From positions 124,001 through 188,000 of the forward strand of contig JAFGFE010000020.1 of NCBI GenBank assembly GCA_016931225.1: DNA of 64,000 nucleotides, in the 5' to 3' direction. Below are positions 1 to 64,000 of this stretch, piece after piece (position 1 is the stretch's first letter; each line of letters opens with the position of its first letter). This DNA is from Candidatus Zymogenaceae bacterium (GTDB lineage Bacteria > Desulfobacterota > Zymogenia > Zymogenales > Zymogenaceae). A model generated the notes under the pieces. That model was not told where the DNA came from and searched no databases. It was given only the letters and a program-made list of their open reading frames with translations. The translations under genes were made by a program, and so were the position numbers.

Positions 1-211
1 GTTTCTCCCATAGTATGCCTCGAAAAAACGAAATAATTATGTCGACATAAATTTTTATGTTATCAGAACATATCCCGAAATACAACACCGTTCTGCATCC
101 CGGCGGACGATTTTCATCGAAAACGACCTATATGACATGATTCGGGAGAAACGCTCTCGCCGGTTGACGCCTTTTGAAGTCTTCTTTGTCGAAGAACACG
201 ATGAATACAGC

Positions 212-904
212 TTAGGTGTTCGGGAAATAGGCGGTGGAGAGGCCGATAAGCAGCTGACCGCCGGCGTAGAGAATCGGGCCGATTACTTTCAGGTGTATGA
301 CGAACCTCGGCGGCGGCGGCTTCCTGAACGTCTCCAGGGCGAACTGAATGTCTCCCAGAAAAATCATGGCGGCGCCCGCTGTCAAAAGGATCGCCTGAGC
401 GTGAGAAAACGCATCGCTGAAACAGGTGGAAATTGCCCGACTCAACAGGAAAAAGAGCACAAATCCATACACCATCCCGGCGATGCGCGTCCCCGTAAGT
501 CCCCTCCAGCAATAGGCGATAACCACCACGTAGAGCACAACGGATATCCCGATGACGATGAAATCCTGGGGAATGAAAAAACCGCCGTAGACGGTGAATG
601 CCACCGGATAGATGGCATAGGCGACGACGAACAATAAAAGACCGACCATAACCGTTTTTTCGTCGGTCATGTCCACGTTATTGATATCCCCGACAAGGGC
701 GAACAGGAGGCCCGCCAATATGAGCACGGTGAACCCAATATTCCCGGCGGGAGTCAACAGCCCCAGAGCGGCAATGACCATCACCACCGCGGTATTGAGG
801 GGCTGGACGACCGCCACCACATTCAGGTTGTTTTTCTTTCGCGCCCAGAAGTAGACGGCGATTCCAATTAACGCCAGAGGAACGGGAATAAGATGATAAT
901 ACAT
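212..904 (-). CDS. YhhN/TMEM86-family membrane protein (lysoplasmalogenase-like)
   Basis: A 230-aa polytopic membrane protein, almost entirely hydrophobic, with about eight predicted spans. Family hallmarks of YhhN/TMEM86 are visible: an acidic residue after a span at VGDI (res 71-74), a second at FLGDIQFALETF (about 182-193), and the terminal GGQLLIGLS (about 215-223). Characterised relatives (TMEM86B) hydrolyse the vinyl-ether bond of lysoplasmalogens, so a role in ether-lipid turnover is possible but not shown. AGGAG precedes the ATG. It is the last gene of a minus-strand run and is a paralogue of the gene just upstream, with the same MYYHLI start. The substrate is unknown. Confidence 0.75.
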   Translation of the reverse strand: MYYHLIPVPLALIGIAVYFWARKKNNLNVVAVVQPLNTAVVMVIAALGLLTPAGNIGFTVLILAGLLFALVGDINNVDMTDEKTVMVGLLLFVVAYAIYPVAFTVYGGFFIPQDFIVIGISVVLYVVVIAYCWRGLTGTRIAGMVYGFVLFFLLSRAISTCFSDAFSHAQAILLTAGAAMIFLGDIQFALETFRKPPPPRFVIHLKVIGPILYAGGQLLIGLSTAYFPNT

Positions 905-1024
905 ACGACCTGATTCTCCTCGTCACTTCGGACTACGACACACACAGTATTCCACGTCACCATGAAAAGGACGGGGGCCTCACCCGACATCCGTCCGTAT
1001 CGTTCACACATCACCCGCCCTGAC

Positions 1025-1696
1025 CTATCCCGCGGGGAAGTAGGAACAGGAAAGGGCGATAAGGAGCTGTCCCGTCGGATACATCAGGGGTCCGTAGATG
1101 GTCTTGAGGGGCTTGACGAACCGGTGCACGGCATACTCCGAATCGGCGATATACAGGATCGCCGTTCCCACAGAGAGCATGATCGCCTGGGTGAGGCTGA
1201 AGGTATCCCCAAAAAAGGTGGAAACGCCCCGGCTGACCATGAATATCATCACGAGCTTATACAGTGTCCCCGGGATCTTCCACTGGTTCTCCAGGTGCTT
1301 CCACACATAGGAAAGGAGACACACCAGACTCACCAGCAAAACCGCTCCGACAATAATATCCTGCCAGTGGAATCCGTTATAGATGGTCATTCCAATCGGG
1401 TAGACCAGATAGGCAAAAAGAAAGACGATTATGGCGGCAAAGAGGATTTTATCATTGGTCATGTTAATGTTGAAGATATCCCCCGCAAGGGAAAGCCCCA
1501 ACCCCACCAGCATCCACACGGTAAAACCGGGAACGACGTTTGGCGTCAGAAAGCTCAGCGCCGCTACGGCGATGGTCAGCACGGTGGTTATCGGCTGGAA
1601 GAGAGCGACCTTTTTGTAATCCTCCCGATTTCTCGCCCGCCAGGTGATGATCGTACCGATCAGGATGAACGGAACCAGTATTAAATGATAGTACAT
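1025..1696 (-). CDS. YhhN/TMEM86-family membrane protein, second copy
   Basis: 223 aa from the chosen ATG, which has an AAAAGGAGG eight bases upstream; a longer in-frame start at 1768 would overlap the preceding gene and lacks such a site. Polytopic, with the same signature residues as its downstream paralogue: LAGDIFNINMT, then LYIADSEYAVHRF and TGQLLIALSCSYF near the C-terminus. Both proteins open with MYYHLI-VP, so they are a tandem duplication that has since diverged. It lies 43 bp after a CrtI-like oxidoreductase and is probably co-transcribed with it. Lysoplasmalogenase-like activity is a family-level guess. Confidence 0.75.
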   Translation of the reverse strand: MYYHLILVPFILIGTIITWRARNREDYKKVALFQPITTVLTIAVAALSFLTPNVVPGFTVWMLVGLGLSLAGDIFNINMTNDKILFAAIIVFLFAYLVYPIGMTIYNGFHWQDIIVGAVLLVSLVCLLSYVWKHLENQWKIPGTLYKLVMIFMVSRGVSTFFGDTFSLTQAIMLSVGTAILYIADSEYAVHRFVKPLKTIYGPLMYPTGQLLIALSCSYFPAG

Positions 1697-1739
1697 GTCG
1701 AAAACCTCCTTTTGGGGCGTAACCGCCCTCCCGGTTAGG

Positions 1740-3272
1740 TTACCTTTTCCCCCCTTTTGCGATGGCATCCGCCGTCTTTTTCGCTCCGTACACGACGTTC
1801 GAGATACCCCCGCCGCTCTCGCTCTGCTGCCCCACGAACCAGAGACCCTTCACGGGAGTCTTGAAGGACTGCCCCGTTTTCCCCAGCACCGGCTTCAGAC
1901 CGCCGAAGGCGTGATGATCGAGGTGGGTGATCTTTCTGAAATCCTCCGGCGTCATGATGACCTTTACCTTCACCTTTTTTCTTAAGTCCGGGAAAACCCG
2001 CTCCGCCTCTTCCAACAGGCTGTTGTAGAACCGTTCCCGATCCTTCGTCCAATCCCCATTGGTGATGACGTCCGGAGCGATGGTGTAGATGGTCATGGCG
2101 TGGTGTCCCGGCGGGGCCATCTCCGGCGAGTGCATGGAAGGGATATAGACCACAAAGCCGTCCTTTCCCTCGTGGTAGTGACCCTCCTGAGCCTCCTTGA
2201 TGGCGCCCTCGATGTCATAGGTCTGATAGTAATAGACGGTGGCCTCTTGCTGGTACTCCCTCGGGTCGAGTTCAACGCCCAGGTGCACCATAAAGACCGA
2301 TTCCATCAACTCAAGACCGTCGAGATCCTCCTTGAACTTCTCCGGGAGGTTCTCCTCCCCCACAAGCTTCTTGAAGGTCTCGTGGGCGCCGCCGCTGGCC
2401 ACCACGACGTCCGCCGGCACATTCCGGCCGTCCTCGGTCAGCACCCCCTTGGCGCGTCCCTCTTCCACCAGAATCTCCTCCACGGCGACCCCCGCATGGA
2501 TCTTTCCGCCGGCTTCCCGGATGGCGTCCACCATGGCGTCCACGAGCGTGCCGATGCCTCCCTTGATGTAGGTATAGCTGGCCTGACGTCCCACGCGGGA
2601 TACCTCGAGTGACAGCTCACGGTCCCAGGCCGGCTCCGGGTTGACGGCGAAGACCCCCAGGGCCGGAAACTCGCTGGGGCGAACCACGAAATCCGCGAGG
2701 ATCGTCATGAATATCGCCTTGAGCTTTTCCGAGGTGAAGTGCCGATCCATCAGATCCTGGGCGCTCATCTTCTGGTATCCCCAGATGGGAAGCAGCTTCA
2801 GGAGCATCCGGGCCTTGGCGATCAGGGCCGAAAGCCCCCGCCTTCGCTCAGAGTCGAAGAAGAGGGTCACGATTTCGCAGAACCTGATGTAATCCCGGTA
2901 GTAGCGCTCAAGCCCTTTCTTCTCCTCGGGGAAGAGCTTCATCATATGCTCTTTTCTCCAGAAGGCGCCTGAATATTTTTCGGGCTTGACGATATCGTAG
3001 TCGGGGAAGATATATCCCCGCTGATCCCGGATGATCTCGATTTTATCCAGAACGCCCAGGTCCGCCAGAACCCGGCCCGCACGCTCGTCCGGCTCCATCG
3101 CCTCCACCAGCATCGGCCCGATGTCCCACTTGTATCCCCCTTCCTCAAGGGTATCGGTCACGCCGCCCAAGGTCTTGTACTGTTCGAAGAGCTCTACCTC
3201 ATATCCGTCTCGGACCAGACTCAATCCGACCACGAGACCGGATATTCCCGATCCGATAACAACCGCTTTCAT
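1740..3272 (-). CDS. FAD-dependent oxidoreductase, phytoene desaturase/CrtI-like family
   Basis: 510 aa. The N-terminus is a classic dinucleotide-binding fold (VVIGSGISGLVVGLSL, then the acidic strand end VELFEQ), followed by LGGVTDTLEEGGYKWDIGP, the conserved second motif of CrtI/retinol-saturase-like enzymes. The C-terminal FAD motif is GLWFVGQQSESGGGISNVVYGAKK. The family includes carotenoid desaturases and isomerases and all-trans-retinol 13,14-reductase. No phytoene synthase or other carotenoid gene is nearby, so the substrate is open. GGAGGGG lies just before the ATG. It is followed closely by two YhhN-family genes and preceded by a GPH symporter, which suggests a lipid or hydrophobic-substrate operon. 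Confidence 0.8.
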   Translation of the reverse strand: MKAVVIGSGISGLVVGLSLVRDGYEVELFEQYKTLGGVTDTLEEGGYKWDIGPMLVEAMEPDERAGRVLADLGVLDKIEIIRDQRGYIFPDYDIVKPEKYSGAFWRKEHMMKLFPEEKKGLERYYRDYIRFCEIVTLFFDSERRRGLSALIAKARMLLKLLPIWGYQKMSAQDLMDRHFTSEKLKAIFMTILADFVVRPSEFPALGVFAVNPEPAWDRELSLEVSRVGRQASYTYIKGGIGTLVDAMVDAIREAGGKIHAGVAVEEILVEEGRAKGVLTEDGRNVPADVVVASGGAHETFKKLVGEENLPEKFKEDLDGLELMESVFMVHLGVELDPREYQQEATVYYYQTYDIEGAIKEAQEGHYHEGKDGFVVYIPSMHSPEMAPPGHHAMTIYTIAPDVITNGDWTKDRERFYNSLLEEAERVFPDLRKKVKVKVIMTPEDFRKITHLDHHAFGGLKPVLGKTGQSFKTPVKGLWFVGQQSESGGGISNVVYGAKKTADAIAKGGKR

Positions 3273-3353
3273 GTCATCCCCTCCATCTCAGTCTGTGTGT
3301 GCATGTTCCGTCATGTTCTGTTCCGTTCGATGTCAGAAAGCAGGATCACCCGA

Positions 3354-4715
3354 TTAATCCGCCTCCATGATCCGTACCTTCTCCATGATCTCATCGTATC
3401 TCTTCTTGTCGATCGGGTATCGGACCAGAATGATCCCCGCTATGATGAAGAAGATCGCCCCGGTGGGACCGGCAAGCAACCGGATGCCCAGCTCTGCCGT
3501 TTCTGTCTGTACGACGTCCGGGATGAATCCTGTGGCGTCGAGAAGGAGGCCGCTCACCAGGCCCGCAACTGCGGCGCCGATCTTCGAGAGAAACGTCCAG
3601 AATCCGAAGTATATCCCTTCCCGCCGCTGGCCGCTCTCCACATAGTCATGCTCAACCGTGTCCGGCACCATCGACCAGGGCATGACGAAATGGGTCGACA
3701 CCCCGATGCCGGCGACAAACATACATCCATACACGAAGTAGACCCCCAGCCGGTGACCCAGAAAGAACATCACGATAAGCACCGCAGCCACCAGGAGCAT
3801 CCCGAAGAGATAGGTGTTTCGCTTGTCCAGGACCTTCGCGAGCTTCACCGTCAGCGGCAGAAAGACCATCGCCGTTACCAGGAGGACTATCATGGCCACG
3901 GGCATGAGGGCCTCGTTACCGAAAATGTATTTAAAGTAGAAAAAGAGGCTCGACATCACCACAGTCACCCCGGCGGTATTCAGTGACCAGGGGATGGCGA
4001 CCAGCATGTAGGGACGGTTCTTCACGGCGGTCAGGTAGAGAGAAAAGATATTTTCCCGAGGCTTGGGTCCGTCATCCAGGGGCGGTTCCTTTACCGCGAA
4101 AAAGGGTATCACCGCCGAAAGCGCCATGATCCCGCCGAAAATCGCCGCCATTATCATGAATCCCAGGGAACGGTTTTCGAAAGCGAGGACGATGGGAAGG
4201 GACGCCCCCGCCCCAACCAGCACCCCTGTAACGCTGAAAATGGATCGATAGGCGTTGATGTTGGTGCGCTCGTCGAAATCCTTGGAGAGGTCCGGGATCA
4301 TCGCGATGTAGGGGATATTGACCACCGTGTACGCGGTGAAGAGCACCATGTAGGAGAAAAGCGCCCAGATGAAGAGGGGGGTCTCTCCGGTGATGTTTGG
4401 ATTTCTGAACATCCAGAAGAAGGCGAGTCCCAGCGGCACGGCGCCGAACAGGAACCAGGGCCGCCGTTTTCCCCACCGGGTTCTTGTCCGGTCAGAGAGG
4501 TATCCCACGGTGGGATCGGTCACCGCGTCCCAGATCTTTCCCGACATAAGGACGATCCCCGCCAGGTACGGGACGAGTTTCAGGTCATCGGTGAGAAACG
4601 CCAACAGCAGCGCCGCCAGGGTGGACCAGAACAGGGTGCTCCCCAGCTCACCGGCGCCGTATCCGATTTTCGTGCCGACGGAGAGTTTTTCAGGAATCGA
4701 TCGCTGGGTCGCCAT
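3354..4715 (-). CDS. GPH-family (MelB-like, MFS_2) symporter
   Basis: 453 aa with about twelve membrane spans. The N-terminal region has the family pattern KIGYGAGELGSTLFW and the loop DAVTDPTVGYLSDRTRTRWGKRRPW, typical of glycoside-pentoside-hexuronide:cation symporters. The ATG was chosen because TAAGGAGG sits seven bases before it; a TTG two codons earlier is less likely. A substrate cannot be assigned: many environmental members are not sugar transporters. It lies 81 bp upstream of the CrtI-like gene on the same strand and may be the first gene of that operon. A second, partial member of this family lies at the right end of the window. Confidence 0.85.
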   Translation of the reverse strand: MATQRSIPEKLSVGTKIGYGAGELGSTLFWSTLAALLLAFLTDDLKLVPYLAGIVLMSGKIWDAVTDPTVGYLSDRTRTRWGKRRPWFLFGAVPLGLAFFWMFRNPNITGETPLFIWALFSYMVLFTAYTVVNIPYIAMIPDLSKDFDERTNINAYRSIFSVTGVLVGAGASLPIVLAFENRSLGFMIMAAIFGGIMALSAVIPFFAVKEPPLDDGPKPRENIFSLYLTAVKNRPYMLVAIPWSLNTAGVTVVMSSLFFYFKYIFGNEALMPVAMIVLLVTAMVFLPLTVKLAKVLDKRNTYLFGMLLVAAVLIVMFFLGHRLGVYFVYGCMFVAGIGVSTHFVMPWSMVPDTVEHDYVESGQRREGIYFGFWTFLSKIGAAVAGLVSGLLLDATGFIPDVVQTETAELGIRLLAGPTGAIFFIIAGIILVRYPIDKKRYDEIMEKVRIMEAD

Positions 4716-5262
4716 GCTCAAACCTCCTTATTCAATCGGTGTGTCATCGCCATCGGGGCCGTCGCCCGCCGGAGAAGCGGTGTTTCGGCAAATTTCGGCG
4801 ATCCGCCCTCTATTCTCATCCCGGCGAATATCTGATGGGTGTGGACGCTTGCGGTTATATGAATCGGAACAATTTATAAAGGCCGCCGCATATATGTCGA
4901 CCTCCACCGATGGCGGGAGGGCCCCGAAAGACCCGTTCGGGTAAACATCCACCCCAACAGTATCACATGCGGCAGGCTCGGGGGGTGAATCGACGGTGTC
5001 GCAGTCACAGAACAATCCCCCAGCATCCGAACGGAGTCGTTCCCGCACGCATCAAGCCGTACGTCGAACAAACCATGTTCCGACAGCCCGTCTGTTGCAC
5101 ATCAAGACGCCTTTCCCATATCCGTCGTATGATCGGTGCTCTGTTATGGAAATCCTGCCCTAAAACCGGACGATACAGAGTAAAATTGTAATCCAACCGG
5201 AATTGAAAATCAAACCTTTAAATCAATCCCGTGTCTATACAATCCTCCACAATACCGGCACA
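4716..5262. other. Intergenic stretch without a convincing gene
   Basis: About 550 bp between two minus-strand genes. Short open frames exist, but they have no ribosome-binding site and no recognisable composition. It should hold the promoter of the symporter gene and ends at the terminator of the dehydrogenase gene. I see no repeat or RNA structure of note. Confidence 0.5.
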
Positions 5263-5263
5263 G

Positions 5264-5289
5264 AAAAAGGGAAGCGCGTTACGCTTCCC
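5264..5289 (-). terminator. Rho-independent terminator of the 2-hydroxyacid dehydrogenase gene
   Basis: On the minus strand an 8-bp perfect stem (GGGAAGCG / CGCTTCCC, loop of five bases) is followed directly by TTTTT. It lies 33 bp after the stop codon. Confidence 0.85.
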
Positions 5290-5321
5290 CGTTCATCTGA
5301 CATCTCGATATCCAGATATCG

Positions 5322-6281
5322 TTACGGCAGGTTGGGATTTTTCACATAGAGGGGTCGTTCGCCCCGATCAATGCGGCGGATATTCTCCGCCACTTCTGAG
5401 ACGATCCCCCGCATGGTACTGTCTGTCGATCCGGCGATGTGCGGAGTGGCGAGCACGTTGAGGGTGAAAATCGGGTCGTCGAAATCCGGCGGCTCCTTCC
5501 AGAACACGTCCAACCCTGCTCCGGCGATGACTCCCTCTTCCAGGGCCTCCTCCAGAGCATCCCGATCCACAAGGGCGCCCCGGGAGAGGTTGATGAGAAA
5601 GGCGGATGGCTTCATCATCGCCAGGGTGTTTTCGTTGATCATTCGTCGGGTATCGTCCGTCGCCGGGAGACACAATACCACGTAATCGGAGCGCTCGAGA
5701 AGCTCCGGCAGGTCATCCGGCCCGCCCACCCAGGAGAGACCCAGTTCCTTCTTCGCCCGCTCCTGCCCTGTCCTCTTGATGCCGATGAGCTCGACGCCAA
5801 AGGGTGCCAGCCGCAGGGCGAGGCTTTTTGCGATGGCCCCCAGCCCCACCAGCCCTACGGTGGCGCCGACAAGGGATCGACCCTGGGGCCTTCCCATACT
5901 TCCGTTCTGGAAGCTTTCCGGCCATTCCGAAAAATTGCGGGCGAGGCCCACCATTAAGAATATTCCCAGCTCCGCGACGGAATCGGCGTTTCCGGAGACA
6001 TCTCCGGGCACGTTCGCCACATAAATCCCACCCTCGGTGGCGGCCTCAATGTCAATATTCTCCAGGCCCACCCCGCACTGTTGGATGAGCCTCATACGAT
6101 CGGCGGTTTCGACCAGTTCCCGGGGAATCTGTGTCATCGTGGGGATCAGGACGTCATATCCGGCAAGGGTCTCGGCACCGAAGAAGCCGGTGTGATCAAA
6201 CCGGTGCTCGGGAACTTCTTTTTTGATCCTATCCAAAAAGCCTGCCCAGGCGGTTTCCGGGGCGGTAAAAAGTATATTCAT
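5322..6281 (-). CDS. D-isomer-specific 2-hydroxyacid dehydrogenase
   Basis: 319 aa, the normal length for the family. The NAD-binding region reads VGLVGLGAIAKSLA (about res 143-156). Catalytic residues of the family are present: Arg in NLSRGALVD, Glu in AGLDVFWKEPP and His in LATPHIAGST. Such enzymes interconvert 2-oxoacids and D-2-hydroxyacids with NAD(P)H in the cytoplasm; the exact substrate (glyoxylate, hydroxypyruvate, D-lactate or phosphoglycerate) cannot be read from these motifs, although the length and lack of an ACT domain argue against full-length SerA. GGAGAAATGTA precedes the ATG. It appears monocistronic with its own terminator. Confidence 0.9.
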   Translation of the reverse strand: MNILFTAPETAWAGFLDRIKKEVPEHRFDHTGFFGAETLAGYDVLIPTMTQIPRELVETADRMRLIQQCGVGLENIDIEAATEGGIYVANVPGDVSGNADSVAELGIFLMVGLARNFSEWPESFQNGSMGRPQGRSLVGATVGLVGLGAIAKSLALRLAPFGVELIGIKRTGQERAKKELGLSWVGGPDDLPELLERSDYVVLCLPATDDTRRMINENTLAMMKPSAFLINLSRGALVDRDALEEALEEGVIAGAGLDVFWKEPPDFDDPIFTLNVLATPHIAGSTDSTMRGIVSEVAENIRRIDRGERPLYVKNPNLP

Positions 6282-6383
6282 TACATTTCTCCGCTCGATG
6301 CAGGTCTTCCCTCAAAAACAGGGCGTCCCCTCCCGTATCCCGATCGGCGTGCGGATCGAATGGACGAAAGCGGCTCCGGAACA

Positions 6384-7148
6384 TCAGGCAACGTGGGTCA
6401 GGTGAAGGACAATCCCCATATACTGACACACACTCCCCCCCAGCACGAACAGGTGCCACACGGCATGGTGATACGGCATTTTTTTCAGGGCGTAGAATAT
6501 CACTCCCGCGGTGTAGCTGACTCCTCCGATCACCAGCCACATCACGGTACCCGGGGGAACCATTTGGATCATCGGTTTTACCGCGATAATGATCAGCCAC
6601 CCCATGGCCACATATAGAACGATGGCCGTCTTTTCGAAGCGGCCCATGAAAAAGGCCTTCAACACCACTCCGGCGACGGCCAGCCCCCAAATCAGCCCGA
6701 AGATGGTCCATCCCCATGGACCCCGCATGCAGACGAGGGTTATCGGGGTGTATGTCCCGGCAATCAACAGGAAGATGGAAATATGATCCATCTTCCTGAA
6801 AAAGCGCTTCAGTCTGATATTGGTGAGGGAGTGATACAGGGTTGAGGCAATGTACAGGATGATGAGGGTTGCGCCGTATATGGAAAAACTCACCACCCGC
6901 CAGGCGTCGCCCCGCATCGTCGCAAACACCACCAACAGCACCAGCCCGGCAATGCTCAGCGCGACACCGATCCCGTGGGTGACGGCATTTGCGATTTCCT
7001 CTCCTGTGGTTTGCTCCTTCAGACGGGCCGTAACCGCCTCGTGGGCGGGGTTTTTCGCCGCGGTGCATGTGCTATCGCTTTTTTCGGATACACTCACGAT
7101 ACCCTGCGATGCGCCTCTGGTATCCCTCCCATGTTTCGACCGCCTCAT
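6384..7148 (-). CDS. Hemolysin III / PAQR (YqfA-type) membrane protein
   Basis: 254 aa with seven predicted spans after a soluble N-terminal stretch of about 40 aa. Diagnostic elements are EEIANAVTHGIG at the first span, ASTLYHSL, FRKMDHISIFLLIAGTYTP, and the late YHHAVWHLFVLGGS; the conserved His and Asp residues are the zinc ligands in adiponectin-receptor relatives. Bacterial members are poorly understood; haemolysis is a historical name, and a hydrolase role on lipids is suspected from the PAQR fold. The start was set at the ATG preceded by GGAAGGAAGGG; an in-frame ATG ten codons upstream has no such site. Confidence 0.88.
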   Translation of the reverse strand: MRRSKHGRDTRGASQGIVSVSEKSDSTCTAAKNPAHEAVTARLKEQTTGEEIANAVTHGIGVALSIAGLVLLVVFATMRGDAWRVVSFSIYGATLIILYIASTLYHSLTNIRLKRFFRKMDHISIFLLIAGTYTPITLVCMRGPWGWTIFGLIWGLAVAGVVLKAFFMGRFEKTAIVLYVAMGWLIIIAVKPMIQMVPPGTVMWLVIGGVSYTAGVIFYALKKMPYHHAVWHLFVLGGSVCQYMGIVLHLTHVA

Positions 7149-7258
7149 AAATATATTCCCTTCCTTCCTCAAAAACACAGCATCTCATATACGGAGACTA
7201 TACTACATAGCAGTAATAGGAACAATATTCAAGCGTATAATACCGGACGGAAAACATG

Positions 7259-7290
7259 AAAAACGACCGACACCCAAGTCGGTCGTTTTT
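7259..7290. terminator. Bidirectional terminator below the TPR gene
   Basis: Inverted repeat AAAAACGACCGAC / GTCGGTCGTTTTT with a short loop, so both strands carry a GC-rich stem followed by a T run. It lies 32 bp beyond the end of the minus-strand TPR gene and upstream of the hemolysin III gene. Confidence 0.85.
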
Positions 7291-7321
7291 CATATCGGCG
7301 TTATACACATATCTCTGGTGC

Positions 7322-7909
7322 CTATCCCGAGGATCCCCCGCCCCTCTTCACCTCTTTCAACAACCTATTATAATCGTTACACCCCTCCGGCGAGCCCCTC
7401 TCGCAGGCTTTCAAATAGCTTTCAAGCGCCATCTCGACGCTTTCCATCTTCTCGTGGGCAAACCCTTGGTAATAGTAGGCGGCGGAATTGGTACCATCCT
7501 CCTCTATACAACGGGAAAAATCAGACACCGCCGTCGAATAGTCTTCAATCATCAGGTAGCAGTACCCGCGATGATAGAATACCTCTGCGGGTGATGAGCG
7601 AAGCGCCAGGTATTGATCATAATCATCAATGGCCTTGCCGTATTCCTTCATCCTTTCATAGACCCTTCCCCGACCATAGTATCCTTTAGCCTGATCGTCC
7701 TCATGCCCAAATATATTCACAGTACTGTATTTGATCACCCGGCTGAACATCGTCAATGCGGTATTCAGATCGCCGTTTTCTATCGATTTATTTGCCTTCT
7801 TGATCCACAACAGGGGAAGATTCACATACACCATTGTCAGCATAACAATAAGGCAAAAAGATACGACAATGATCGAATAGGTCCGATTCTTCTCTTTCAT
7901 GGATGCCAT
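7322..7909 (-). CDS. Membrane-anchored TPR-repeat protein
   Basis: 195 aa. One hydrophobic segment near the N-terminus (about res 11-33, IIVVSFCLIVMLTMVYVNL) acts as a signal anchor. The rest is three to four TPR units, with typical spacing in YYGRGRVYERMKEYGKAIDDY, VFYHRGYCYLMIEDYSTAVSDF and AAYYYQGFAHEKMESVEMALESY. The repeats suggest a protein-protein scaffold on the outer face of the membrane. The C-terminus ends in a Gly/Ser tail. AGGTGACAC precedes the ATG. The partner is unknown, and the gene seems to be transcribed alone. Confidence 0.8.
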   Translation of the reverse strand: MASMKEKNRTYSIIVVSFCLIVMLTMVYVNLPLLWIKKANKSIENGDLNTALTMFSRVIKYSTVNIFGHEDDQAKGYYGRGRVYERMKEYGKAIDDYDQYLALRSSPAEVFYHRGYCYLMIEDYSTAVSDFSRCIEEDGTNSAAYYYQGFAHEKMESVEMALESYLKACERGSPEGCNDYNRLLKEVKRGGGSSG

Positions 7910-8047
7910 GTGTCACCTGCCGAGATATGTGATGGTAAGTATACGATAAAGCGGCCACGACACGAACCATCATCACAGGAACGTGTCGCCCACAAGACAA
8001 TTGTCAAACAGACACATAGAGAGACGGTCGCTCACATATACAGTAAT

Positions 8048-8082
8048 TTGAATCATTCAAACATATATGATACAATATCATA
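8048..8082. promoter_or_regulatory. Two adjacent palindromes upstream of the coiled-coil gene
   Basis: TTGAATCATTCAA (8048-8060, 6-bp arms, 1-bp centre) and TATGATACAATATCATA (8066-8082, 7-bp arms, 3-bp centre) lie in an AT-rich region about 85-120 bp before the start of the coiled-coil gene. Both are perfect inverted repeats. They could be operator sites; no binding protein is known. Confidence 0.4.
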
Positions 8083-8167
8083 CAAATTGAAATGGCATGA
8101 TCTTATTATTATACATCTATCATACCGATATTATATAGTTACTTTTATCGCATGTAAAGGAGTCAAT

Positions 8168-8515
8168 ATGGAAGAGAAAAAGAGTTATGAAGTAAGACTG
8201 GAAGAGCAACTGAAACAACTGGCTACCAATATAGACAAGCTCGCTGAAAAGGTTGGGAAAACCGGTGGCGAATTGCGCGTGAAATACAACGAACAGGTTG
8301 AAGAACTCAAAAAGAACATGTCTTCGGCAAACGTCAAATTCACCGAACTCAAGGGAACCAGCGGTGAAGCCTGGGCAGAGCTGAAGATTGGATTCGAAAA
8401 GGCATTCGGCGCCCTCAAGGATGCATTCAAAAACGCATCAGCGAAAATAAACACCGACTCTTCTGCCACGGAAGAAAAGCCGAAATCAACCGCTGAAGAA
8501 AAACCCCCTGAATAG
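8168..8515 (+). CDS. Small coiled-coil protein (sll1863-like)
   Basis: 115 aa, highly charged and predicted almost wholly helical. From about res 5 to 90 there are heptad-like runs (LEEQLKQLATNIDKLAEKV, YNEQVEELKKNM, WAELKIGFEKAFGALKDAF), followed by a disordered Ser/Glu/Lys/Pro tail. It resembles the widespread small coiled-coil proteins annotated after cyanobacterial sll1863, which have been linked to stress but lack a proven function. The start is well set by AAAGGAG seven bases upstream. The gene stands alone on the plus strand behind an AT-rich leader with two palindromes, so it may be tightly regulated. Confidence 0.75.
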   Translation: MEEKKSYEVRLEEQLKQLATNIDKLAEKVGKTGGELRVKYNEQVEELKKNMSSANVKFTELKGTSGEAWAELKIGFEKAFGALKDAFKNASAKINTDSSATEEKPKSTAEEKPPE

Positions 8516-8547
8516 ACTGCATACACTCTTACATAACCACGCATAAA

Positions 8548-8581
8548 AACGGGCGGTAAGATCAGATGCTTCCGTCCGTTT
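8548..8581. terminator. Terminator between convergent coiled-coil and M23 genes
   Basis: Stem AACGGGCGGTAAG / CTTCCGTCCGTTT with one mismatch and one bulge, loop ATCAGATG. On the minus strand it is followed by TTTTT and so suits the M23 gene; the plus strand has a weaker TTTCCCTT run. Confidence 0.65.
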
Positions 8582-8670
8582 CCCTTCCATACGTCTTTTT
8601 TGTTAACAAAGTAAACGGTTACAAAATAATACGGATAAGCCCGTAATGACCGGCCCTATCTCGTCCGTTT

Positions 8671-9576
8671 TCAGTTGAGAATAAACAATACAGGATTGAC
8701 GGGAACCCCGTTGACATGCACCTCGTAGTGGAGGTGAGGGCCGGTCGTACGGCCGGTATTGCCGAGGGTACCGATATAATCTCCCCGCTTGAGAAAGTCC
8801 CCTTCCTTGACATCGATACTGTAGAGATGTCCGTACGCGGTATGGTATCCAAATCCGTGGGAAACTACCACGAATTTTCCATACCCGCCCTTGATGCCGG
8901 AAAATGTGACAATCCCGTCGGCCGGGGCGTAAATCGGCGTACCGGGCCTGTTGGCGATATCAATCCCTTCATGCATGCGGCCCCAGCGATATCCAAAACC
9001 CGAGGTGACGAATCCCCGTGTGGGCCACACGGAGGGGGTGCAGGCCAGGAGATTTTCCTGTTCCTCCAAGAAGCTGAACAACTCCTGGAGACTTTCTTCC
9101 CGTATCCTGGCCTTTTCTTCCAGGAGTTCAATTTCCGATTTCAGTTCGCTGATAATCTCATCCTGATCCGGTTTTTCCCTTCCGATCATTGAATCATCAC
9201 CCATGGGACCGCCGATGCCGAAGAGGTCCTCTCCGGTGAAATCGTCGTCGCTGCATGCGATACTCATAAGCTCCGTTTCAATCTCGGTCAGCGACAATAC
9301 GTTCGCACTGAGCGCCGCATATTCCTCCTGAAAACCCTCCAGTTCCTCTGTATATTGGAGGTTTTCATCCATCAGGGCGTAGACCTCGAGGGCCTTTATT
9401 TGAACATCAAAATAGGTTGCGATCATGCTGACGGCGACGGTCAGGAGAAATAGGGTGGCAAGTCCGACGCAAAAAAGTGCATGATTGGAAATCCGCACTT
9501 TTTTCAACCGGAATCCTTGGTCGGGGGAAATGACGATCGTATAGTACTGCTTGCGAAACATCTTTTCAAACATCAT
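8671..9576 (-). CDS. Membrane-anchored M23 (LytM) murein endopeptidase, copy 1
   Basis: 301 aa. After about 30 residues there is a single span (res 35-55, FCVGLATLFLLTVAVSMIATYF), then an acidic coiled-coil stalk with SELKSEIELLEEKARIREESLQELFSFLEEQE, then an M23 domain from about res 180. Zinc ligands of the family are seen at MHEGIDIAN (His and Asp) and HLHYEVH (HxH), with the catalytic His in GHLYS. Such enzymes cut peptide cross-links in peptidoglycan. All ligands are present, so it looks active rather than a degenerate EnvC/NlpD-type activator. No strong Shine-Dalgarno; an ATG at 9561 (MFRKQYYTIVI) matches its paralogue's start better. Confidence 0.88.
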   Translation of the reverse strand: MMFEKMFRKQYYTIVISPDQGFRLKKVRISNHALFCVGLATLFLLTVAVSMIATYFDVQIKALEVYALMDENLQYTEELEGFQEEYAALSANVLSLTEIETELMSIACSDDDFTGEDLFGIGGPMGDDSMIGREKPDQDEIISELKSEIELLEEKARIREESLQELFSFLEEQENLLACTPSVWPTRGFVTSGFGYRWGRMHEGIDIANRPGTPIYAPADGIVTFSGIKGGYGKFVVVSHGFGYHTAYGHLYSIDVKEGDFLKRGDYIGTLGNTGRTTGPHLHYEVHVNGVPVNPVLFILN

Positions 9577-9728
9577 ATATGAGCATTCACATCAAACATA
9601 AATACAACCGCCACACCCAAACAGCCCATATAGTATAGGAAAAAAATGAGAACAAACAATCACTCAATATATATCTTTAGCAAAATACGCACAAGCTGTC
9701 AAGAAAATTAGTAAAATTTAATTATCTC

Positions 9729-10652
9729 TTAATTGAGGATATAATTCATTGGATCCACCGGAACACCGTTGATATGCACCTCATAGTGGAGATGAGAGCC
9801 GACACACTTTCCGGTGCATCCCATTAAACCGAGTTTGTCAACCCCCCGCTTTACCGTGTCCCCCTCGTCGACCAGGATGGAACTCATGTGGGCGTAAAGG
9901 CTCTCCATGCCGTATCCATGATCAACGACGACACAAAACCCGTATCCGGACCTGACGCCCGTAAAGGATACTATGCCGTCGGCGCCTGTGTAAATCGGCG
10001 TACCGTGCTTGTTTGCGATATCGATTCCTTCATGCATTCGCAGCTTCTTGGTGTAGGGATCCCGACGATAGCCGAAACCTGAACAGATGAATCCCTTTGT
10101 CGGCTTGACGGATGGTGTAGATGAAAGGAAGTTTTCCTGACCTTCGAGAAAACTGATAAGCTCTGTAAAACTTCTTTCCTGGAGTTCCGTTCGCTCTGTA
10201 AGCTCTTCTATCTCGCTGTTCAGCCTGGCAACCGTTATCCGGTACTGCTCTTCATTGCTCAGATCGATCGGACCTCCACCATCGCCTCCACCGCCGATAC
10301 CGAATATTTCCTCTCCCTTGATTCCGTCCTCAATACCGGCGATCTCGAAGAATCGGGAATTGGCGGCGGCCAGCCCCTCGAGGCGCCCGGTTATATCCGA
10401 GTACAGCTCCTCGAATTCCGCAAGGCACTCTTCATGCCGATGGTTTTCTTCGGTCAGGCGTATGAGGTCCTGAATCGTTTGGCGCATCTGAACAAATTGG
10501 GCGAGCATAACCCCTATCAAACAGGATATCCCCACAAACATGATACACGTAATCCCAAGGGTTACGCTCGATATCCTGATTCGTCTGACGGTGGATGTGG
10601 GATCCTGGGGAGACCGGGCGATAATAATGGTATAATAGTTTTTCTTAAACAT
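9729..10652 (-). CDS. Membrane-anchored M23 (LytM) murein endopeptidase, copy 2
   Basis: 307 aa with the same plan as the neighbouring downstream gene: MFKKNYYTIII start, one span at about res 31-53, coiled-coil stalk with a glycine-rich insert (GIGGGGDGGGPIDL, about 120-133), and a C-terminal M23 domain carrying MHEGIDIAN, YAHMSS and HLHYEVH. Both end in NGVPV-P---ILN. Differences lie in the stalk and in a short YTKKL insertion before the metal-binding HEGID. They are a tandem duplication 150 bp apart. Activity on peptidoglycan in the periplasm is inferred from the family. No clear Shine-Dalgarno sequence is visible. Confidence 0.88.
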   Translation of the reverse strand: MFKKNYYTIIIARSPQDPTSTVRRIRISSVTLGITCIMFVGISCLIGVMLAQFVQMRQTIQDLIRLTEENHRHEECLAEFEELYSDITGRLEGLAAANSRFFEIAGIEDGIKGEEIFGIGGGGDGGGPIDLSNEEQYRITVARLNSEIEELTERTELQERSFTELISFLEGQENFLSSTPSVKPTKGFICSGFGYRRDPYTKKLRMHEGIDIANKHGTPIYTGADGIVSFTGVRSGYGFCVVVDHGYGMESLYAHMSSILVDEGDTVKRGVDKLGLMGCTGKCVGSHLHYEVHINGVPVDPMNYILN

Positions 10653-10918
10653 AATGAGTATGATAGTTTATTTTGATTAATTGTAATATTTTTTCCAATA
10701 ATATCGGATAATTGGGGGCGCGTCAAACAAATTAGAAATATTTAATTTTAACGAAAGCACGCACATAATGGGGCCGTGTGCATCCGAGGATGTACACATA
10801 CGGGATATGTAAATGATGAGGACACAATATGTTGGGAACACCGGCGGAGAGATGGTGTCGATATAAACATAAAAATATCAGGCATTGTGTGTCGTAACAA
10901 TAAAAAGGACTTTTTCTC

Positions 10919-11572
10919 ATGAACGAGGCGTACGCCACCCTTGTACGAACCTTGTCTGCGCTCTCTGTATCCGCATGGGGCATCGCCGATACTCGAAGGC
11001 TCTCCCCCCTCTGCGGGGAATATCCCTCGGCCCTGTCGATCATGCTGGCCTATGAGCCCCCCTCCCGCCCGGACGACGAGGAGACGTTTTTTCATATTCT
11101 TGAGGATGTCCGATCGAGGATGTCGCAAATCACGGCCTATGTATCACGGTTTCTCGACCGGCGGGATATTTCCCACGCCGTCGTCCCCCAGGGCGGCCAG
11201 GATCAAAAAACCCTTAAGGCCTGTTTCTCCCACAAATCGGCGGCGGTCCTCGCCGGCCTGGGATGGATCGGGAAAAACTGCCTTTTTGTCACTCCGGAAT
11301 TCGGCCCTAGGGTCAGCCTCGCCACCATCCTCATCGGCCGCAGGCTTCCCCCCGGCACGCCCATAACAAAGAGCCTCTGCGGCACGTGCGCCGCATGCGT
11401 CGAAGCCTGTCCCGGAAGATTCATCACAGGCCTCCCATGGAGACCGGGGACACCCCGGGAAAACCTGCTTGACGCCCATAGGTGCAACAACTTCAGGGAG
11501 GGTTTTTGGCCCCTCCTGGGTCGAAAGAGCGAATGCGGTCGGTGTCTCCTGGTCTGCCCTCAAGGACGATGA
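10919..11572 (+). CDS. Double 4Fe-4S cluster protein related to epoxyqueuosine reductase
   Basis: 217 aa. The central GLGWIGKN motif and downstream LATILIG are those of the QueG family. Two ferredoxin-like cysteine sets follow: CGTCAACVEACPG (about res 156-168) and, after a lone Cys in HRCNNF, CGRCLLVCP near the C-terminus, enough for two [4Fe-4S] clusters. It is much shorter than QueG (about 350-380 aa) and lacks the C-terminal HEAT-like part and much of the corrin-binding region, so I do not call it QueG. It may be an electron-transfer or reductive-activation protein. AAAAGGAC precedes the ATG; it stands alone on this strand. Confidence 0.75.
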   Translation: MNEAYATLVRTLSALSVSAWGIADTRRLSPLCGEYPSALSIMLAYEPPSRPDDEETFFHILEDVRSRMSQITAYVSRFLDRRDISHAVVPQGGQDQKTLKACFSHKSAAVLAGLGWIGKNCLFVTPEFGPRVSLATILIGRRLPPGTPITKSLCGTCAACVEACPGRFITGLPWRPGTPRENLLDAHRCNNFREGFWPLLGRKSECGRCLLVCPQGR

Positions 11573-11616
11573 TGATACACGAAAGGGGCCGCACACGGCG
11601 GCCCGCATAAAGACAC

Positions 11617-11649
11617 ACACGGGGCGCGGTCTGTTTCCGCACCCCGTGT
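11617..11649 (+). terminator. GC-rich hairpin after the iron-sulfur protein gene
   Basis: Stem ACACGGGGCGCGG / CCGCACCCCGTGT with one mismatch and a 7-base loop, 45 bp after the stop codon. The following bases are only mildly T-rich, so intrinsic termination is plausible but not certain. Confidence 0.5.
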
Positions 11650-11775
11650 ACATTACTTATCTCTATTGAGGTATCAATTACCCGGCACAAAACGCCCTGC
11701 CATAGGTATCGCAACGGTTCATCCATCGGCACCGGATGAACATCGTGTACACCCCAGACAGTTTCACGAAACCGT

Positions 11776-12195
11776 CTACGCAGCCTTTCGCCGGATGATC
11801 TGTCCCCCGCGGTCGAAACGCGCCCTTCCCTCCAGGAATGTCCGCGCCTTGATGTGAGCGTCCCGACTCATATGTCCGGCAAGGAGTTTCCGATCAAGGG
11901 TATCGAACATCGATCCGATATCCTCGATCACATCGAACAGGACCGTATCCGCCGTCTCTCCCGCATCCAGGGGGATAAATGCCTGGGCGGAACCGATCAG
12001 TACGACCATCAGGAGAACCACAGATATCAAAAACGACCAGAGCAAAAGTTTTGTTATCTCTATAATTACAGACCAGTCCGAAGAGAGGGCGGAGGATTCG
12101 GACGCCTCCACAACGCCGCCGAAGACCAGTGTCAAGAAGACACAGACAGCAATCAAAGGAATCGGCTCCAGAGATCCCTTTCTGTTTGCACCCAT
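11776..12195 (-). CDS. Small membrane protein of unknown function
   Basis: 139 aa. A signal-like hydrophobic stretch (IPLIAVCVFLTLVFGGVVEA, about res 12-31) is followed by a second span (TKLLLWSFLISVVLLMVVLIGSAQAFI, about 47-73) and a soluble C-terminal half of mixed charge (DTVLFDVIEDIGSMFDTLDRKLL). GAGGAGGAG five bases before the ATG sets the start; an in-frame start eleven codons earlier lacks a site. I do not recognise a family. Its neighbours on both sides are on different transcripts, so context does not help. Confidence 0.6.
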   Translation of the reverse strand: MGANRKGSLEPIPLIAVCVFLTLVFGGVVEASESSALSSDWSVIIEITKLLLWSFLISVVLLMVVLIGSAQAFIPLDAGETADTVLFDVIEDIGSMFDTLDRKLLAGHMSRDAHIKARTFLEGRARFDRGGQIIRRKAA

Positions 12196-12655
12196 ACACT
12201 CCTCCTCAGGTTTTTCGACACGGAGCAATCAATACAATCGCCCTGATGCGCTACAAGAGAAACATCTGAGATGTATAACACGTTTGATGTGCGAGGCTGC
12301 CGGGTGAGAGCGATGAGAAAAATATCAACAGGGAAAGCGAGATACGATGTGTCAAGATCCATTCATGACGAAAATGATGTGAACGATCACCACATATACC
12401 AACGGTATAACGGAGAAGACTCCCTCCTGCGGCACACATGAACATTGTAGCAAAAAAAAGATGCGACACAAAGAAAAAAACACGTTTCTCCATGATCATA
12501 TTTTTAAGGCACCCAGGGTTTCTGGTGACTCGAACGCGGGAAGGAATCCGCCGGGATCGGTCTCATCGTATCAGGTATGTCGCACACGAGCAGATCGTCC
12601 CGTTATCCGTCGCCTTTCTGTTCGTGCCCATAGTTTATACATGTATCACGGCGGT
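12196..12655. other. Intergenic stretch with no supported gene
   Basis: About 460 bp between two minus-strand genes. Open frames here lack ribosome-binding sites and overlap in several frames. It presumably holds the promoter of the small membrane protein gene. No obvious repeat or strong hairpin was seen. Confidence 0.45.
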
Positions 12656-14341
12656 TTATGTGTCGCCCCGCCTCACCCCCCGTCCCCCCCGATCTCCGGT
12701 CAACTCCCCCCCGTCGACGGCCACCACCCCGTTTACCAATACGTACTCGATGCCGTCCGCGTACTGGTGGGGATCCTGGTACGTCGCCGTATCCATGATG
12801 GTGTCGGGATTGAAAATCGTTACGTCCGCATAGGCGCCTTGCCGTATGACGCCCCGGTTCGAGATATTGAATTTTTCGGCCGGCAGCGACGTCATGGATC
12901 GGATGCACTCGGTGAGACCTATGATTTTTTCATCCAGGGCAAACCGGCGGATCTTTTTCGGAAACGCGCCATACAACCGGGGATGGGGCTTGAAAAATCC
13001 CTTCGGGATGACCATACCGTCCGATGATGTCATGACGTAATCCGCCGTCATCAATTCCCGGACGGTTTCCATCTCCATTATGAAAAAAATCCCAAGCGGC
13101 GCGGGCATGTCGCACACCATCTCCGTGTAAATTTGTGCCGGGTCCCTCCCCACATCAACGGCGATCTCTTGAAGCGTTTTACCCTCCCAGGATTTCTCTC
13201 CCTCATACATCACGCTAATGAGGATCTTCTCCGGTGGGAGATACTCGAAGACATCACCGATGGCCCGCGTCACCTCCCCCCTTTTCTCCTTCGTTCGGTA
13301 TTCATCCCGGATGCCCTGCTGATACACCATCTCGACAGGCAGCAGTATCGTCAGCTGGGTGCTCCCGGCGTCATAGGGATACTGGTCGGCGGTTATGTCC
13401 AGTCCTTCGCTCCGAGCCGATTCGATCGCCTCCAGAATGTCCCGGGCGGCTACATTGTTGTGGGGAGCCGAGGCCTTCAGGTGCGAAATTTGAACCGGGA
13501 TCTCCGCCTCGCGGCAGATGTGGGCCGCCTCCCTGATGGAGGCAACCACACCAAACACACCGTTTTCATCCAGAGCGCCGGATTCATCCCGCATGTGTGT
13601 GGCGTACAGCCCCCCCCGCTTCGCCACCTCCCGGGAAACCTCCACCAGCTCGTCGGTATCGGTCAGAAAACCGGGATAGTACTCCAGCCCCGTTGATATC
13701 CCCACCGCACCCATATCCATTATTTCCCTGATCCTGCCGATAAGTCTGTCTTTCTGTTTTTTTGTGAGTGTCGTCGGCTGGTCTTCCCCAAAGAGCTCCT
13801 CTCGGACGATCCCATGGGGAATCAGGTGCAGTACATTGGTCCCGAAACCGATCCGGTTCACCATGTCTAACCAGTATTCAAGATCAACATACCCGTATCC
13901 GCAGTTGCCGGTCACCACCGTCGTCACACCCTGACTCACGTAGTTATAGTTACCCTTGAAGGAGGGAATAATGTATGCCAGGTTTTTCTTCCATCCGGCC
14001 CGCTCGAACGTCAAATCGCTGTGATTGTGCACGTCGATGAATCCCGGAGCGACGATCAGCCCCTCGGCATTAATGACCTTCCCGGCCATACCGGAAAGCT
14101 CTCCGACGGCGATGATGCGTTCCCCCACAATCCCCACATCCGCCGGATACATCAACGCCGATACGCCGTCACACACCGTACCGCCCCGGATTACCATATC
14201 AAAATCGGCGTTCCAGGGTCCCTGTGCACAGGAGGTTAAAAAACCGTACCCCCCCCCAACAAAAAGGCCTGCGGCCGCACCGCTCCCCTTTAGAAATTGT
14301 CGTCTGCTCAACCTCGCTTTTGTGTCACGCTCCACGCTCAT
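12656..14341 (-). CDS. N-acyl-D-amino-acid deacylase family protein, Tat-exported lipoprotein-like
   Basis: 561 aa. The N-terminus has a twin-arginine signal (LSRRQFLKGSG) and then LTSCAQ, which fits a lipobox, so it is probably exported folded and lipid-anchored. The enzyme domain has D-aminoacylase landmarks: PGFIDVHNHSD (HxH metal site), VTGNCGYG with the bridging Cys, ATHMRDESG, QISHLKA, and MTSSDGMV near the end. Family enzymes release D-amino acids from N-acyl or peptide precursors, which fits peptidoglycan-derived substrates. The start was moved to the ATG with GAGGAG seven bases upstream. Last gene of a three-gene minus-strand operon. A homologue lies at 35395-37161. Confidence 0.88.
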   Translation of the reverse strand: MSVERDTKARLSRRQFLKGSGAAAGLFVGGGYGFLTSCAQGPWNADFDMVIRGGTVCDGVSALMYPADVGIVGERIIAVGELSGMAGKVINAEGLIVAPGFIDVHNHSDLTFERAGWKKNLAYIIPSFKGNYNYVSQGVTTVVTGNCGYGYVDLEYWLDMVNRIGFGTNVLHLIPHGIVREELFGEDQPTTLTKKQKDRLIGRIREIMDMGAVGISTGLEYYPGFLTDTDELVEVSREVAKRGGLYATHMRDESGALDENGVFGVVASIREAAHICREAEIPVQISHLKASAPHNNVAARDILEAIESARSEGLDITADQYPYDAGSTQLTILLPVEMVYQQGIRDEYRTKEKRGEVTRAIGDVFEYLPPEKILISVMYEGEKSWEGKTLQEIAVDVGRDPAQIYTEMVCDMPAPLGIFFIMEMETVRELMTADYVMTSSDGMVIPKGFFKPHPRLYGAFPKKIRRFALDEKIIGLTECIRSMTSLPAEKFNISNRGVIRQGAYADVTIFNPDTIMDTATYQDPHQYADGIEYVLVNGVVAVDGGELTGDRGGRGVRRGDT

Positions 14342-14376
14342 CTGGCAACTCCTCAAACTTCACCGACAGCAATCGA

Positions 14377-15003
14377 CTATTCTTCGGGCCGATGCATCAC
14401 AAACCGACACATCGCATCGCCGGTGGCAATGCAGTGGGTTTCCTCCACCTTGATTCCCCGACCGGTCACCCACCGGGCGATGCCGAACTGGAATCCAAGC
14501 TGGGCATGACAAATCGGCTTTTCGGCCTTCACACCAATACACCAGTGACACGGCGCTATTTCCAGCACCACACCCTCATCCACGTCATAATAGGTAAAGA
14601 TGTCACCTTGGATCACCCGTGACGCCTCCACCATGATACCGTAAATTCTTCGAAACTCCTGGAACGCCTCTTCGACATTCCGCTCTTTTGGGGTGATGCC
14701 GTCGATGTTGAAGAGCTCGGGGAACTGCTCGTTCATTATCTCGAATCCTTTAATGCCGCCCCGAAACATGATCGGGCGCACCCCCTGCTCTCCCATCACA
14801 TCAATAAATCCCCGCATCAGAGCCGAAAAATCTCCGGAGGGATGCTCTTCCTCCATATTATTCGGAGGAAAGTTGTCCCTGAACTTGGTCATACCGCTGT
14901 AATTGAGAATCGCGTTCAGGCCCGATTTGCCCAGGATCTCCTCGGCTGTTGCCAGAATCATGTAATACAGCTGGTTTGGAAATTTTTCCTTCATGTGTCC
15001 CAT
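14377..15003 (-). CDS. V4R-domain protein (4-vinyl reductase / BchJ-like domain)
   Basis: 208 aa, soluble. The C-terminal half carries the V4R signature: CHWCIG, then GFQFGIARWVTGRGIKVEETHC, ending in IATGDAMCRFVMHR (about res 185-203). V4R domains occur in BchJ and in regulators of aromatic degradation, and are thought to bind small hydrophobic ligands; there is no chlorophyll pathway nearby. The N-terminal half has no recognised motif. GAGG lies nine bases before the ATG. It sits 63 bp after the amidohydrolase gene and 35 bp before the D-aminoacylase gene, so it may sense or bind their substrate. Confidence 0.7.
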   Translation of the reverse strand: MGHMKEKFPNQLYYMILATAEEILGKSGLNAILNYSGMTKFRDNFPPNNMEEEHPSGDFSALMRGFIDVMGEQGVRPIMFRGGIKGFEIMNEQFPELFNIDGITPKERNVEEAFQEFRRIYGIMVEASRVIQGDIFTYYDVDEGVVLEIAPCHWCIGVKAEKPICHAQLGFQFGIARWVTGRGIKVEETHCIATGDAMCRFVMHRPEE

Positions 15004-15066
15004 GTCGAATTACCTCGTTTCATTGATCACGTAAGTTCCCATGTTTTTACATGAAGTCTAAAAAGA

Positions 15067-16659
15067 TCAGCGTTCCCACACCGTCTCGCCGCCGATGACG
15101 GTCCTCATAACCAGAATATCCCTGAGGGACTCGGGCGGAACCGTCAGAGGATTTTTATCCAGCACCACAAGGTCCGCCGGCAATCCCGGCGTAATGGTCC
15201 CCCGGAGCCCCTCTTGAAAGGAGGCAAACGCCGCCCAGCGGGTATACAGGGAGAGGGCCTCGAACACGCTCAGTGCCTGATCCGCGGTAAATCCGTCCCG
15301 AATCACCGTCCCCCAGACCCCCGCCATCACGTTCGGGTCCTCAATGGGGGAATCGGACCCGCCGCACACCGGAATTCCCCCGTCGATGGCAGACCGTATC
15401 GGATAGACCCGAGAGAGGCGCTCCCCCACCCGGGTCTTCATCCAGGAGCCCTCCGATACGATAAAGGAAGGCTGAAAGGAAAGGATCAGCTCCGCCTCCC
15501 TGATCTTCGAAAACAGCTCCGGGGCGATCATGCCCGCATGTTCGATGCGATGCCTGAGCCCCTTCTTTCCGAGAGATTTCTGCGCTTCTAAGAATATATC
15601 CACCATCTCCGCCACTCCCCGATCCCCGATGGCGTGCACCGCCACCTGGACCCCCTCGTCATGAGCGGAAAAGATGAGCTGTTTCAGAAACTCCAGGTTC
15701 TTGACCAGCATCCCCCGCTCGCCGGGTTGGTCGTGATAATCCTCGGTGAAATAGGCGGTTCGGCTGCCGAAGGTGCCGTCGGCAAACATCTTCAACGCCC
15801 CGCCGCATACGCGGCCGTCCTTCTTCTCCCCCCCGAACTGCTCGATGATCACCTTCACCGCCTCGGCGGCGTCCGGGGCCGCGATCAGCGGATATGAGCT
15901 GATCGGGATCTCCGACTCGAACAGTTTGAAGATCGGCACCTCAAAAGGCCCCAGTCCGCCTGAGGGTCCGTCCTCTCCTGTCTGCAGGATATTATGCACA
16001 CACACGATGCCGTAGGAAAGGAGTCGCTGAACGAATTCCATACTTCCCCGCCGGAACTCCTCCATCTCGGGTATCGGCATGGCTGATATGACCGGCTGGA
16101 TGGCCAGCTCCTTCAATACACCAATGAGCTTCCCGTCCTTCTTCCCGATGACCCCGCCCTCGGGATCGGGGGTGTCAATCGTGATTCCGGCGGCGTTCAG
16201 GGCCAGGGTGTTGACCAGGGCGCTGTGCCCATCGTACCTGAGCAGCACCAGTGGGTTTTTAGGAGCCGCCTCGTCCAGTTCCAAAAGCGTCGGCATCCTG
16301 CCTTCTTTGTAATCATCCTCCCGAAACCGCATGCCCAAAAGCCACTTCCCCGGCTCAACTTCTCCTGTCCGATCACGAACGATCGTCAGCAATTCTTTGA
16401 CCGACGCAACCTTCGCCAGATCCAGGTTCATGGTAAAAAAGGAGGACAGCACCATATGAAGGTGACAGTCGGTAAAACCGGGCAGCAGCACACCACCGTG
16501 CATGTCTACCTCAACGAAGTCCGAGACCAGAAGCTTTTTCATCTCAGAAATCGTGCCCGTTCCCGCGATAACGTCGTCGATGACCGCACAGGCAGTATGT
16601 TGATCATCTTCATGTTCCATAGTAATAATGGTTCCGTTTGTGAAGAGATATCGTGCCAT
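15067..16659 (-). CDS. Amidohydrolase 3 family (YtcJ-like) metal-dependent hydrolase
   Basis: 530 aa, normal for YtcJ-like enzymes. The N-terminal beta region (FTNGTIITME) leads to PGFTDCHLHM, the HxH metal site; later come FADGTFGSRTAYFTEDYHD, VAVHAIGDRGV, HRIEHAGM and CGGSDSPIED, all expected positions for the amidohydrolase TIM barrel. It has no signal peptide, so it is cytoplasmic. The substrate of most YtcJ-like proteins is unknown; they hydrolyse C-N bonds of amides or formamides. AAGGAAAAGATA precedes the ATG. It is the first gene of an operon with a V4R protein and a Tat-exported D-aminoacylase. Confidence 0.87.
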   Translation of the reverse strand: MARYLFTNGTIITMEHEDDQHTACAVIDDVIAGTGTISEMKKLLVSDFVEVDMHGGVLLPGFTDCHLHMVLSSFFTMNLDLAKVASVKELLTIVRDRTGEVEPGKWLLGMRFREDDYKEGRMPTLLELDEAAPKNPLVLLRYDGHSALVNTLALNAAGITIDTPDPEGGVIGKKDGKLIGVLKELAIQPVISAMPIPEMEEFRRGSMEFVQRLLSYGIVCVHNILQTGEDGPSGGLGPFEVPIFKLFESEIPISSYPLIAAPDAAEAVKVIIEQFGGEKKDGRVCGGALKMFADGTFGSRTAYFTEDYHDQPGERGMLVKNLEFLKQLIFSAHDEGVQVAVHAIGDRGVAEMVDIFLEAQKSLGKKGLRHRIEHAGMIAPELFSKIREAELILSFQPSFIVSEGSWMKTRVGERLSRVYPIRSAIDGGIPVCGGSDSPIEDPNVMAGVWGTVIRDGFTADQALSVFEALSLYTRWAAFASFQEGLRGTITPGLPADLVVLDKNPLTVPPESLRDILVMRTVIGGETVWER

Positions 16660-16892
16660 TATCTTTTCCTTTTCCGTGATGCGTCCCGATGGTGTTAAAA
16701 CGGCGCCCCGCCCGTCGTATCACAGGTCCGGCCGTGTCCGGATCGCCGAGACGGGTAAAATATCATATACCGTTGCTTCGCCCTTTTCGCTTTCCCGATT
16801 TTCTATATATTATGATCCCCGGTGATGACGACATGTTTCAATGCGTGATACCAGAATGAGATAGCTTCTTTGGGCTTCATCAGATTATCGGA

Positions 16893-18182
16893 TTAATATT
16901 GCCCTTCTCCCGGGATTGTTTTTGTCGGTTCCGGGATGACCGAATCGGCGGAAGGTGTATCGCCGCTTTCCATTCGTGGGGGATCGTCCGTGGTCGATGA
17001 GACCGCACCGCCGGCATCCGTATCCGAGTCTTCCCCCCCGGGCGGCGTCTCGGAATCGGGGGCCCCGCTGGGTATATTGGGGAAACCCGGCCCGACTGCC
17101 GGCGCCGGCAGCGTGCCCGGAGACGTTTCGATCATCAACTCCGACGGGGCGATCGGCCCGTCGTTCTTCGATCGGTCTTCGTTTCCGCTTCCCCCGGCGA
17201 GGTGCGCCACCACATATGATACCAGAAAGATAAATACAAGGCTCAATACACCCACCGCCGTCATAAGGATGGTGCGAATATTGATATTTTCAGGCCCCCG
17301 CCGCACATGTTCCCCATCCTTTTCTTCGGTGGTGATGATTTTTTCCGTAATCGGACCGGTCCGGGGCAGGGCAAGGGCGAGGGTCCTGTTTCTTTTAAAC
17401 CTGCCGAACTGGACGGCGACGGCGGTGATATTATCGTGCCCCTCCCGGAAATTCGCCAGATCCACCAGCCGTTCGCACGCCTTCTGGACGCTTCGCTCTC
17501 CGTGAAACGCCCCCAGGATCTCCTCCTCGCCGACCAGGTCCCATAGCCCGTCGGAGCAGAGAAACAGCACGTCACCGTCCTGGAGAAACAGCTCGACCGG
17601 CTCATCCACCGTCACCGGCTCCCCCGCACCGAGAGAGCGCAAAATGATATTTTTCTGGGGGAAGTCCTTCGCCTCCTCGGGCGTGAGCTTCCCCTCCCGG
17701 ACGAGTTTTCCCACAAAGGAATGGTCCTCGGTAACCGGTACGATCTCGTCGTTTCTGAGGTGATAGGCCCGGCTGTCTCCCACATGCCCGATGTACGCCC
17801 GATTCCCGACGACAAACACCCCGGTGAACGTGGTTCCCGGAGGCTTATCGCCACCGCCCCCCGCCTCTCGGACCCGCTCGTCCGCCGCCCGGACGACCCC
17901 GGCCACGGCTTCCGGTACGGTCTCTCCCAGCGTCTCCAGGCGGGAGTACCCGGACGGACGCATTGCGTCCATGACGGTCCTGACAGCCGTCCTGCTGGCC
18001 ACATCTCCCCCCACATGCCCCCCCATACCGTCGGCAACCACCAGGACCGCCCGGACTCCGAGGCTACCGCGATCTTCTTCATTGATGGTCATGGCCACGA
18101 AGCTGTCTTCATTCTTCTCACGCACCCGACCGACATCGGTCTTGCCGCCCAGGGTGATTTTCAATTCATCTCCAGGTCCCAT
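16893..18182 (-). CDS. PP2C-type Ser/Thr phosphatase with C-terminal transmembrane segment
   Basis: 429 aa, longer than Stp/PrpC phosphatases (about 250 aa). The PP2C domain covers about res 5-255 with all metal-binding motifs: GRVREKNEDS, VADGMGGHVGGDVAS, GHVGDSRAYHL, TEDHSFVGKL, CSDGLWDLV and GHDNITAVAV. After it come a span (TILMTAVGVLSLVFIFLVSYVVAHL, about 305-330) and an exported, Pro/Gly/Ser-rich disordered tail. It should reverse the action of the Ser/Thr kinases encoded directly upstream. AGGGATCAATT precedes the ATG. It is the last gene of the eleven-gene signalling block. Confidence 0.92.
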   Translation of the reverse strand: MGPGDELKITLGGKTDVGRVREKNEDSFVAMTINEEDRGSLGVRAVLVVADGMGGHVGGDVASRTAVRTVMDAMRPSGYSRLETLGETVPEAVAGVVRAADERVREAGGGGDKPPGTTFTGVFVVGNRAYIGHVGDSRAYHLRNDEIVPVTEDHSFVGKLVREGKLTPEEAKDFPQKNIILRSLGAGEPVTVDEPVELFLQDGDVLFLCSDGLWDLVGEEEILGAFHGERSVQKACERLVDLANFREGHDNITAVAVQFGRFKRNRTLALALPRTGPITEKIITTEEKDGEHVRRGPENINIRTILMTAVGVLSLVFIFLVSYVVAHLAGGSGNEDRSKNDGPIAPSELMIETSPGTLPAPAVGPGFPNIPSGAPDSETPPGGEDSDTDAGGAVSSTTDDPPRMESGDTPSADSVIPEPTKTIPGEGQY

Positions 18183-18264
18183 AATTGATCCCTGTTACGT
18201 TTCTGATATGGTCCAGTTTGCACCTTCTCATCTCTTTGCCGGAGGTGGAGAGCGATGGTATTAT

Positions 18265-20331
18265 CTATTCATAGGAGCCCAAATATAGATCCCCGGATCC
18301 ATCCAGTCCAAACGTGTAGACATAGATATAATACTCGTCGCTCTGATATTCCCACTCGTTGTAGTGGTAATCATAGGAATAATAAGTGTAGGTCAGCTCA
18401 TCGATCAGTTCCAGAATTCCGTTTCCGTCTCGATCTTCGAAATATATATAGTGATCCGCATTATACGCCCAGTCGCTGGGGGCGCCCAGTTGGTCCTCCC
18501 CAAAGACGGTATACACGGTATTGACATACCCCCCTTTCAGGGCGAACAGGTAGTAGGCAACACCGCCGAAGCCCGAGGAGTAATTGCTGACATATGCCTC
18601 CAGCTCATCCACTCCATCATTGTTGACGTCGACTGTATTTATCTCGCAGTAGTCGCCTTCAATGACAAGGAGTTCTTTGTGCCATCCACCGTCACAGGTG
18701 ATGAGCCACACCTCGGAGACCTCACTGACGTTGGATTGGTTGTAATCCTCAAAGGACACGATCGCCTCTCGCCTGTTCGGGGCGGTGAACGAGCCCTCAA
18801 AGTAATAGACATTCATCAGGTCGTAACTCGCCCCCTCTTCATTCGCTGTGGAGGCGAACACCGATCTGATGATCGATTCGTCGAGATAATCATCACAGCC
18901 GGAGCCGAACAATCTTCCGCCGGACATCGGGGAACCTCCCCCGGGAGCACCGCCGCCGGTGACCTTCGGGATGATTGTATGCTTCATCACCCAGAAACCG
19001 ATGGAACCGAGGAGAAACACAAACACAGCCGCAAGCACGCCCACGAAAATGAAGAGTATTTTTCTTCTTTGATCCGTTTGTTCGACGGGGAAGGGCACAT
19101 GACCTGAAAGCGCCGCATCCGGTGCGATATCCCCTTCTTCGGCGGGGGTAAAGGCCTCCTTCCCGTCCGCCCCAGACGGGACGCCGGCCTCATCGGGAAC
19201 GGTTGCCTCCAGAGGAGCCTCCGGTTCCTCTTGTGTGGGCGCCGCCCCGGCCTCTCTCCCTTTTTTCTCCCTCTCACCCTCCGGTTCCACGGAAGCCGCC
19301 CCCAGCGTTCCCTCCAGCCCCGCCCGGATATCCCGGGCGAGATCGCTCGCCGTCGGGTAGCGCCCGGCCGGATCCTCGGCCATTGCCCGGGCGATGACGA
19401 GGTCCACCCAGGGCGGGAGGGATCGATTGATCTCCGTGGGCGGGATGGGCACCTCCTTGAACTTCTTGTACATCACCTCCTGGGTGGTAGCGCCGGGAAA
19501 CGGGGAGCTGCCCGTGATGAGGGTATAAAACGTGGCGGCCAGGGCGTAGATATCGCTTTTTTCGTCCACATCGCCCCCCTTGAACTGCTCCGGGCTCATG
19601 TACTCCACGGTCCCCATCGACATACCGGTGGAGGTCATTCGCTCCTCCCATACCGCCCGAGCGATGCCAAAGTCCGTAATGACCGCCCTGCCGGTGGTAT
19701 CCAGAATAATGTTCGCGGGCTTGATATCCCGATGAATCACGCCCCGCTCATGGGCATGGGCAAGCCCCCCGGCGATCTGGAGGACGATGGCCGAAGCGTC
19801 ATCAACGGAGAGCGGCCCCCGCTCCACGAGCTGGTCCAGGTCCTCGCCCTCCACATATTTCATGGAAAAATAGTAGGAGCCGTTATCCTCACCCACCTCG
19901 TAAATGGTAACGATGTTTGGGTGATCCAGGGTGGCGGCGTTCTTCGCCTCCCGCATGAAGCGCTGAACGAATCGATCCTTCCGGGAAAGGTTGGGGAGCA
20001 ACACCTTCAGCGCCACAATCCGATCCAGGGTGGCCTGCCTGGCCTTGTAGACGATCCCCATGCCCCCCTCGCCCAGCTCGCTGATCAACTCATAATTACC
20101 GATGGATCCGGATGCAACCGTTTCATCCCGGGATGTGCCGCCGCTTTTGGGCTTCAGGCTGACGGCCGTGTGTGAGGCTTCCGACAATTCCGCTCTGAAA
20201 ACCGGTCGCTCTCCCGAGGGAGACGGGGAACCATCCCCGGACCGTCTTTGTGTGACGAGAACAAACACGATGGCGGCGCCCAGAAGGATGATCAATAGTA
20301 GAAAAAAAACAAGAATCATTATCGACATCAT
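18265..20331 (-). CDS. Transmembrane Ser/Thr protein kinase with C-terminal calcium-loop-like domain
   Basis: 688 aa. The protein begins with a span (IMILVFFLLLIILLGAAIVFVLV), then a kinase domain (about res 75-345) with GEGGMGIVYKA, VALKVLL, HRDIKPANIIL, ITDFGIAR and MSPEQF, so it is catalytically complete. A Glu/Pro-rich linker and a second span (FIFVGVLAAVFVFLLGSIGFWVM) follow. The C-terminal domain of about 210 aa is acidic and aromatic and contains two DxNxDGxxE-type loops (VDVNNDGVDEL and EDRDGNGILEL) like EF-hand or VCBS/FG-GAP calcium sites; it should lie outside the cytoplasm as a sensor. GGAGAG is close to the two adjacent ATGs; the exact start is uncertain by a codon. Confidence 0.88.
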   Translation of the reverse strand: MMSIMILVFFLLLIILLGAAIVFVLVTQRRSGDGSPSPSGERPVFRAELSEASHTAVSLKPKSGGTSRDETVASGSIGNYELISELGEGGMGIVYKARQATLDRIVALKVLLPNLSRKDRFVQRFMREAKNAATLDHPNIVTIYEVGEDNGSYYFSMKYVEGEDLDQLVERGPLSVDDASAIVLQIAGGLAHAHERGVIHRDIKPANIILDTTGRAVITDFGIARAVWEERMTSTGMSMGTVEYMSPEQFKGGDVDEKSDIYALAATFYTLITGSSPFPGATTQEVMYKKFKEVPIPPTEINRSLPPWVDLVIARAMAEDPAGRYPTASDLARDIRAGLEGTLGAASVEPEGEREKKGREAGAAPTQEEPEAPLEATVPDEAGVPSGADGKEAFTPAEEGDIAPDAALSGHVPFPVEQTDQRRKILFIFVGVLAAVFVFLLGSIGFWVMKHTIIPKVTGGGAPGGGSPMSGGRLFGSGCDDYLDESIIRSVFASTANEEGASYDLMNVYYFEGSFTAPNRREAIVSFEDYNQSNVSEVSEVWLITCDGGWHKELLVIEGDYCEINTVDVNNDGVDELEAYVSNYSSGFGGVAYYLFALKGGYVNTVYTVFGEDQLGAPSDWAYNADHYIYFEDRDGNGILELIDELTYTYYSYDYHYNEWEYQSDEYYIYVYTFGLDGSGDLYLGSYE

Positions 20332-20420
20332 ACTCTCTCCACACTTCACGATGAAGTATCTGTATGCATCACTTGGTAAAAACTCTCGTCCTCACCTCTT
20401 TTCCCCTCGACGTTCCCCGA

Positions 20421-21614
20421 TTATGGAACAATGGTCACCTTTGTTCCGATATCCACCGCCCGCCTGACCTTGTCGATATTTATGGGATTGAGCCGAATAC
20501 AGCCGTGGGTGGCGGGAGCGCCGATCAGGTATTCCTCGTTGGTGCCGTGGATGCCGATGCCGGTCCAGGGGGGGGTCACAAGCCGGATGAACCAGGGACC
20601 GTAGGCCAGTTCGTCTTCATACCGCCAGCCCGACGCATCATGAATATTCTCGACGGTGAATTCCCCCTCCGGTGTGCGGCAGTCCCCCACCCGTTCCTTA
20701 TCCTGGAGGTCCGGATTCGACCCGATGGAGACTGGAAACTCACAGACCGTCTCATTTGCGCTGTTTCTGACCTCCAGGATGTATTTACTCTTATCAATAA
20801 CGATCGAATACTCCTCCCCCTCGGTCGGCTCCCACGACGGCAACTTCTTCCAGTCCTCCCCCGCGTAATCCGGGGCCAGCACCACGAAATAATCCGAAAG
20901 CCCCGCCACCATCCGCACGGAACCCATCCCCACGATCGTCACAAGCTCACCGGCCCGCCCGCCGCCGCCCATCGGATAATAGACGATCGTCGTCTCTTCC
21001 ATCCCCTTATTGACGGAAACCGGCGTATAGACGCCCTCCCCGTCATCCGCAGCGGCCAGGACCGATGAAAGCACCACCGCAGGTGATACCTCGTTTTCCG
21101 CGCCGGTGGCGTCCAGGATATAGACCACGGGCTCCCGGGGCGTCGTCGAGATCAGGCGGGCCACGGCGTCTGCCCCCAGAATAACCTTCAAAAGCCCGGG
21201 GGTCAGGGTATCGTCCTCTATAAGCGTGCCCGTTCCCACGGCCCGGCGAAGGCTTTCCGCAGCGGCCTCGTCGCCGGGGTAATAGTGGATAAACGTCTCG
21301 AATCGATAGATCGGTAGAAAAAGCTCGCTCTTGACGGCGAATCCCGCGTCGGTCACGGCCCGTCTTCCCGCGGCCAATAGGTCTATCCCCAGCTTTTCCG
21401 TATACGCGCCGCAGGCGTTCTTAATGACCACATCGCCCCCCGGTCCGACCGCCGGCTCAAGGAGGGTTGAATCGCTCCCGCTCCCCGCCCGGGGCGGCTG
21501 CTGGCCCTGGGCCATCACCGTTCCCGACACGATACACAGCACCGCAAGACAAACGAAAAAGAGAGTCGCTCTCTTAATAAGTAACGATACGTTCCGTACC
21601 GATATATCCCTCAT
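20421..21614 (-). CDS. L,D-transpeptidase (YkuD) with LytR_C-like N-terminal domains
   Basis: 397 aa. Signal peptide ATLFFVCLAVLCIVSGTVMAQG. Two segments, about res 55-130 (VVIKNACGAYTEKLGIDLL to RFETFIHYYPG) and about 170-255 (TTIVYYPMGGGG to YFVVLAP), look like LytR_C/GerMN-type modules. A YkuD domain fills the last 140 aa, with GIGIHGTNEEY and the catalytic THGCIRL near the C-terminus. YkuD enzymes form 3-3 cross-links in peptidoglycan or attach proteins to it. GGGAGA lies seven bases before the chosen ATG. It lies between two transmembrane kinases, suggesting that cross-linking is controlled by or reported to them. Confidence 0.85.
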   Translation of the reverse strand: MRDISVRNVSLLIKRATLFFVCLAVLCIVSGTVMAQGQQPPRAGSGSDSTLLEPAVGPGGDVVIKNACGAYTEKLGIDLLAAGRRAVTDAGFAVKSELFLPIYRFETFIHYYPGDEAAAESLRRAVGTGTLIEDDTLTPGLLKVILGADAVARLISTTPREPVVYILDATGAENEVSPAVVLSSVLAAADDGEGVYTPVSVNKGMEETTIVYYPMGGGGRAGELVTIVGMGSVRMVAGLSDYFVVLAPDYAGEDWKKLPSWEPTEGEEYSIVIDKSKYILEVRNSANETVCEFPVSIGSNPDLQDKERVGDCRTPEGEFTVENIHDASGWRYEDELAYGPWFIRLVTPPWTGIGIHGTNEEYLIGAPATHGCIRLNPINIDKVRRAVDIGTKVTIVP

Positions 21615-21673
21615 GTGTTGTTCTCCCTGAATAGTGTTAATCGCCGCCGCGGTGCCGCGTTTCCCCGACACCA

Positions 21674-23227
21674 TCAGTAGATTCCGACGTAATCATCGAT
21701 CACCCATCCGATCAGACCCGACGGTGTCTCCACCTGGTACCAGTAATCGTCGATAAACAGTTTCACGTCGGCCTTGGGGACATACCCATAATACCCCGTG
21801 CCGTCCACGTCGAACCGAATTCGATAGTTCCGGCCGTCCTCCCCGACGACCGTCACGGCATACCCCCCGCTCAACGTCATGCCGCCGCCGTGCTCCAGGG
21901 ATATCGTGGTGTCCGACCAGAGTTTTCCCTCCGATGTATTCCCGGCGAGACTCTCATCCAGAACGGTCACGGAATCCCCCGAATCAAGCTGGGTGATTTT
22001 ATCGTAGCCAACCCCCGGGCCGGACCTGATGTTCACGTTATCCCCGGTGATAACGCCGTAGCGCACCGACGGCTCGGGAGTCGGCGCCGGGGCGGGGGCG
22101 GGAGCCGGTGCCGATGGGGTGTGCGCCGGTGACGGAGACTCCATCGTCGGTGGTGCCATCGCCGGCGCCGTCGTCCCCCCTTCCGGGATCATCCCGGGGG
22201 TGGGTTGCGTTCTCCCCGTAAGCGCCTTGACGGCGAACAGAGCCGTGACGGCCAGACCCAGAGCGATGCACGCCGCCAGGACACCGACGATCACTTTTTT
22301 GAAAACCCTCAGAGATTTATTCACATCCTGAGCGGGTGCGGCCGGAGGGAGTTCGCCCGCCCCGTCATCCGCATGCGGCACCGCTTCCGCCACGAGCGCA
22401 CCCACAGCCTGCGGGGACGTCACCTCCCGATGCTCGAGGGCTTCGATAAACTCCCGGGCCGATTGTATCCTCTCCGTCCGATCCTCCCGCATTGCGGCGC
22501 CCACGACATGGTCCGTCCATTCGGGGAGTGCAGTGTTCACTTGTGTCGGCGGTACGAGCGCACCCTCAAATTTCTGATACATCACCTCCTGGGTGGTCTT
22601 TCCCGGAAACGGGGAACTGCCGGTGAGCACATGATACAGGGTTGCTCCCAGGGCGTATACATCGCTCTCCGGTCCCGGCTCCTCTCCGCGAAACTGCTCC
22701 GGGCTCATATACTCCACCGTCCCCATTGATATGCCGGCGTCCGTCAGGCGCTCCTCCCACGCGGCCCTGGCGATGCCGAAATCGGTGATCACCGCCCGTC
22801 CGGTCTCGTCCACTATGATATTCGCGGGCTTGATATCCCGGTGGATGACGCCTTTTTCATGGGCGTGGGCCAGCCCCTGTGCCACCTGCCGGATGATGTC
22901 TACGGCCTGTTCTATCGGTATCGGTCCCCGGGAGAGCTCATCCTCCAGGTCTCCCCCCTCCATGTATTTCATGGAAAAAAAGTAGGTCCCCTCATCCTCC
23001 CCTACCTCGTAGATCGTCACGATATTCGGGTGATCCAGGGTCGCGGCGTTTTTTGCCTCCCTCAAAAACCGCTCCACAAAGCGTTCGCGGGCGGACAGAT
23101 GGGGAAGAAGCACCTTGAGGGCGACGATCCTGTCCAGACCCGCCTGTTTAGCCCGATAGACGATCCCCATTCCCCCCTCGCCGATTTCCTCGACGAGATG
23201 ATAATTGCCGATTACTGTCTTTCCCAC
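21674..23227 (-). CDS. Transmembrane Ser/Thr protein kinase with C-terminal SH3b domains
   Basis: 517 aa. Kinase domain about res 8-265: GEGGMGIVYRA, IVALKVLL, HRDIKPANIIVD, ITDFGIARA, MSPEQF. A span follows (VIVGVLAACIALGLAVTALFAV, about 308-330), then a Pro/Ala repeat linker. The exported tail has a bacterial SH3 module (VITGDNVNIRSGPGVGYDKITQLDSGDSV) and a terminal SH3-like piece (WYQVETPSGLIGWVIDDYVGIY). SH3b domains bind cell-wall peptides, so wall sensing is likely. The start is a GTG with a strong GGAGGAGG upstream. The kinase half closely resembles that of 18265-20331, with identical runs such as REAKNAATLDHPNIVTIYEV. Confidence 0.92.
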   Translation of the reverse strand: MGKTVIGNYHLVEEIGEGGMGIVYRAKQAGLDRIVALKVLLPHLSARERFVERFLREAKNAATLDHPNIVTIYEVGEDEGTYFFSMKYMEGGDLEDELSRGPIPIEQAVDIIRQVAQGLAHAHEKGVIHRDIKPANIIVDETGRAVITDFGIARAAWEERLTDAGISMGTVEYMSPEQFRGEEPGPESDVYALGATLYHVLTGSSPFPGKTTQEVMYQKFEGALVPPTQVNTALPEWTDHVVGAAMREDRTERIQSAREFIEALEHREVTSPQAVGALVAEAVPHADDGAGELPPAAPAQDVNKSLRVFKKVIVGVLAACIALGLAVTALFAVKALTGRTQPTPGMIPEGGTTAPAMAPPTMESPSPAHTPSAPAPAPAPAPTPEPSVRYGVITGDNVNIRSGPGVGYDKITQLDSGDSVTVLDESLAGNTSEGKLWSDTTISLEHGGGMTLSGGYAVTVVGEDGRNYRIRFDVDGTGYYGYVPKADVKLFIDDYWYQVETPSGLIGWVIDDYVGIY

Positions 23228-23325
23228 AACACACCTCCTCCCGATGAAACCTTCCGTACAGCCGCATCGCCGATGCTTTCACCATACTCCGGTTTTAAAA
23301 CACGGGATCGTCTCCGTCCGTGTTT

Positions 23326-24492
23326 TTACCTTCTCTTTCTCACAGTCCTGGTGATGAGCACGAGGAGAATCACCACAATCAGCACAGCCCCCACCGCCAG
23401 GAGCGCGATGAACGCATTTTTCCATCCCTCCTCGATCCGTTTTTTCTCCTGGTACTCCATAATCAGGCCCGTGGCCGGCGGGGGATTGGTGGATGCGAGG
23501 AAATCTCTGGATCCGCTGATCTCCTCCCCCCGATACGTTAGGGAAACCGCCAGTGTATGGATAAGGACCACCCGATCCGGCCGCTCCGGGAATGGAGAGG
23601 TAAAAGAGAGGCGGAAGAGCGAATGGAGTTGTTCGGATATCAGCTCGTATACGTCATTCAGATCTCCCGGCGTGGGGGCGTAAAAGAACCGTCCGCCGGT
23701 CTCCGAGGCGATGCCGTCCAGGACCGTCGTGTTGATCTGGTTGCCCAGCCCCACGGTAATGACCATCGCTCGGGCTTCGTTGGCGGCCGTCACGGCGTCC
23801 ATCTCCGTGGCGGTGCTGTTCGCCTTATCGTTTCTGCCGTCGGTCAGGACCACCACGACCCGGCGCCCTTCCGTAACGTCTAAAAGAAGCTTCGAGGAGT
23901 CGATAACGGCCTGGTAGAGGGCCGTATCCCCCTTGTATTCCAGACTCCGGATGACATCGATGACTTCGTCGTGATCATCGGTCAGCGGCACATTCACATA
24001 GACGTTGTGATCGAAGGTCACCAATCCCACCGTATCCTGCGGCTCAAGAAGCTCTACAAAGACTTCCGCCGCCTCCTTCGCCCTGGCCAGCGGGGTGCCC
24101 GCCATGCTGCCGGAGATATCGATGGCAAGCACAACCGTCAGCGGGTCCCGCACCGGATCGGTGGGCACAAGCTCCAGGTTTTCCGCGGGAGTGTCCTCTT
24201 CGAGAACCGTAAGGTCTTCAATGTTCAAAATGTCGACGGGACGCCCCTCCTGATCGGTGATGGAAAGGTAGAGCGAGATGGTGGGATATTCGGAAAGATC
24301 GAAGTCGGAAAAGGTGATGACGCCGGCATCTTTTCCGAACAGCCAGGACATATCGTCGGTCGTGGTGGTTGTCTCATCACCCGTCGGTGGCGTCTCTTCC
24401 GGGGTATCCTGGGCCTGAACCCAGGCACCGACCGTAAAAACCACCACACAGACGATACCTATGCCGATACGATGTATTTTTTTTAAAATCAT
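23326..24492 (-). CDS. Exported VWA-domain protein with C-terminal membrane anchor
   Basis: 388 aa. Signal peptide IGIGIVCVVVFTVGAWVQAQ, a Thr-rich linker, a beta-rich region (YPTISLYLSITDQEGRPVD), then a von Willebrand A domain at about res 120-300 with an intact MIDAS: DISGS, the Thr in KGDTAL, and LTDGRND. A C-terminal span (AFIALLAVGAVLIVVILLVLI, about 360-381) ends in RTVRKRR, so the VWA domain lies outside the membrane. VWA domains bind protein partners through a metal ion. It is placed between two kinase genes, so it may act as an envelope adaptor. GAGGAATCC precedes the ATG. Confidence 0.87.
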   Translation of the reverse strand: MILKKIHRIGIGIVCVVVFTVGAWVQAQDTPEETPPTGDETTTTTDDMSWLFGKDAGVITFSDFDLSEYPTISLYLSITDQEGRPVDILNIEDLTVLEEDTPAENLELVPTDPVRDPLTVVLAIDISGSMAGTPLARAKEAAEVFVELLEPQDTVGLVTFDHNVYVNVPLTDDHDEVIDVIRSLEYKGDTALYQAVIDSSKLLLDVTEGRRVVVVLTDGRNDKANSTATEMDAVTAANEARAMVITVGLGNQINTTVLDGIASETGGRFFYAPTPGDLNDVYELISEQLHSLFRLSFTSPFPERPDRVVLIHTLAVSLTYRGEEISGSRDFLASTNPPPATGLIMEYQEKKRIEEGWKNAFIALLAVGAVLIVVILLVLITRTVRKRR

Positions 24493-24584
24493 GGATTCCT
24501 CACACTCATTGATACTATACGATATAATTCCACGCCCGCGCCCCTCATCCGATCGTTCGGATCTGGGCGCGGCGTTTTTTTATC

Positions 24585-27266
24585 CTACCAGATCGCGTAA
24601 AGATACCCGTCGTCACTGCCGAAAAAGATCACCGGCTTCGATACCGTCACGACCTCTCCCCCGGCGGACACGCCGTCTTCCCCCCCCTCCTCCGGGGATA
24701 CGGTATCGGCGGGTGCTTCGGCCTCATCGATGTCCTCATCCGGGGCATTCCCCGATTCCACCGTGATATCCAGTCTGACGACGACGGGGGATGAATCCAC
24801 CTCCCCCCCGGTATCGAAGCGAAACAACAGCCCGCCCGTGGCGGCGTCGAGGGCGTAGAGGGAATGATCCCGGCTTCCCACGTAGACGACCCCCTCAACC
24901 GGCGCCTTTCCGTCGTAGGTATCATCCATGCCGGTCCACTCGATGTGCCCCAGGGGGGCGACCTCGCCCGCGGAAAACAACATCGCCTCCCCCGCCGGCG
25001 AATTCGGGGAGTCGGATTCTTCGCCTATTTCCACCCCGTCGGTCAGCACAAACGGGGTCGACCCCACCGCTGCGCCGGTCTTCACCCTCCAGTAGGCCGC
25101 CCCGGTTCGCGCATCGAGGGAGTATATATATCCATCGGCGCTGCCGACGTAGAGTGTTTCGCCGCTGATAGCGGGCGGGGAGAAAATCGATCCATTTGTC
25201 TTCCTGCGCCAGACCAGGGCGCCGGTTTCGGCGTCCAGGGCGTAGAGCATACCGCCGGCATCGCCCAGAAACACCCATCCCCCGTACGTGCTGGGGGCGG
25301 CGTACAGGGCGCTTCCCGCCTCGAACCGCCAGATATTCGTGCCGTAGGTGGCGTCCACCGCATAGAGGAAATGATCCAGGCTCACGACAAACAATGTGTC
25401 CCCCCAAATCGCCGCCTGTGCATAGATATCCCCACCCACATCGGAAATCCACAACTCCTCTCCGGTCAGGGCGTCCACAGCAGAGATCACCCCCTCGTCT
25501 CCGCCGATAATCACGGTGTCGTCCGCGGCCGCAGGCGCCGAGAAAATCCCGCCCGGGGTCCTGTATCTCCATATTCTATCTCCGCCGATCGCGCTCCAGG
25601 AAAAAAGGAGGCCGTTGTATTCACCGGCGAGGACCATGTCTTTATAATACAGGGGAGAGGAGAGGATCTCCCCTCCGGAATCGGCACGCCACAGAACTTC
25701 GCCCGTCAGGACGTCCAGGGCATAGAGCCGGCCGTCGCCGGAGCCGATGAACACCACGGGCGACGCACCCCCGTCACCAACCGCCGGGGAGGTCCTCAGG
25801 GGGGCCGCCATGTTTCTTGCCCACAGTACCCCGTGGTCCCCCCTCTCCTCCCCATCGAAGGAAAAAACACTCACCGGCCCGATATCGGCCTTCAACGGCA
25901 CATCCTCCACCTTCGGAGAGACCGGTGTCTCCGCACCCGGATCCGCCACATCTTCGGTCACCCCCCCGTCTTCCGGCGGAGATACGACACCACCGCCGCC
26001 GCTCCCTCCGCCCCCCCCACCACCGGTGCGGGAGAACCCTCCCAGGTCGATATGCCGGGCGATACGCTCGATATCGAAGTATCCCGGGAGCACCAGGGTC
26101 TGAGTGGCAAGGAGCACCGTCGCCACTATCCCCGTAATGATAAGGACGAGCAGAACCGCCACCATGAGCGCCCGCCCCAGCCCCATGCCGCCGTACATGG
26201 TTACAGCGGGCGGGGACGGTATCGTCTCGACCCGGGCCGGGAGGACATCCACGGAGGGAACCCGGGGCGTCCGTGAAAAGAGACGCCTGAAAAAACCCCC
26301 GTCTCCCACCTGATCACTCGACAGCGCCCGCCTCCCCACCGCCTTATACATCGCCTTGTGGAGCTCTTCGGCGCTCTGGTACCGGTCGGTGCGGTTTTTC
26401 GCCATGCCCTTTTTGACCACCAACTCCGCCCGCCTGTCTATATCGGGGCGCAGCCTTTCTATCGGCTCCGCCTCACCGTCCAGTATGGCCGCAATGGTGG
26501 AGACCGCCCCCTGGGATTCTCCACCCTCCTCCCTCCGAAAGGGTGAGATGCCGGTGAGCATTTGATACATCACCACCCCCAGAGAGTAGATATCGGTGCG
26601 CCCGTCCAGTTCCCTGCCCCTCACCTGTTCAAGGCTCATGTATTCGGGAGTGCCCATGGTGGTGCCGGGGGTGGTCTGCCCCTTGACGCCCATCGCCTTG
26701 GCGATTCCGAAATCGGTGATGACGACCGAGCCGTTCATGTCGGTATCGGTGAACATGATGTTGCCCGGCTTGATGTCTCGATGAATGATGCCCTGTCCAT
26801 GGGCGTAGTCAAGGGCGTCGGCCACCTGGGCCGCAATGCGGAAGGATTCAACCACCGACAGCGTTCGTCGCTTCCTGATGAGGTCGGACAGATCCCCGCC
26901 GGGGAGATAGTCCATGACGATGTAGCAGGTATCCCGGACCATGCCGGTATCCCGCACCTGGACGATATTCGGGTGGTCAAGCGAGCCGGCCAGCCTCGCC
27001 TCGTTTTCAAAGCGGGTCAGGAATTTTTCATCCCGGGCCAGGGTGGGGTGAAGTATCTTGATAGCCACCGCCTCATCTGTTGCGAGGTCTACGCCCAGAT
27101 AGACCGAACCCATCCCCCCTTCCCCCAGACGCTCATCGACCCGAAAACGATCGACGATCAGGGTTCCGATAAAAAGGTCACCCCCGTGACCAAGGCGCTC
27201 GCCGCATTCGAGGCAAAAGCGTGCCGATTCAGGATTATCATACCCACAGCGGGAGCAGAGTGCCAT
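24585..27266 (-). CDS. Zinc-ribbon Ser/Thr protein kinase with PQQ-type beta-propeller sensor
   Basis: 893 aa. It starts with a zinc ribbon (CSRCGYDNPESARFCLECG, res 4-22), then a complete kinase domain (about 35-300: GEGGMGSVYLG, VAIKILHP, HRDIKPGNIMF, ITDFGIAKA). A span (ALMVAVLLVLIITGIVATVLLA) and a glycine-rich linker lead to an exported domain of about 400 aa made of repeated blades with the PQQ/BamB pattern GxLYALDAxTGxxxW: LYALDVLTGEVLW, ISAVDALTGEELW, LYALDAETGALVW, IYSLDARTGAAYW, LYALDAATGGLLF and the closing GSDDGYLYAIW. Seven or eight blades seem likely. The FHA gene ends 13 bp upstream and is almost certainly coupled to it. Confidence 0.92.
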   Translation of the reverse strand: MALCSRCGYDNPESARFCLECGERLGHGGDLFIGTLIVDRFRVDERLGEGGMGSVYLGVDLATDEAVAIKILHPTLARDEKFLTRFENEARLAGSLDHPNIVQVRDTGMVRDTCYIVMDYLPGGDLSDLIRKRRTLSVVESFRIAAQVADALDYAHGQGIIHRDIKPGNIMFTDTDMNGSVVITDFGIAKAMGVKGQTTPGTTMGTPEYMSLEQVRGRELDGRTDIYSLGVVMYQMLTGISPFRREEGGESQGAVSTIAAILDGEAEPIERLRPDIDRRAELVVKKGMAKNRTDRYQSAEELHKAMYKAVGRRALSSDQVGDGGFFRRLFSRTPRVPSVDVLPARVETIPSPPAVTMYGGMGLGRALMVAVLLVLIITGIVATVLLATQTLVLPGYFDIERIARHIDLGGFSRTGGGGGGGSGGGGVVSPPEDGGVTEDVADPGAETPVSPKVEDVPLKADIGPVSVFSFDGEERGDHGVLWARNMAAPLRTSPAVGDGGASPVVFIGSGDGRLYALDVLTGEVLWRADSGGEILSSPLYYKDMVLAGEYNGLLFSWSAIGGDRIWRYRTPGGIFSAPAAADDTVIIGGDEGVISAVDALTGEELWISDVGGDIYAQAAIWGDTLFVVSLDHFLYAVDATYGTNIWRFEAGSALYAAPSTYGGWVFLGDAGGMLYALDAETGALVWRRKTNGSIFSPPAISGETLYVGSADGYIYSLDARTGAAYWRVKTGAAVGSTPFVLTDGVEIGEESDSPNSPAGEAMLFSAGEVAPLGHIEWTGMDDTYDGKAPVEGVVYVGSRDHSLYALDAATGGLLFRFDTGGEVDSSPVVVRLDITVESGNAPDEDIDEAEAPADTVSPEEGGEDGVSAGGEVVTVSKPVIFFGSDDGYLYAIW

Positions 27267-27279
27267 GAATTTTCCCCGT

Positions 27280-27978
27280 TCAGAAAAAATCCGCTACACA
27301 CCCCATAATGTATCGGGACACGACACATTCCGGGAAGTTCCGGGTGAGAAGAAACAGCCCCAGAACAAGCGATATCGGCGCCCAGATCCACAGGACGGAA
27401 AGAAGCCTGCGGCCGACCACGACCGCCCGCCTTTTACGCGAAAGCAGCGACGCCTGAATGGAGCTTATAATATGAACGATCAGGCCGATGATCCACAGAG
27501 GCAGAACGGCGTAGAGAACGAAGATGGCAAGACCCCGGAGCTTGTAACTCCTGTAGATGTTTCGGTAGATGGATGTCGCGGGCTCAGGCATGACCGGTCG
27601 GGACCCGCCGGCCCCTTTGCCCTGTGCCCTCGATCTCTCGGCTCGAGACGGGATCCCTCCCGGCGGCGTCCTGATATCGGCGATCACCTTGCTGAGCACC
27701 GTGATGCTCTCCCCCCAGAACTCCACAATATCTCCGCCGACAATGTTCCGGGAGTCGTTTTTTACCAGCTCCCCGTTAATGAATGTTCCATTGGAGCTGG
27801 TGTCATGATAATCAAGATGCGCGCCGTTGACCTTGAAAAATCCGTGATCCCGAGATATCCTCGCCCCCTTCAGGACGATATCGCTTCTTTTCCGCCTTCC
27901 GACGGTGATGAGGGGACGTGAAGTTTCAAATCGTTTCGTGCCGCCGTCAAGACCGATAATAAGAAATACCTGTTTCAT
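27280..27978 (-). CDS. FHA-domain membrane protein
   Basis: 232 aa from the ATG at MKQVFLII; the open frame continues upstream without a credible start. The N-terminal FHA domain has the canonical phosphothreonine-binding residues: VGRRKRSDI (Arg), RISRDHGFF (Ser and His) and TSSNGTFING (Ser, Asn). After a linker with Pro and Arg come two spans (LRGLAIFVLYAVLPLWIIGLIVHII and WIWAPISLVLGLFLL). It should bind phospho-threonine marks on the inner face of the membrane. It lies 13 bp before the zinc-ribbon kinase gene, whose autophosphorylated form is the obvious candidate ligand. Confidence 0.87.
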   Translation of the reverse strand: MKQVFLIIGLDGGTKRFETSRPLITVGRRKRSDIVLKGARISRDHGFFKVNGAHLDYHDTSSNGTFINGELVKNDSRNIVGGDIVEFWGESITVLSKVIADIRTPPGGIPSRAERSRAQGKGAGGSRPVMPEPATSIYRNIYRSYKLRGLAIFVLYAVLPLWIIGLIVHIISSIQASLLSRKRRAVVVGRRLLSVLWIWAPISLVLGLFLLTRNFPECVVSRYIMGCVADFF

Positions 27979-28148
27979 GATTCCATTCCATATCCAGTAT
28001 GTATAGAAGCGATGAACGCCGGACAAAAAAGAGATGCAACGTATCGAGAAACCGGTGGAGAATCTATGATGCCCCTGATGATAGCATACGATCAGGCCGC
28101 AGGCAACCGACAAGTCGTCCGGACGGCGAGAAACGAGTACGGTGCCCC

Positions 28149-29282
28149 CTATAGATCTTCATGGAGTCTCCCGTACGCCGTTCCCAGCACCTCCCAGACC
28201 AGATCGGGATTGTCGCTTTGCAGGTTCATGGGCGCGCCTCCCCGAAAACTCCACGCGGCGATGTTTTTTATCCCCAGGTCCGCAACGATCGATATCGCGT
28301 CGGAAATCTCCTGTTCCCTACCCGCCGGCACCCGGTAGGCCTGCACCCATATCTGGGGTGTCTTTCCGTACTCGGCGGACACACCGATCACCTTCTCGGT
28401 GGTGGAGGCGACGAACTCTCTCACGGGTTGTCTGAAGGCGTACCAGTAGGGATCGCTGCCGAAGATATCCACCGTGTCGATGGCGGCGATGAGATCCCAT
28501 GACGATACGCCGGTGAGGTGGCTTTCCTGGGGAAGCATCACCACGGCGTTCTTCAAACCCGCCGCGCCCCCCCGGGCCGATGCATTGGTAAAAAAGTCCA
28601 CGATGGATCGATCCCGAAAGGCGACAACCTCATCCGTCATCAGCTCAGGCATCTCCTCCCCGTATTGAATTCGAAACAGCTCCCGGCACCGGTCGCATCT
28701 GCAGGCCCATTCATTTTCTCCCTGTTCTCCCCGCCACACGGCCCTGGGGATGTAAAAATGCGGCTCGTCCCAGAAAAGCACGTCGGCGCCGGTCTCCACA
28801 GCTGTGTCGATCCAGCCGTCCATGAATTCCCGAAAGGTCGGCCGATTGATACATGCAGCGGGAAGCGGCGTGCCGTCGGCCAGCCGCTGGGTTTCCCCCG
28901 GGTGCTCCATGACAAATCGTGAAAACGCCTCGCCCCCGAACACGCCCCCCACACCCCAGGGATCGATATAGACGGTGAGCCCTGCGTCTTTGGAGATGCG
29001 CACCACCTCCCGCATGGCCTCGGAATAGAAGTGATAATCCGCCTCGGAGAAGGTGTGCACAACATACGTGCAGTGATGCCGGATGATATCCTCCATATCC
29101 CTTTTTACGTGTTCGGGGTCCCGGCTTCCGAAATAACTCACCCCGGTCTCAAAACCGCGGCCCTCCGCCCCCCGGGCAACCGCACCGTGAAACAGCCCCA
29201 CCGATCCCGACCCCAGGGCGAGAAGCGCCGCCCCGGACCCTGTCAGGAAACGCCGCCGACTGATATACTTCATGGATGACAT
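28149..29282 (-). CDS. Tat-exported putative TIM-barrel glycoside-hydrolase-like protein
   Basis: 377 aa. A twin-arginine signal is clear (ISRRRFLTGSGAALLALGSG). The mature protein looks like a TIM barrel: FETGVSYFGSRDPE near the start, GLTVYIDPWGVGG, DVLFWDEPHFYIP (acidic residue at a strand end, as for a glycosidase catalytic residue) and DIFGSDPYWY. A cysteine group ACRCDRCRELF follows the DEPHF strand and may bind metal. I do not know a characterised family with this layout; glycosidase activity is an inference. GGAGGG five bases before the ATG sets the start. It lies in the middle of the kinase/cell-wall block. Confidence 0.6.
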   Translation of the reverse strand: MSSMKYISRRRFLTGSGAALLALGSGSVGLFHGAVARGAEGRGFETGVSYFGSRDPEHVKRDMEDIIRHHCTYVVHTFSEADYHFYSEAMREVVRISKDAGLTVYIDPWGVGGVFGGEAFSRFVMEHPGETQRLADGTPLPAACINRPTFREFMDGWIDTAVETGADVLFWDEPHFYIPRAVWRGEQGENEWACRCDRCRELFRIQYGEEMPELMTDEVVAFRDRSIVDFFTNASARGGAAGLKNAVVMLPQESHLTGVSSWDLIAAIDTVDIFGSDPYWYAFRQPVREFVASTTEKVIGVSAEYGKTPQIWVQAYRVPAGREQEISDAISIVADLGIKNIAAWSFRGGAPMNLQSDNPDLVWEVLGTAYGRLHEDL

Positions 29283-29345
29283 ACAGACCCTCCGCCGTCA
29301 CGTTTCATCATATCATCTCTCTTTCTGCACCCATCGTCAGTAAGT

Positions 29346-29999
29346 TCATTCATCAAAAAAGGGATACGCCCCTGAGAGCGTATCCCTGCTAACCGAGATA
29401 ATAACCGGCGTCCCCACATCCACCATGTGGTAGAGCAGGATTGCGTCTTTTGCCGTGAGCTTGATACACCCCGCAGACCTGGTCGGCTTTCCGTCGACGA
29501 GCCTGGTGGTCCCGTGGATCTCGATGCAGTCGCCGGTGTATCCCCGGGCGACATCCTCTTCATTCGGATAATCAAGCCCCATGATCGTGGCGTCCTCCCC
29601 GCCGTAGGCATCTGTCCAGAGCCGTTCCTCATTCCGTCCCTCGGGGCCGTAGACGAGTCCCGTCTCGTCGCACCAGGTCATCCCCTCGATGACGGGGCTT
29701 CCCTTGTCGGTGTGTCCCCGGTTCACCTCCACCGACGCCATCCACGCGATGTGATATTCCCCCACCGGGGTTTTTCCGTCCCCCTCCCGGGTCTTTCCCA
29801 TGCCGCCGTAACCGGTCTCGCAGGGGAACGAGGCGATTAATTCGGCGCCTTCGTACACCAGGAACGCCTTTTCCGCGTCGATGACGAACACGACACGGTC
29901 ATCGAAAGCCCGAACATCATCGCCCCCGAAGGATACACCCGCCATAAAACAGATACACAGCGCCGCCAGGCTGAGAGCCGCTCTCTTGATATGTTCCAT
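29346..29999 (-). CDS. L,D-transpeptidase (YkuD family)
   Basis: 217 aa. Signal peptide AALSLAALCICFMAGVSFGG. The YkuD domain starts with VVFVIDAEKAFLVYEG, continues with the GDGKTPVGEYHI substrate-groove motif, and ends with CIEIHGTTRL and the catalytic SAGCIKL (Cys near res 186). It lacks the extra modules of the transpeptidase at 20421-21614. It probably makes 3-3 cross-links or anchors proteins to the wall. The ATG overlaps the TGA of the gene upstream (TGATG), so translation is coupled; a GTG one codon earlier is the alternative start. Confidence 0.9.
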   Translation of the reverse strand: MEHIKRAALSLAALCICFMAGVSFGGDDVRAFDDRVVFVIDAEKAFLVYEGAELIASFPCETGYGGMGKTREGDGKTPVGEYHIAWMASVEVNRGHTDKGSPVIEGMTWCDETGLVYGPEGRNEERLWTDAYGGEDATIMGLDYPNEEDVARGYTGDCIEIHGTTRLVDGKPTRSAGCIKLTAKDAILLYHMVDVGTPVIISVSRDTLSGAYPFFDE

Positions 30000-30568
30000 C
30001 ACTCCAGGATGTCGATATAGTCGTAATTTTCAATGATCAGCCAGCGCCCGTTGCTCTGGAGCTCCATAATGTACAGCTCCTCGGCGGCCTCGGAAAAGCT
30101 CGTGCCGTCCTTTTTATAAAACGTCATGGTGTATCGGGTGGCGACGTACGCCCGGTTTTCGTACTTGATCTCATTACTGAGCATTTCCCAATAGACATCG
30201 ACCCGCCTGTACGTGGCGAAATCCTTCTTGCGCTTGTTGGAAATGGCGGTATAGTTTCTCCTCGTCCCGTCCATGAAGATCTGAAGGGCGTCGACCGACC
30301 AGGCGCTCATATACAGGTCGAAATCGAGCGTGCGCCATCCGTCGTATACCGCCAGGAGGGTCCGCTCGATCTCACTCCTCTCGGACGGCGAGGGCGCTCT
30401 GCCGCCGAATGTGATCGCCACATCCCATCCATTGTCGATGAAGAGGGAATCACTCTCCGCAGCCGGAGTTGTATCTGCGGCAAATCCCACGCCGGAAAGC
30501 AGCAGAACCGATCCCAGTATCACCGTTCCGACGATTCGGACACACATCATTGTATGTTCTCTGTTCAT
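29999..30568 (-). CDS. Exported NTF2/SnoaL-like protein
   Basis: 189 aa from the ATG with CAGGAGCGATTGAT upstream. A signal peptide (IVGTVILGSVLLLSGVGFAAD) is followed by an alpha+beta domain with the features of NTF2-like folds: a leading helix (SERSEIERTLLAVYDGWRTLDFDLYMSAW), then strands YRRVDVYWEMLSNEIKYENRAYVATRYTMTFYKK and LYIMELQSNGRWLIIENYDYI. Such domains often bind small molecules or act as scaffolds outside the cell. Its stop overlaps the start of the L,D-transpeptidase gene, so the two products are likely to work together. Confidence 0.7.
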   Translation of the reverse strand: MNREHTMMCVRIVGTVILGSVLLLSGVGFAADTTPAAESDSLFIDNGWDVAITFGGRAPSPSERSEIERTLLAVYDGWRTLDFDLYMSAWSVDALQIFMDGTRRNYTAISNKRKKDFATYRRVDVYWEMLSNEIKYENRAYVATRYTMTFYKKDGTSFSEAAEELYIMELQSNGRWLIIENYDYIDILE

Positions 30569-30655
30569 ATCAATCGCTCCTGAAAATGACGTTTTTTCTC
30601 TTCCACGCTCTCGGGAACACACTCCCACCTCCGGCGCATCGATGTCCACCGTAGG

Positions 30656-30694
30656 AAAAAAAGGGACGCTCCGATCTTCGGTCGGGCGCCCCCT
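30656..30694 (-). terminator. Terminator after the OB-fold/FHA gene
   Basis: On the minus strand a GC-rich imperfect stem (GGGGGCGCCCGACC to GGAGCGTCCC) is followed by TTTTTTT, 38 bp after the stop codon. This would separate the first gene of the signalling block from those that follow, at least in part. A T run also exists on the plus side. Confidence 0.7.
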
Positions 30695-30731
30695 TCGTAT
30701 TTTTTTATGGTATCGGGAACGGCTGCATCAC

Positions 30732-31634
30732 CTATCCCATGAAACTGAATTTCACTTTGACGGTGCCCAGGAGGATTTCGTCCCCTTCGGCCAGCTCATG
30801 CTCTTCTTCGATGGCGTTACCGTTGACCTTGACCGGATTTGTGAGACTGACGTTTGAGAGAAAGTAGGTGCCCCGATCGTAGGTAATACGGCCATGTTCC
30901 CCGGAAACACCCCGGTCATCGGAAAAGAGGATGTTCCCCTTGTCCCGACCGATGGTGTTTTCGGCCGCCAGGAGGATCTGCTCTCCCTTTTTCGTGCCGG
31001 TGAGGACCTCCAACTGGGCCGGTTTCGACGGAACCTTTTCGGTTTTCGCACGCCCCTTTCCGGCGATGGCGGAGGCCTCTGTGTCGCTGATCTTTTCGGT
31101 GCGGGGACGGGTCCTGGCGGTGGCGGCTCGGGTGGCGTCGGTGGCGACGGTGGAGGGAATCGGCCCCGCGGTCACCGGCTTCGCCGCCGGAGCCTTCTGG
31201 GGACGGGTCAGGATGATGACCAGGACGATGATGAGAAGCAGCACTATCACACCCGCGATAATGGCGTACATCACGAAATTACCCCCGGCGGATCCGGTAT
31301 CCATCTCCCTGACGTAGGGCATCTGGGTATTCGGGTCCACTTGAACCAGCCCCTCAACAACGATCTTGTCTCCGGGTGCGGGGGGATCGAAGGTGTAGAT
31401 AACGATACGTTCGAAGCTGTCATCCACCAACACGTAGGAGCCCGGTGTGGTGGGACCCGCCGGGTTGGAGCTTTCCACCCTTCCCTCGAGTCTGACGGTC
31501 TTGTTGATGTATCGTGAAGGATTGATCAGAATATCACTCACAAATGCCTTTTCCGCGGCGATAGCTCCCAGAGAAAGAATAAGTACGAGGGCCGCAGCAC
31601 AAAATAAAATTTTTGTCGTTGACAAGCGCATCAT
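30732..31634 (-). CDS. OB-fold / transmembrane / FHA-domain protein
   Basis: 300 aa in three parts. An N-terminal signal (KILFCAAALVLILSLGAIAAE) precedes an exported domain with OB-fold-like pattern (INKTVRLEGRVESSNP, SYVLVDDSFERIVIY, GDKIVVEGLVQVD). A span (FVMYAIIAGVIVLLLIIVLVIIL, about 120-142) crosses to the cytoplasm, where a linker with several Thr/Arg repeats leads to a C-terminal FHA domain: IGRDKGNILF (Arg), GVSGEHGRI (Ser and His), NPVKVNGNAI. An Asn-Gly loop is present though SxNG is altered. It thus links an outside ligand-binding domain with an inside phosphothreonine reader. AAGGAGG precedes the paired ATGs. Confidence 0.82.
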   Translation of the reverse strand: MMRLSTTKILFCAAALVLILSLGAIAAEKAFVSDILINPSRYINKTVRLEGRVESSNPAGPTTPGSYVLVDDSFERIVIYTFDPPAPGDKIVVEGLVQVDPNTQMPYVREMDTGSAGGNFVMYAIIAGVIVLLLIIVLVIILTRPQKAPAAKPVTAGPIPSTVATDATRAATARTRPRTEKISDTEASAIAGKGRAKTEKVPSKPAQLEVLTGTKKGEQILLAAENTIGRDKGNILFSDDRGVSGEHGRITYDRGTYFLSNVSLTNPVKVNGNAIEEEHELAEGDEILLGTVKVKFSFMG

Positions 31635-32056
31635 CGCTTTGTCCTCCTTGGTTTTATTGAATTCTCATGTATGTCAATAAACCTCGATCATCGGCAATCG
31701 GGTTAGTTCGAAAACCACCGGTATATATCGCCGACAGCATGTATTACTATAATAAATAACCTTGGTTTTGTCCAAACCTTTTCTGCACGGGTTTTCCCCG
31801 TATTCATTCACAACCGGTGTATATCTCACTGTCCTTGTGTATTCGACGATACACCTCCCTCTCCTTACATCAGAAGAGTATCGAGGAGGCTCATCGTTTT
31901 TTTAGTTATATAAATAAGTCAAGTTCGGCGCGCACCTCACACCACTCAGATGTTCTCCATGCGCGTGTATGCACGATGACGGTTCCCGTCACCGATGACG
32001 AGCGGCATTCGGTCCAATTGTATCGCGAAAAAATATACTCCGGTCCCGGCACGTCC
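31635..32056. other. Intergenic stretch upstream of the signalling block
   Basis: About 420 bp, AT-richer than its surroundings at 31740-31920. It should contain the promoter of the OB-fold/FHA gene and hence part of the kinase block. Open frames here have no ribosome-binding site. No clear operator seen. Confidence 0.4.
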
Positions 32057-32233
32057 TTAAAACCATTCACGAAATGTTCCCAGCGCCAGGGAAGAAAAGA
32101 GAACGACCGCCGCAGCGAAGAACAAAATCAGACTTCTCCAGTCACCGGCGAAGAGGTGGCTGTAGGAGTCCGGAAATATCGCGGCAAGTACACAGAGGAT
32201 GCCGCTGACAACCGTGAGAATGTGCCACATCAT
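32057..32233 (-). CDS. Very small two-span membrane protein
   Basis: 58 aa from an ATG preceded by GAAAGGAAAG. The sequence has two hydrophobic stretches (WHILTVVSGILCVLAAIF and LILFFAAAVVLFSSLALGTF) joined by a short polar loop PDSYSHLFAGDWRS. No family is recognised. It is supported by the ribosome-binding site and clean membrane pattern but could be missed or rejected by other callers. Confidence 0.5.
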   Translation of the reverse strand: MMWHILTVVSGILCVLAAIFPDSYSHLFAGDWRSLILFFAAAVVLFSSLALGTFREWF

Positions 32234-32560
32234 GGATACTTTCCTTTCAAAAAATATTCCTTCGCGTTCGTCCGTGCATCTTTGCCGATACCCGGTAATG
32301 TAACGCTCCTTGTTATGTATATCGCGGTCGGGTTCAGACGAAACCGATCCTTTTCCTCGGAGATGAGGCGATGATCCCAACAGAGGAGGCTTCACACATA
32401 TACCGTTTTTTCCGTATCCGGAACCCATAAGAGAGCACAGTAAGAGTATATACAATCAGTGAATCAGTGATCATGGAGAACGTACGATGAAGATGCCGCG
32501 AGATATGTCTCCATGATCCGTCGTGTCATGGGCGCGCCCGTAATGAGTACGTATTCAGGT
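32234..32560. other. Intergenic stretch with no supported gene
   Basis: About 330 bp between the end of the corrinoid fusion gene and the start of the 58-aa membrane protein, both on the minus strand. No repeat, terminator with T run or credible open frame was seen. Confidence 0.35.
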
Positions 32561-34483
32561 TCAGCCGGCAAGTCTCTGCACCAGGGACACCGCTTCGCCG
32601 GCGTCGGCGGCGTACCCGTCTGCGCCGATATCATCGGCGAATTTTTTATTGACCGGCGCCCCACCCACGATCACCTTCACTCTATCCCGAATCCCCCGCT
32701 CGGACAATGAGTCGATCACCAGCTTCATCTGGTCCATGGTGGTGGTCAACAGGGCCGACATCCCCAGGATATGGGGATTGTATTGTTCCACCTGGCGGAT
32801 GAATTCATCGATGGTGACGTTGATGCCGATGTCCTTCACCTCGCACCCAACCCCCTTGAGCATGATCGCCACCATGTTCTTGCCGATATCGTGCATATCC
32901 CCCTGCACCGTCCCGATGAGCACCCTGATCTCCTCCGCAGCGCTCTTCCCCTCGGCCAGGTACGGCTCCAGGATAAAAAGCCCCTCGTTCATGGCCCGGG
33001 CCGCCAGCAGCACGTCCGGGATGAACAGCTCCCCGGTCCGAAAACACTCCCCGATCACCTCCATGGCCCCTATCATCCCGTCGTTGAGGATATCCCGGGC
33101 GGCATATCCCTCATCCAGGAGCCCGGTGATTACCTCCTTAAGGGCCTCCTCGTCGCCGTCCATGATCGCCTCTTTCACCGGCAACAGGCGTTGATCGATC
33201 TTTTTCTCCGGGGATACCCGGGCGGCGGCCATCGATAGCTCCGATTCGGAAACCGACCGGGCGCCCCCGGCGGTGAGGGGGAGACGCCCCTCTACGAGCG
33301 TCCGCTCACCTATCCTCCGGAGGCGATCGAAGGACGCCCCCGGAGGGGTCGAGTCCGCCGTCCCCAGGATCAACCGATCTCCCGGCGCCACCGAACTGAA
33401 GAGGTTGTCCATGAATCCCTCGAACTCCTCGTCGGTGGCGGTGGCGGGGGAGAGGACCGATTCCGGTATCCCCCCCATGATGGTCAGGGAGTCGCGCCAG
33501 CGTCGGTAGTATTCCTCGATGGTCACCTTGGTCATCGGGTACGGGGTCACCGATTCGGCCACGTGGGCGCCGCAATCACGGATCTGATCCATGAGGCCCT
33601 GGTTTTCGCCATCGGTATGGGTCGAGACGATCTTCCCCCGGGCCCCCAGATAGTCGGCGACCTTCCTGATCCACGGGGAGATCTCCTTTTCGAAGTACGG
33701 CGGATAAGTCAGCATCTCGTCGTAATTCGCCCCCCAGAGCACCACTTCATAGGGGGAGTCGCCGACGATCTTCATCACCTTGTCGTAATAGACCCCCACC
33801 CGCTCCGCCAGCTTCTGCATCAGGGGATAATTGTCCTTATATTCATAATAGAACCGCGTGGAGTCGATAAACTCCTTCTGGATATGATGCATGGGCGACG
33901 CCGCCAGGGACGCCCCACCCGCCGCCACCACACCGTCGTCTCCCACCTCGTCCCGGTATTCCGTCGCGCTGTCGTACTGGGGGAACACCTCGATGTGCTC
34001 GAATATCCACCCCACCACGTCATAATCGGCGTCTGTTTTGATGATACGCTCCTGGGTCCATCCGAGGGATGCCCCCCTTCTCTTCATCTCCTCGGTCAAC
34101 CCGCCCACGGTGCGCACCATTCCCACCGGTGTTTTATATTCAATGATCTGCTGGCCGTCCTTCTCCGAGACGGACACCTCCATATCCGGTGAAAACCGCC
34201 AGCCGTATACCGACTGGATGAAGTTGAACAGACCAATGGACTGGTGCAGCATGTCTTCCGGTCCCTTGATCATATTGGTGAAATCGGGGACCATGTGATA
34301 ACAGGCCCATCCTTCCGCCCGGGCGATATCGTCCGGCTTCTTGTTCTCGTATCCGGGGGGCAGGGTGCCCGCCATAGAATTGGCGATCCACCAGAGGTCC
34401 AGCCGGGGGACGAAGGGAATGACATCGACCATTTTTCCACGCATAGCGTCAAGAATTCGCTGTCTGTGGGTGGGGGAGGTCAT
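32561..34483 (-). CDS. CmuA-like fusion: URO-D methyltransferase domain plus corrinoid-binding domain
   Basis: 640 aa. The N-terminal 350 residues form a uroporphyrinogen-decarboxylase-like (URO-D) barrel, the fold of MtaA/CmuA methyltransferases (THTDGENQGLMDQI, TPYPMTKVTIEEYYRRW, IMGGIPESVL). A linker leads to a helical cap (LLPVKEAIMDGDEEALKEVITGLLDEG) and a B12-binding domain with GDMHDIGKN (His about res 531 as lower cobalt ligand), GMSALLTTT and VIVGGAPVN. This puts a methyl-corrinoid carrier and a methyltransferase in one chain, as in chloromethane enzyme CmuA. The methyl donor is unknown. CAGGAG sets the start. No reductive activator or tetrahydrofolate methyltransferase gene is adjacent. 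Confidence 0.87.
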   Translation of the reverse strand: MTSPTHRQRILDAMRGKMVDVIPFVPRLDLWWIANSMAGTLPPGYENKKPDDIARAEGWACYHMVPDFTNMIKGPEDMLHQSIGLFNFIQSVYGWRFSPDMEVSVSEKDGQQIIEYKTPVGMVRTVGGLTEEMKRRGASLGWTQERIIKTDADYDVVGWIFEHIEVFPQYDSATEYRDEVGDDGVVAAGGASLAASPMHHIQKEFIDSTRFYYEYKDNYPLMQKLAERVGVYYDKVMKIVGDSPYEVVLWGANYDEMLTYPPYFEKEISPWIRKVADYLGARGKIVSTHTDGENQGLMDQIRDCGAHVAESVTPYPMTKVTIEEYYRRWRDSLTIMGGIPESVLSPATATDEEFEGFMDNLFSSVAPGDRLILGTADSTPPGASFDRLRRIGERTLVEGRLPLTAGGARSVSESELSMAAARVSPEKKIDQRLLPVKEAIMDGDEEALKEVITGLLDEGYAARDILNDGMIGAMEVIGECFRTGELFIPDVLLAARAMNEGLFILEPYLAEGKSAAEEIRVLIGTVQGDMHDIGKNMVAIMLKGVGCEVKDIGINVTIDEFIRQVEQYNPHILGMSALLTTTMDQMKLVIDSLSERGIRDRVKVIVGGAPVNKKFADDIGADGYAADAGEAVSLVQRLAG

Positions 34484-34748
34484 GATACTATCTCCTGTAT
34501 ATGGTGAAGCACTGGCATCCATATGGGGAGAATCGGTAGGAGAACTGTGCTGGTATGGGTATATATGCCTCCCGTTTTTGGGGATATTGCGGGGAACGGG
34601 GCGGTTCGCGGTGCGGTTTCGACGATCATGATACTCTCATGGCAACGACGACGGAGACGGATGCGCTTGATTCCGACGGATTCTCCATCGGACGGCCGAA
34701 GTAACGCCCGAAGAAAAAGGAGGCGCATCAAAACGCGAAGGCATCCTC

Positions 34749-35234
34749 TTACTCCTCTTCCGTGTCCTGTTCCACCTCCACGTACACCTCAATGTCTTCA
34801 TCGTTTCCCTTGCTGGTTTTGGGTTTCGACTTTCTGAACAGCTGGATGATGCCGTCTTCATCCTCTTCATATACCTCGGTCCTCGGCTTTTGTCGCTCGG
34901 GGAATTCCATCTCATGAGCATCCGGGGCGTTGTCGCCCTCCATGTCTTCCTCCTTTTCGATTTCAGACAAGGCGCTGGTAATGTCCTCGTCGCTGATTTC
35001 AGACGCGGGGGAACCGATGGCTTCTCCCGAAAGGATCGGGAGTCCTGTCTCTTCATCCACCTGGTTATCGATGAAGTAGCGGATCGTCCTGACCAGGGGG
35101 GCCAGCTCCTCGTAGTCTTCGAAATCGCTACACCATGCCTCTATCAGCGTCAGAGCGTTGCGAACGATCCGGGTGCGAACCTCGTCATCGAAATGCGGCC
35201 CTCCCCCGCCCGTGGTATTGTCTTGGTCGCTCAT
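34749..35234 (-). CDS. Acidic hypothetical protein
   Basis: 161 aa, very rich in Glu and Asp. The N-terminal part looks folded and helical (VRTRIVRNALTLIEAWCSDFEDYEELAPLVRTIRYFID, about res 19-56); the rest, from about 80, is acidic and probably disordered (SALSEIEKEEDMEGDN, EVYEEDEDGIIQLF, and an EEE end). No membrane span or known domain is visible. The ATG has only a weak upstream site; a GTG four codons earlier is possible. It lies about 265 bp upstream of the corrinoid fusion gene on the same strand, which may or may not be meaningful. Confidence 0.6.
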   Translation of the reverse strand: MSDQDNTTGGGGPHFDDEVRTRIVRNALTLIEAWCSDFEDYEELAPLVRTIRYFIDNQVDEETGLPILSGEAIGSPASEISDEDITSALSEIEKEEDMEGDNAPDAHEMEFPERQKPRTEVYEEDEDGIIQLFRKSKPKTSKGNDEDIEVYVEVEQDTEEE

Positions 35235-35343
35235 GGCACCGTCCACTGAGAAATAGTTTATATATTTTATAGTAACATATCAGTCCTGCCACTTCATTAA
35301 AAAAAGTTTTGGCGACTCAACACTTTTTGATAATACTCCATAT

Positions 35344-35369
35344 AAAAACAGGGCGGTTTCCCGCCCTGT
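35344..35369 (-). terminator. Terminator of the D-aminoacylase-like gene at 35395-37161
   Basis: Perfect 9-bp stem ACAGGGCGG / CCGCCCTGT with a short loop. On the minus strand it is followed by TTTTTAT. It lies 26 bp after the stop codon. Confidence 0.85.
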
Positions 35370-35394
35370 AATAATTAATAGGTTGTTCTTTTTC

Positions 35395-37161
35395 TCAGAT
35401 CAAGCGATCCACCATGCCGGCGCCTGAATCACCGTCGGCGACTCCGTCCGTCGCAACACGCACGCCGTTGATGAATACGGCATCGATGCCGGTGGGGGTG
35501 CGGTCGGTCTCGGTGAGGGTATTGTTGTCGGCGATTCGGTAAGGATCGAACACCACGATGTCCGCCGCCATCCCCTCCTTGATCAGCCCCCGGTGTGCGA
35601 CGCCGAACCGTTCGGCGGTGCCTCCGGTCATCTTGTAGATCACCTCTTCCAGTGGGATGATGTTTCGGTTGCGTGCGTCCATGAGAAATTTCGGGAAGCA
35701 CCCGAAGGTTCCCGGGTTCTGTACCCCCTCGATGACCGGCGAGGCATCGGTCATGAAGAGCGACGCTGGGTGGGCCATAAGAGCGTCGACGATCTCCGGA
35801 TTGCTGTAGCGGTGGTTGAGCACCCGGGCCAGGCCGTTGCTCTTCCGGGCGAAGTCTATGTAGTTTTCAAAGTCCTTCATGCCCCGCTCTCGGGCGATAT
35901 CCGCAAGAAACATACCGTTGTACTGGTTGAGCTCCTCATGTTTGGCATCGGTGATCTGAATCTGTTCATACCCGAAACCCAACAGCGACTCCATCAGGGT
36001 AATCTGCCGCTTGAGCTTCCCCAGGGCCTTTCTATCCTCGTACACCTCGGGGGCATCGGCCAGGAACCACTCGGGCATGAACACGTTGATGTGAGATGTG
36101 CCGCAGTGGTAGGCGTAGGTATCGAATTTCACATCGAGGCCCTCGGTGATGGCCTGATCGATCATCGCGAGCGCCTCCTCGTAGTTCTTCCAGGTCAGGC
36201 TCCCCACGAAAATCAGGTGTGATAACTGGAGCCTCACACCGGTATCCCTCGCCACCTGAAGCATGTCCTCGATGGCCAGAAGATTGTGGGGCGTGCCGAA
36301 GAGCTTGAGGGGGTAGGTGCCCGACAGGGTGGAGTAGGCCTTCATGTGTACGGTTAAAATTTTATCTTTGTTCTTGATCAGACGCGCCACCTCCCGCAGT
36401 TCGTCCAGGGTGGCGAATACGCCCGGTTCGTACTGGAGCCCTAGGGAAACGCCGCAGGCGCCCATGTCCATCGCCTCCTCCAAGAGTCCCAGCATCAGGT
36501 CCATCTCGCCTGTGGAGAGGGGCGAGGCGTCGAATCCGCGGATGGACGCCCTGGTGGTCCCGTGTCCCGCAAGGTTGGCGAGGTTGTGACTCAGGCCGAT
36601 CGCCTCGATGCGATCGAAGTACTCATCCATCGTCCGCCAGTTCAGCTCGTAGAGACCCCGGGTCCGGTCGGTGATCAGGTCCATGTGGGGGCTGTCCTTC
36701 ATAAATCCGGCGACGCCGTAGCCGCAGTTGCCGGCCACAAAGGTGGTGATGCCCTGGTTGATGAAAGGCGCCTTCAGCTCCGGGCGGCCCTCCACCGGCA
36801 GGAACCAATCCATGTGAGAATGCATGTCGATAAAACCGGGGGCGATGACCCGGTCGGTGCAATCGATCACATCCCCCGGCGCATCCATCTCCTCGGTCGT
36901 GACCGCCTCGATGCGGTCTCCGGCCAGAAGTACGCTCCCGGTAAACCCGGGGGCGCCGGTTCCGTCCACGACAAGCCCGTTTTTCAAGAGCGTATAGGGG
37001 CCGGGTCCGGACGGTGTGACCGTACCCGCGGCCCGGGCTTTATCGGAAACGGCCGAAAAGAGCGGTATGGAGGCCAGGGTCGCCAGTCCCCGGGCGCACC
37101 ATCCCAGAAAGCCCCTCCGATGTACATGCGTTCCAAACAGAGTTTCGCGATCTCTTCCCAT
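35395..37161 (-). CDS. N-acyl-D-amino-acid deacylase family protein, Tat-exported
   Basis: 588 aa. A Tat-like signal (HRRGFLGWCARGLATLASIPLF) ends near KARAAG, without a clear lipobox, unlike the homologue at 12656-14341. Family motifs are PGFIDMHSHMD (HxH), VAGNCGYG (bridging Cys), LTVHMKAY, QLSHLIF and MTDASPVIEG. The THMRDES motif of classical D-aminoacylase is here VHMKAYS, so specificity probably differs. Release of D-amino acids or cleavage of N-acylated compounds outside the cytoplasm is inferred. AAGGAGTGATGAT precedes the ATG and the gene has its own terminator. It faces divergently away from the SCP2-like/alcohol dehydrogenase pair. Confidence 0.85.
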   Translation of the reverse strand: MGRDRETLFGTHVHRRGFLGWCARGLATLASIPLFSAVSDKARAAGTVTPSGPGPYTLLKNGLVVDGTGAPGFTGSVLLAGDRIEAVTTEEMDAPGDVIDCTDRVIAPGFIDMHSHMDWFLPVEGRPELKAPFINQGITTFVAGNCGYGVAGFMKDSPHMDLITDRTRGLYELNWRTMDEYFDRIEAIGLSHNLANLAGHGTTRASIRGFDASPLSTGEMDLMLGLLEEAMDMGACGVSLGLQYEPGVFATLDELREVARLIKNKDKILTVHMKAYSTLSGTYPLKLFGTPHNLLAIEDMLQVARDTGVRLQLSHLIFVGSLTWKNYEEALAMIDQAITEGLDVKFDTYAYHCGTSHINVFMPEWFLADAPEVYEDRKALGKLKRQITLMESLLGFGYEQIQITDAKHEELNQYNGMFLADIARERGMKDFENYIDFARKSNGLARVLNHRYSNPEIVDALMAHPASLFMTDASPVIEGVQNPGTFGCFPKFLMDARNRNIIPLEEVIYKMTGGTAERFGVAHRGLIKEGMAADIVVFDPYRIADNNTLTETDRTPTGIDAVFINGVRVATDGVADGDSGAGMVDRLI

Positions 37162-37561
37162 ATCATCACTCCTTTTTCCTGGTTACTGCCGCTGGGTTAT
37201 GTCTCAATGTAACACAATATTATATGTATCTGTGATATCCGGGATAAGATGGTCGCCGACGGAAACCCTCACACAACACACCCTCGAAAGAATCAGACCG
37301 ACGAAACAGTGCTCCTCTCTCCCGACCGGCGGTTATTGTTAAGAATATTGCTCATATATTACCCCGGTATTCGGGTGCTGTAAAGACATTTCCCCGCCCG
37401 TCTTTGTCTTTGCACCGGCCGAACGCACACTATCCCATTATATCCGTGCTTACTACCGGAATAAAAGTATATCATTTTCATTGTTGATATTAGAATGGAA
37501 AAACGGTATAGTGTCGAAGCAAAAATATCATCAGGAGTATGTTACAAGGAGGTATTCAAAA
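37162..37561. other. Divergent intergenic region
   Basis: 400 bp between the minus-strand D-aminoacylase-like gene and the plus-strand pair that follows, so it should hold two outward promoters. The right half is AT-rich. I cannot point to a convincing operator. Confidence 0.45.
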
Positions 37562-38107
37562 ATGGGGACACAGACCGTACCAAAAAAACTGCCGTTTTCA
37601 TATAAACTAAAAAAGACGGTGGTAAGTATCGCCCTGCTGGCCCTCGGTGTCACCTTCGTAAAGGTCTCCAAAAAGGACAGAGAGCTTCAGGAAGAGTTGG
37701 AAGACTGGAGGGACAACCTCGTCTTTTCCCTTGGAGTTCTGCCGAAGGGCCCGGCCATTACCCTAAAACATGTCAACGGCCGTATCAAGTACCTCGGCAA
37801 GGGTTACAAAGAAGACCCGGAGCTGAAGATTCTCTTCAAGAACGTCGACAGCGCCTTTCTGCCGTTCACCGGCCAGATGGGATCCCACACCGCATTCGTA
37901 CAGCATCGGGCGTTGCTTCACGGAAACGTGGTCGACGGCATCAAGGCGAACCGCGCCATGGGTATCGTGCAGAAGTTCCTGCTGCCCAAGATTGTTCTCA
38001 ACAAAACCTTCAAACGCCCCCCCAAATACACGTTTCGCCAGCTTATGCTGAAACTCAACGTGTACCTGACCATGGGGCTGGACATAGCCCTGAACGCCGC
38101 AAAATAG
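37562..38107 (+). CDS. Hypothetical protein, possibly SCP2-like, paired with alcohol dehydrogenase
   Basis: 181 aa from the ATG with a strong AAGGAGG. A weak hydrophobic stretch near the N-terminus (VSIALLALGVTFVKV, about res 21-35) may tether it. The central region (ITLKHVNGRIKYLGKGYKEDPELKILFKNVDSAFLPFTGQMGSHTAFVQHRALLHGNVVDG) has the strand-turn-strand rhythm of SCP2 sterol-carrier-like domains: a beta hairpin, a FKN-type strand, a G-M loop and a G-V-G-like step. That match is by eye only. It ends 20 bp before the iron alcohol dehydrogenase gene and is co-transcribed with it, so it may bring or accept a lipophilic alcohol or aldehyde. Confidence 0.55.
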   Translation: MGTQTVPKKLPFSYKLKKTVVSIALLALGVTFVKVSKKDRELQEELEDWRDNLVFSLGVLPKGPAITLKHVNGRIKYLGKGYKEDPELKILFKNVDSAFLPFTGQMGSHTAFVQHRALLHGNVVDGIKANRAMGIVQKFLLPKIVLNKTFKRPPKYTFRQLMLKLNVYLTMGLDIALNAAK

Positions 38108-38127
38108 AAAAATAAAGGAGAATATAT

Positions 38128-39303
38128 ATGATACCCGAATACTATGAATTTATCTGTCCGGTAAAAGTGCTGAGCGGGAAAAAGGCCCTGGCCAATCTTC
38201 CCTTCGAGATGGAAAACCTGGGAGTGAAACGCGCCTTGATCGTCTCCGATCCGGGAGTCGCCGGTGCGGGACTTATCAAGAAGGTCGTCGAGGCCTTCGG
38301 GGAATCCGATTGCGAGGCCGGCGTGATCTTCGACAAAACACCGCCGGATTCCGGCAGCACGGTCGTCAATGAGGTCGCCAAGCTCTTTCTCGACAATAAG
38401 TGCGACTGTTTCATCGCCGTGGGCGGGGGGAGCTCCATCGATACCGCAAAATGCGCCAATATGGTTATCGTGACCGGGACCCCCGACCTGATGCAGTTCC
38501 AGGGCGTCGACCGCCTTACCCAATCCCTGAAGCCCTTTATCGTCATCCCCACCACCGCCGGAACCGGTTCCGAGGTTACCTCGGCGGCGGTCATCTACGA
38601 CGAAGCCACTCACACCAAGCTGGCCTTTACCTCCAACCACCTCTTCCCCGATGTGGCTATTCTCGATCCGAAGATGACCGAGTCCCTGCCGCCGAAGATC
38701 ACCGCCGCCACCGGCATGGACGCCCTGACCCACGCCATGGAGGCCTATTACTGCCTGGCGAAAAATCCTGTATCGGACGCCTACGCCATAGCGGCCATCA
38801 GGCTTATCTTCAAGTACCTGCTCACATCGACGAAAAAGGGGAATGATCTGGAAGCGAGGCTGGCGATGCTCAACGCCTCGATGCTGGCGGGAATCGCCTT
38901 CTCCAACTCCCTGGTGGGGGTAGTGCACGGCATCGCCCATGCCACCGGCGGCGTGGCCCGGGTGCCCCACGGCGTCGCCAACTCTATTTATCTCCCCTTC
39001 GGCTTGGAAAACAATTTCAAAAAAGCCGGACACATCATCGCCGAGCTGGTGCCTTTCGTGGGAGAGACATCGACCGGTGATGTGAAAAAAGACGCGGAAG
39101 TGGTGGTGGCCGCCGTACGGAAGCTTGCCCAACAGCTCAAGGAGGCATCGGGGCTTCCCACCACCCTCAAGGAGGCGGGTGTCACCAAGGACCAGTTGGA
39201 AGACATCGCCAAGGCGTGCATCAACGACGGATCGTGCACCATCAATCCCGAGGACATTACCTACGAGGTTGCCCTGGACATCGCGAAAAAGGCCTTCGAA
39301 TAG
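38128..39303 (+). CDS. Iron-containing alcohol dehydrogenase (group III)
   Basis: 391 aa, normal length. Nucleotide-binding GGGSSIDTAK (about res 98-107) and TTAGTGSEVTSAAV (about 139-152) are typical, as is the metal site: ITAATGMDALTHAMEAY (Asp and His), VVHGIAHATGG (His) and RVPHGVANSIYLP (His). Such enzymes oxidise primary alcohols or reduce aldehydes with NAD in the cytoplasm. AAAGGAG lies eight bases upstream of the ATG. It is the second gene of a pair with a possible SCP2-like protein and is closed by a strong terminator. The substrate cannot be told. Confidence 0.93.
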   Translation: MIPEYYEFICPVKVLSGKKALANLPFEMENLGVKRALIVSDPGVAGAGLIKKVVEAFGESDCEAGVIFDKTPPDSGSTVVNEVAKLFLDNKCDCFIAVGGGSSIDTAKCANMVIVTGTPDLMQFQGVDRLTQSLKPFIVIPTTAGTGSEVTSAAVIYDEATHTKLAFTSNHLFPDVAILDPKMTESLPPKITAATGMDALTHAMEAYYCLAKNPVSDAYAIAAIRLIFKYLLTSTKKGNDLEARLAMLNASMLAGIAFSNSLVGVVHGIAHATGGVARVPHGVANSIYLPFGLENNFKKAGHIIAELVPFVGETSTGDVKKDAEVVVAAVRKLAQQLKEASGLPTTLKEAGVTKDQLEDIAKACINDGSCTINPEDITYEVALDIAKKAFE

Positions 39304-39347
39304 GACCGAAAAGCGGCGTATCGTCCTCTTTTCTCAGAGCCGTACAC

Positions 39348-39386
39348 AAAAACGGGGCTCCCGACATATCGGGCGCCCCGTTTTTT
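39348..39386. terminator. Bidirectional terminator between convergent genes
   Basis: Stem CGGGGC / GCCCCG with an inner CCCG / CGGG hairpin; AAAAA on the left and TTTTTT on the right. It serves the alcohol dehydrogenase gene from the left and the 61-aa membrane protein gene from the right. Confidence 0.85.
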
Positions 39387-39411
39387 CCCTCACAACCAAA
39401 AATAGTGCCCG

Positions 39412-39597
39412 CTACAAACCCTTCAGAAGCGTCGCCAGCATAAGAATCACACCAGCCGCCAGCATAAACCAACACTCAAGGGCGTTGGGAAGAAAGCCGC
39501 TGCTGCCGATGTAGGGAAGGATGAAGGAAACGGCGCCCACCACAAGCAGGATCACCGCCACCCACCAGGTTACCTTTTTCGGCGCGCTGAGTTTCAT
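39412..39597 (-). CDS. Small two-span membrane protein
   Basis: 61 aa. GAGGAGGTTTGT directly before the ATG gives a strong start; the longer open frame upstream overlaps the neighbouring gene and is not needed. Two spans (WWVAVILLVVGAVSFILPYIG and ALECWFMLAAGVILMLATLL). No known function. It follows the NapH-like gene by about 60 bp on the same strand and could be co-transcribed with it. Confidence 0.7.
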   Translation of the reverse strand: MKLSAPKKVTWWVAVILLVVGAVSFILPYIGSSGFLPNALECWFMLAAGVILMLATLLKGL

Positions 39598-39658
39598 ACA
39601 AACCTCCTCGAAAAGAATGGATAAAACGTCGACATTGTACCATATTCTTTCAAGATAA

Positions 39659-40855
39659 TCACACCGCTTGTTTCTTACCTGTGACCTTTCCCGACTCCTC
39701 CCCCTTTTTTGAGAACACCCACCCGTACCGAATTGCATCGGTGGGGCACACATTCAAGCAGCGCCCGCAGCTGAAACAATCGGCGCCGAAGGGGGTCTTC
39801 TCCACCCGGGCTTTCGCCGCGGTAAGGGGACAAGCCCTGATGCAGGCGCCGCATTCGGTGCAGGCGTCATGATCCACCCGAACCCGAAACAGGCTCACCC
39901 GTTCTGCCAGCCACGAGACGAACCCGAAGGGACAGATGAACTGGCAGAATGGGCGATAGAAGAACAGGCCCACCACCAGGGCACCGATCACGACGGCGAG
40001 GATCGTCCAGGTCTCAAATGAGAGGCCGAACAGGTTGAAGGGGTTTACCAGGTGATAGATCGACAGCCCCGGCGCCCCCCCCACAAGGCCCGCCATCACC
40101 AGCACGGCGACGACGAACAGGACGCCGCGAACGGTATTGGTGACCCAGAACGGCGGCTTTTTCTTCTTGATCTTTTTCAGCACCGGGATGCTGTAGATCA
40201 GCTCCTGGAGCGCTCCGAAGGGACACGCCCAACCGCACACCAGCTTGTTTCCGATCACCGCGAGACCCACGAAAAAAAGAAAGGCCGCCGTATCCATTAG
40301 GAGTGTGTCCCGAACCCCGAAGATGCTCTTGAGGAGCTTGACCACCCCCTCCATCGGATTGGGGGATTTCCCCAGCAGAAAGCCGCAGAAGATCACCGCC
40401 AGGGCCAGAGGGATGATATACCCCAGTCGGGGATACCAGGTCTTCTTCTCCTTCATCGAGGCTTTGTCCGGGCGGCCGATCATCACCAGGAAGATAAACC
40501 CCCACAGAGACAGGGCAGCGAAGAGGAAATACTTGAGGGTTTCCTCGGTATGCCCGAGGAGATGGGTGACGGCGTGTGACAACGACTCATCATCAACCCC
40601 CAGGTCGCTCATGGGAACGTCCTTCGCCGTCTCCCGGGGCAGTCCCAGCTCCACCGCCATATCGCCCCCCTTGATACCCAGGGCGTGGGCGGCCTCAGAG
40701 AGGGTCATCTCAAGGACGACCGCCGGGGGGGCGGCCTCCTCGGCGTCGTGCTGGAGGACGATTCCGATCACCACGACGGCCAGTATAATAAGAAGCCCCA
40801 CGATGCCGATCATTCGCTGCCTGCCGGAGAGCTTCTGAAAATATACTCCCACCAT
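39659..40855 (-). CDS. NapH/YccM-like polytopic 4Fe-4S membrane protein
   Basis: 398 aa. An N-terminal span (IGIVGLLIILAVVVIGIVL) is followed by an outside domain of about 75 residues (LSEAAHALGIKGGDMAVELGLP). Further spans carry the family motifs CGWACPFGALQE and FCQFICPFGFVSW. The C-terminal ferredoxin part has CTECGACIRACP and CFSCGRCLNVCP for two [4Fe-4S] clusters facing the cytoplasm. Such proteins pass electrons between quinol or ferredoxin and periplasmic reductases. No partner reductase or multihaem cytochrome is next to it. GGGAGGATGA precedes the ATG. The loop between the first two spans is longer than in plain NapH. Confidence 0.87.
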   Translation of the reverse strand: MVGVYFQKLSGRQRMIGIVGLLIILAVVVIGIVLQHDAEEAAPPAVVLEMTLSEAAHALGIKGGDMAVELGLPRETAKDVPMSDLGVDDESLSHAVTHLLGHTEETLKYFLFAALSLWGFIFLVMIGRPDKASMKEKKTWYPRLGYIIPLALAVIFCGFLLGKSPNPMEGVVKLLKSIFGVRDTLLMDTAAFLFFVGLAVIGNKLVCGWACPFGALQELIYSIPVLKKIKKKKPPFWVTNTVRGVLFVVAVLVMAGLVGGAPGLSIYHLVNPFNLFGLSFETWTILAVVIGALVVGLFFYRPFCQFICPFGFVSWLAERVSLFRVRVDHDACTECGACIRACPLTAAKARVEKTPFGADCFSCGRCLNVCPTDAIRYGWVFSKKGEESGKVTGKKQAV

Positions 40856-40940
40856 TCATCCTCCCTTCGATGCCCGTTATATAAGAAAAACCAACCCCAT
40901 CACCACACCACCCCCCGTCCGCCGTACGACCCGTCGGAAC

Positions 40941-41639
40941 TCATTCAAACCGGTAGTTCGGATCATCGATCGCCCCGCCGGTCTCCCGGGGTGAGGTGAT
41001 GATGCGGGAGAACTCATCCATGGACAGGTATGTCGGCTTGTAATCGACGCCGGATCGATTCAGCTGGCGATAAAACGAGCGCAGGTGATTCCGCGATCCC
41101 CTCATCAGGTTCTGATAGACGATGCGGACATCGTCGTTGTCGGTCATCTCCAGGTGATCCTTGAGGTCGGCGATATCAAGCTCCTCGATGAGCGCCCCCA
41201 CCCGAAAGGCGTACGTCAGGGAGACAGAGCCGGACGCCGTCAGCTCGTCATACAGCGACTGGAGGGCGGGGTCCTCAAACACCCCCGGGGTATCGTCATC
41301 CACGGGATCGGAAAGACCGTAGCGGTCGATCAAAACCAGCATCGCGTCCATGTGGGTCTCTTCGCTTCGGGCGATGTTGGAGAAGATCGGTATGCCCCAC
41401 AGCTCTCCCAGCCGGTTGTACACATCCCGGGCCAGCTTCTCCTCCTCCCGCATGTAAAGAATCCCCGCTTCCTCCTCGGCGGAAAGCTCCCCCGGCGCGA
41501 TCTCGGAGAAAATCGCCTCCAGACAGGGACCGAGCTCCGGGTCATCGGCGGCCAGGGCCGGATGCGCACCCGAAACAACGATGGTCACAAGACCGAAAGC
41601 GACAAAGAACAAAAGCACCACGAGATATATCTGTTTCAT
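40941..41639 (-). CDS. Exported DUF2202 (ferritin-like) protein
   Basis: 232 aa. Signal peptide YLVVLLFFVAFGLVTIVVSGAHPALAAD. The mature part matches DUF2202: LSAEEEAGILYMREEEKLARDVY, FSNIARSEETHMDAMLVLIDRYGL, and later LKDHLEMTDNDDVRIVYQNLMRGSRNHLRSFYRQL. Its Glu and His residues sit in ferritin-like helices (EEEK, EETH, RNH), so a di-iron site is possible. Function is unproved; a redox or iron-handling role would suit the neighbouring iron-sulfur membrane protein. GGAGGG nine bases upstream fixes the ATG. Confidence 0.85.
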   Translation of the reverse strand: MKQIYLVVLLFFVAFGLVTIVVSGAHPALAADDPELGPCLEAIFSEIAPGELSAEEEAGILYMREEEKLARDVYNRLGELWGIPIFSNIARSEETHMDAMLVLIDRYGLSDPVDDDTPGVFEDPALQSLYDELTASGSVSLTYAFRVGALIEELDIADLKDHLEMTDNDDVRIVYQNLMRGSRNHLRSFYRQLNRSGVDYKPTYLSMDEFSRIITSPRETGGAIDDPNYRFE

Positions 41640-41791
41640 CGAATCACCCTCCAATAGCTGTTGTGCGTGTGTATGATACAGCTATAAATCACCGTCACAC
41701 CGAAATCCTTCATACGCGGCGTTCGCACCGGATGACCGGTTGTGATGTGTCTCTATTGTACGATCAATTTGCGTTTGCTGTTCATTATACC

Positions 41792-41832
41792 AAAAAAACG
41801 GGCCGAGATGTGAAACATCCGGCCCGTTTTTT
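41792..41832. terminator. Terminator of the ornithine aminotransferase gene
   Basis: Long stem AACGGGCCG-GATGT / ACATC-CGGCCCGTT with a single bulge and a loop of about three bases, with A and T runs on either side. It lies 17 bp after the stop of the aminotransferase gene and can also act on the plus strand. Confidence 0.88.
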
Positions 41833-41848
41833 GTCGATATACGCCTGT

Positions 41849-43084
41849 TCACGGTCCCGCCAGCACCGGCTCGATGTGTTCTACGGCCCAATCGATCTCG
41901 CTTTTGGTAATGACAAGGGGCGGGGCGAAGCGGATCACATTTTCGTGCGTCTCTTTACACAACAAACCCTCCTTCATCAGCGCCTCACAAAAACGCCGGG
42001 CGCCGCCCGCCTCACCGAAAAGCTCTATGCCGATAAAGAGCCCCAGCCCCCGGATCTCCTTGATGTGTCGGCTTTGTATCTCCGTCAGACGCTTGAGGAA
42101 ATATTCACCCATCGCCTGTGCGTTTTCGATCATTCCCTCCTCCACGAGCACCTTCAGGGCGGTCCGCGCCACGGCGCACGCCAGGGGATTTCCACCGAAA
42201 GTGCTGCCGTGATCCCCCGGCATAAACACGCCCATGACCTCGGCGTTGGAGAGAACGGCGCTAACCGGGTAGAATCCGCCGGAGAGGGCCTTGCCGATGA
42301 GGGTGACATCGGCCTCCACATTATCGTGCTCCTCGGCCAGAATTTTCCCGGTGCGCCCAAGCCCGGTCTGGATTTCATCGGTAATCATCACGATGTTTTT
42401 CTCCCGGCAGATCTTCCTGACTTCGGCCAGGTACCCCCGCTCGGGGATGATCACCCCTGCCTCGCCCTGGATCGGCTCCACCAGAAACGCTACGGTATTG
42501 GGCGTAACGGCGTTCCTGAGGGCTTCGGCGTCATTGAAGGGGATGACTTTAAAGCCGGGGGTGAAGGGGCCGAAGCCGTCACGGTACTGGGGCTCGGTGG
42601 AAAAACCGACGATGGTAATGGTCCTGCCGTGGAAGTTGTTTTCACACACGATCACCTCGGCTTTGTCTTCCGGTATACCCCTGACTTTGTAGCCCCACTT
42701 GCGTACGGCCTTGATGACCGTCTCCACCGCCTCGGCGCCGCTGTTCATCAACAGCACCTTCGTAGAGTTGGTGAGCGTACACAGCTCCTCGTAAAACGGC
42801 CCCATCTGGTCGTTTCGAAACGCCCGCGAGGTGAGGGTCAGCCTTTGCGCCTGCTCTACGAGAGACGCCATGATCTTCGGATGACAGTGCCCCTGGTTGA
42901 CCGCCGAATAGGCGGAGAGGCAGTCCATGTATTTATTTCCCTCTGTATCCCACACCCAGACGCCCTCGCCCCGGGTCAGGACGACGTCCAGGGGCTTGTA
43001 GTTCCGCGCGCCGTAGGTGTCTTCAAGGTCGATATAGTATCGCCCGTCGACGACGGGTTGTGAATAAGATAACACGTCGCTCAC
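41849..43084 (-). CDS. rocD: Ornithine aminotransferase
   Basis: 411 aa from a GTG preceded by GGGAGGAACTC; an ATG nine codons upstream (43111) has no such site, so GTG is preferred. Class III aminotransferase motifs: [58 protein letters not shown] and the PLP lysine in [16 protein letters not shown], then [17 protein letters not shown]. The N-terminal [31 protein letters not shown] is diagnostic for ornithine aminotransferase, which makes glutamate semialdehyde from ornithine and 2-oxoglutarate. It stands alone with its own terminator. Confidence 0.92.
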
Positions 43085-43609
43085 GAGTTCCTCCCGGTGA
43101 TGCAGTTGCAAAGAGACCGATCAGACGAGATGAAGGGTCTCGCTGAAAATGTTACATGAGATGTACGAAATTTCGTCGCGTATATCCGGTTAATTGCTCC
43201 TTGTAATCGTTTCTTGGAGAAATGTCAAGGTTTTTTCTGAGGTGCCGCCCCCGAAGGAGTGTGGGTGCATACTGACGGGACACGGTACGATAATTGGGTG
43301 TGATTGAAAAACGGCGGCGGCTCACGATACCATTGCGGTCATCTTTTGGAAAATCAGACTAAAGGAGGTATTCTCCACGCTGAAAAGAAAGCACACTATT
43401 CCGTCGCAATCCCGTCAATCAACAGGTGAGGCGCACACTATCTTCCCATGAAAACGTGCGGTAAAAACAGATGAATTCTCAAACATCCCGGCCCCCGGTT
43501 TTGAAGCGCTCCGTTCCCTTTTTTTCCTTTGCTTTATATGATGATACGTTATAATGCAACAAATTGTATAATATATTATATTATTTTTCTTCCCTCCCCG
43601 GAGCGGAAA
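43085..43609. other. Divergent intergenic region with a 12-bp palindrome
   Basis: About 525 bp between the aminotransferase (minus) and FecR-domain (plus) genes. ACGAAATTTCGT at 43165-43176 is a perfect palindrome some 80 bp upstream of the aminotransferase start. TATAAT at 43550-43555 lies 55 bp before the FecR gene start, with only a poor -35 match. The stretch just before that gene is very AT-rich. No gene is supported. Confidence 0.4.
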
Positions 43610-45409
43610 ATGCATGGAACACTGCGGACGATTGTCCTGAAAACGATGTGTATTGCGGCGCCGATCCTTCTCGCCGCGCTTTTCATCGCCGGCGGCATGA
43701 AAGCCGCCCGGGGAGAAGACGCGCCGGCGGCGCTGGTATCCTATCTCGACGGATTTGTGGACATAAAACATGCAGACACCGACATGTTGCTCGCCCTTTC
43801 CGCGGGGGATCAGCTGATCGTCGGCGATACGATCCAGACCGGGCCCGAGGGAACGGTGGAGCTTGTCCTCCCCGACGGGTCCGCGATAAAAATCGGTCCC
43901 GACAGCCTCGTGAATATCAAAGAGATGGGCACGATTGAAACGACCGGGATACGCCTGACCACAATCGAGCTGATCATGGGAAAGGTGAGGGCCCTGGTAA
44001 CTCCCGCTCATGGAGGTGAGGCGAATTTCTTCATTAAGACCGAAAACGCGACGATCGGAGTGCGGGGCACGGACTTCGTAACCCTCTTCGATCCGGATCT
44101 GGGTGCCACCAATGTCATCAGCATCGACGAGTGCGTCGAGGTTGTCGCCGCCTTCTTTCCGGATATCGATCCCCTGTCGGTCTGTTCCGGAACGGAAGTG
44201 ACCGTGTTTACCGCAACGGGACCGACCGCCGTCACCGCCGTCGATGTCGAGAAACTCAATGAGATTCTCACCGAGATGGCGTTTCATACCGGGATCGTCG
44301 AAGGAAGAATAATCCTTCCCGACGCCGGGAGCGCAGCGCCGCCGTATATCGTTACCGCGTTTCTCAACACCGTCATCAATCTTGAGGATATAGACGACAC
44401 CCTTCGGCTTTCCCGAGACGACCTGGATGCCGAGGGCGGCATCCTCATCAGCGGCTCGGCGTCGGACGACACGTTCCCGGTCACCGGTGTTGAATGGAGC
44501 ATCGACGGGGGATTTGAATGGAATCGGGCCGAGGGTGATGAGCTGTGGCGATTCCGGTTCGTCCCTCAGGATGGCTGTGAATATGAGGTGATGGTACGGG
44601 CTACCAACGCCGCCGGGGTCGTTTCCGATCCCACAGATGTCGGCACCTGGCGCCTGTCGTACCGGGACGCCGGTTACTACGACATCGCCGGGGAGTATCT
44701 GCAAAGCCTCTTCGGCGCCATCGAGAACGCCGATATCACCACCCTGGATGAGCTGATATCCGACGAGTTCGACGGCAATATGGCGGGGAACTTTTCCAAG
44801 GACGAGTTGATCGATCAGGCGTATCTGCACCTGGTGGAATACCGGGAGGTCGTCTCCATCGACTGGAGCATCATTCGGGTAAACGCCGCCAATGATGCCA
44901 TTATCATCACCGCGTCGGTCGTCAACTCCTTCGGCGGGAACACGGAGAGCGGCACCGCAAAAATATGGCTTTCCAAAAACGACGAATACCGCATGATACA
45001 TTCCGAAGGCGGCTGGTTGTTCGGAAGCAACCTCCCCATGGAGACGGAGACGAAGCTCACCGCGGAGACGGTGTATTACGTCGGCTCGCCCCTCTTTTGC
45101 GAGCATCTTCTGAGGATTATCCTGGTGGCGCCCCGTGTCCCGATGGACGTGGATGAGGTCACCGTCATCTTCGATACCGACTGCGGATTCCGAAGCCTGC
45201 CGGTCACCCGCGCCTGGTACGAGGCAAAATACGGTCGCTCCGGGGGGTTCGGCGGGGAGTTCTCCGTCGACGAGAGCCCAACCTGCACCGGCAGTTCCTG
45301 TCCCGATCCGTACCTGATATACTATATGGTGGGCGGCGGCGGCTTCTCCCTGCAGTTTCACGATTACGGGTACGATCTGGAGGAGCTGAATATCGTCACC
45401 TTTCCCTGA
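43610..45409 (+). CDS. Exported FecR-domain protein with C-terminal NTF2-like region
   Basis: 599 aa. Signal peptide CIAAPILLAALFIAGGMKAARGE. The FecR domain, about res 35-165, reads LSAGDQLIVGDTIQTGPEGTVELVLPDGSAIKIGPDSLVNI and ENATIGVRGTDFV. The middle (about 270-345) resembles an Ig/Cadherin-like strand region (DRDD-type LDAEGGILISGSASDDTFPVTGVEWSIDGG, split by a few residues here). About 360-480 looks NTF2-like (YLQSLFGAIENADITTLDELISDEFDG). The end is Gly/Tyr-rich and unrecognised. No span follows the signal, so it is periplasmic or surface-attached. The ATG has GGAGCGG upstream; the open frame continues earlier without a start site. A terminator follows. Confidence 0.82.
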   Translation: MHGTLRTIVLKTMCIAAPILLAALFIAGGMKAARGEDAPAALVSYLDGFVDIKHADTDMLLALSAGDQLIVGDTIQTGPEGTVELVLPDGSAIKIGPDSLVNIKEMGTIETTGIRLTTIELIMGKVRALVTPAHGGEANFFIKTENATIGVRGTDFVTLFDPDLGATNVISIDECVEVVAAFFPDIDPLSVCSGTEVTVFTATGPTAVTAVDVEKLNEILTEMAFHTGIVEGRIILPDAGSAAPPYIVTAFLNTVINLEDIDDTLRLSRDDLDAEGGILISGSASDDTFPVTGVEWSIDGGFEWNRAEGDELWRFRFVPQDGCEYEVMVRATNAAGVVSDPTDVGTWRLSYRDAGYYDIAGEYLQSLFGAIENADITTLDELISDEFDGNMAGNFSKDELIDQAYLHLVEYREVVSIDWSIIRVNAANDAIIITASVVNSFGGNTESGTAKIWLSKNDEYRMIHSEGGWLFGSNLPMETETKLTAETVYYVGSPLFCEHLLRIILVAPRVPMDVDEVTVIFDTDCGFRSLPVTRAWYEAKYGRSGGFGGEFSVDESPTCTGSSCPDPYLIYYMVGGGGFSLQFHDYGYDLEELNIVTFP

Positions 45410-45436
45410 TCACGGGTATCACATCTTATACGTACG

Positions 45437-45470
45437 GGGCCGGATGCGAATAATCGCATCTGGCCCTTTT
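45437..45470 (+). terminator. Terminator of the FecR-domain gene
   Basis: 13-bp stem GGGCCGGATGCGA / TCGCATCTGGCCC with one G-T pair, 4-base loop, then TTTT. It lies 28 bp after the stop. Confidence 0.85.
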
Positions 45471-45527
45471 ATCGACACCGTATTCTCTCCCGACGGTTCC
45501 CTGTGACTCAAATAAAAAACACCTCTC

Positions 45528-46934
45528 TCACGATCTCGGGTCCGGGGGAGACACGTACTCTCTGTCGCCGCAATCGAAATTTTCCTTCATATAGATCGAC
45601 CGCTTCCCGTTCTTGATCTCAAAGATGAGCTGATAGACGGTCACCGACGTGTTTTTCTTGGCTATCAACTCCTCGGTCCGGTAGCAGATCGCGTTCTCGT
45701 CGGTGACGAGTCCTTCGGGCTGATAGGCGAGGATGTCCATCATGTCATCTAGCGTCACGAAGCCGTCGGCGGCGTGCTCCCCTGCCACCCTGTCCGCGGT
45801 GGGCTGCCGCCCGGTACACACGTCCGGGAAGAGAATCAGGTGCTTCATCGTATCCGTCACGAACGTATTGGTAGAGGTGAGCATACCGATATCCTCCCAG
45901 TAGGTGCCCGAAAGCCCGTCCGCCGCCACATCGGTGATGTGGAACTCTTCCCGGGAACGCTCCAGGCGCAGAAGGTTCCCGTCAAGATCGGTGACGATGA
46001 AATTCTGGGCGTTCGGGCTCCCCTCGGCCACCCAGAAGTCAATATATTCATACGCATCGGAGGACACCCTGAGGGCCTCCCTCCCCCGAAACGTGTACGG
46101 CAGCCTCGGCTCTTTTCCATACTCCGAGGTGAACATGTTGTTGATGACGACGCAGACGCCGTTGTCGTTCCATCCCATGGCCCAGCCGAAGAGCCCGGCG
46201 TACGAGGTCATGGTGGTGGTGTTTTCCTCGCCGGTGATCGTCTGTTCCTCGAAATAGTAGTTGCCGAATCCCTTGGACTGGGGTGGGCTGTCAATCGTCT
46301 GTGCGATGATCACCGACCCGTCGGGATTGAGCATCCCGAAGGCGGAACAGCCGCCGGGATTCTCCTCCACCGGGTGTTTCTTGCTATAAAACAGCTTGTA
46401 ATAGATCGGGCCGATTTTCACCGCCAGGGTGACGTAGACCAGCTCCCTCCAGGTAAAGGCAAACAGGACATCCGCCGCCTTTACGTCGTATCCCTCGTCC
46501 CTGAGGCCGTGGGTGATGCCGAGGATCTCGTCCCGGTACGGCCCCTCTATCGCCTCCCAGTAGTAGCGGCTCTTCTTTTTCACCCGCATCATCATAAGGC
46601 CCCCGGCATAATCGGTCACCTCACCATCCACCGTCTCCATGTAGGCGATCATCTCATCGCCGATCGCCCTCGCCTTCAGATATCCGAGCAGGTACCGGTC
46701 ATCCGCCTGGACCCGCAAAATACGCGCCTTGCCGTCGATGTCCTCCACGACGCAGAACATCTCCGGGGACTCCTCGGAACCCACGTATACCATCCCCGTG
46801 GCGTCGTCCCTGACGACGTCCGGCACGTCCCGAAACGCCACGTCGGAGAGATCGCCGATGCCGACCACCCACACCGCCAGCGCCACGCCGAGGACTATAA
46901 TTATCACCGCCACAGTAAGAAAAAATTTCTTCAT
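45528..46934 (-). CDS. Membrane-anchored C45-family (acyltransferase/peptidase, Ntn) protein
   Basis: 468 aa. An N-terminal span (FFLTVAVIIIVLGVALAVWVVGI) probably anchors it to the membrane. The catalytic mark of C45 Ntn hydrolases is the internal Gly-Cys: GGCSAFGMLNPDGSVIIAQTIDSP (around res 193-216), where the Cys would become the new N-terminal nucleophile after self-cleavage. Later GLFGWAMGWNDNGVCVVINNMF and the RVSSDAYEYIDFW region fit the family. Relatives are acyl-CoA:6-aminopenicillanate acyltransferase and phospholipase-B-like amidases. The substrate here is unknown. GGAGGGAATACGT precedes the ATG. Confidence 0.75.
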   Translation of the reverse strand: MKKFFLTVAVIIIVLGVALAVWVVGIGDLSDVAFRDVPDVVRDDATGMVYVGSEESPEMFCVVEDIDGKARILRVQADDRYLLGYLKARAIGDEMIAYMETVDGEVTDYAGGLMMMRVKKKSRYYWEAIEGPYRDEILGITHGLRDEGYDVKAADVLFAFTWRELVYVTLAVKIGPIYYKLFYSKKHPVEENPGGCSAFGMLNPDGSVIIAQTIDSPPQSKGFGNYYFEEQTITGEENTTTMTSYAGLFGWAMGWNDNGVCVVINNMFTSEYGKEPRLPYTFRGREALRVSSDAYEYIDFWVAEGSPNAQNFIVTDLDGNLLRLERSREEFHITDVAADGLSGTYWEDIGMLTSTNTFVTDTMKHLILFPDVCTGRQPTADRVAGEHAADGFVTLDDMMDILAYQPEGLVTDENAICYRTEELIAKKNTSVTVYQLIFEIKNGKRSIYMKENFDCGDREYVSPPDPRS

Positions 46935-47262
46935 ACGTATTCCCTCCGTACAGTCAATTCCACATCTCGATTTTCACCATCTCCTCCAAAGGCATCAAAC
47001 GCCCGGTTCAACACCCGCCCCCCGTCTTCCCCTCCACCTCTTTATCCCATTCATACATGGTCGCGCGTGAAATGTCAATCGTAACACCGACACGGGTGAG
47101 TCGATGCTACCACGGATGCTGTGCGTAAATCTTCACACACCTACGCGGGGAAACACGTGCGGTCAGGGGCGTTAAACGTCGATCGCACACACATGCGGTC
47201 GAACACGTACAGTCACAGTGAATAAAGTGACATACTATAATATATAAACATACAAAAAAGAC
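46935..47262. other. Divergent intergenic stretch
   Basis: About 330 bp between the C45-family gene (minus) and the promoter of the DUF169 cassette (plus). It carries repeated short CACA/GTGT-type words but no clear repeat unit. No gene is supported. Confidence 0.4.
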
Positions 47263-47291
47263 TTGACACAGGAGCGGAATCGGGGTATTAA
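47263..47291 (+). promoter_or_regulatory. Sigma-70-type promoter of the DUF169/TetR/ferredoxin cassette
   Basis: TTGACA at 47263-47268, a 17-bp spacer and TATTAA at 47286-47291, some 100 bp upstream of the DUF169 start codon. The -35 is a full match and the -10 matches four of six positions. The predicted transcription start falls inside the palindrome that follows. Confidence 0.65.
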
Positions 47292-47294
47292 ATG

Positions 47295-47310
47295 AACCAA
47301 CCGGTTGGTT
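47295..47310. promoter_or_regulatory. 16-bp perfect palindrome, probable TetR-family operator
   Basis: AACCAACCGGTTGGTT is a perfect inverted repeat three bases beyond the predicted -10. This place would let a bound repressor block transcription start. The TetR-type regulator encoded two genes downstream in the same cassette is the obvious candidate ligand, making the cassette autoregulated. Confidence 0.7.
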
Positions 47311-47393
47311 TATTATCGTGCCGGACGAGGCACACACAGTCACAGGAAAGATCCTGATGAATTATTTCCACACTCACTACAGGAGGTGAACTG

Positions 47394-48137
47394 ATGGAAC
47401 AATGGAAAACGGCGGCACAGGAACTGGAAACACTGCTCAGGCTTCAGACGTTTCCACTCGGGGTGACGTTTTTAAAGAAGAACCAAGACTTCCCCGCCAA
47501 AACCAGGCGTCCAAAAGAACACCTGGGCCAGGCCATCGCCCCCTGCCAGGGGATGACACTCGCCCGGCGATACGGCTGGACCATCGGCCTCGGGGCGGAT
47601 GATTTCTCCTGCCCCATCGCCAAAATAGCCTACCGAATGGGGGAACAACCCAAGAATGATATGATACGGGCCTTTCTGACCGGTATTGGGTATGCAAAGG
47701 ATGAGTCTGCGGCCGACGCCATTATGTCTAATTTCCCCACACTCCCGGAGGAGGCGGCAGGACTTGTGTTCTTTCCCCTGTCTCGGGCGAAAATAGAGCC
47801 GGATGTCATACTGGTTTTCGGCATGCCGGCCCAGCTCATGCGCCTGGCCCACGGCTTTGGATATTCCGCGGGGGAATCCATTCCGGGCACCTTCAGCGGT
47901 CGGGCCGGCTCCTGTGCCGAGGGACTTCTGGGAGCATACACAACCGGCAAACTCCGAATCGCCCTTCCCGGAAACGGGGACAGGGTGTTCGCCGGTGTCC
48001 AGGATTCCGAGTTGGTCTGCGCGATTCCCGCACAGCTCCTTTTGGATATCATCGAGGGGATGAACGTCCAGCATAAACGGGGTGTGCGGTATCCGATTCC
48101 GGGTCTGCTCAACTACACCCTGCCCTTTCCGACCTGA
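47394..48137 (+). CDS. DUF169 family protein
   Basis: 247 aa, soluble. DUF169 features are FPLGVTFLKK near the N-terminus, AIAPCQGMTLARRYG, ADDFSCPIAKIAYRMG, and later VFFPLSRAKIEPDVILVFGMPAQLMRLAHG and FSGRAGSCAEGLLGAYTTGKLRIALPGNGDR. Three conserved Cys (APCQG, FSCP, GSCAE) could bind metal or a cluster. No biochemical role is established; such genes are common in anaerobes and methanogens. A strong AGGAGGTGAACTG fixes the start. It leads a cassette with a TetR regulator and a ferredoxin-like protein and is probably controlled by that regulator. Confidence 0.88.
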   Translation: MEQWKTAAQELETLLRLQTFPLGVTFLKKNQDFPAKTRRPKEHLGQAIAPCQGMTLARRYGWTIGLGADDFSCPIAKIAYRMGEQPKNDMIRAFLTGIGYAKDESAADAIMSNFPTLPEEAAGLVFFPLSRAKIEPDVILVFGMPAQLMRLAHGFGYSAGESIPGTFSGRAGSCAEGLLGAYTTGKLRIALPGNGDRVFAGVQDSELVCAIPAQLLLDIIEGMNVQHKRGVRYPIPGLLNYTLPFPT

Positions 48138-48233
48138 TCGATGCGGGACCGAACGCCCTTTGCAGTACGATATGACATATGATATCTTGTATGTAAAAAT
48201 ATCATTGTCACGTACACGAACAGGGATCGAACA

Positions 48234-48893
48234 ATGAGCACGCCCGACAGCACGAAAACCGGACCGTCCCGGACTGATGAGCCGAGCACCTCCCGAGGCC
48301 AGGCCACGAAGAAGAAGATCATCGACACCGCCACACGGCTGATACACGCCAACGGGTACAAGAACACCTCATTGGAGGACATCCTGACCGCGGCGGAGAT
48401 CAAGAAGGGGAGTTTCTACTTCCATTTCGACAACAAGGAGGTGTTGGGACACGCCGTTATCGATCGATTCCACTCCGGCACTCGAAAGATGATGGATACC
48501 ATGCTGAGCCCGGCGGTCCGGGGGGAGGCGAACGCCTATGAGAGCATCCTGCGGATGCTCGATAACCTGACCGCCTTCATGGACGACTCCGACTGCCGGG
48601 GCGGCTGCCTGTTGGGGAACATGGCCCTGGAGATTTCGGACTACAACGACGATCTGAGGCGGCACCTGTCCGATATCTTCACAGACATGGCGTCCCGTCT
48701 GGAAGAGGCGATCGCCGCGGGCCAATCCCGGGGAGAGATTTCCACCGAAGCCACGCCAAGGGAGTTCGCTCACTTCATCGTCAGCGTCATCGAGGGGGGA
48801 TTGATGCTTGCCCGTGTCAACAAGAATATCACTCCCATGACGGACAGCATTCGATCCGCCCTCTTTGTCCTGAAACCGAAGGACACCACATGA
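48234..48893 (+). CDS. TetR/AcrR-family transcriptional regulator
   Basis: 219 aa. A polar N-terminal tail of about 20 residues leads to a TetR helix-turn-helix: ATKKKIIDTATRLIHANGYKNTSLEDILTAAEIKKGSFYFHFDNKEVLGHAVIDRF (about res 22-77; two pieces of the usual pattern). The C-terminal part (about 90-215) has Cys residues in DDSDCRGGCLLGNMALEIS, typical of a TetR_C subgroup, and a long final helix. It most likely represses its own cassette through the palindrome at 47295-47310. The inducer is unknown. AGGGATCGAACA precedes the ATG. Confidence 0.92.
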   Translation: MSTPDSTKTGPSRTDEPSTSRGQATKKKIIDTATRLIHANGYKNTSLEDILTAAEIKKGSFYFHFDNKEVLGHAVIDRFHSGTRKMMDTMLSPAVRGEANAYESILRMLDNLTAFMDDSDCRGGCLLGNMALEISDYNDDLRRHLSDIFTDMASRLEEAIAAGQSRGEISTEATPREFAHFIVSVIEGGLMLARVNKNITPMTDSIRSALFVLKPKDTT

Positions 48894-48933
48894 GACGTCC
48901 GATCTCATACGATTTTTTCCTGGAGGAATTGAT

Positions 48934-49989
48934 ATGTCCACCAATGTGTACGTGAAGCTGGCCGAGTACATCAACACGGCCCCCGTCGGCGCCCCCATGT
49001 CCAACAAGCTCATTGAAATATTGAAGATCCTCTTTACGCCGGAAGAAGCCGAACTGGCGCAGAAAATCCCCTTTCTCAACACCGACCTTCCCACATTGGC
49101 GGACCAGACCGGCATGGACGAGAGTCTCCTGAAGGAGATGCTGGTGGGCATGGCGAAAAAGGGGACACTCTTCATGAATGAAAAGGGAAAGTTCAGGCTT
49201 TTACCCTCCATGGTCGGTTTTTCCGAAACACCCTTCTGGCCCGGGGAGCGGACGGATGTCACAGAGAGGCTCGCGGATCTCTGGGTTGAGTACATTAGTG
49301 AGGAATACGGCGGGGAAATCGCCGGGAGGGCGACGCCCCTGGTGCGGGTCGTGCCGGTGGAAGAGTCCATTGAATCCGGGGCAACGGTCACGCCTCCGGA
49401 AATGCTTGACGATCTGATGAATCAGGTCGATTTCTTCGCCGTCGCCCACTGTCCCTGCCGACTGATGGCGCGATACACCGACCGGGAACACTGCGATCAC
49501 GACACCGAGAACTGCTTTCATTTCGGCTCCATGGCGAAATACATGGTCGCCCAGGGGATGGCCCGGGAGCTGACACGGGACGAAACGAAGAAGCTCCTCA
49601 AGAAGGCCCATGACGACGGCCTGGTTCATATGGCGGACAACTACGCCGGGAGAATCTCCACCCTCTGCTCCTGCTGCAGCGACTGCTGTGTCTGGATGCG
49701 GGCGAAAAAAGAGCTGGGGCTTCCAAACAGCCACGTAAACTCGAACTTCATCATGACGGTCTCTCCCGATGACTGCATCGGCTGCGGCGTTTGCATGGAA
49801 AGGTGCCCGGTGGATGCGATCGTCATGAACGATACGGCCACGGTGGACGAGACGAGGTGCATCGGCTGCGGCGTATGTCACCCCACCTGCCCCACGGGGG
49901 CGGTTCGCCTGGTCCCCCGTCCGGAAATCCACGAGATACCCCAGATCGGTGATTTTGTTCAGAGACTCATGAGCGAAAAGGCACCCTGA
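48934..49989 (+). CDS. 4Fe-4S ferredoxin-domain protein of the DUF169/TetR cassette
   Basis: 351 aa. The N-terminal 120 residues look like a winged-helix-like region (LIEILKILFTPEEAELAQKIPF, LPTLADQTGMDESLLKEMLVGMAKKGTLFMNEKGKFRLLP). The middle has Cys motifs (VAHCPCRLM, EHCDHDTENC, LCSCCSDCCVW), suggesting another metal site. The C-terminus has two ferredoxin units, CIGCGVCMERCP and CIGCGVCHPTCP. It could serve as an electron-transfer or sensing protein; similar proteins accompany DUF169 and TetR genes in anaerobes. TGGAGGAATTGAT precedes the ATG, 41 bp after the TetR stop. Confidence 0.82.
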   Translation: MSTNVYVKLAEYINTAPVGAPMSNKLIEILKILFTPEEAELAQKIPFLNTDLPTLADQTGMDESLLKEMLVGMAKKGTLFMNEKGKFRLLPSMVGFSETPFWPGERTDVTERLADLWVEYISEEYGGEIAGRATPLVRVVPVEESIESGATVTPPEMLDDLMNQVDFFAVAHCPCRLMARYTDREHCDHDTENCFHFGSMAKYMVAQGMARELTRDETKKLLKKAHDDGLVHMADNYAGRISTLCSCCSDCCVWMRAKKELGLPNSHVNSNFIMTVSPDDCIGCGVCMERCPVDAIVMNDTATVDETRCIGCGVCHPTCPTGAVRLVPRPEIHEIPQIGDFVQRLMSEKAP

Positions 49990-50034
49990 TATCAAAGACC
50001 GCCCACAGCATATCAAACATCGGAAACGCCGCCC

Positions 50035-50066
50035 GCGCCCCGATCGGGATCCCCCGTTCGGGGCGC
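50035..50066 (+). terminator. GC-rich hairpin closing the DUF169/TetR/ferredoxin cassette
   Basis: Stem GCGCCCCGA / TCGGGGCGC with a loop of about 14 bases, 46 bp beyond the ferredoxin gene stop. The following CTCTCTTTCTC is pyrimidine-rich but not a pure T run, so termination strength is uncertain. Confidence 0.5.
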
Positions 50067-50203
50067 TGATGCTCTCTTTCTCGAAAATCGACGCCGGCTT
50101 TTGATTTGACAAACGATATGACTGACTATATATTCATATTCCGTCGTGATAGAATATTAACTATATATGTGTATATGTTTTCATACCTGTCGAGGTTCAT
50201 ATC

Positions 50204-50515
50204 ATGCAGCGCGACAAGCATGAAAGACATTTCAGAACACTGTTCAAAACCGTAAGCTGGCGCGTGCTGGCCACGTTTACCACCATGTCCATTGTCTATC
50301 TCTTCACCGGAGAAATGCTCCTCTCGGTGGGCGTGGGAGCGGTGGAGATCGTCGCGAAGATGATCCTGTACTATTTTCATGAGCGCATCTGGAATGTTCT
50401 GACCTGGGGAACCTGGGCGCATCCTTTGAGCGAATTTCAGATCACCCATGACCTGACCGATCGGGACCGGGATATCATCCGCGATAAACTGAGAGATATG
50501 GGATACCTGGAATAA
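50204..50515 (+). CDS. DUF2061 membrane protein
   Basis: 103 aa. DUF2061 pattern: RTLFKTVSWRVLATFTTMSIVYLFTG, then VGAVEIVAKMILYYFHERIWNVLTWG, with two spans. The C-terminal 30 residues are polar and end in DKLRDMGYLE, a tail shared with two other proteins of this cluster. DUF2061 genes often lie near sulfate-activation or polysaccharide genes, but no function is proved. GAGGTTCATATC precedes the ATG. The APS kinase gene follows about 100 bp downstream. Confidence 0.85.
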   Translation: MQRDKHERHFRTLFKTVSWRVLATFTTMSIVYLFTGEMLLSVGVGAVEIVAKMILYYFHERIWNVLTWGTWAHPLSEFQITHDLTDRDRDIIRDKLRDMGYLE

Positions 50516-50618
50516 ACACCGATATGTGATCGTCCTCTCCATTCATGTGGGCTCCTGTTCCCGGTATACCATCAAACACGACCGGGCGGAACGCACATAT
50601 CACACGCACTCATACCAT

Positions 50619-51236
50619 ATGGAGGATATCGTGGGAAACGGAGTAACCCTCTGGTTTACGGGACTATCGGGAAGCGGAAAAAGCACCGTCAGCCTCATGG
50701 TGGCGACGGCGTTGAGAAACGCCGGATACAAGGTGGAAATACTCGACGGCGACGTGGTGCGCACCAATCTGAGCAAGGGATTGGGGTTTTCCAAGGAAGA
50801 CCGGGATATCAACATCAAGCGTATCGGCTTTGTCTGCAAGCTCCTTACGAGAAACGACGTCATCGCCATCTCCGCCGCCATCTCACCCTACCGTGAGATA
50901 CGGGATTTCGTTCGGGAGGATATCGGCGATTTTGTTGAAATCTACTGTGACAGCGAACTGGATGTGTTGATCGAACGGGATACGAAGGGACTGTATAAAA
51001 AGGCGCTGGCGGGAGAGATCGAGAACTTCACCGGCATCTCCGATCCCTATGAACCGCCGGAGAATCCGGAACTGGTCCTCAAGACAGATTCGGAATCGCC
51101 GGGAGACAGCGCCCAGAAGGTCATCGAGTTCCTTATCGAGCGGGGCGTTATCGATCCGGCGCGTTTGGTTCCATCCTACGAAGAAGAAGACGAGGAAAAA
51201 ATAAAAAAACGTCTGGAAGATTTGGGCTATCTGTAA
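50619..51236 (+). CDS. cysC: Adenylylsulfate (APS) kinase
   Basis: 205 aa. Walker A GLSGSGKST (res 15-23), LDGDVVRTNLSKGLGFSKEDRDINIKRIGFV and SAAISPYREIRDFVRE are standard for APS kinase, which makes PAPS from APS and ATP in the cytoplasm. After the kinase ends (IEFLIERGVID) there is an extra acidic tail (SYEEEDEEKIKKRLEDLGYL) not needed for the fold. The start is ambiguous: the GGAGG inside the ATG at 50619 serves the GTG at 50631 (VGNGVTL), which may be the true start. No sulfurylase (cysN/cysD or sat) is nearby, so its PAPS is more likely to feed sulfation than assimilation. Confidence 0.88.
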   Translation: MEDIVGNGVTLWFTGLSGSGKSTVSLMVATALRNAGYKVEILDGDVVRTNLSKGLGFSKEDRDINIKRIGFVCKLLTRNDVIAISAAISPYREIRDFVREDIGDFVEIYCDSELDVLIERDTKGLYKKALAGEIENFTGISDPYEPPENPELVLKTDSESPGDSAQKVIEFLIERGVIDPARLVPSYEEEDEEKIKKRLEDLGYL

Positions 51237-51280
51237 TATTATAAATAGAGGTAGTTTTTGCCGTAAGGGATTTGGATAGT

Positions 51281-51550
51281 ATGAATCGACACAACATGAT
51301 GATGATCATGGTCTTTCTCCTTTCCACGACTTTCGTTGTGGAAACGGCCTCGGCGCATACCGCATACATCGATCCGGGCACCACCTCTGTGGTATTCGGC
51401 GCAGTCGGATACATCATCGCCGGATTGGCGGCGTTTTTCGCCATCATCTTCCATCCCGTGAAGGTCCTCTACCGACGGATTTTCAAGAAGGATACCGAAA
51501 ATGCGGTTGATGCGGAGTCCCCGGCGTCTCCCGCCGATGATCCGAAGTAA
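51281..51550 (+). CDS. Small membrane protein with YIDPGT motif
   Basis: 89 aa. A signal-like span (MMMIMVFLLSTTFVVETASA) is followed by HTAYIDPGTTSVVFGAVGYIIAGLAAFFAIIF, with the AYIDPGT motif and a second span, then a positively charged stretch (HPVKVLYRRIFKK) and an acidic tail. Short proteins with this motif occur next to alkaline-phosphatase-superfamily genes in several phyla; their role is unknown. It is 24 bp upstream of such a gene here and follows APS kinase closely. The ATG was taken over a TTG three codons earlier. Confidence 0.7.
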   Translation: MNRHNMMMIMVFLLSTTFVVETASAHTAYIDPGTTSVVFGAVGYIIAGLAAFFAIIFHPVKVLYRRIFKKDTENAVDAESPASPADDPK

Positions 51551-51574
51551 TCATCACCAATCACACGAGCATAT

Positions 51575-53554
51575 ATGAAACGCAGAGATTTTCTGAAGGG
51601 CCTCTCCCTTGTGGGTGCCGGCTCTCTGGCGGGAACGCTGGGTGCCGCAGGGTGCAACCGGGATTTCGGCCTGTTGAGGGGCAAAACCATGTACAAGCGC
51701 GTTATCGTTATTGGAATCGACGGCATCGACCCATCCCTCGTTGATCGATACATGGCGGACGGCGACCTGCCGGCGTTCTCACATATCGCCACGGCAGGTT
51801 CCTATGCCCGTCTGGGTACTTCCAACCCGCCCCAAAGCCCCGTGGCCTGGAGCGACATCGGCACCGGCACCGACGCGGGCACACATGGGGTGTTCGATTT
51901 CATCGTCAGGGACCCGAAAAAATACCTCCCGGACCTGGGGATGCTCAGGTACAACCGGCAGAATATCTTCGGCACCAGGGAAAAGATGTTTTTACCCACG
52001 TGCAACTCGAAATTCTTCTGGGACTACACCGCCCAGGCCGGGATACCGTCGGTGTCTATTCGCTGGCCGATGACGTTTCCCCCCGCCCAGAGCAACGCAC
52101 AGGTCCTGGCCGGTCTGGGCGTCCCGGATATCAGGGGCGGCCTGGGACGGTATTCGCTTCTGACCACCCGATCCCCGGAGGCCTTCCCCCTGGCGATGGA
52201 CAAGGTCACACCCCTCGTACCGGACGGCGATCGACTTACAGCACACATCCCCGGCCCGGACGTACAGGGCCTTTCCGGCAAAAAAACCATCACGACACCG
52301 ATTGTGGTCGCGCGAAGCAGTGCCGACCGCATCAGGATAACCGCAGGCAGCGGGGAATTCGAGCTCTCCCCTCGACAATGGTCCCCCTGGATCCGCTTCG
52401 AGTTCCCCGGCGGCCCCAGGAAGAAGATATTCGGCATCGGGCGTCTTTTCGCCATCAGCACGGAGAATGACGTGGATCTCTACCTCACCCCCCTTCAGGT
52501 CGATCCCGACAATCCGTGCTTCGTCATCTCCAACCCGGACCTGACGAACGGATACGCGACGGAATTGATCGACGCCGTGGGCGATGTGTATCACACCCTG
52601 GGCATCCCGGAAGACACAAAGCCGGTAACCGAGCACGTCATCGACGACGACGCCTTTATCTCCCAGTGCGACGACATCATGGCTGAACGCGAGAAGATGC
52701 TGTCCTACGGCCTCGATCATTTCACGGAGGGCCTGTTTTCCCTGGTGATCGACACCACCGACCGCATTCAGCATATGTTCTATCGCTTCGAGGACCCCGA
52801 GCATCCACTCTATTCAGAAGAGGGAAAAAAGAAATACGGGAACGTCATGAGGGATTATTACCGGCGGGTCGACGGACTCATCGGAGACATCACACAGCAT
52901 CATGTTGACGATGAAACACTGCTCTTGGTCTGTTCCGATCACGGATTTTCTCCGTTCCGAAAGGGTGTCAACCTGAATCGGTGGCTCATCGACCAGGGGC
53001 TGATGACGCTCTCCAGCGATCCGGATCCCACAGACATAGAGGGGGGCGCGCTGTTTCGCCATGTCGACTGGAAAAACACAATGGTCTATTCCGTCGGTTT
53101 TTCGAGCATCTACCTGAACCTGTCCGGACGGGAGGGCCAGGGGGTGGTCAATCCGTCGGACGCGGCGGGGCTGAAACAGAAGATCATGGAAAAGCTGGTC
53201 GAGATGAAAGATCCCCAGACCGGCTCACGTATCGTGAAAAACGTCTACGATTCGAAAACCATCTACTCCCCTGAGCGGATCATGGACGCCCCGGACCTGG
53301 TGATCGGATTCGACGCCGGCTACCGAATGAGCTGGCAGACGGCCATCGGCGGCACTCCCATCGCCCTTGTGGAACCGAACGACAAGGAATGGAGCGGAGA
53401 CCATATCGTCGACCCGAGTCTGGTGCCGGGGATATTCTTCTCAAACGCCTCCCTGAAAAAAACAGCCCCCACCGGTCTCGATATCGCTCCCACGGTATTG
53501 TCGGCCTTCGGTATCAAGCCGGGCGAGAAGATGACCGGAGACCCGCTCTTCTAA
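51575..53554 (+). CDS. Tat-exported alkaline phosphatase superfamily phosphodiesterase
   Basis: 659 aa. A twin-arginine signal (MKRRDFLKGLSLVGAG) and a possible lipobox (GAAGCN) open the protein. The domain starts at KRVIVIGIDGIDPSLVDRYM, with PPQSPVAWSDIGTG as the nucleophile region and metal-binding DTTDRIQHMFYRF, CSDHGFSPF and WSGDHI near the C-terminus, as in type I phosphodiesterase/nucleotide pyrophosphatase-like proteins. The substrate (nucleotide, phospholipid or glycan phosphate or sulfate) is not predicted. It lies between the YIDPGT protein and another family member, in one direction with APS kinase. Confidence 0.85.
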   Translation: MKRRDFLKGLSLVGAGSLAGTLGAAGCNRDFGLLRGKTMYKRVIVIGIDGIDPSLVDRYMADGDLPAFSHIATAGSYARLGTSNPPQSPVAWSDIGTGTDAGTHGVFDFIVRDPKKYLPDLGMLRYNRQNIFGTREKMFLPTCNSKFFWDYTAQAGIPSVSIRWPMTFPPAQSNAQVLAGLGVPDIRGGLGRYSLLTTRSPEAFPLAMDKVTPLVPDGDRLTAHIPGPDVQGLSGKKTITTPIVVARSSADRIRITAGSGEFELSPRQWSPWIRFEFPGGPRKKIFGIGRLFAISTENDVDLYLTPLQVDPDNPCFVISNPDLTNGYATELIDAVGDVYHTLGIPEDTKPVTEHVIDDDAFISQCDDIMAEREKMLSYGLDHFTEGLFSLVIDTTDRIQHMFYRFEDPEHPLYSEEGKKKYGNVMRDYYRRVDGLIGDITQHHVDDETLLLVCSDHGFSPFRKGVNLNRWLIDQGLMTLSSDPDPTDIEGGALFRHVDWKNTMVYSVGFSSIYLNLSGREGQGVVNPSDAAGLKQKIMEKLVEMKDPQTGSRIVKNVYDSKTIYSPERIMDAPDLVIGFDAGYRMSWQTAIGGTPIALVEPNDKEWSGDHIVDPSLVPGIFFSNASLKKTAPTGLDIAPTVLSAFGIKPGEKMTGDPLF

Positions 53555-53638
53555 TCGCCGCCGAAATCCAAAGGGCCATACGTCACAGAATGTTCATCCT
53601 TGATGCGACGACGAAAGGTTCAAGGCAAAGGAATTGTT

Positions 53639-55126
53639 ATGACCGAACACGACGATACGAAAGGCAACAGGGTGCTGGACGAGACATCGAAGCGCATCTC
53701 CCGAAGGGCGCTCTTGGGATTGGGCGCGGCAGGCATCGCGGGCGCCGCGGCGGCGTACCTGGGACGGGAGTCTCTGGCCCGCTGGCTGAGCTCTCTTTCC
53801 GGAAGGCGTGTTCCCGATCTGCCGCACATCATTCTCATCGGCCTGGATACCCTTCGGGCGGACAGCCTCGGCTGCTACGGCTACACACGGGGCACTTCCC
53901 CCAACATCGATACATTCTGTGAAACCGGCGTGCTGTATACCACAACCATGTCTCAGTCAAACTGGACGCTTCCGGCCTTCGCCTCCCTCTTCACCGGGCT
54001 CATGCCCCATCAGCATACGGCCGGCCTTCCCATAAACAACGACGACGGCACCATGCCCACGCCGCTCCCCCAATCCCTGCCCGTGCTTCCCGAGATCCTC
54101 AGGGAGTTGGGATATTACACCGCAGCCGTCACCGGCGGTGGGTATATGTCCGAGGTTGCAGGTTTCGCCCGAGGATTCGACGAATTTTACGAAATAGCGA
54201 TAAAGCAATCCCAAAATTCCGGAGAATACCAGAACGACCTCCCCAGGCAGCTCGAAAAGGCCACCGAGCTGCTGTACGATCGCCACAAGAAAGAGCGGCT
54301 TTTTCTGTTTATCCACTCCTATGAGTGTCACCATCCCTATATCGCGCCCCTGAACATCGTGAACGCCATGGATCCGGACTACCAGGGCCTTCCGTTAACC
54401 GGGGACCTCGGGTACGATCTCGACACATACGGCTCACAATTCACGGAACTGGAAATCATGCGCATGAAGACATTTTATGACGCCGAGATATTCTTTTCCG
54501 ATCGACTCCTGAGCCTCTTTTTCGACGCACTTCACAGCCTCAAGATATTCGACGACAGCCTCATCATATTCACCAGCGATCACGGCACCGAATTATTCGA
54601 TCACGGGTACTGGGGACACGGTCACGTCAACCTCCACAGCGAGTTGATAGATGTGCCCATGATCATCAAGTATCCGGGAGGACACCAAACCGGCGTGGTG
54701 AACGACCGCATTGCGAGGATCGTGGATATCTTTCCCACCATCCTGAGCGATGTGTTGGGCGTCACCGATCTGCCCGAGGAAATCGAGGGCATCCCCCTCT
54801 CACAACCCCTGCCGAAGAGGAGGGCCATGAGCGAGGCCGTCATGCACAGACACGGTATGCGGCTGTTCTCCATGAGAGACAACGGCATCAAGTACATCGC
54901 CGACAACGCGGATAACAGCGTCGAGGCCTTCAACCTCGCCGACGACCCCCGGGAATGGCACGACATTGCAGAGGAATTCCCCGAGGAATCCAGAAAAGTG
55001 GCCCTGGCGGCGGTAAACGCCGAGGCGCTGTTTGTGGCAAACCTTGAGACCATGCAGCAGGGCGAGGGTGAAACCATCGACGCCGAGGATTTACAGCACA
55101 TGCGGGATCTGGGATACATGGAATAG
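53639..55126 (+). CDS. Tat-exported sulfatase-family protein lacking the formylglycine motif
   Basis: 495 aa from the ATG with AAAGGAATTGTT upstream. Tat signal ISRRALLGLGAAGIAGAAAAYLG. The sulfatase fold is clear: HIILIGLDTLRADSLGCYGY, SPNIDTFCETGVLY, then WTLPAFASLFTGLMP and FTSDHGTELFDHGYWGHGHV. The CxPxR site that is converted to formylglycine is here T-L-P-A-F (Thr110), so it is not a formylglycine sulfatase; Thr nucleophiles occur in related phosphoryl transferases (EptA, LtaS). It ends in LQHMRDLGYME, a tail shared with the DUF2061 and CysC proteins. It is the last gene of the cluster. Confidence 0.83.
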   Translation: MTEHDDTKGNRVLDETSKRISRRALLGLGAAGIAGAAAAYLGRESLARWLSSLSGRRVPDLPHIILIGLDTLRADSLGCYGYTRGTSPNIDTFCETGVLYTTTMSQSNWTLPAFASLFTGLMPHQHTAGLPINNDDGTMPTPLPQSLPVLPEILRELGYYTAAVTGGGYMSEVAGFARGFDEFYEIAIKQSQNSGEYQNDLPRQLEKATELLYDRHKKERLFLFIHSYECHHPYIAPLNIVNAMDPDYQGLPLTGDLGYDLDTYGSQFTELEIMRMKTFYDAEIFFSDRLLSLFFDALHSLKIFDDSLIIFTSDHGTELFDHGYWGHGHVNLHSELIDVPMIIKYPGGHQTGVVNDRIARIVDIFPTILSDVLGVTDLPEEIEGIPLSQPLPKRRAMSEAVMHRHGMRLFSMRDNGIKYIADNADNSVEAFNLADDPREWHDIAEEFPEESRKVALAAVNAEALFVANLETMQQGEGETIDAEDLQHMRDLGYME

Positions 55127-55295
55127 AGATACCGCCCGTTTCCTTTTATAGAGAATCCGAAAGGATCGAGACGGCAGAAAACCGGCGAGAAGTCGTCCCT
55201 GTATCATCACCGGGGAGTATTTCGCACCGAGGGCAGGTTGTTTTGGTTTTTTTCGCTTTTTTTCTTTTTTCATGTGAAGGGTATTGTATACAATA

Positions 55296-55877
55296 ATGAT
55301 CGTATTTTCGATTACACACCCCAACGGTGATGTCGAAACCGTGAAAACCTCCCGGACGAAGCTCACGTTGGGAGGTGAGTATACCAACGACATCATACTT
55401 TCGCGCCGAGGTGTCTTGCCGGAGCACGGGGTATTTCACATCACAGAAGGGAAGGTTGTCTATACCGATAACGGTTTCGGGACCTTTGTGAACGATAGAG
55501 ATATCGTGAACGAGTCTATTACCTTTTCGCCGGATGACAGCATCCAGATCGGGGAGGATATCATCACCTATGCCCTGGAAAAGGAAGAAACAGTCCAGAA
55601 TCGGCACATACCGGCATTTGAATCAGATATTATCAAGGTTGATGAGTTCAACTACACGAAACCGATACATTACTCTCCCCGGTCGTATTACAACCCAAAG
55701 GTGCTCCCCGAGCATACACGTTCGCCCCTGGGACAGACCCCTTCGGAGATGTCTTTATCCTCCGAAAGCTCTCATCCCCGGTCGACAACAATGCCGATGG
55801 GGGAAACATATGTCTACCAATCGCCTTCAACAAAAAAAAGGTCGACCCGCAAGCAATCGAAAACGCTCAAATGGTAA
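55296..55877 (+). CDS. FHA-like domain protein 1 of tandem array, truncated unless frameshifted
   Basis: 193 aa from the ATG at MIVFSITHPNGDVET; its paralogues start at the same place. The N-terminal 95 residues align with the other two tandem proteins and have an FHA-like plan: TLGGEYTNDI, LPEHGVFHI, DNGFGTFVND. The Arg of the FHA GR motif is Gly and the Ser of SxxH is Leu, so phosphothreonine binding is doubtful. A Ser/Pro-rich linker follows and the frame stops at KTLKW without the membrane segments of its paralogues. A slippery A8 tract lies 38 bp before the stop, and the -1 frame encodes the missing part. Confidence 0.72.
   Translation: MIVFSITHPNGDVETVKTSRTKLTLGGEYTNDIILSRRGVLPEHGVFHITEGKVVYTDNGFGTFVNDRDIVNESITFSPDDSIQIGEDIITYALEKEETVQNRHIPAFESDIIKVDEFNYTKPIHYSPRSYYNPKVLPEHTRSPLGQTPSEMSLSSESSHPRSTTMPMGETYVYQSPSTKKRSTRKQSKTLKW
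55832..55839 (+). other. Slippery A8 tract with -1 frameshift heptamer
   Basis: Eight A residues read as ACA AAA AAA AGG in the FHA frame, so A_AAA_AAA is in the exact phase of a -1 slippery heptamer. After a -1 shift the frame continues AAG GTC GAC with no stop through the ATG at 55871 to the stop at 56065, giving about 256 aa with C-terminal spans. No strong stem-loop is seen directly downstream. A mutation or assembly error in the homopolymer would look the same. Confidence 0.55.
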
Positions 55878-56065
55878 AAGTACACAGACGAATCAGTCTG
55901 TTGCGTAGCATTACACGTATGGATGTTTTCATGATTCTTTTTGCACTCATCACATTGATATTTTTAGTAAATGATGGTTTCAAAAATGCTGATGAAAACC
56001 CATTTCTTTTATGGATAGTTATCTACATAGTATTACGTACTGCGATGTTTTTCAGTAATAGATAA
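55871..56065 (+). CDS. Membrane segment in -1 frame of FHA gene 1 (split C-terminus)
   Basis: 64 aa if started at its own ATG, which overlaps the stop of the FHA gene (ATGGTAA). Two hydrophobic stretches (MDVFMILFALITLIFLV and PFLLWIVIYIVLRTAMFF) follow a basic stretch (KVHRRISLLRSITR). The two tandem FHA paralogues end in one or more such spans, so this looks like the lost C-terminus of the upstream gene. It could be made as a frameshift fusion, by translational coupling, or not at all if the gene is broken. No own ribosome-binding site is visible. Confidence 0.55.
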   Translation: MVKVHRRISLLRSITRMDVFMILFALITLIFLVNDGFKNADENPFLLWIVIYIVLRTAMFFSNR

Positions 56066-56206
56066 GCCATACTGTTTCAGATTCAGGAAGGAGCGATAAA
56101 CGGCAGGGTGGTTTAAATTGCGGATGAAAACGAATTGTTCACCGAGAACAAGCCGCACGGCGAAACGGTTTTTTTCCTTTTATCTACATAAAGAGTTTCT
56201 TATGCC

Positions 56207-57010
56207 ATGATCGTCTTTACGATTACACGGCACGACGGCAACATCGAAACGCTCAAAACCTCCCGGACGAAGCTCACGGTGGGAGGCGCGTACACCGACG
56301 ACATCACGCTTCTGGATGGGGATGTCTCCCCGGAGCACGGGACGTTCGAGATTTCGGAAGATGTGGTTTTCTACATTGATAACGGTTACGGGACCCTCGT
56401 AAACGATAGAAATGTCGTAGATAAATCCGTTACCGTCTCGCCGGACGACAGCGTCCGAGTCGGGGAGGTCGTCATCACCTTCAGGTTTTCACGAGATGAG
56501 AATATATCGACCCGTGAACCAGTATCATTCGAAACGGACTTCTCTGATAGAGCACCATATTTCCATTCGAAACCGGCCCACACCCCGATGCCTTCTCTAC
56601 CTGAAACGGAGCTTTCAGATTCAATTTCCAGCACAGAATCAACTCCCTCCTGGACGGCGCTGCACCCTGATCCTGCTTCTTCCGAGACATCCGATCCTTT
56701 CGAATCAATTCCCTTACAAACGCCTTCGTCTCCCAGGCCAACCCCATACGAGGCTCCTTCCGGGGATATATTGCTCGACGTGCCCTCGTCAACGCCGAGA
56801 GACCTCTTTACCGATAATAGGAGCCTGGCGATAACCATTGTCTTACTGATGCTTTTTTTCTGGCCTATCGGTTTGTTGGCGAATTTCCTGGTCTGGATAA
56901 TCGGGAACAAACGAGGCGCCAATTTTGGATGTATCAGGGTGCTCATGTTTATAAATGTCTTGATTACATTAGTCGTTGCATATTTCATTGGTGGGTGGAT
57001 ATCTTCTTAA
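56207..57010 (+). CDS. FHA-like domain membrane protein 2 of tandem array
   Basis: 267 aa. FHA-like N-terminus (about res 1-95): IVFTITRHDGNIETLKTSRTKLTVGGAYTDDI, VSPEHGTFEI, DNGYGTLVND. SxxH is partly kept (VSPEH), but the phosphate-binding Arg is replaced by Gly. A long Ser/Thr/Pro linker (about 100-205) is followed by two or three spans (LAITIVLLMLFFWPIGLLANFLVWIIG and VLMFINVLITLVVAYFIGG). The Ser/Thr-rich linker could itself be a kinase substrate. Its DNA shares long identical blocks with its tandem neighbours, marking recent duplication. Ribosome-binding site weak. Confidence 0.78.
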   Translation: MIVFTITRHDGNIETLKTSRTKLTVGGAYTDDITLLDGDVSPEHGTFEISEDVVFYIDNGYGTLVNDRNVVDKSVTVSPDDSVRVGEVVITFRFSRDENISTREPVSFETDFSDRAPYFHSKPAHTPMPSLPETELSDSISSTESTPSWTALHPDPASSETSDPFESIPLQTPSSPRPTPYEAPSGDILLDVPSSTPRDLFTDNRSLAITIVLLMLFFWPIGLLANFLVWIIGNKRGANFGCIRVLMFINVLITLVVAYFIGGWISS

Positions 57011-57178
57011 AATACCATATACATAGTCAAGATGCGTTCTTTATATATGAAGTAGTATTGCCAAATACATACAACGCTGATGAAGCGAAGTAGTACAGGA
57101 TACCGGGTATCCCTGGAGGAGATAAAAAGGTTTGTACCCGGAATTTACCCGTTCTCCTCTTGAAAGCGACTTCACACT

Positions 57179-57880
57179 ATGATCACTTTTACGATTACAC
57201 GGCCCGACGGCGACGTTGAAACCGCGAAAACCTCCCGGACGAAGCTCACAGTGGGTTGTGCGTACACCGACGACATCACACTCCTGGATGGAAATGTTTC
57301 TCCGGAGCACGGGGTGTTTGAGGTTGTAGGGGAGAAAGTCGTCTATACCGACAACGGCTTCGGAACTTTCGTGAACGATAAAGATATCGTAGGCGAAACC
57401 GTCACCCTTTCGCCGGAGGACAGGGTTTCAATTGGCCCGGTCATTATCACCTATACCCTGAAGAAGGAGGAGATACACCCGGCCCATGATCTTTCGTCAA
57501 ATAAATTAAGCTTCAATGAAAACAATCTCACACACCCGACGGAACCGGCAGAACCCATGACCGGAACGTCTTCACCCCCGGAAGACGATTCCTCGTGGAT
57601 GGTATCCTCTCCGATAGATGATTCTCCTGAAACACCCTCACCCCCTGATAAGTCTTATTATCAGATGTATTCAATACCTAGGTCGGATAATGAAGAAATC
57701 CTCTATTACCTTGACAATGAAGAGCCGATTTCCGACCTTGAAGAAGAATGTATTTCCGATCCTGAAGAGGACGAAGAATCCGAACAATTAAAAATGTCTG
57801 ATGATTCTATCAGAATAATAGTAGCAATTGTCTTTGTGGCGCTTTATCTTTTTTTTGTCCTCACTTTTGATTCCTGCTGA
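57179..57880 (+). CDS. FHA-like domain membrane protein 3 of tandem array
   Basis: 233 aa. FHA-like N-terminus with TVGCAYTDDI, VSPEHGVFEV and DNGFGTFVND, matching its two tandem paralogues; again no Arg in the GR position. The linker is acidic and Ser/Pro-rich (LEEECISDPEEDEESEQL) and the C-terminus is one span (IIVAIVFVALYLFFVLTF). It differs from copy 2 by having a single span and an acidic rather than Ser/Thr-rich linker. It is last in the array. Confidence 0.78.
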   Translation: MITFTITRPDGDVETAKTSRTKLTVGCAYTDDITLLDGNVSPEHGVFEVVGEKVVYTDNGFGTFVNDKDIVGETVTLSPEDRVSIGPVIITYTLKKEEIHPAHDLSSNKLSFNENNLTHPTEPAEPMTGTSSPPEDDSSWMVSSPIDDSPETPSPPDKSYYQMYSIPRSDNEEILYYLDNEEPISDLEEECISDPEEDEESEQLKMSDDSIRIIVAIVFVALYLFFVLTFDSC

Positions 57881-58236
57881 TGTTGCGGTGGAATGATGAG
57901 ATACGTCATGAATACTCTGCTGTTTTCAATCAATCAAAAACGTAAGGAAGTCTCACAGATATTTATACAAGCAGCATCTGTAAGAAGCCAATAACCATTC
58001 TATCCTCACCATGCAACAAGGAGGCTTCTTCACGTTACTTGCCCATTTTTTTGCATCAGAGAAAAGAGAGGTATATGCCTCACACTTATACGACCTCCCA
58101 GTGATCCATTTCTCCTCATCAACCCTATTGACAGCCCCTCCCAATCCTGATACAACCGAATGAAAAAAAACGCCGGGATATCCCCCGGTGAATTTGATAT
58201 TCATATCAATCATCCACATCCTTTCAGGAATCGATT
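57881..58236. other. Intergenic stretch after the FHA array
   Basis: About 355 bp, moderately AT-rich, between the third FHA-like gene and the DUF819 gene. No open frame with a start site and no clear terminator was found. Confidence 0.4.
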
Positions 58237-59421
58237 ATGCATATCACTGCTCTTGTCGGACTTGCGCTTTTTTATATCCTGTTTCCCGCCCTGACGCTCT
58301 ATCTCTGCCACCGCTATCCTGCGGTGGACAAGATCGGGGCCGGCATCATCTGCTACGGCGTGGGCATCCTCATCAGCGTTGTGGGGCTGGTCCCCCAGGG
58401 GAGCTCCGGGCTTCAGAACATCATCATGACCATCACTGTGCCGCTCTCCATCCCCCTGATGCTCTTCGGCGTCGACTTCAAGCGATGGTCGAGGCTGGCG
58501 GGGAAAACATTCCTCTCTCTGGTGTTCATGATCATCGCGGTGCTGGTGTCGATATTCGTGGGCTACCTGATCTTCAAAGACACCCTGCCCGAATCCTGGC
58601 AGATCGCAGGGATGCTCATCGGTGTCTATACCGGGGGAACCGCCAACCTGAACGCCATCGGCCTGGCCCTGAAGGTCCCGGAGCACATCCTGGTGCTGAC
58701 CAATACCGCCGATATGCTGGTCTGCGCCACCTGGTTCGCCTTCATCCTTCTGGCCGGCCAGCGCCTCCTGGGGCTGATTCTCCCTCCCTTTTCGTTCACG
58801 GGCGCGGTGTCGAGCGCATCCGATGGAGACCAAGATGAGGCGACCCGGGAGCTGGAGCGGGAGACGGTGGATTTTTCCGACTACCGGGGCGTGTTTTCCA
58901 AACGTATCGCCCTTCCGCTTTTGGCCGCCCTGGGTCTGGCGGTGGTGATCTTCGGTCTCGGCGGCGCCCTGTATGCCGTGGTGCCCGAGGAATACAACAT
59001 GGCGGTGCTGATGCTCTCGATCACCACCCTGGGAATTTTCGCCTCGTTCATCCCGCGGGTCAGGAATATCGAGATGACGTTTCACCTGGGCCAGTACATC
59101 ATCCTGATCTTCTGTGTCGTGGTGGGCTCTATGGCCGATATCAGATACCTGGTCAGCGACGCCCCCGCCGTGTTCATCTATACGGTCATCGTGGTCTACG
59201 GTTCGTGGCTGGTGCATGTGCTGTTGTCAATTCCGTTTCGCATCGACACCGACACCACCATCATCACCTCGACATCGGCCTTGTTTTCGCCCCCCTTCGT
59301 GCCGGTGGTGGCGGCTCAGCTCAAGAACAAGGAGGTGGTGGTCTCGGGACTTGCCACGGGCATCATCGGCTATGCCATTGGCAACTACCTGGGCATCACC
59401 ATTGCGTATTTGCTGAAATAG
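58237..59421 (+). CDS. DUF819 (YjcL-like) membrane protein
   Basis: 394 aa with about ten spans. The family signature GVYTGGTANLNAIGLAL (about res 129-145) is clear, and there is a matching motif in the second half (LSSTSAL-type ITSTSALFSPPFVPVVAAQL). The two halves are inverted-repeat-like, as in transporters. A hydrophilic acidic loop (ASDGDQDEATRELERETVDF) lies between them. DUF819 proteins are putative transporters of unknown substrate. AGGAATCGATT precedes the ATG. Confidence 0.87.
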   Translation: MHITALVGLALFYILFPALTLYLCHRYPAVDKIGAGIICYGVGILISVVGLVPQGSSGLQNIIMTITVPLSIPLMLFGVDFKRWSRLAGKTFLSLVFMIIAVLVSIFVGYLIFKDTLPESWQIAGMLIGVYTGGTANLNAIGLALKVPEHILVLTNTADMLVCATWFAFILLAGQRLLGLILPPFSFTGAVSSASDGDQDEATRELERETVDFSDYRGVFSKRIALPLLAALGLAVVIFGLGGALYAVVPEEYNMAVLMLSITTLGIFASFIPRVRNIEMTFHLGQYIILIFCVVVGSMADIRYLVSDAPAVFIYTVIVVYGSWLVHVLLSIPFRIDTDTTIITSTSALFSPPFVPVVAAQLKNKEVVVSGLATGIIGYAIGNYLGITIAYLLK

Positions 59422-59558
59422 GGAAAAAAGCGGTGTCCTTTACGATGACTCTGTTCGCGATCCGTCTTTGCAAACGGGCGAAAATGTGATATATACCATT
59501 TCACACCGGCGAGTGATCTCCCCCGGGAAATCTGTAACTTCTCTGAAAGATACGTATA

Positions 59559-59993
59559 ATGTCGGAAGCGAAAAAGAAATCAACCCTGAAACAGGTGAAG
59601 CGAGCGGGGCTGTATGCCGTGGTCGCAATCCTTCTGGTTCTTCTTTTTTTCTGGGTCAACCACCAGGTCAAGCGATACCATAGGGCCGAGGCGGAGCGTC
59701 TGATGACGGCGCTTTTGGAATACGCGGAATCATACCACGAAGAAAACGGCGTCTACCCGGAAAGCTACATCGGGGACGACCCGGACGTGTTGAAGCCGGG
59801 GCTGTGGCACTGGAGCATTCTCGTGGCCGACGCCGACGAGTTCGTCGCCCGGGCATGGATGAACCTGGACAAAGACGAGGCGCTGGACATCTGGCAGGTG
59901 ACGGCGAAAAAGGAACCCTCCATCATCTCCGACGACATCCTCGAGAGAGAGTCGACACCCGACCCCCGGGACCTCGAATGGGGTCTGGACTGA
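59559..59993 (+). CDS. Single-span protein with pilin-like C-terminal domain
   Basis: 144 aa. A basic N-terminus (KKKSTLKQVKR) is followed by one span (AGLYAVVAILLVLLFFWVN, about res 17-35) and an exported region that starts with a long helix (RAEAERLMTALLEYAESYHEENGVYPESY), then DKDEALDIWQVTAKKEPSII. The helix-then-VYP pattern and the DxWxV-type turn resemble GspG/pilin minor subunits, but there is no prepilin peptidase site (no G-F/MTLxE before the span). I treat it as a hypothetical anchored protein. Ribosome-binding site weak. Confidence 0.6.
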   Translation: MSEAKKKSTLKQVKRAGLYAVVAILLVLLFFWVNHQVKRYHRAEAERLMTALLEYAESYHEENGVYPESYIGDDPDVLKPGLWHWSILVADADEFVARAWMNLDKDEALDIWQVTAKKEPSIISDDILERESTPDPRDLEWGLD

Positions 59994-60370
59994 GTCGATT
60001 GAAAGGAAAAACGTCGCTGCCGACCCCCCGGGCGGTTGTTTTTATAGATCGTCCCCTGAAGGGGAGGCCTAAAAAAACTCCGAACCACATCATGGATGAG
60101 AGATCCACTGAAAGGCTGCTGCGCTGGGATGGATTAACCTCCAAAATCGGGGATGATTTTTCTCTCACTCATCGATTTCAATGACGCGCAAAAAACGAAT
60201 CTTCTTAAACCGGATGACTCCCGGCATGTGGGACGCACAACCCGTCACTCCACCACTATCGAGATTGAGGCATTTCCCGTATATCCACATCACTCTCAAA
60301 AATGCAGAGGAGACACACCATCCGGCTTGATGTTTGTGACCTCATAAACACCACAACTGTTCACTTTTTC
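59994..60370. other. Intergenic stretch before the oxidoreductase promoter
   Basis: About 380 bp without a supported gene. CCCC-TGAA-GGGG at about 60046-60063 is a small hairpin with no T run on either strand. Otherwise featureless. Confidence 0.4.
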
Positions 60371-60399
60371 TTGACAATTATCTGAAAAATCTATAAAAT
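60371..60399 (+). promoter_or_regulatory. Sigma-70-type promoter of the aldehyde:ferredoxin oxidoreductase operon
   Basis: TTGACA at 60371-60376, a 17-bp spacer and TAAAAT at 60394-60399; full -35 match and five of six at -10. It would give a leader of about 225 nt before the ATG at 60631. Confidence 0.7.
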
Positions 60400-60439
60400 T
60401 ATTTTGTCTTATTCTACATAATAACTTCCGATCCCGCCT

Positions 60440-60525
60440 GTCCGTATCGGACATACGGGACGAAAGGGGCGCCGGAGTAATCCGACACCCTGCCGTGCTT
60501 GCAAAGGAAGAGGCATCGGCATGAG
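60440..60525 (+). ncRNA. Structured 5-prime leader, candidate Moco/Wco-type riboswitch
   Basis: Three consecutive RNA helices lie in the leader: CCGTAT-CGGAC-ATACGG (60442-60458), a stem starting GGGG (60466) and capped by CGGA-GTAA-TCCG (60473-60484), whose loop GUAA is a GNRA tetraloop, and TGCCG/CGGCA (60491-60495 with 60517-60521). The dense fold in a long leader of an operon for a pyranopterin enzyme and MoaD-like proteins is what would be expected of a molybdenum- or tungsten-cofactor-sensing RNA. The match to that family is from memory of its general form, not a search. Confidence 0.45.
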
Positions 60526-60630
60526 AAATATATCATGCCGGGTGTTTCTTCCTTATTTTTTTGGAACACGATTTTCGTCATCCTTCATTTTATATACCTT
60601 TCATATCACGTTATTCAAAAAGGAGGAGAC

Positions 60631-62361
60631 ATGGAAAAGATCATTCGCGTAAACATGACCGATCTCTCGGTTAAAACAGAAAAGGTCCCGAAACAGTATC
60701 AGGGATTGGGAGGCCGGGGCCTGACCTCCACCATCGTGGCGGCGGAGGTGCCCCCCACCTGCGACCCCCTGGGGCCGGACAACAAGCTGGTCATCGCCTC
60801 GGGACTGCTCAACAACACCCCGGCACCCAACGCCGGCCGCCTGTCTGTGGGGTGCAAGAGTCCCCTCACCGGCGGCATCAAGGAGGCAAACGCCGGCGGC
60901 GTGGTGGGAACCAAGTTCGGCCGGATGGGTATCGCTGCGGTCGTTGTGGAGGGAAAGCCGAAGAAAAACGCCTATTACAAGCTCATCCTCACAAAGGACG
61001 ACGCAAAGCTTGAACCCGCCGATAACCTGAAGGGCCTGGGCAACTACGACACGGTGGCGAAGCTCACCGCTGAATACGGGGAGAAGACCGGCTATGTCTC
61101 CATCGGCCAGGCCGGAGAGATGCTGCTGACGGGATCATCCGTCGCCGTAACCGACCGGGAAAACCGGCCGACCCGTCACGCCGGACGGGGCGGCGTCGGC
61201 GCCGTGATGGGATCGAAGGGACTGAAGGCCGTTGTGGTGGACGACGCCGGAGGAGCCCTCCCCAAGCCAAAAGATCCCGAGGGATTCAAGAAGGCGTCCA
61301 AAAAGCTGCTTGACGCACTGAAGACCCACTCGGTCACCAGCGAGGGCCTGCCCACCTACGGTACAAACATCCTAGCGAATATCATCAATGAGGCGGGGGG
61401 GTATCCCACCCGGAACTTCTCCGACGGTCGATTCGAGGGCGTGGAAAAAATCAGCGGCGAAACCCAGCACGACGTCATCCTGGAGCGGGGCGGCGAGATC
61501 AAGCACGGCTGTATGCCCGGCTGCGTCATCCAGTGCTCCCGCATCTACCACGATAAAGACGGAAAGTACCTCACCAAGGGGCCGGAATACGAAACCATCT
61601 GGGCCAACGGCGCGAACTGCGGCATCGACGACCTGGACGCCATCGCCCAGATAGACCGCCTCTGCGACGACTACGGCCTTGACACCATCGAATGGGGCGC
61701 GACTGTCGGCGTGGCGATGGAGGCCGGTATCAAAAAATTCGGAGACGCGAAGGGCGCCATCGAGCTGATCAAGGAGGTCCCCAAGGGGACGGAGCTGGGA
61801 ATAATCCTGGGCAACGGCGCGGCGGCCACCGGAAAGGCCTATAATGTCTCCCGGGTGCCGGTCGTCAAGAACCAGGCCCTGCCGGCGTATGACCCACGGC
61901 CCATCATGGGCATCGGGGTAACCTATGCGACATCAACCATGGGGGCTGATCATACCGCGGGTTACGCCATCGCACCGAACATCCTGAAGGTGGGGGGCGA
62001 GGTCAATCCTCTCGTTCCCGAGGGCCAGGTGGATACGTCAAGAAACCTCCAGATCGCCACCGCCGCCCTGGATTCAACGGGACTGTGTCTGTTCGTCGCC
62101 TTCGCCATCCTGGATATCCCCAGCGGCTTCGAGGGCATCTATGAGATGCTCAACGCCCAGTACGGCCTGAGTCTCACCGCCGACGACGTGACCGCCCTGG
62201 GCATGCAGGTACTCAAGACCGAGCGGGAATTCAACAAGAAGGCGGGATTCACCAAAGAGGACGATCGTCTCCCGGCCTATTTTCTTGCAGATAAGCTGTC
62301 TCCCCACGACAAGATCTTCGAGGTTTCGAACGAACAACTGGATACAGTGTTTAACTTCTAA
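60631..62361 (+). CDS. Aldehyde:ferredoxin oxidoreductase family protein (tungsten/molybdenum)
   Basis: 576 aa, a normal length. The N-terminal AFOR domain has the pterin-binding pattern GLGGRGLTSTIV, and NNTPAPNAGRLSVGCKSPLTGGIKEANAGG. The cluster ligands are Cys294, Cys298 and Cys302 (HGCMPGCVIQC) with Cys486 (STGLCLF); the C-x3-C-x3-C spacing differs by one from the CxxCxxxC of classical enzymes. These enzymes oxidise aldehydes to acids with ferredoxin, using a tungstopterin. AAAAAGGAGGAGAC fixes the ATG; the open frame upstream lies in the leader. Two MoaD-like genes follow directly. Confidence 0.93.
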   Translation: MEKIIRVNMTDLSVKTEKVPKQYQGLGGRGLTSTIVAAEVPPTCDPLGPDNKLVIASGLLNNTPAPNAGRLSVGCKSPLTGGIKEANAGGVVGTKFGRMGIAAVVVEGKPKKNAYYKLILTKDDAKLEPADNLKGLGNYDTVAKLTAEYGEKTGYVSIGQAGEMLLTGSSVAVTDRENRPTRHAGRGGVGAVMGSKGLKAVVVDDAGGALPKPKDPEGFKKASKKLLDALKTHSVTSEGLPTYGTNILANIINEAGGYPTRNFSDGRFEGVEKISGETQHDVILERGGEIKHGCMPGCVIQCSRIYHDKDGKYLTKGPEYETIWANGANCGIDDLDAIAQIDRLCDDYGLDTIEWGATVGVAMEAGIKKFGDAKGAIELIKEVPKGTELGIILGNGAAATGKAYNVSRVPVVKNQALPAYDPRPIMGIGVTYATSTMGADHTAGYAIAPNILKVGGEVNPLVPEGQVDTSRNLQIATAALDSTGLCLFVAFAILDIPSGFEGIYEMLNAQYGLSLTADDVTALGMQVLKTEREFNKKAGFTKEDDRLPAYFLADKLSPHDKIFEVSNEQLDTVFNF

Positions 62362-62385
62362 TCGGACCTGTGGGATGATCACGGT

Positions 62386-62619
62386 ATGAAAGTGGAAATC
62401 AAGCTGTTCGCCGGATTCAGGTCATACATGCCGAATACCCCCGATCAGCGATATATTGATGTCCCCGATGGTTCAACCGTCGGGGACATCATCCACTCCC
62501 TGGGCATCCCGGAGGAGATGAAAAAGATCATCTTCATCAACGGCGCCCACGGAAGCGTTTCGTCCGTGCTGCAGGAAAAGGACCGGCTGGCGATTTTTCC
62601 GCCGGTGGCGGGGGGATGA
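62386..62619 (+). CDS. MoaD/ThiS-like sulfur-carrier protein ending in GG
   Basis: 77 aa, beta-grasp (ubiquitin-like) fold: VEIKLFAGFRSYMP, VPDGSTVGDIIHSLGIP, ending FPPVAGG. The diglycine C-terminus is needed for thiocarboxylate formation by an MoeB-like enzyme. It lies 24 bp after the oxidoreductase and probably supplies sulfur for the dithiolene of its pterin cofactor. No MoeB or MoaE gene is in the window. Confidence 0.88.
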   Translation: MKVEIKLFAGFRSYMPNTPDQRYIDVPDGSTVGDIIHSLGIPEEMKKIIFINGAHGSVSSVLQEKDRLAIFPPVAGG

Positions 62620-62747
62620 GTTAAAGTATCCGAAAGCGATCCGCTTTTTGAGAAAACGCATCCTCTCCCGCATGAAGAACGGCAAGGGGCCGGCGTGAGG
62701 GCCGCCCGCAAAAGAGACGTTCCTTTCTTACCCATCACGAGGCAGAT

Positions 62748-63029
62748 ATGGCATCCATAACGGTCAGGTTGTTCGCATCCTTAAGGAAATATGCGCCGGA
62801 GACGTTCGATCGGGGTACGGGGACCCTGGATATTACGGAGGGCTCTCCCATCAGCGAGATCATCGCCGCTTTGGACATTCCCCCGGACCGGGTGAAGATG
62901 ATCATGAAAAACGGAATCGTCGCATCCCGAAAGGACCCGGTCGCCCCAAACGATCGGGTTGCCCTCTTCCCGCCGGAGCTGGCCTTCAACCTCTATGTGG
63001 CCATGAACTTCCGGGAGGACCTGCGCTAA
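62748..63029 (+). CDS. MoaD-like protein without C-terminal diglycine
   Basis: 93 aa. Beta-grasp pattern as in its neighbour (ITVRLFASLRKYAPETF, EGSPISEIIAALDIPPD, VALFPPELAFN), but the FPP motif runs on into LYVAMNFREDLR instead of ending in GG, so it cannot act as a thiocarboxylate sulfur carrier in the usual way. GAGGCAGAT precedes the ATG. The 128-bp gap from the first MoaD gene may carry a weak processing or termination site. A structural or regulatory subunit for the oxidoreductase is one option; pure drift after duplication is another. Confidence 0.78.
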   Translation: MASITVRLFASLRKYAPETFDRGTGTLDITEGSPISEIIAALDIPPDRVKMIMKNGIVASRKDPVAPNDRVALFPPELAFNLYVAMNFREDLR

Positions 63030-63069
63030 AAGCCCGGGAAGTATGCCGTCGGGCGCATCCCCGGGCGGT

Positions 63070-64000
63070 CTATCGCTCCTCTTTGTGCCGCTCCCGCACC
63101 TCTCCTGTGACATCCTCCCTCGTCGCCAGGATGCCCAGGATTTCTTTCTCATTATATTTCAAGAGCAAGCCCCCTCCGATAATCGTCACGACCATCCCCG
63201 CCGCGGCGGACAGGCGGACGCCCAGGTCGTTTTCCACGGTCATCCCCAACAGCAAAAACGACGGGAAAATCAGGGCCGCCAGCATCTGCCCCATCTTATA
63301 GGCGAACGTCCGTGCGCCGAAAAATATCCCCGCCTTGAACTCGCCGCCGGTAATGCCGTCGGCCTCGGCGATATCCGCGGTCACGGCATTCGGAAGGATC
63401 CCCGATACCGCAATGGCAAAAGAAAAAAGCGCGATCATGACGCCGATCTGCATCATCTGAGACATCGGCATCATGCCCAAAAGCGTGATGAACACATACC
63501 CCAGTGCAAACGCAACATAGGAGGAGAGAAGCACTCTCTTCTTCCCGAATTTTTTCGAGGTCCACACCGTCACGGGATAAAAGACGAAGCTCACCGCCAC
63601 AGTGATCATGATAACCACCGAGTAGAATTCCTTTTCAAATCCGAGCAGCACCGTTATGTAATAGACCATGCCGGAGAAAAGAAATATCTGGGCGGTGAAA
63701 TTGGTGACATCGGAGAGAACGAAATAGAGAAAATTCCTGTTTTTCACGCACGACTTCAATGCGTCCAGTATTCCCTGCTCCGACACATGGGGTTCGCAAT
63801 AGCGCCCCTCGTCGATGAAAATCACCGGCAGGAACATCAGGACGACCGCAACGACGGAGAATCCGGCCAGAGCCGTCTGAAACGCGAGGGAAGACGGCAT
63901 GGTCTTTTCGAACACGCTCTGCAGCGCCACGGACATGGAGCCGAGCACGTACCCCACGATCCAGCAGACCGAGAGGACGGTGCTGATGACCACCCGCTCC
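63070..64000 (-). CDS. GPH-family (MFS_2) symporter, partial (N-terminus beyond window)
   Basis: At least 309 aa, cut by the window end at its N-terminal side. About nine spans remain. Late MFS_2 features include FGKKRVLLSSYVAFALGYVFI, the loop VTADIAEADGITGGEFKAGIFFGARTFAYKMGQ, typical of this family's second half, and a charged C-terminal tail (REDVTGEVRERHKEER). It is convergent with the oxidoreductase operon. The substrate is unknown. The first codons seen (ERVVISTV) are coding; no start lies in the window. Confidence 0.85.
   Translation of the reverse strand, partial: ERVVISTVLSVCWIVGYVLGSMSVALQSVFEKTMPSSLAFQTALAGFSVVAVVLMFLPVIFIDEGRYCEPHVSEQGILDALKSCVKNRNFLYFVLSDVTNFTAQIFLFSGMVYYITVLLGFEKEFYSVVIMITVAVSFVFYPVTVWTSKKFGKKRVLLSSYVAFALGYVFITLLGMMPMSQMMQIGVMIALFSFAIAVSGILPNAVTADIAEADGITGGEFKAGIFFGARTFAYKMGQMLAALIFPSFLLLGMTVENDLGVRLSAAAGMVVTIIGGGLLLKYNEKEILGILATREDVTGEVRERHKEER

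Follow-up and report, generated by a model that had tools for sequence, protein, structure and literature searches.

In Gram-positive bacteria, PASTA kinases tie wall synthesis to phosphorylation. The actinobacterial pstP cluster is composed of the genes pknA, pknB, pbpA, rodA, pstP, fhaB and fhaA (PMC6554272). In type VI secretion, PpkA, a kinase that spans the membrane and bears a VWA sensor domain on its extracellular side (PMC3224232), acts together with PppA and Fha1 (PMC3224232, PMC3953482). The TerY-P systems combine VWA, PP2C and a kinase with a zinc ribbon (PMC11090510), and comparable linked sets have been reported for GAP1-N2 GTPase systems (PMC7159879). In the periplasmic enzymes Pgp2 and Bd1075, an NTF2 domain is fused to the enzyme and serves either to bind the wall or to position the enzyme (PMC8038945, PMC8938487). 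No paper on the combination discussed below was found among the listings obtained from the open-access PMC literature.

The block considered here is a row of eleven ORFs on the minus strand, which runs from position 31634 down to position 16893 of the window, i.e., the whole 64,000-nt stretch of DNA that was analyzed; the ORF list of the window confirms the eleven same-strand genes described in a first-pass annotation. We propose that the block encodes a transmembrane Ser/Thr phosphorylation module, clustered in this lineage with exported wall enzymes, a reading that we hold to be evenly balanced. The genes, their motifs and likely topology, the recurrence of the core, the family links, the kinase duplication and the exchange of sensors were all computed. 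A Pfam scan of the block identified three Pkinase domains, one PP2C, two FHA, one VWA and two YkuD domains as well as SH3_3, a PQQ/beta-propeller, DUF4440 and a zinc ribbon. Transmembrane (TM) segments were found in the three kinases, the PP2C, the VWA protein and both FHA proteins, and export signals were read in the YkuD, NTF2-like and Tat proteins; the basis of these TM and signal calls is a simple hydropathy scan combined with reading of the sequences. The features of the block are:

30732..31634, minus strand: membrane FHA protein (upstream FHA protein) with an exported N-terminal beta domain, one TM segment, a Thr-rich linker and a cytoplasmic FHA domain (E 7.3e-12)
29999..30649, minus strand: exported NTF2-like (DUF4440) protein, DUF4440 E 1.1e-5, likely start 30568
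29346..30002, minus strand: short exported YkuD protein, YkuD E 2.8e-18
29360..29387, minus strand: terminator-like hairpin with 12 pairs, a loop of 4 and a T run, within the final codons of the gene for the short YkuD protein
28149..29282, minus strand: Tat-exported protein, Tat motif read in the sequence
27280..28113, minus strand: FHA protein with two C-terminal TM segments, FHA E 1.6e-11, likely start about 27978
24585..27266, minus strand: kinase 1, zinc ribbon, kinase domain, TM segment and exported PQQ-type propeller (Pfam and hydropathy)
23326..24492, minus strand: exported VWA protein with a C-terminal TM segment and intact DxSxS, VWA E 2.4e-22
21674..23227, minus strand: kinase 2, kinase domain, TM segment and exported SH3b domain (Pfam)
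20421..21674, minus strand: long exported YkuD protein, LytR_C-like part and YkuD (Pfam), likely start 21614
18265..20349, minus strand: kinase 3, TM segment, kinase domain, TM segment and exported domain without known family, likely start 20331
16893..18182, minus strand: PP2C phosphatase with one TM segment and an outside tail, the sole PF13672 match of the genome

For the ORFs as first called, no intergenic gap exceeds 98 nt and there are two overlaps; the gaps reach about 170 nt with the later starts given above, of which that at about 27978 is the first Met ahead of the FHA domain, with no clear ribosome-binding site. Promoter-like sites are found ahead of the first gene and ahead of the FHA gene at about 28.1 kb, and therefore, together with the hairpin, which may divide the row, two transcripts are possible. 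A single terminator-like site is weak evidence, given that 26 such sites were observed against 14.3 expected in shuffles; the corresponding numbers for promoter-like sites are 16 and 8.3.

The source genome (3.73 Mb, 46 contigs, 99% complete) contains six Pkinase matches, one of them marginal, three of which are within the block. It has six FHA matches as well, of which two belong to the block and three lie at 55-57 kb of the window. Given these genome-wide counts of kinase, PP2C and FHA genes, the gene content of the block is more than chance. The earlier proposal that several kinases face one phosphatase is borne out by the single PF13672 PP2C in a genome with six Pkinase matches, a count that applies to this phosphatase family only.

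All three kinases had been described as complete TM proteins with distinct exported domains, which agrees with the Pkinase E values of 7.5e-52, 4.7e-53 and 2.3e-52 and with a pattern search in which VA[IL]K, HRDIKP and DFG were intact in each. In kinase 1 the zinc ribbon covers residues 4-24, N-terminal to the kinase domain (Pfam). The outside part of kinase 3 had been called calcium-loop-like; the segments DVNNDGVDE and DRDGNGILE are indeed visible there, but the Pfam scan assigned this domain to no family. No PASTA domain was found in the Pfam scan of the block, as noted earlier, and the block kinases score 311-347 bits with model NF033483, below its cut-off of 450. In a tree of 24 kinase domains, kinases 2 and 3 are sisters (support 95/80) and the kinase of locus L118 in a same-family genome, which contains a full-length homologue of kinase 2 (50%) adjoining YkuD and PP2C, is placed next to this pair. 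Kinases 2 and 3 are thus the products of a duplication, after which SH3b gave way in the outside part to a domain that Pfam does not name. Within the kinase 1 group the outside parts are a PQQ propeller (block and L119), WG repeats (L038) or several TM segments (L126 and L120), the closest same-family kinases to kinase 1 being those with the PQQ propeller in L119 and the WG repeats in L038; the kinase sensors are exchangeable. On contig C26 of the source genome itself, a similar kinase is followed by a separate gene for a PQQ-type lipoprotein. A search of a wide set of named genomes with the PQQ-kinase returned one distant kinase only, in Pseudanabaena.

The one PP2C and the one VWA protein of the first-pass annotation are both Pfam matches with intact motifs (DGMGG/GDSR/SDGL/HDN for the PP2C, by pattern search). 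The VWA protein combines an N-terminal signal-like segment with the C-terminal TM segment (hydropathy scan) and scores 84.8 bits with TIGR03436, over the cut-off of 81.25. Two canonical FHA proteins had been reported. Both are FHA proteins by Pfam, and in that at 27280-28113 the canonical residues GR..S..H..N are intact by pattern search; the upstream protein fails the full FHA pattern; by eye in the alignment, GR, S, H and N are kept and NPV stands in place of NGT. Hydropathy TM calls in the upstream FHA protein are at 9 and 124. Its outside domain may be weakly OB-like, as the top Foldseek matches of the predicted model (pLDDT 69) are mostly OB folds (best E 0.083).

Recurrence of the signalling genes was examined with a VWA model made from a seven-row alignment, the rows of which were picked by similarity to the window VWA alone, and run against 297 genomes of the phylum; 46 VWA loci were fetched, best-scoring first and thus not all rows, and their neighbors were scanned with small HMMs. 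All 13 VWA rows of at least 281 bits, the window included, adjoin a Ser/Thr kinase, PP2C or FHA gene, and all three kinds are present at eight of these loci. Three of the five incomplete loci are on contigs of 10.0, 3.2 and 3.4 kb (G003:C42, G005 and G085), while the remaining two are without PP2C within about 10 kb (G033) and without FHA (G002:C54). With the window excluded, core neighbors are found at 12 of 12 top-scoring loci vs 3 of 34 lower-scoring ones (Fisher p 1.2e-8, a guide only, as the loci share ancestry and the counts are not independent events). These three are in G261, G195 and G235, the other 31 having none, and the three distant loci may be a different system. The 13 top rows are spread over five families (f1, f3, f11, f31 and f51).

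When the PP2C is used as anchor, 12 rows score at least 331 bits, after which the scores drop to 267 (297 phylum genomes); 11 of the 12 adjoin a kinase, VWA or FHA gene and one adjoins YkuD on a 4.3-kb contig. These numbers are to be read with the fact that the search models themselves incorporate 7 of the 13 top VWA rows and 5 of the 12 top PP2C rows. The TM-type PP2C rows of the phylum sit in core loci. A separate observation is that the loci in G261, G195 and G235 contain more than one PP2C match each. Relatives of the upstream FHA protein are found in 7 of the 297 genomes, window included, six of them in core loci with kinase genes and the seventh (G002:C72) at a contig edge; a 32% homologue of the FHA protein at 27280-28113 is present in core locus L040. 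An example of a core locus is L083 in G213, which encodes a TPR protein (label read from the sequence), a kinase, a VWA protein with a TM segment and an FHA-like end, an FHA protein and a PP2C, followed by a MotA/ExbB-family and two coiled-coil proteins. Kinase, PP2C, FHA and exported VWA genes thus recur as a conserved unit across the phylum, in five families.

The wall genes are distributed differently. In the 16 genomes that bear the core or belong to the source family, PF03734 (YkuD) has 30 matches in 13 genomes, of which three have a kinase at a distance of 5 kb or less, namely the two of the block and one in G002:C27, all in the source family; among these matches none is beside the core outside that family. 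A two-sequence YkuD HMM, which is insensitive, found none over the 46 fetched VWA loci. The long YkuD protein is found in 4 of the 297 genomes, all of the source family and each with a second, solo paralogue, and the Tat protein likewise in four genomes, all of the source family, with a second paralogue in three. None of the other loci examined contained the full eleven-gene set. This, the lack of YkuD matches near kinase matches outside the source family, the export of the wall enzymes and the terminator-like hairpin between the two halves speak for a chance assembly, i.e., a real signalling core beside unrelated wall genes on the same strand by accident, with no link between phosphorylation and YkuD, which we regard as unlikely in view of the arrangement at the following loci of same-family genomes:

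L118 (G002:C27): SH3b-kinase, long YkuD, PP2C
L121 (G003:C214): long YkuD, PP2C; the contig begins at the YkuD gene
L124 (G002:C84): NTF2, short YkuD (orthologue, 57% identical), Tat
L171 (G003:C367): FHA protein, NTF2, Tat, without YkuD
L128 (G001:C27): NTF2, long YkuD, exported protein reading as WG repeats
L119 (G001:C62): upstream FHA, PQQ-kinase, PP2C
L172 (G001:C72): Tat gene without these partners

Here, YkuD has a kinase and PP2C as its neighbors in G002, at a different locus, and PP2C in G003; FHA adjoins the NTF2-Tat genes in G003; and NTF2 adjoins either YkuD type, the NTF2-like homologues being next to a YkuD or Tat gene in three same-family genomes. In G001 the long YkuD gene does not adjoin a kinase. 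The flanks do not travel with these genes: 6 of the 38 window ORFs outside the block match anywhere in 14 such loci, all weakly (24-38% identity), and three of the six are the FHA genes at 55-57 kb. Because several neighbors of the ClpB-locus kinase are common to G000 and G002, part of the YkuD link in the three same-family genomes may be background synteny. Even so, both the kinase-YkuD-PP2C link and the NTF2-YkuD link are found again within the family, each at a locus of its own and unaccompanied by the flanks, which upholds this part of the first-pass annotation.

The eleven genes had been taken as one unit, and as a full set they do not stay together, the modules being on different contigs in relatives. 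The block consists of three joined modules rather than one conserved unit. The first is kinase, PP2C, FHA and exported VWA, with phylum-wide recurrence; the second, SH3b-kinase, YkuD and PP2C, recurs in one same-family genome, at another locus, and, cut by the contig end, in a further one; and the third, NTF2, YkuD and Tat protein, recurs in same-family genomes, sometimes without YkuD. Since the module genes are at separate loci in relatives, the window joins what is apart elsewhere.

The YkuD family takes in transpeptidases, carboxypeptidases and amidases. Both YkuD proteins of the block score 67-69 bits (cut-off 23.4) with an intact HGT...GC[IV][RK]L catalytic Cys motif. Of the two L,D-transpeptidases and the NTF2-like protein proposed earlier, the two YkuD domains and DUF4440 stand, but the enzymatic assignment is wider; 3-3 cross-linking, the output named in the first-pass annotation, is not supported and would be only one option. 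A search of solved structures (PDB) gave no matches for the short YkuD protein and five weak YkuD matches for the long one; an NTF2 profile returned nothing useful. The Tat protein had been labelled a TIM barrel, which is unproven, as there is no Pfam match, the single-sequence model has a mean pLDDT of 35 and the PDB profile matches are doubtful; the best of these, from a two-sequence profile, spans 74 residues of a hypothetical protein at E 7.7e-4.

From these parts we infer the phospho-transfer, the binding partners, the signal and any effect on the wall as follows. The core would be composed of a kinase, the membrane-anchored exported VWA protein, one or more membrane FHA readers and the PP2C. 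The state of the periplasm would be read by the outside domains, i.e., propeller, SH3b, the family-less domain and VWA, upon which the kinase would phosphorylate its own chain as well as cytoplasmic segments rich in Thr, for example the FHA-protein linker. The phosphorylated partners may then be gathered at the membrane by FHA domains, and the single PP2C would reset the system. The exported YkuD, NTF2-like and Tat proteins would be either co-expressed outputs or things that are sensed. A direct effect of kinases or FHA proteins on the wall enzymes, as envisaged earlier, is not supported, the wall enzymes carrying export signals; because they are exported, the kinases cannot easily reach them and they are probably not phosphorylation targets. 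Direct phospho-control is thus unlikely, and co-expression or sensing of the products is the likelier relation.

A related possibility is that the genes form a shape- or wall-trimming module, in which NTF2 and YkuD act like the L,D-carboxypeptidases Pgp2, Csd6 and Bd1075, with expression adjusted by the kinases. The likeness is that NTF2-like and YkuD parts act in the periplasm, that the NTF2-like gene has a 4-nt overlap with the short YkuD gene and the two recur as a pair, and that the fused NTF2 domain of Pgp2 and Bd1075 has a role in wall binding or enzyme placement, as described above. In the block, the two parts are separate genes, and in the PDB search, by sequence only, neither the short YkuD protein nor the NTF2 profile matched solved proteins of this kind, i.e., no sequence relation was detectable. 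We consider this improbable as a description of the block, beside the preferred reading of a phosphorylation module clustered with wall enzymes.

The VWA, PP2C and zinc-ribbon kinase of the block equal the TerY-P composition, and similar linked sets are known from the GAP1-N2 GTPase systems (PMC11090510, PMC7159879). In contrast to that triad, the block VWA is exported, anchored and of the TIGR03436 type rather than cytoplasmic and TerY-like, the ribbon is N-terminal instead of C-terminal, and FHA readers and envelope neighbors are present. No nuclease or other effector was found by Pfam among the identified genes of the block and near flanks, and PADLOC recognizes only the kinases, through generic kinase models, with no match for the VWA, PP2C or FHA proteins. 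A TerY-P-like or other conflict (defence) module is therefore very improbable.

By domain set, the nearest known system is the phosphorylation arm of type VI secretion (PpkA, PppA, Fha1), since a Ser/Thr kinase, a VWA outside the membrane, a PP2C and an FHA reader, all four present in the block, are found there (PMC3224232, PMC3953482). This parallel is absent from the first-pass annotation. In the block, however, the VWA is a separate anchored protein and not fused to the kinase, the FHA reader is bound to the membrane and has a domain on the outside, and the kinase sensors are varied. That the block is a relocated type VI arm still serving a secretion machine is barely credible, despite the four shared domain kinds and the extracytoplasmic VWA sensor domain of PpkA, because the VWA is separate, TssC (PF05943) is absent from all 16 genomes with the core or of the source family (an E. 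coli control matched) and the TagH/VI_FHA model gives 40 bits at most vs a cut-off of 120. We put forward tentatively, as an idea more doubtful than probable, that a phosphorylation chassis which does not depend on type VI secretion, with an exported anchored VWA, a membrane FHA reader, a TM phosphatase and kinases with exchangeable sensors as its parts, is a general envelope-sensing switch of Desulfobacterota, which in one family has been wired to YkuD wall enzymes. If so, the combination of kinase, VWA, PP2C and FHA familiar from type VI secretion would be a transmembrane switch of more general use, which relatives of sulfate reducers have even though they lack a type VI machine.

By genomic style, the nearest known system is the actinobacterial pstP cluster, which likewise brings together kinases, a single TM PP2C, two FHA proteins and genes for the wall (PMC6554272). 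The best NCBIfam match of the upstream FHA protein is FhaB (NF049868), at 44.3 bits below the cut-off of 125, and the PP2C is a near miss for the PstP/Stp1-type model NF033484 (213 bits, cut-off 230); the cut-offs of the PASTA, PstP and FhaB models are not reached by any block protein. The block differs from the pstP cluster in that PASTA domains, a penicillin-binding protein and RodA are replaced by YkuD proteins and an exported VWA is added, and, should the proposed chassis exist, it would offer a testable case of Ser/Thr phosphorylation tied to YkuD wall remodelling instead of to PASTA kinases.

Kinases at other loci of the window's own genome (G000) and of a second genome of the same family (G002) include the following (TM, transmembrane segment):

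L046 (G000:C19), 9964-12192: kinase at a ClpB-like locus, a single TM with a long outside region
L126 (G002:C49), 8628-10274: kinase at a ClpB-like locus, five TMs
L045 (G000:C26), 8491-10825: zinc-ribbon kinase, then a separate gene for a PQQ-type lipoprotein

At the last of these loci the propeller is detached from the zinc-ribbon kinase and encoded as a gene of its own. The ClpB-like locus, named from a reading of the sequence, is common to G000:C19 and G002:C49, where several neighbors are conserved.

The window also harbors FHA proteins outside the block:

55284-57880, plus strand: three tandem FHA paralogues, GG/GC replacing GR

The arginine of the GR motif is missing from all three, two of which carry C-terminal TMs, and the usual phosphothreonine binding is probably beyond them. 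An FHA protein resembling these paralogues is found upstream of the NTF2-Tat genes in G003 (L171, 6450-7271).

The surroundings of the block, and those of the recurring core (kinase, PP2C, FHA and exported VWA) in other genomes, are as follows:

12656-16659 and 32561-37161 of the window, minus strand: flanks of the block, with amidohydrolases, a V4R protein and a corrinoid methyltransferase
L083 (putative Desulfobacca acetoxidans), 4835-7340: a MotA/TolQ/ExbB-family protein and two coiled-coil proteins, after the core
L038 (G002:C54), 159-15754: six exported proteins surrounding the core, with a common N-terminal domain

Two of the flanking amidohydrolases carry Tat-like signals, and tandem V4R gene arrays lie close to paralogues of the block's Tat-exported protein at two loci (L174 and L175). 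The C-terminal parts of the six exported proteins differ (two PQQ propellers, two WG-repeat, one TPR and one PDZ). At a further locus (L042), PP2C is followed by an FGE-sulfatase protein.

Follow-up and report, generated by a model that had tools for sequence, protein, structure and literature searches.

The main finding of this study is that the first of three tandem FHA genes in a 64,000-nucleotide stretch of DNA from a Candidatus Zymogenaceae bacterium (the window, whose numbering is used throughout) is split relative to its own family. Its zero frame encodes an FHA domain and a linker and then stops, and the membrane spans missing from that product lie in the overlapping -1 frame. The split probably reflects a recent small indel, or an error in the consensus, within the linker of this lineage-specific tandem gene. 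The original prediction had proposed slippage at a run of eight A residues (A8), with homopolymer mutation or assembly error as the plain alternative, and that alternative is the better explanation. The features on which the argument turns are the following.

55296-55877, plus strand: zero-frame ORF with ATG at 55296 and stop TAA at 55875-55877, encoding 193 aa with an FHA domain (aa 25-86) and a Ser/Thr/Pro-rich linker, and no membrane span.
55646-56065, plus strand: open stretch in the -1 frame, stop-free over 55646-56062 with a stop at 56063-56065; its tail has two membrane spans, residues VFMILFALITLIFLVNDGF and PFLLWIVIYIVLRTAMFFS.
55694-55700, plus strand: C_CCA_AAG heptamer, in phase and inside the same overlap, missed in the original prediction.
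55701-55715, plus strand: 6-bp hairpin GUGCUC-CCC-GAGCAU, immediately 3' of C_CCA_AAG with zero spacer; the regional fold at 60 nt is no better than shuffles (z -0.71).
55706-55871, plus strand: range of the frame switch from zero to -1, from the combined 95% intervals of three models.
55832-55839, plus strand: A8 tract, read ACA AAA AAA AGG, with A_AAA_AAA in the zero-frame phase.
55871-56065, plus strand: possible separate small ORF with ATG at 55871, 64 aa; its start and the zero-frame stop share a 7-nt overlap.
56207-57010, plus strand: paralogue 2, FHA domain, linker and membrane spans in a single frame.
57179-57880, plus strand: paralogue 3, FHA domain, linker and one membrane span in a single frame.

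The coordinates of the ORFs, their frames and the phase of A_AAA_AAA at the A8 tract are as originally given, and so is the placement of the two missing spans in the -1 frame. The FHA domain of the zero-frame product is a profile match to Pfam PF00498 (E=1.2e-6, 29.3 bits, above the curated cut-off of 20.7 bits). The -1 frame is open from the slippery site and coding downstream, a predicted tryptic peptide of that frame, just 3' of the tract, being VDPQAIENAQMVK. Besides the missed heptamer, two details of the earlier description need amending. First, the frame overlap does include the tract but is 232 nt wide (76 codons) and extends well beyond it. Second, of the two tract lengths that had been expected to restore one continuous frame, A7 and A9, the one-base-shorter tract would bring in the third frame, which stops at 55906, and not the membrane tail.

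That the gene is split follows from the architecture of its relatives. Both tandem paralogues (2/2) carry their span or spans after the FHA domain within one frame, and in every one of the eight other N-terminal-FHA proteins examined (8/8), from this and same-family genomes, at least one membrane span follows the FHA domain in the same frame. These include the FHA protein at 27280-28113 and relatives in two same-family genomes, which have C-terminal membrane spans, and three further relatives in which a membrane span after the FHA domain is followed by another domain. The syntenic FHA copy of the family is the gene at 27280-28113, not the tandem trio, which consists of lineage-specific tandem duplicates. 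No orthologue of the trio was found in 3 other same-family genomes, 395 phylum genomes, two GTDB contig scans and one viral contig scan, and the assembly contains no second copy of the locus. The syntenic gene lies in a minus-strand block (27280-30649) encoding the FHA-membrane protein, a TAT-signal protein, an L,D-transpeptidase-like protein and a small secreted protein. A same-family genome (L062 6450-9074) has counterparts of all of these but the L,D-transpeptidase-like protein, in the same order range. Directly downstream of this FHA gene, also on the minus strand, a serine/threonine protein kinase with a C-terminal PQQ-like repeat region is encoded at 24585-27266, and the two genes possibly form a kinase-FHA pair.

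The -1-frame tail looks like more than a product of chance and resembles real coding sequence. Its hydrophobic spans reach peak Kyte-Doolittle means of 2.31 and 1.87, in a tail with a G+C content of 32% (AT-rich), and its codon likelihood is weakly positive (+4.2 versus the best shifted frame). When the stretch past the zero-frame stop was subjected to 20,000 dinucleotide shuffles, the -1 frame stayed open in 1.3% of them, and stayed open with two spans in only 5, which suggests that the tail was translated until recently. We consider it very likely that this tail is the lost anchor of the first FHA gene, and the original view that it belongs to the gene family, in the -1 frame, is upheld. No homologue of the tail was found elsewhere, and a profile of the paralogue spans did not match it; since it shares no detectable similarity with the other anchors, its common ancestry with them is argued from position only.

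We infer that the ancestral gene encoded a single chain of FHA domain, linker and membrane anchor, as in the paralogues, and that a small linker indel (or a consensus error) within 55706-55871 would have disrupted its frame. The A8 tract, a homopolymer and as such a hot spot for mutation and consensus error, would be the most mutable spot of this range, though not the sole candidate. The main product would now be a soluble truncated FHA protein of 193 aa, and the membrane tail would be untranslated or reached by rare slippage only. This explanation is favoured because family members hold both parts in one frame, because neither a stimulatory fold, nor a Shine-Dalgarno-like stimulator near the tract, nor a relative with the same split arrangement was found in the searched collections, and because loss of frame costs little in a lineage-specific duplicate such as this one, the syntenic family copy being located elsewhere. 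A further point in its favour is that the FHA domains of the trio have already lost conserved arginines. The canonical phosphothreonine-binding domain has the Arg of GR and the Ser-Arg of SRxH; the trio instead has GG, GG and GC at the GR position and PE at the SR position, and GR and SR are retained in 4/5 aligned relatives (the copy in genome G003 has SR but not GR). The regions concerned are 55296-55595, 56207-56506 and 57179-57478, and judging from these residues the usual phosphothreonine binding may be absent from all three domains. A survey of 1106 genomes likewise expected frameshifted genes (fs-genes) without relatives to reflect indels, sequencing errors or overlapping genes (PMC3711429). 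Two observations count against an indel or error: the tail frame is open with no further defect, which continued translation would explain equally well, and two efficient heptamers lie in the 76-codon overlap, above expectation. The completeness of the assembly (99%) and the intact large ORFs around the locus argue mildly against many consensus errors.

The original prediction placed the frame change at the A8 tract, which the coding evidence does not bear out, as the models disagree and two of their intervals lie upstream of the tract. With an average codon model the switch falls at 55706-55751, and with an order-4 phase-specific Markov model it falls at 55706-55769; a third model, built on the linker composition of the paralogues, gives 55814-55871. 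A switch at 55838 scores -11.8, -1.9 and -7.1 in relative log-likelihood across three models. All models call the -1 frame coding already upstream of 55871. The upstream switch given by the codon and Markov models was not accepted, because the controls reveal a linker bias: among 212 Ser/Thr/Pro-rich windows taken from real genes, 22% score equally well in the -1 frame, and the linker of paralogue 2 has the same -1-frame codon bias, so that a switch called from codon models alone is untrustworthy. Alignment of the linker to those of the paralogues was no better than its own shuffles in the zero frame (p 0.66-0.78) and gave p 0.014 in the -1 frame against paralogue 2, a weak result and one of several tests.

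Recoding, the best surviving of the rival explanations, is nevertheless unlikely. It would involve a -1 ribosomal frameshift at A_AAA_AAA (or C_CCA_AAG), or slippage of RNA polymerase on the A8 tract, yielding a minor membrane-anchored form beside the soluble one. The overlap does hold two slippery X_XXY_YYZ heptamers in the correct phase, followed by an open tail that codes for membrane spans. C_CCA_AAG, one of the three strongest -1 motifs in E. coli (PMC4066793), is scarce in the host's own genes (6 in 299,012 codons), and only 0.058 heptamers of the four strongest kinds are expected in a 76-codon overlap. In 0.86 Mb of the same genome there are 64 in-phase A_AAA_AAA sites; a -1 shift extends the frame furthest at the A8 site (75 codons versus 12), the only one to gain more than 50 codons past the zero-frame stop. 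The configuration is uncommon, not unique: in 137/863 sampled genes the -1 frame continues past the stop, usually reaching the following gene, and in 5/863 such an overlap contains a heptamer of the four strong kinds. A search for other homopolymer-split genes returned mostly ordinary neighbouring genes. Against recoding, no Shine-Dalgarno-like element was found at stimulator distance (about 10-14 nt before the heptamer) from the A8 tract, and folds at the distance of a stimulatory structure (about 5-9 nt after the heptamer) were within the range of shuffles both 3' of the tract (z -0.43 to -1.31) and 3' of C_CCA_AAG (z -0.71 to -1.54). An Rfam search gave no match. Without stimulators, the best heptamers shift about 0.3% of E. 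coli ribosomes (PMC4066793). The searched collections yielded no orthologue that could display conservation of the tract, the coding models do not place the switch at A8, and C_CCA_AAG falls slightly outside the upstream switch intervals. Transcriptional slippage occurs mostly at runs of at least 9 A, and 8 A may suffice in some bacteria (PMC1088944); the run here is 8 A, short of the at least 9 A/T (or a conserved run) that would mark such a site. The programmed slippage at A8 giving two products that was originally proposed is thus the part of the prediction that did not hold, there being no stimulator found, no orthologue with a kept tract in the searched collections and no switch shown to lie at the tract. 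Still less likely is the specific version in which one of the two heptamers, either A_AAA_AAA or C_CCA_AAG, fixes the anchored form at a small proportion relative to the soluble one. Were recoding true, the locus would be an unusual bacterial case outside IS elements and dnaX, with slippage deciding whether the regulator is soluble or anchored. On present evidence it serves as a caution: an A8 run in perfect phase within an overlap mimics a programmed signal, yet the coding evidence does not locate the frame change at that run.

It is likewise less probable than recoding that the locus consists of two overlapping genes, in which a soluble FHA protein would be followed by a separate 64-aa membrane protein starting at ATG 55871 and translationally coupled to the stop at 55875. 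The 7-nt overlap of start and stop is a coupling signature used in PMC3711429, but in every frame model a -1 frame starting at 55871 loses 5 to 16 in log-likelihood against one that begins further upstream, which argues against a separate small gene starting there; moreover, no SD-like motif precedes 55871, and all relatives have their spans within the FHA chain. The least probable explanation is phase variation, in which changes in A8 length at replication would toggle the anchor within the population: the homopolymer does sit in the two-frame overlap, but 8 A is short for a contingency tract, its length is ordinary (about 450 such runs in the genome, and 26 runs of at least 8 A within genes in 0.86 Mb), and the switch point is not localised to A8.

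A recent indel or consensus error in the linker, the preferred explanation, can finally be set against known systems. The locus shares with dnaX and IS-element -1 programmed frameshifting (A_AAA_AAG, A_AAA_AAA, C_CCA_AAG) its in-phase heptamers in a zero/-1 overlap and a zero-frame stop soon after the A8 tract, but it is without their upstream Shine-Dalgarno element and downstream stimulatory structure, and no orthologue that could show conservation was found in the searched collections. With genes using transcriptional slippage (Thermus dnaX with A9, and IS elements with 8-9 A; PMC1088944) it has in common an A run at which a single additional A in the transcript would unite the two frames; it differs in that the run is 8 rather than at least 9 and has no orthologue in the searched collections to show conservation. 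Compared with FHA proteins with C-terminal membrane spans from the same bacterial family (PF00498), it has the same FHA domain, Ser/Thr/Pro-rich linker and terminal spans, whereas the first tandem copy reaches its spans only by a frame change and the trio is without the GR and SR arginines. Unlike fs-gene singletons, which are indel pseudogenes or sequencing errors (PMC3711429), it has in-phase slippery heptamers and no intact orthologue in the searched collections; like them, it occurs in a single genome with no split relatives, its frame change lies near the 3' end and its downstream part is recognisable.
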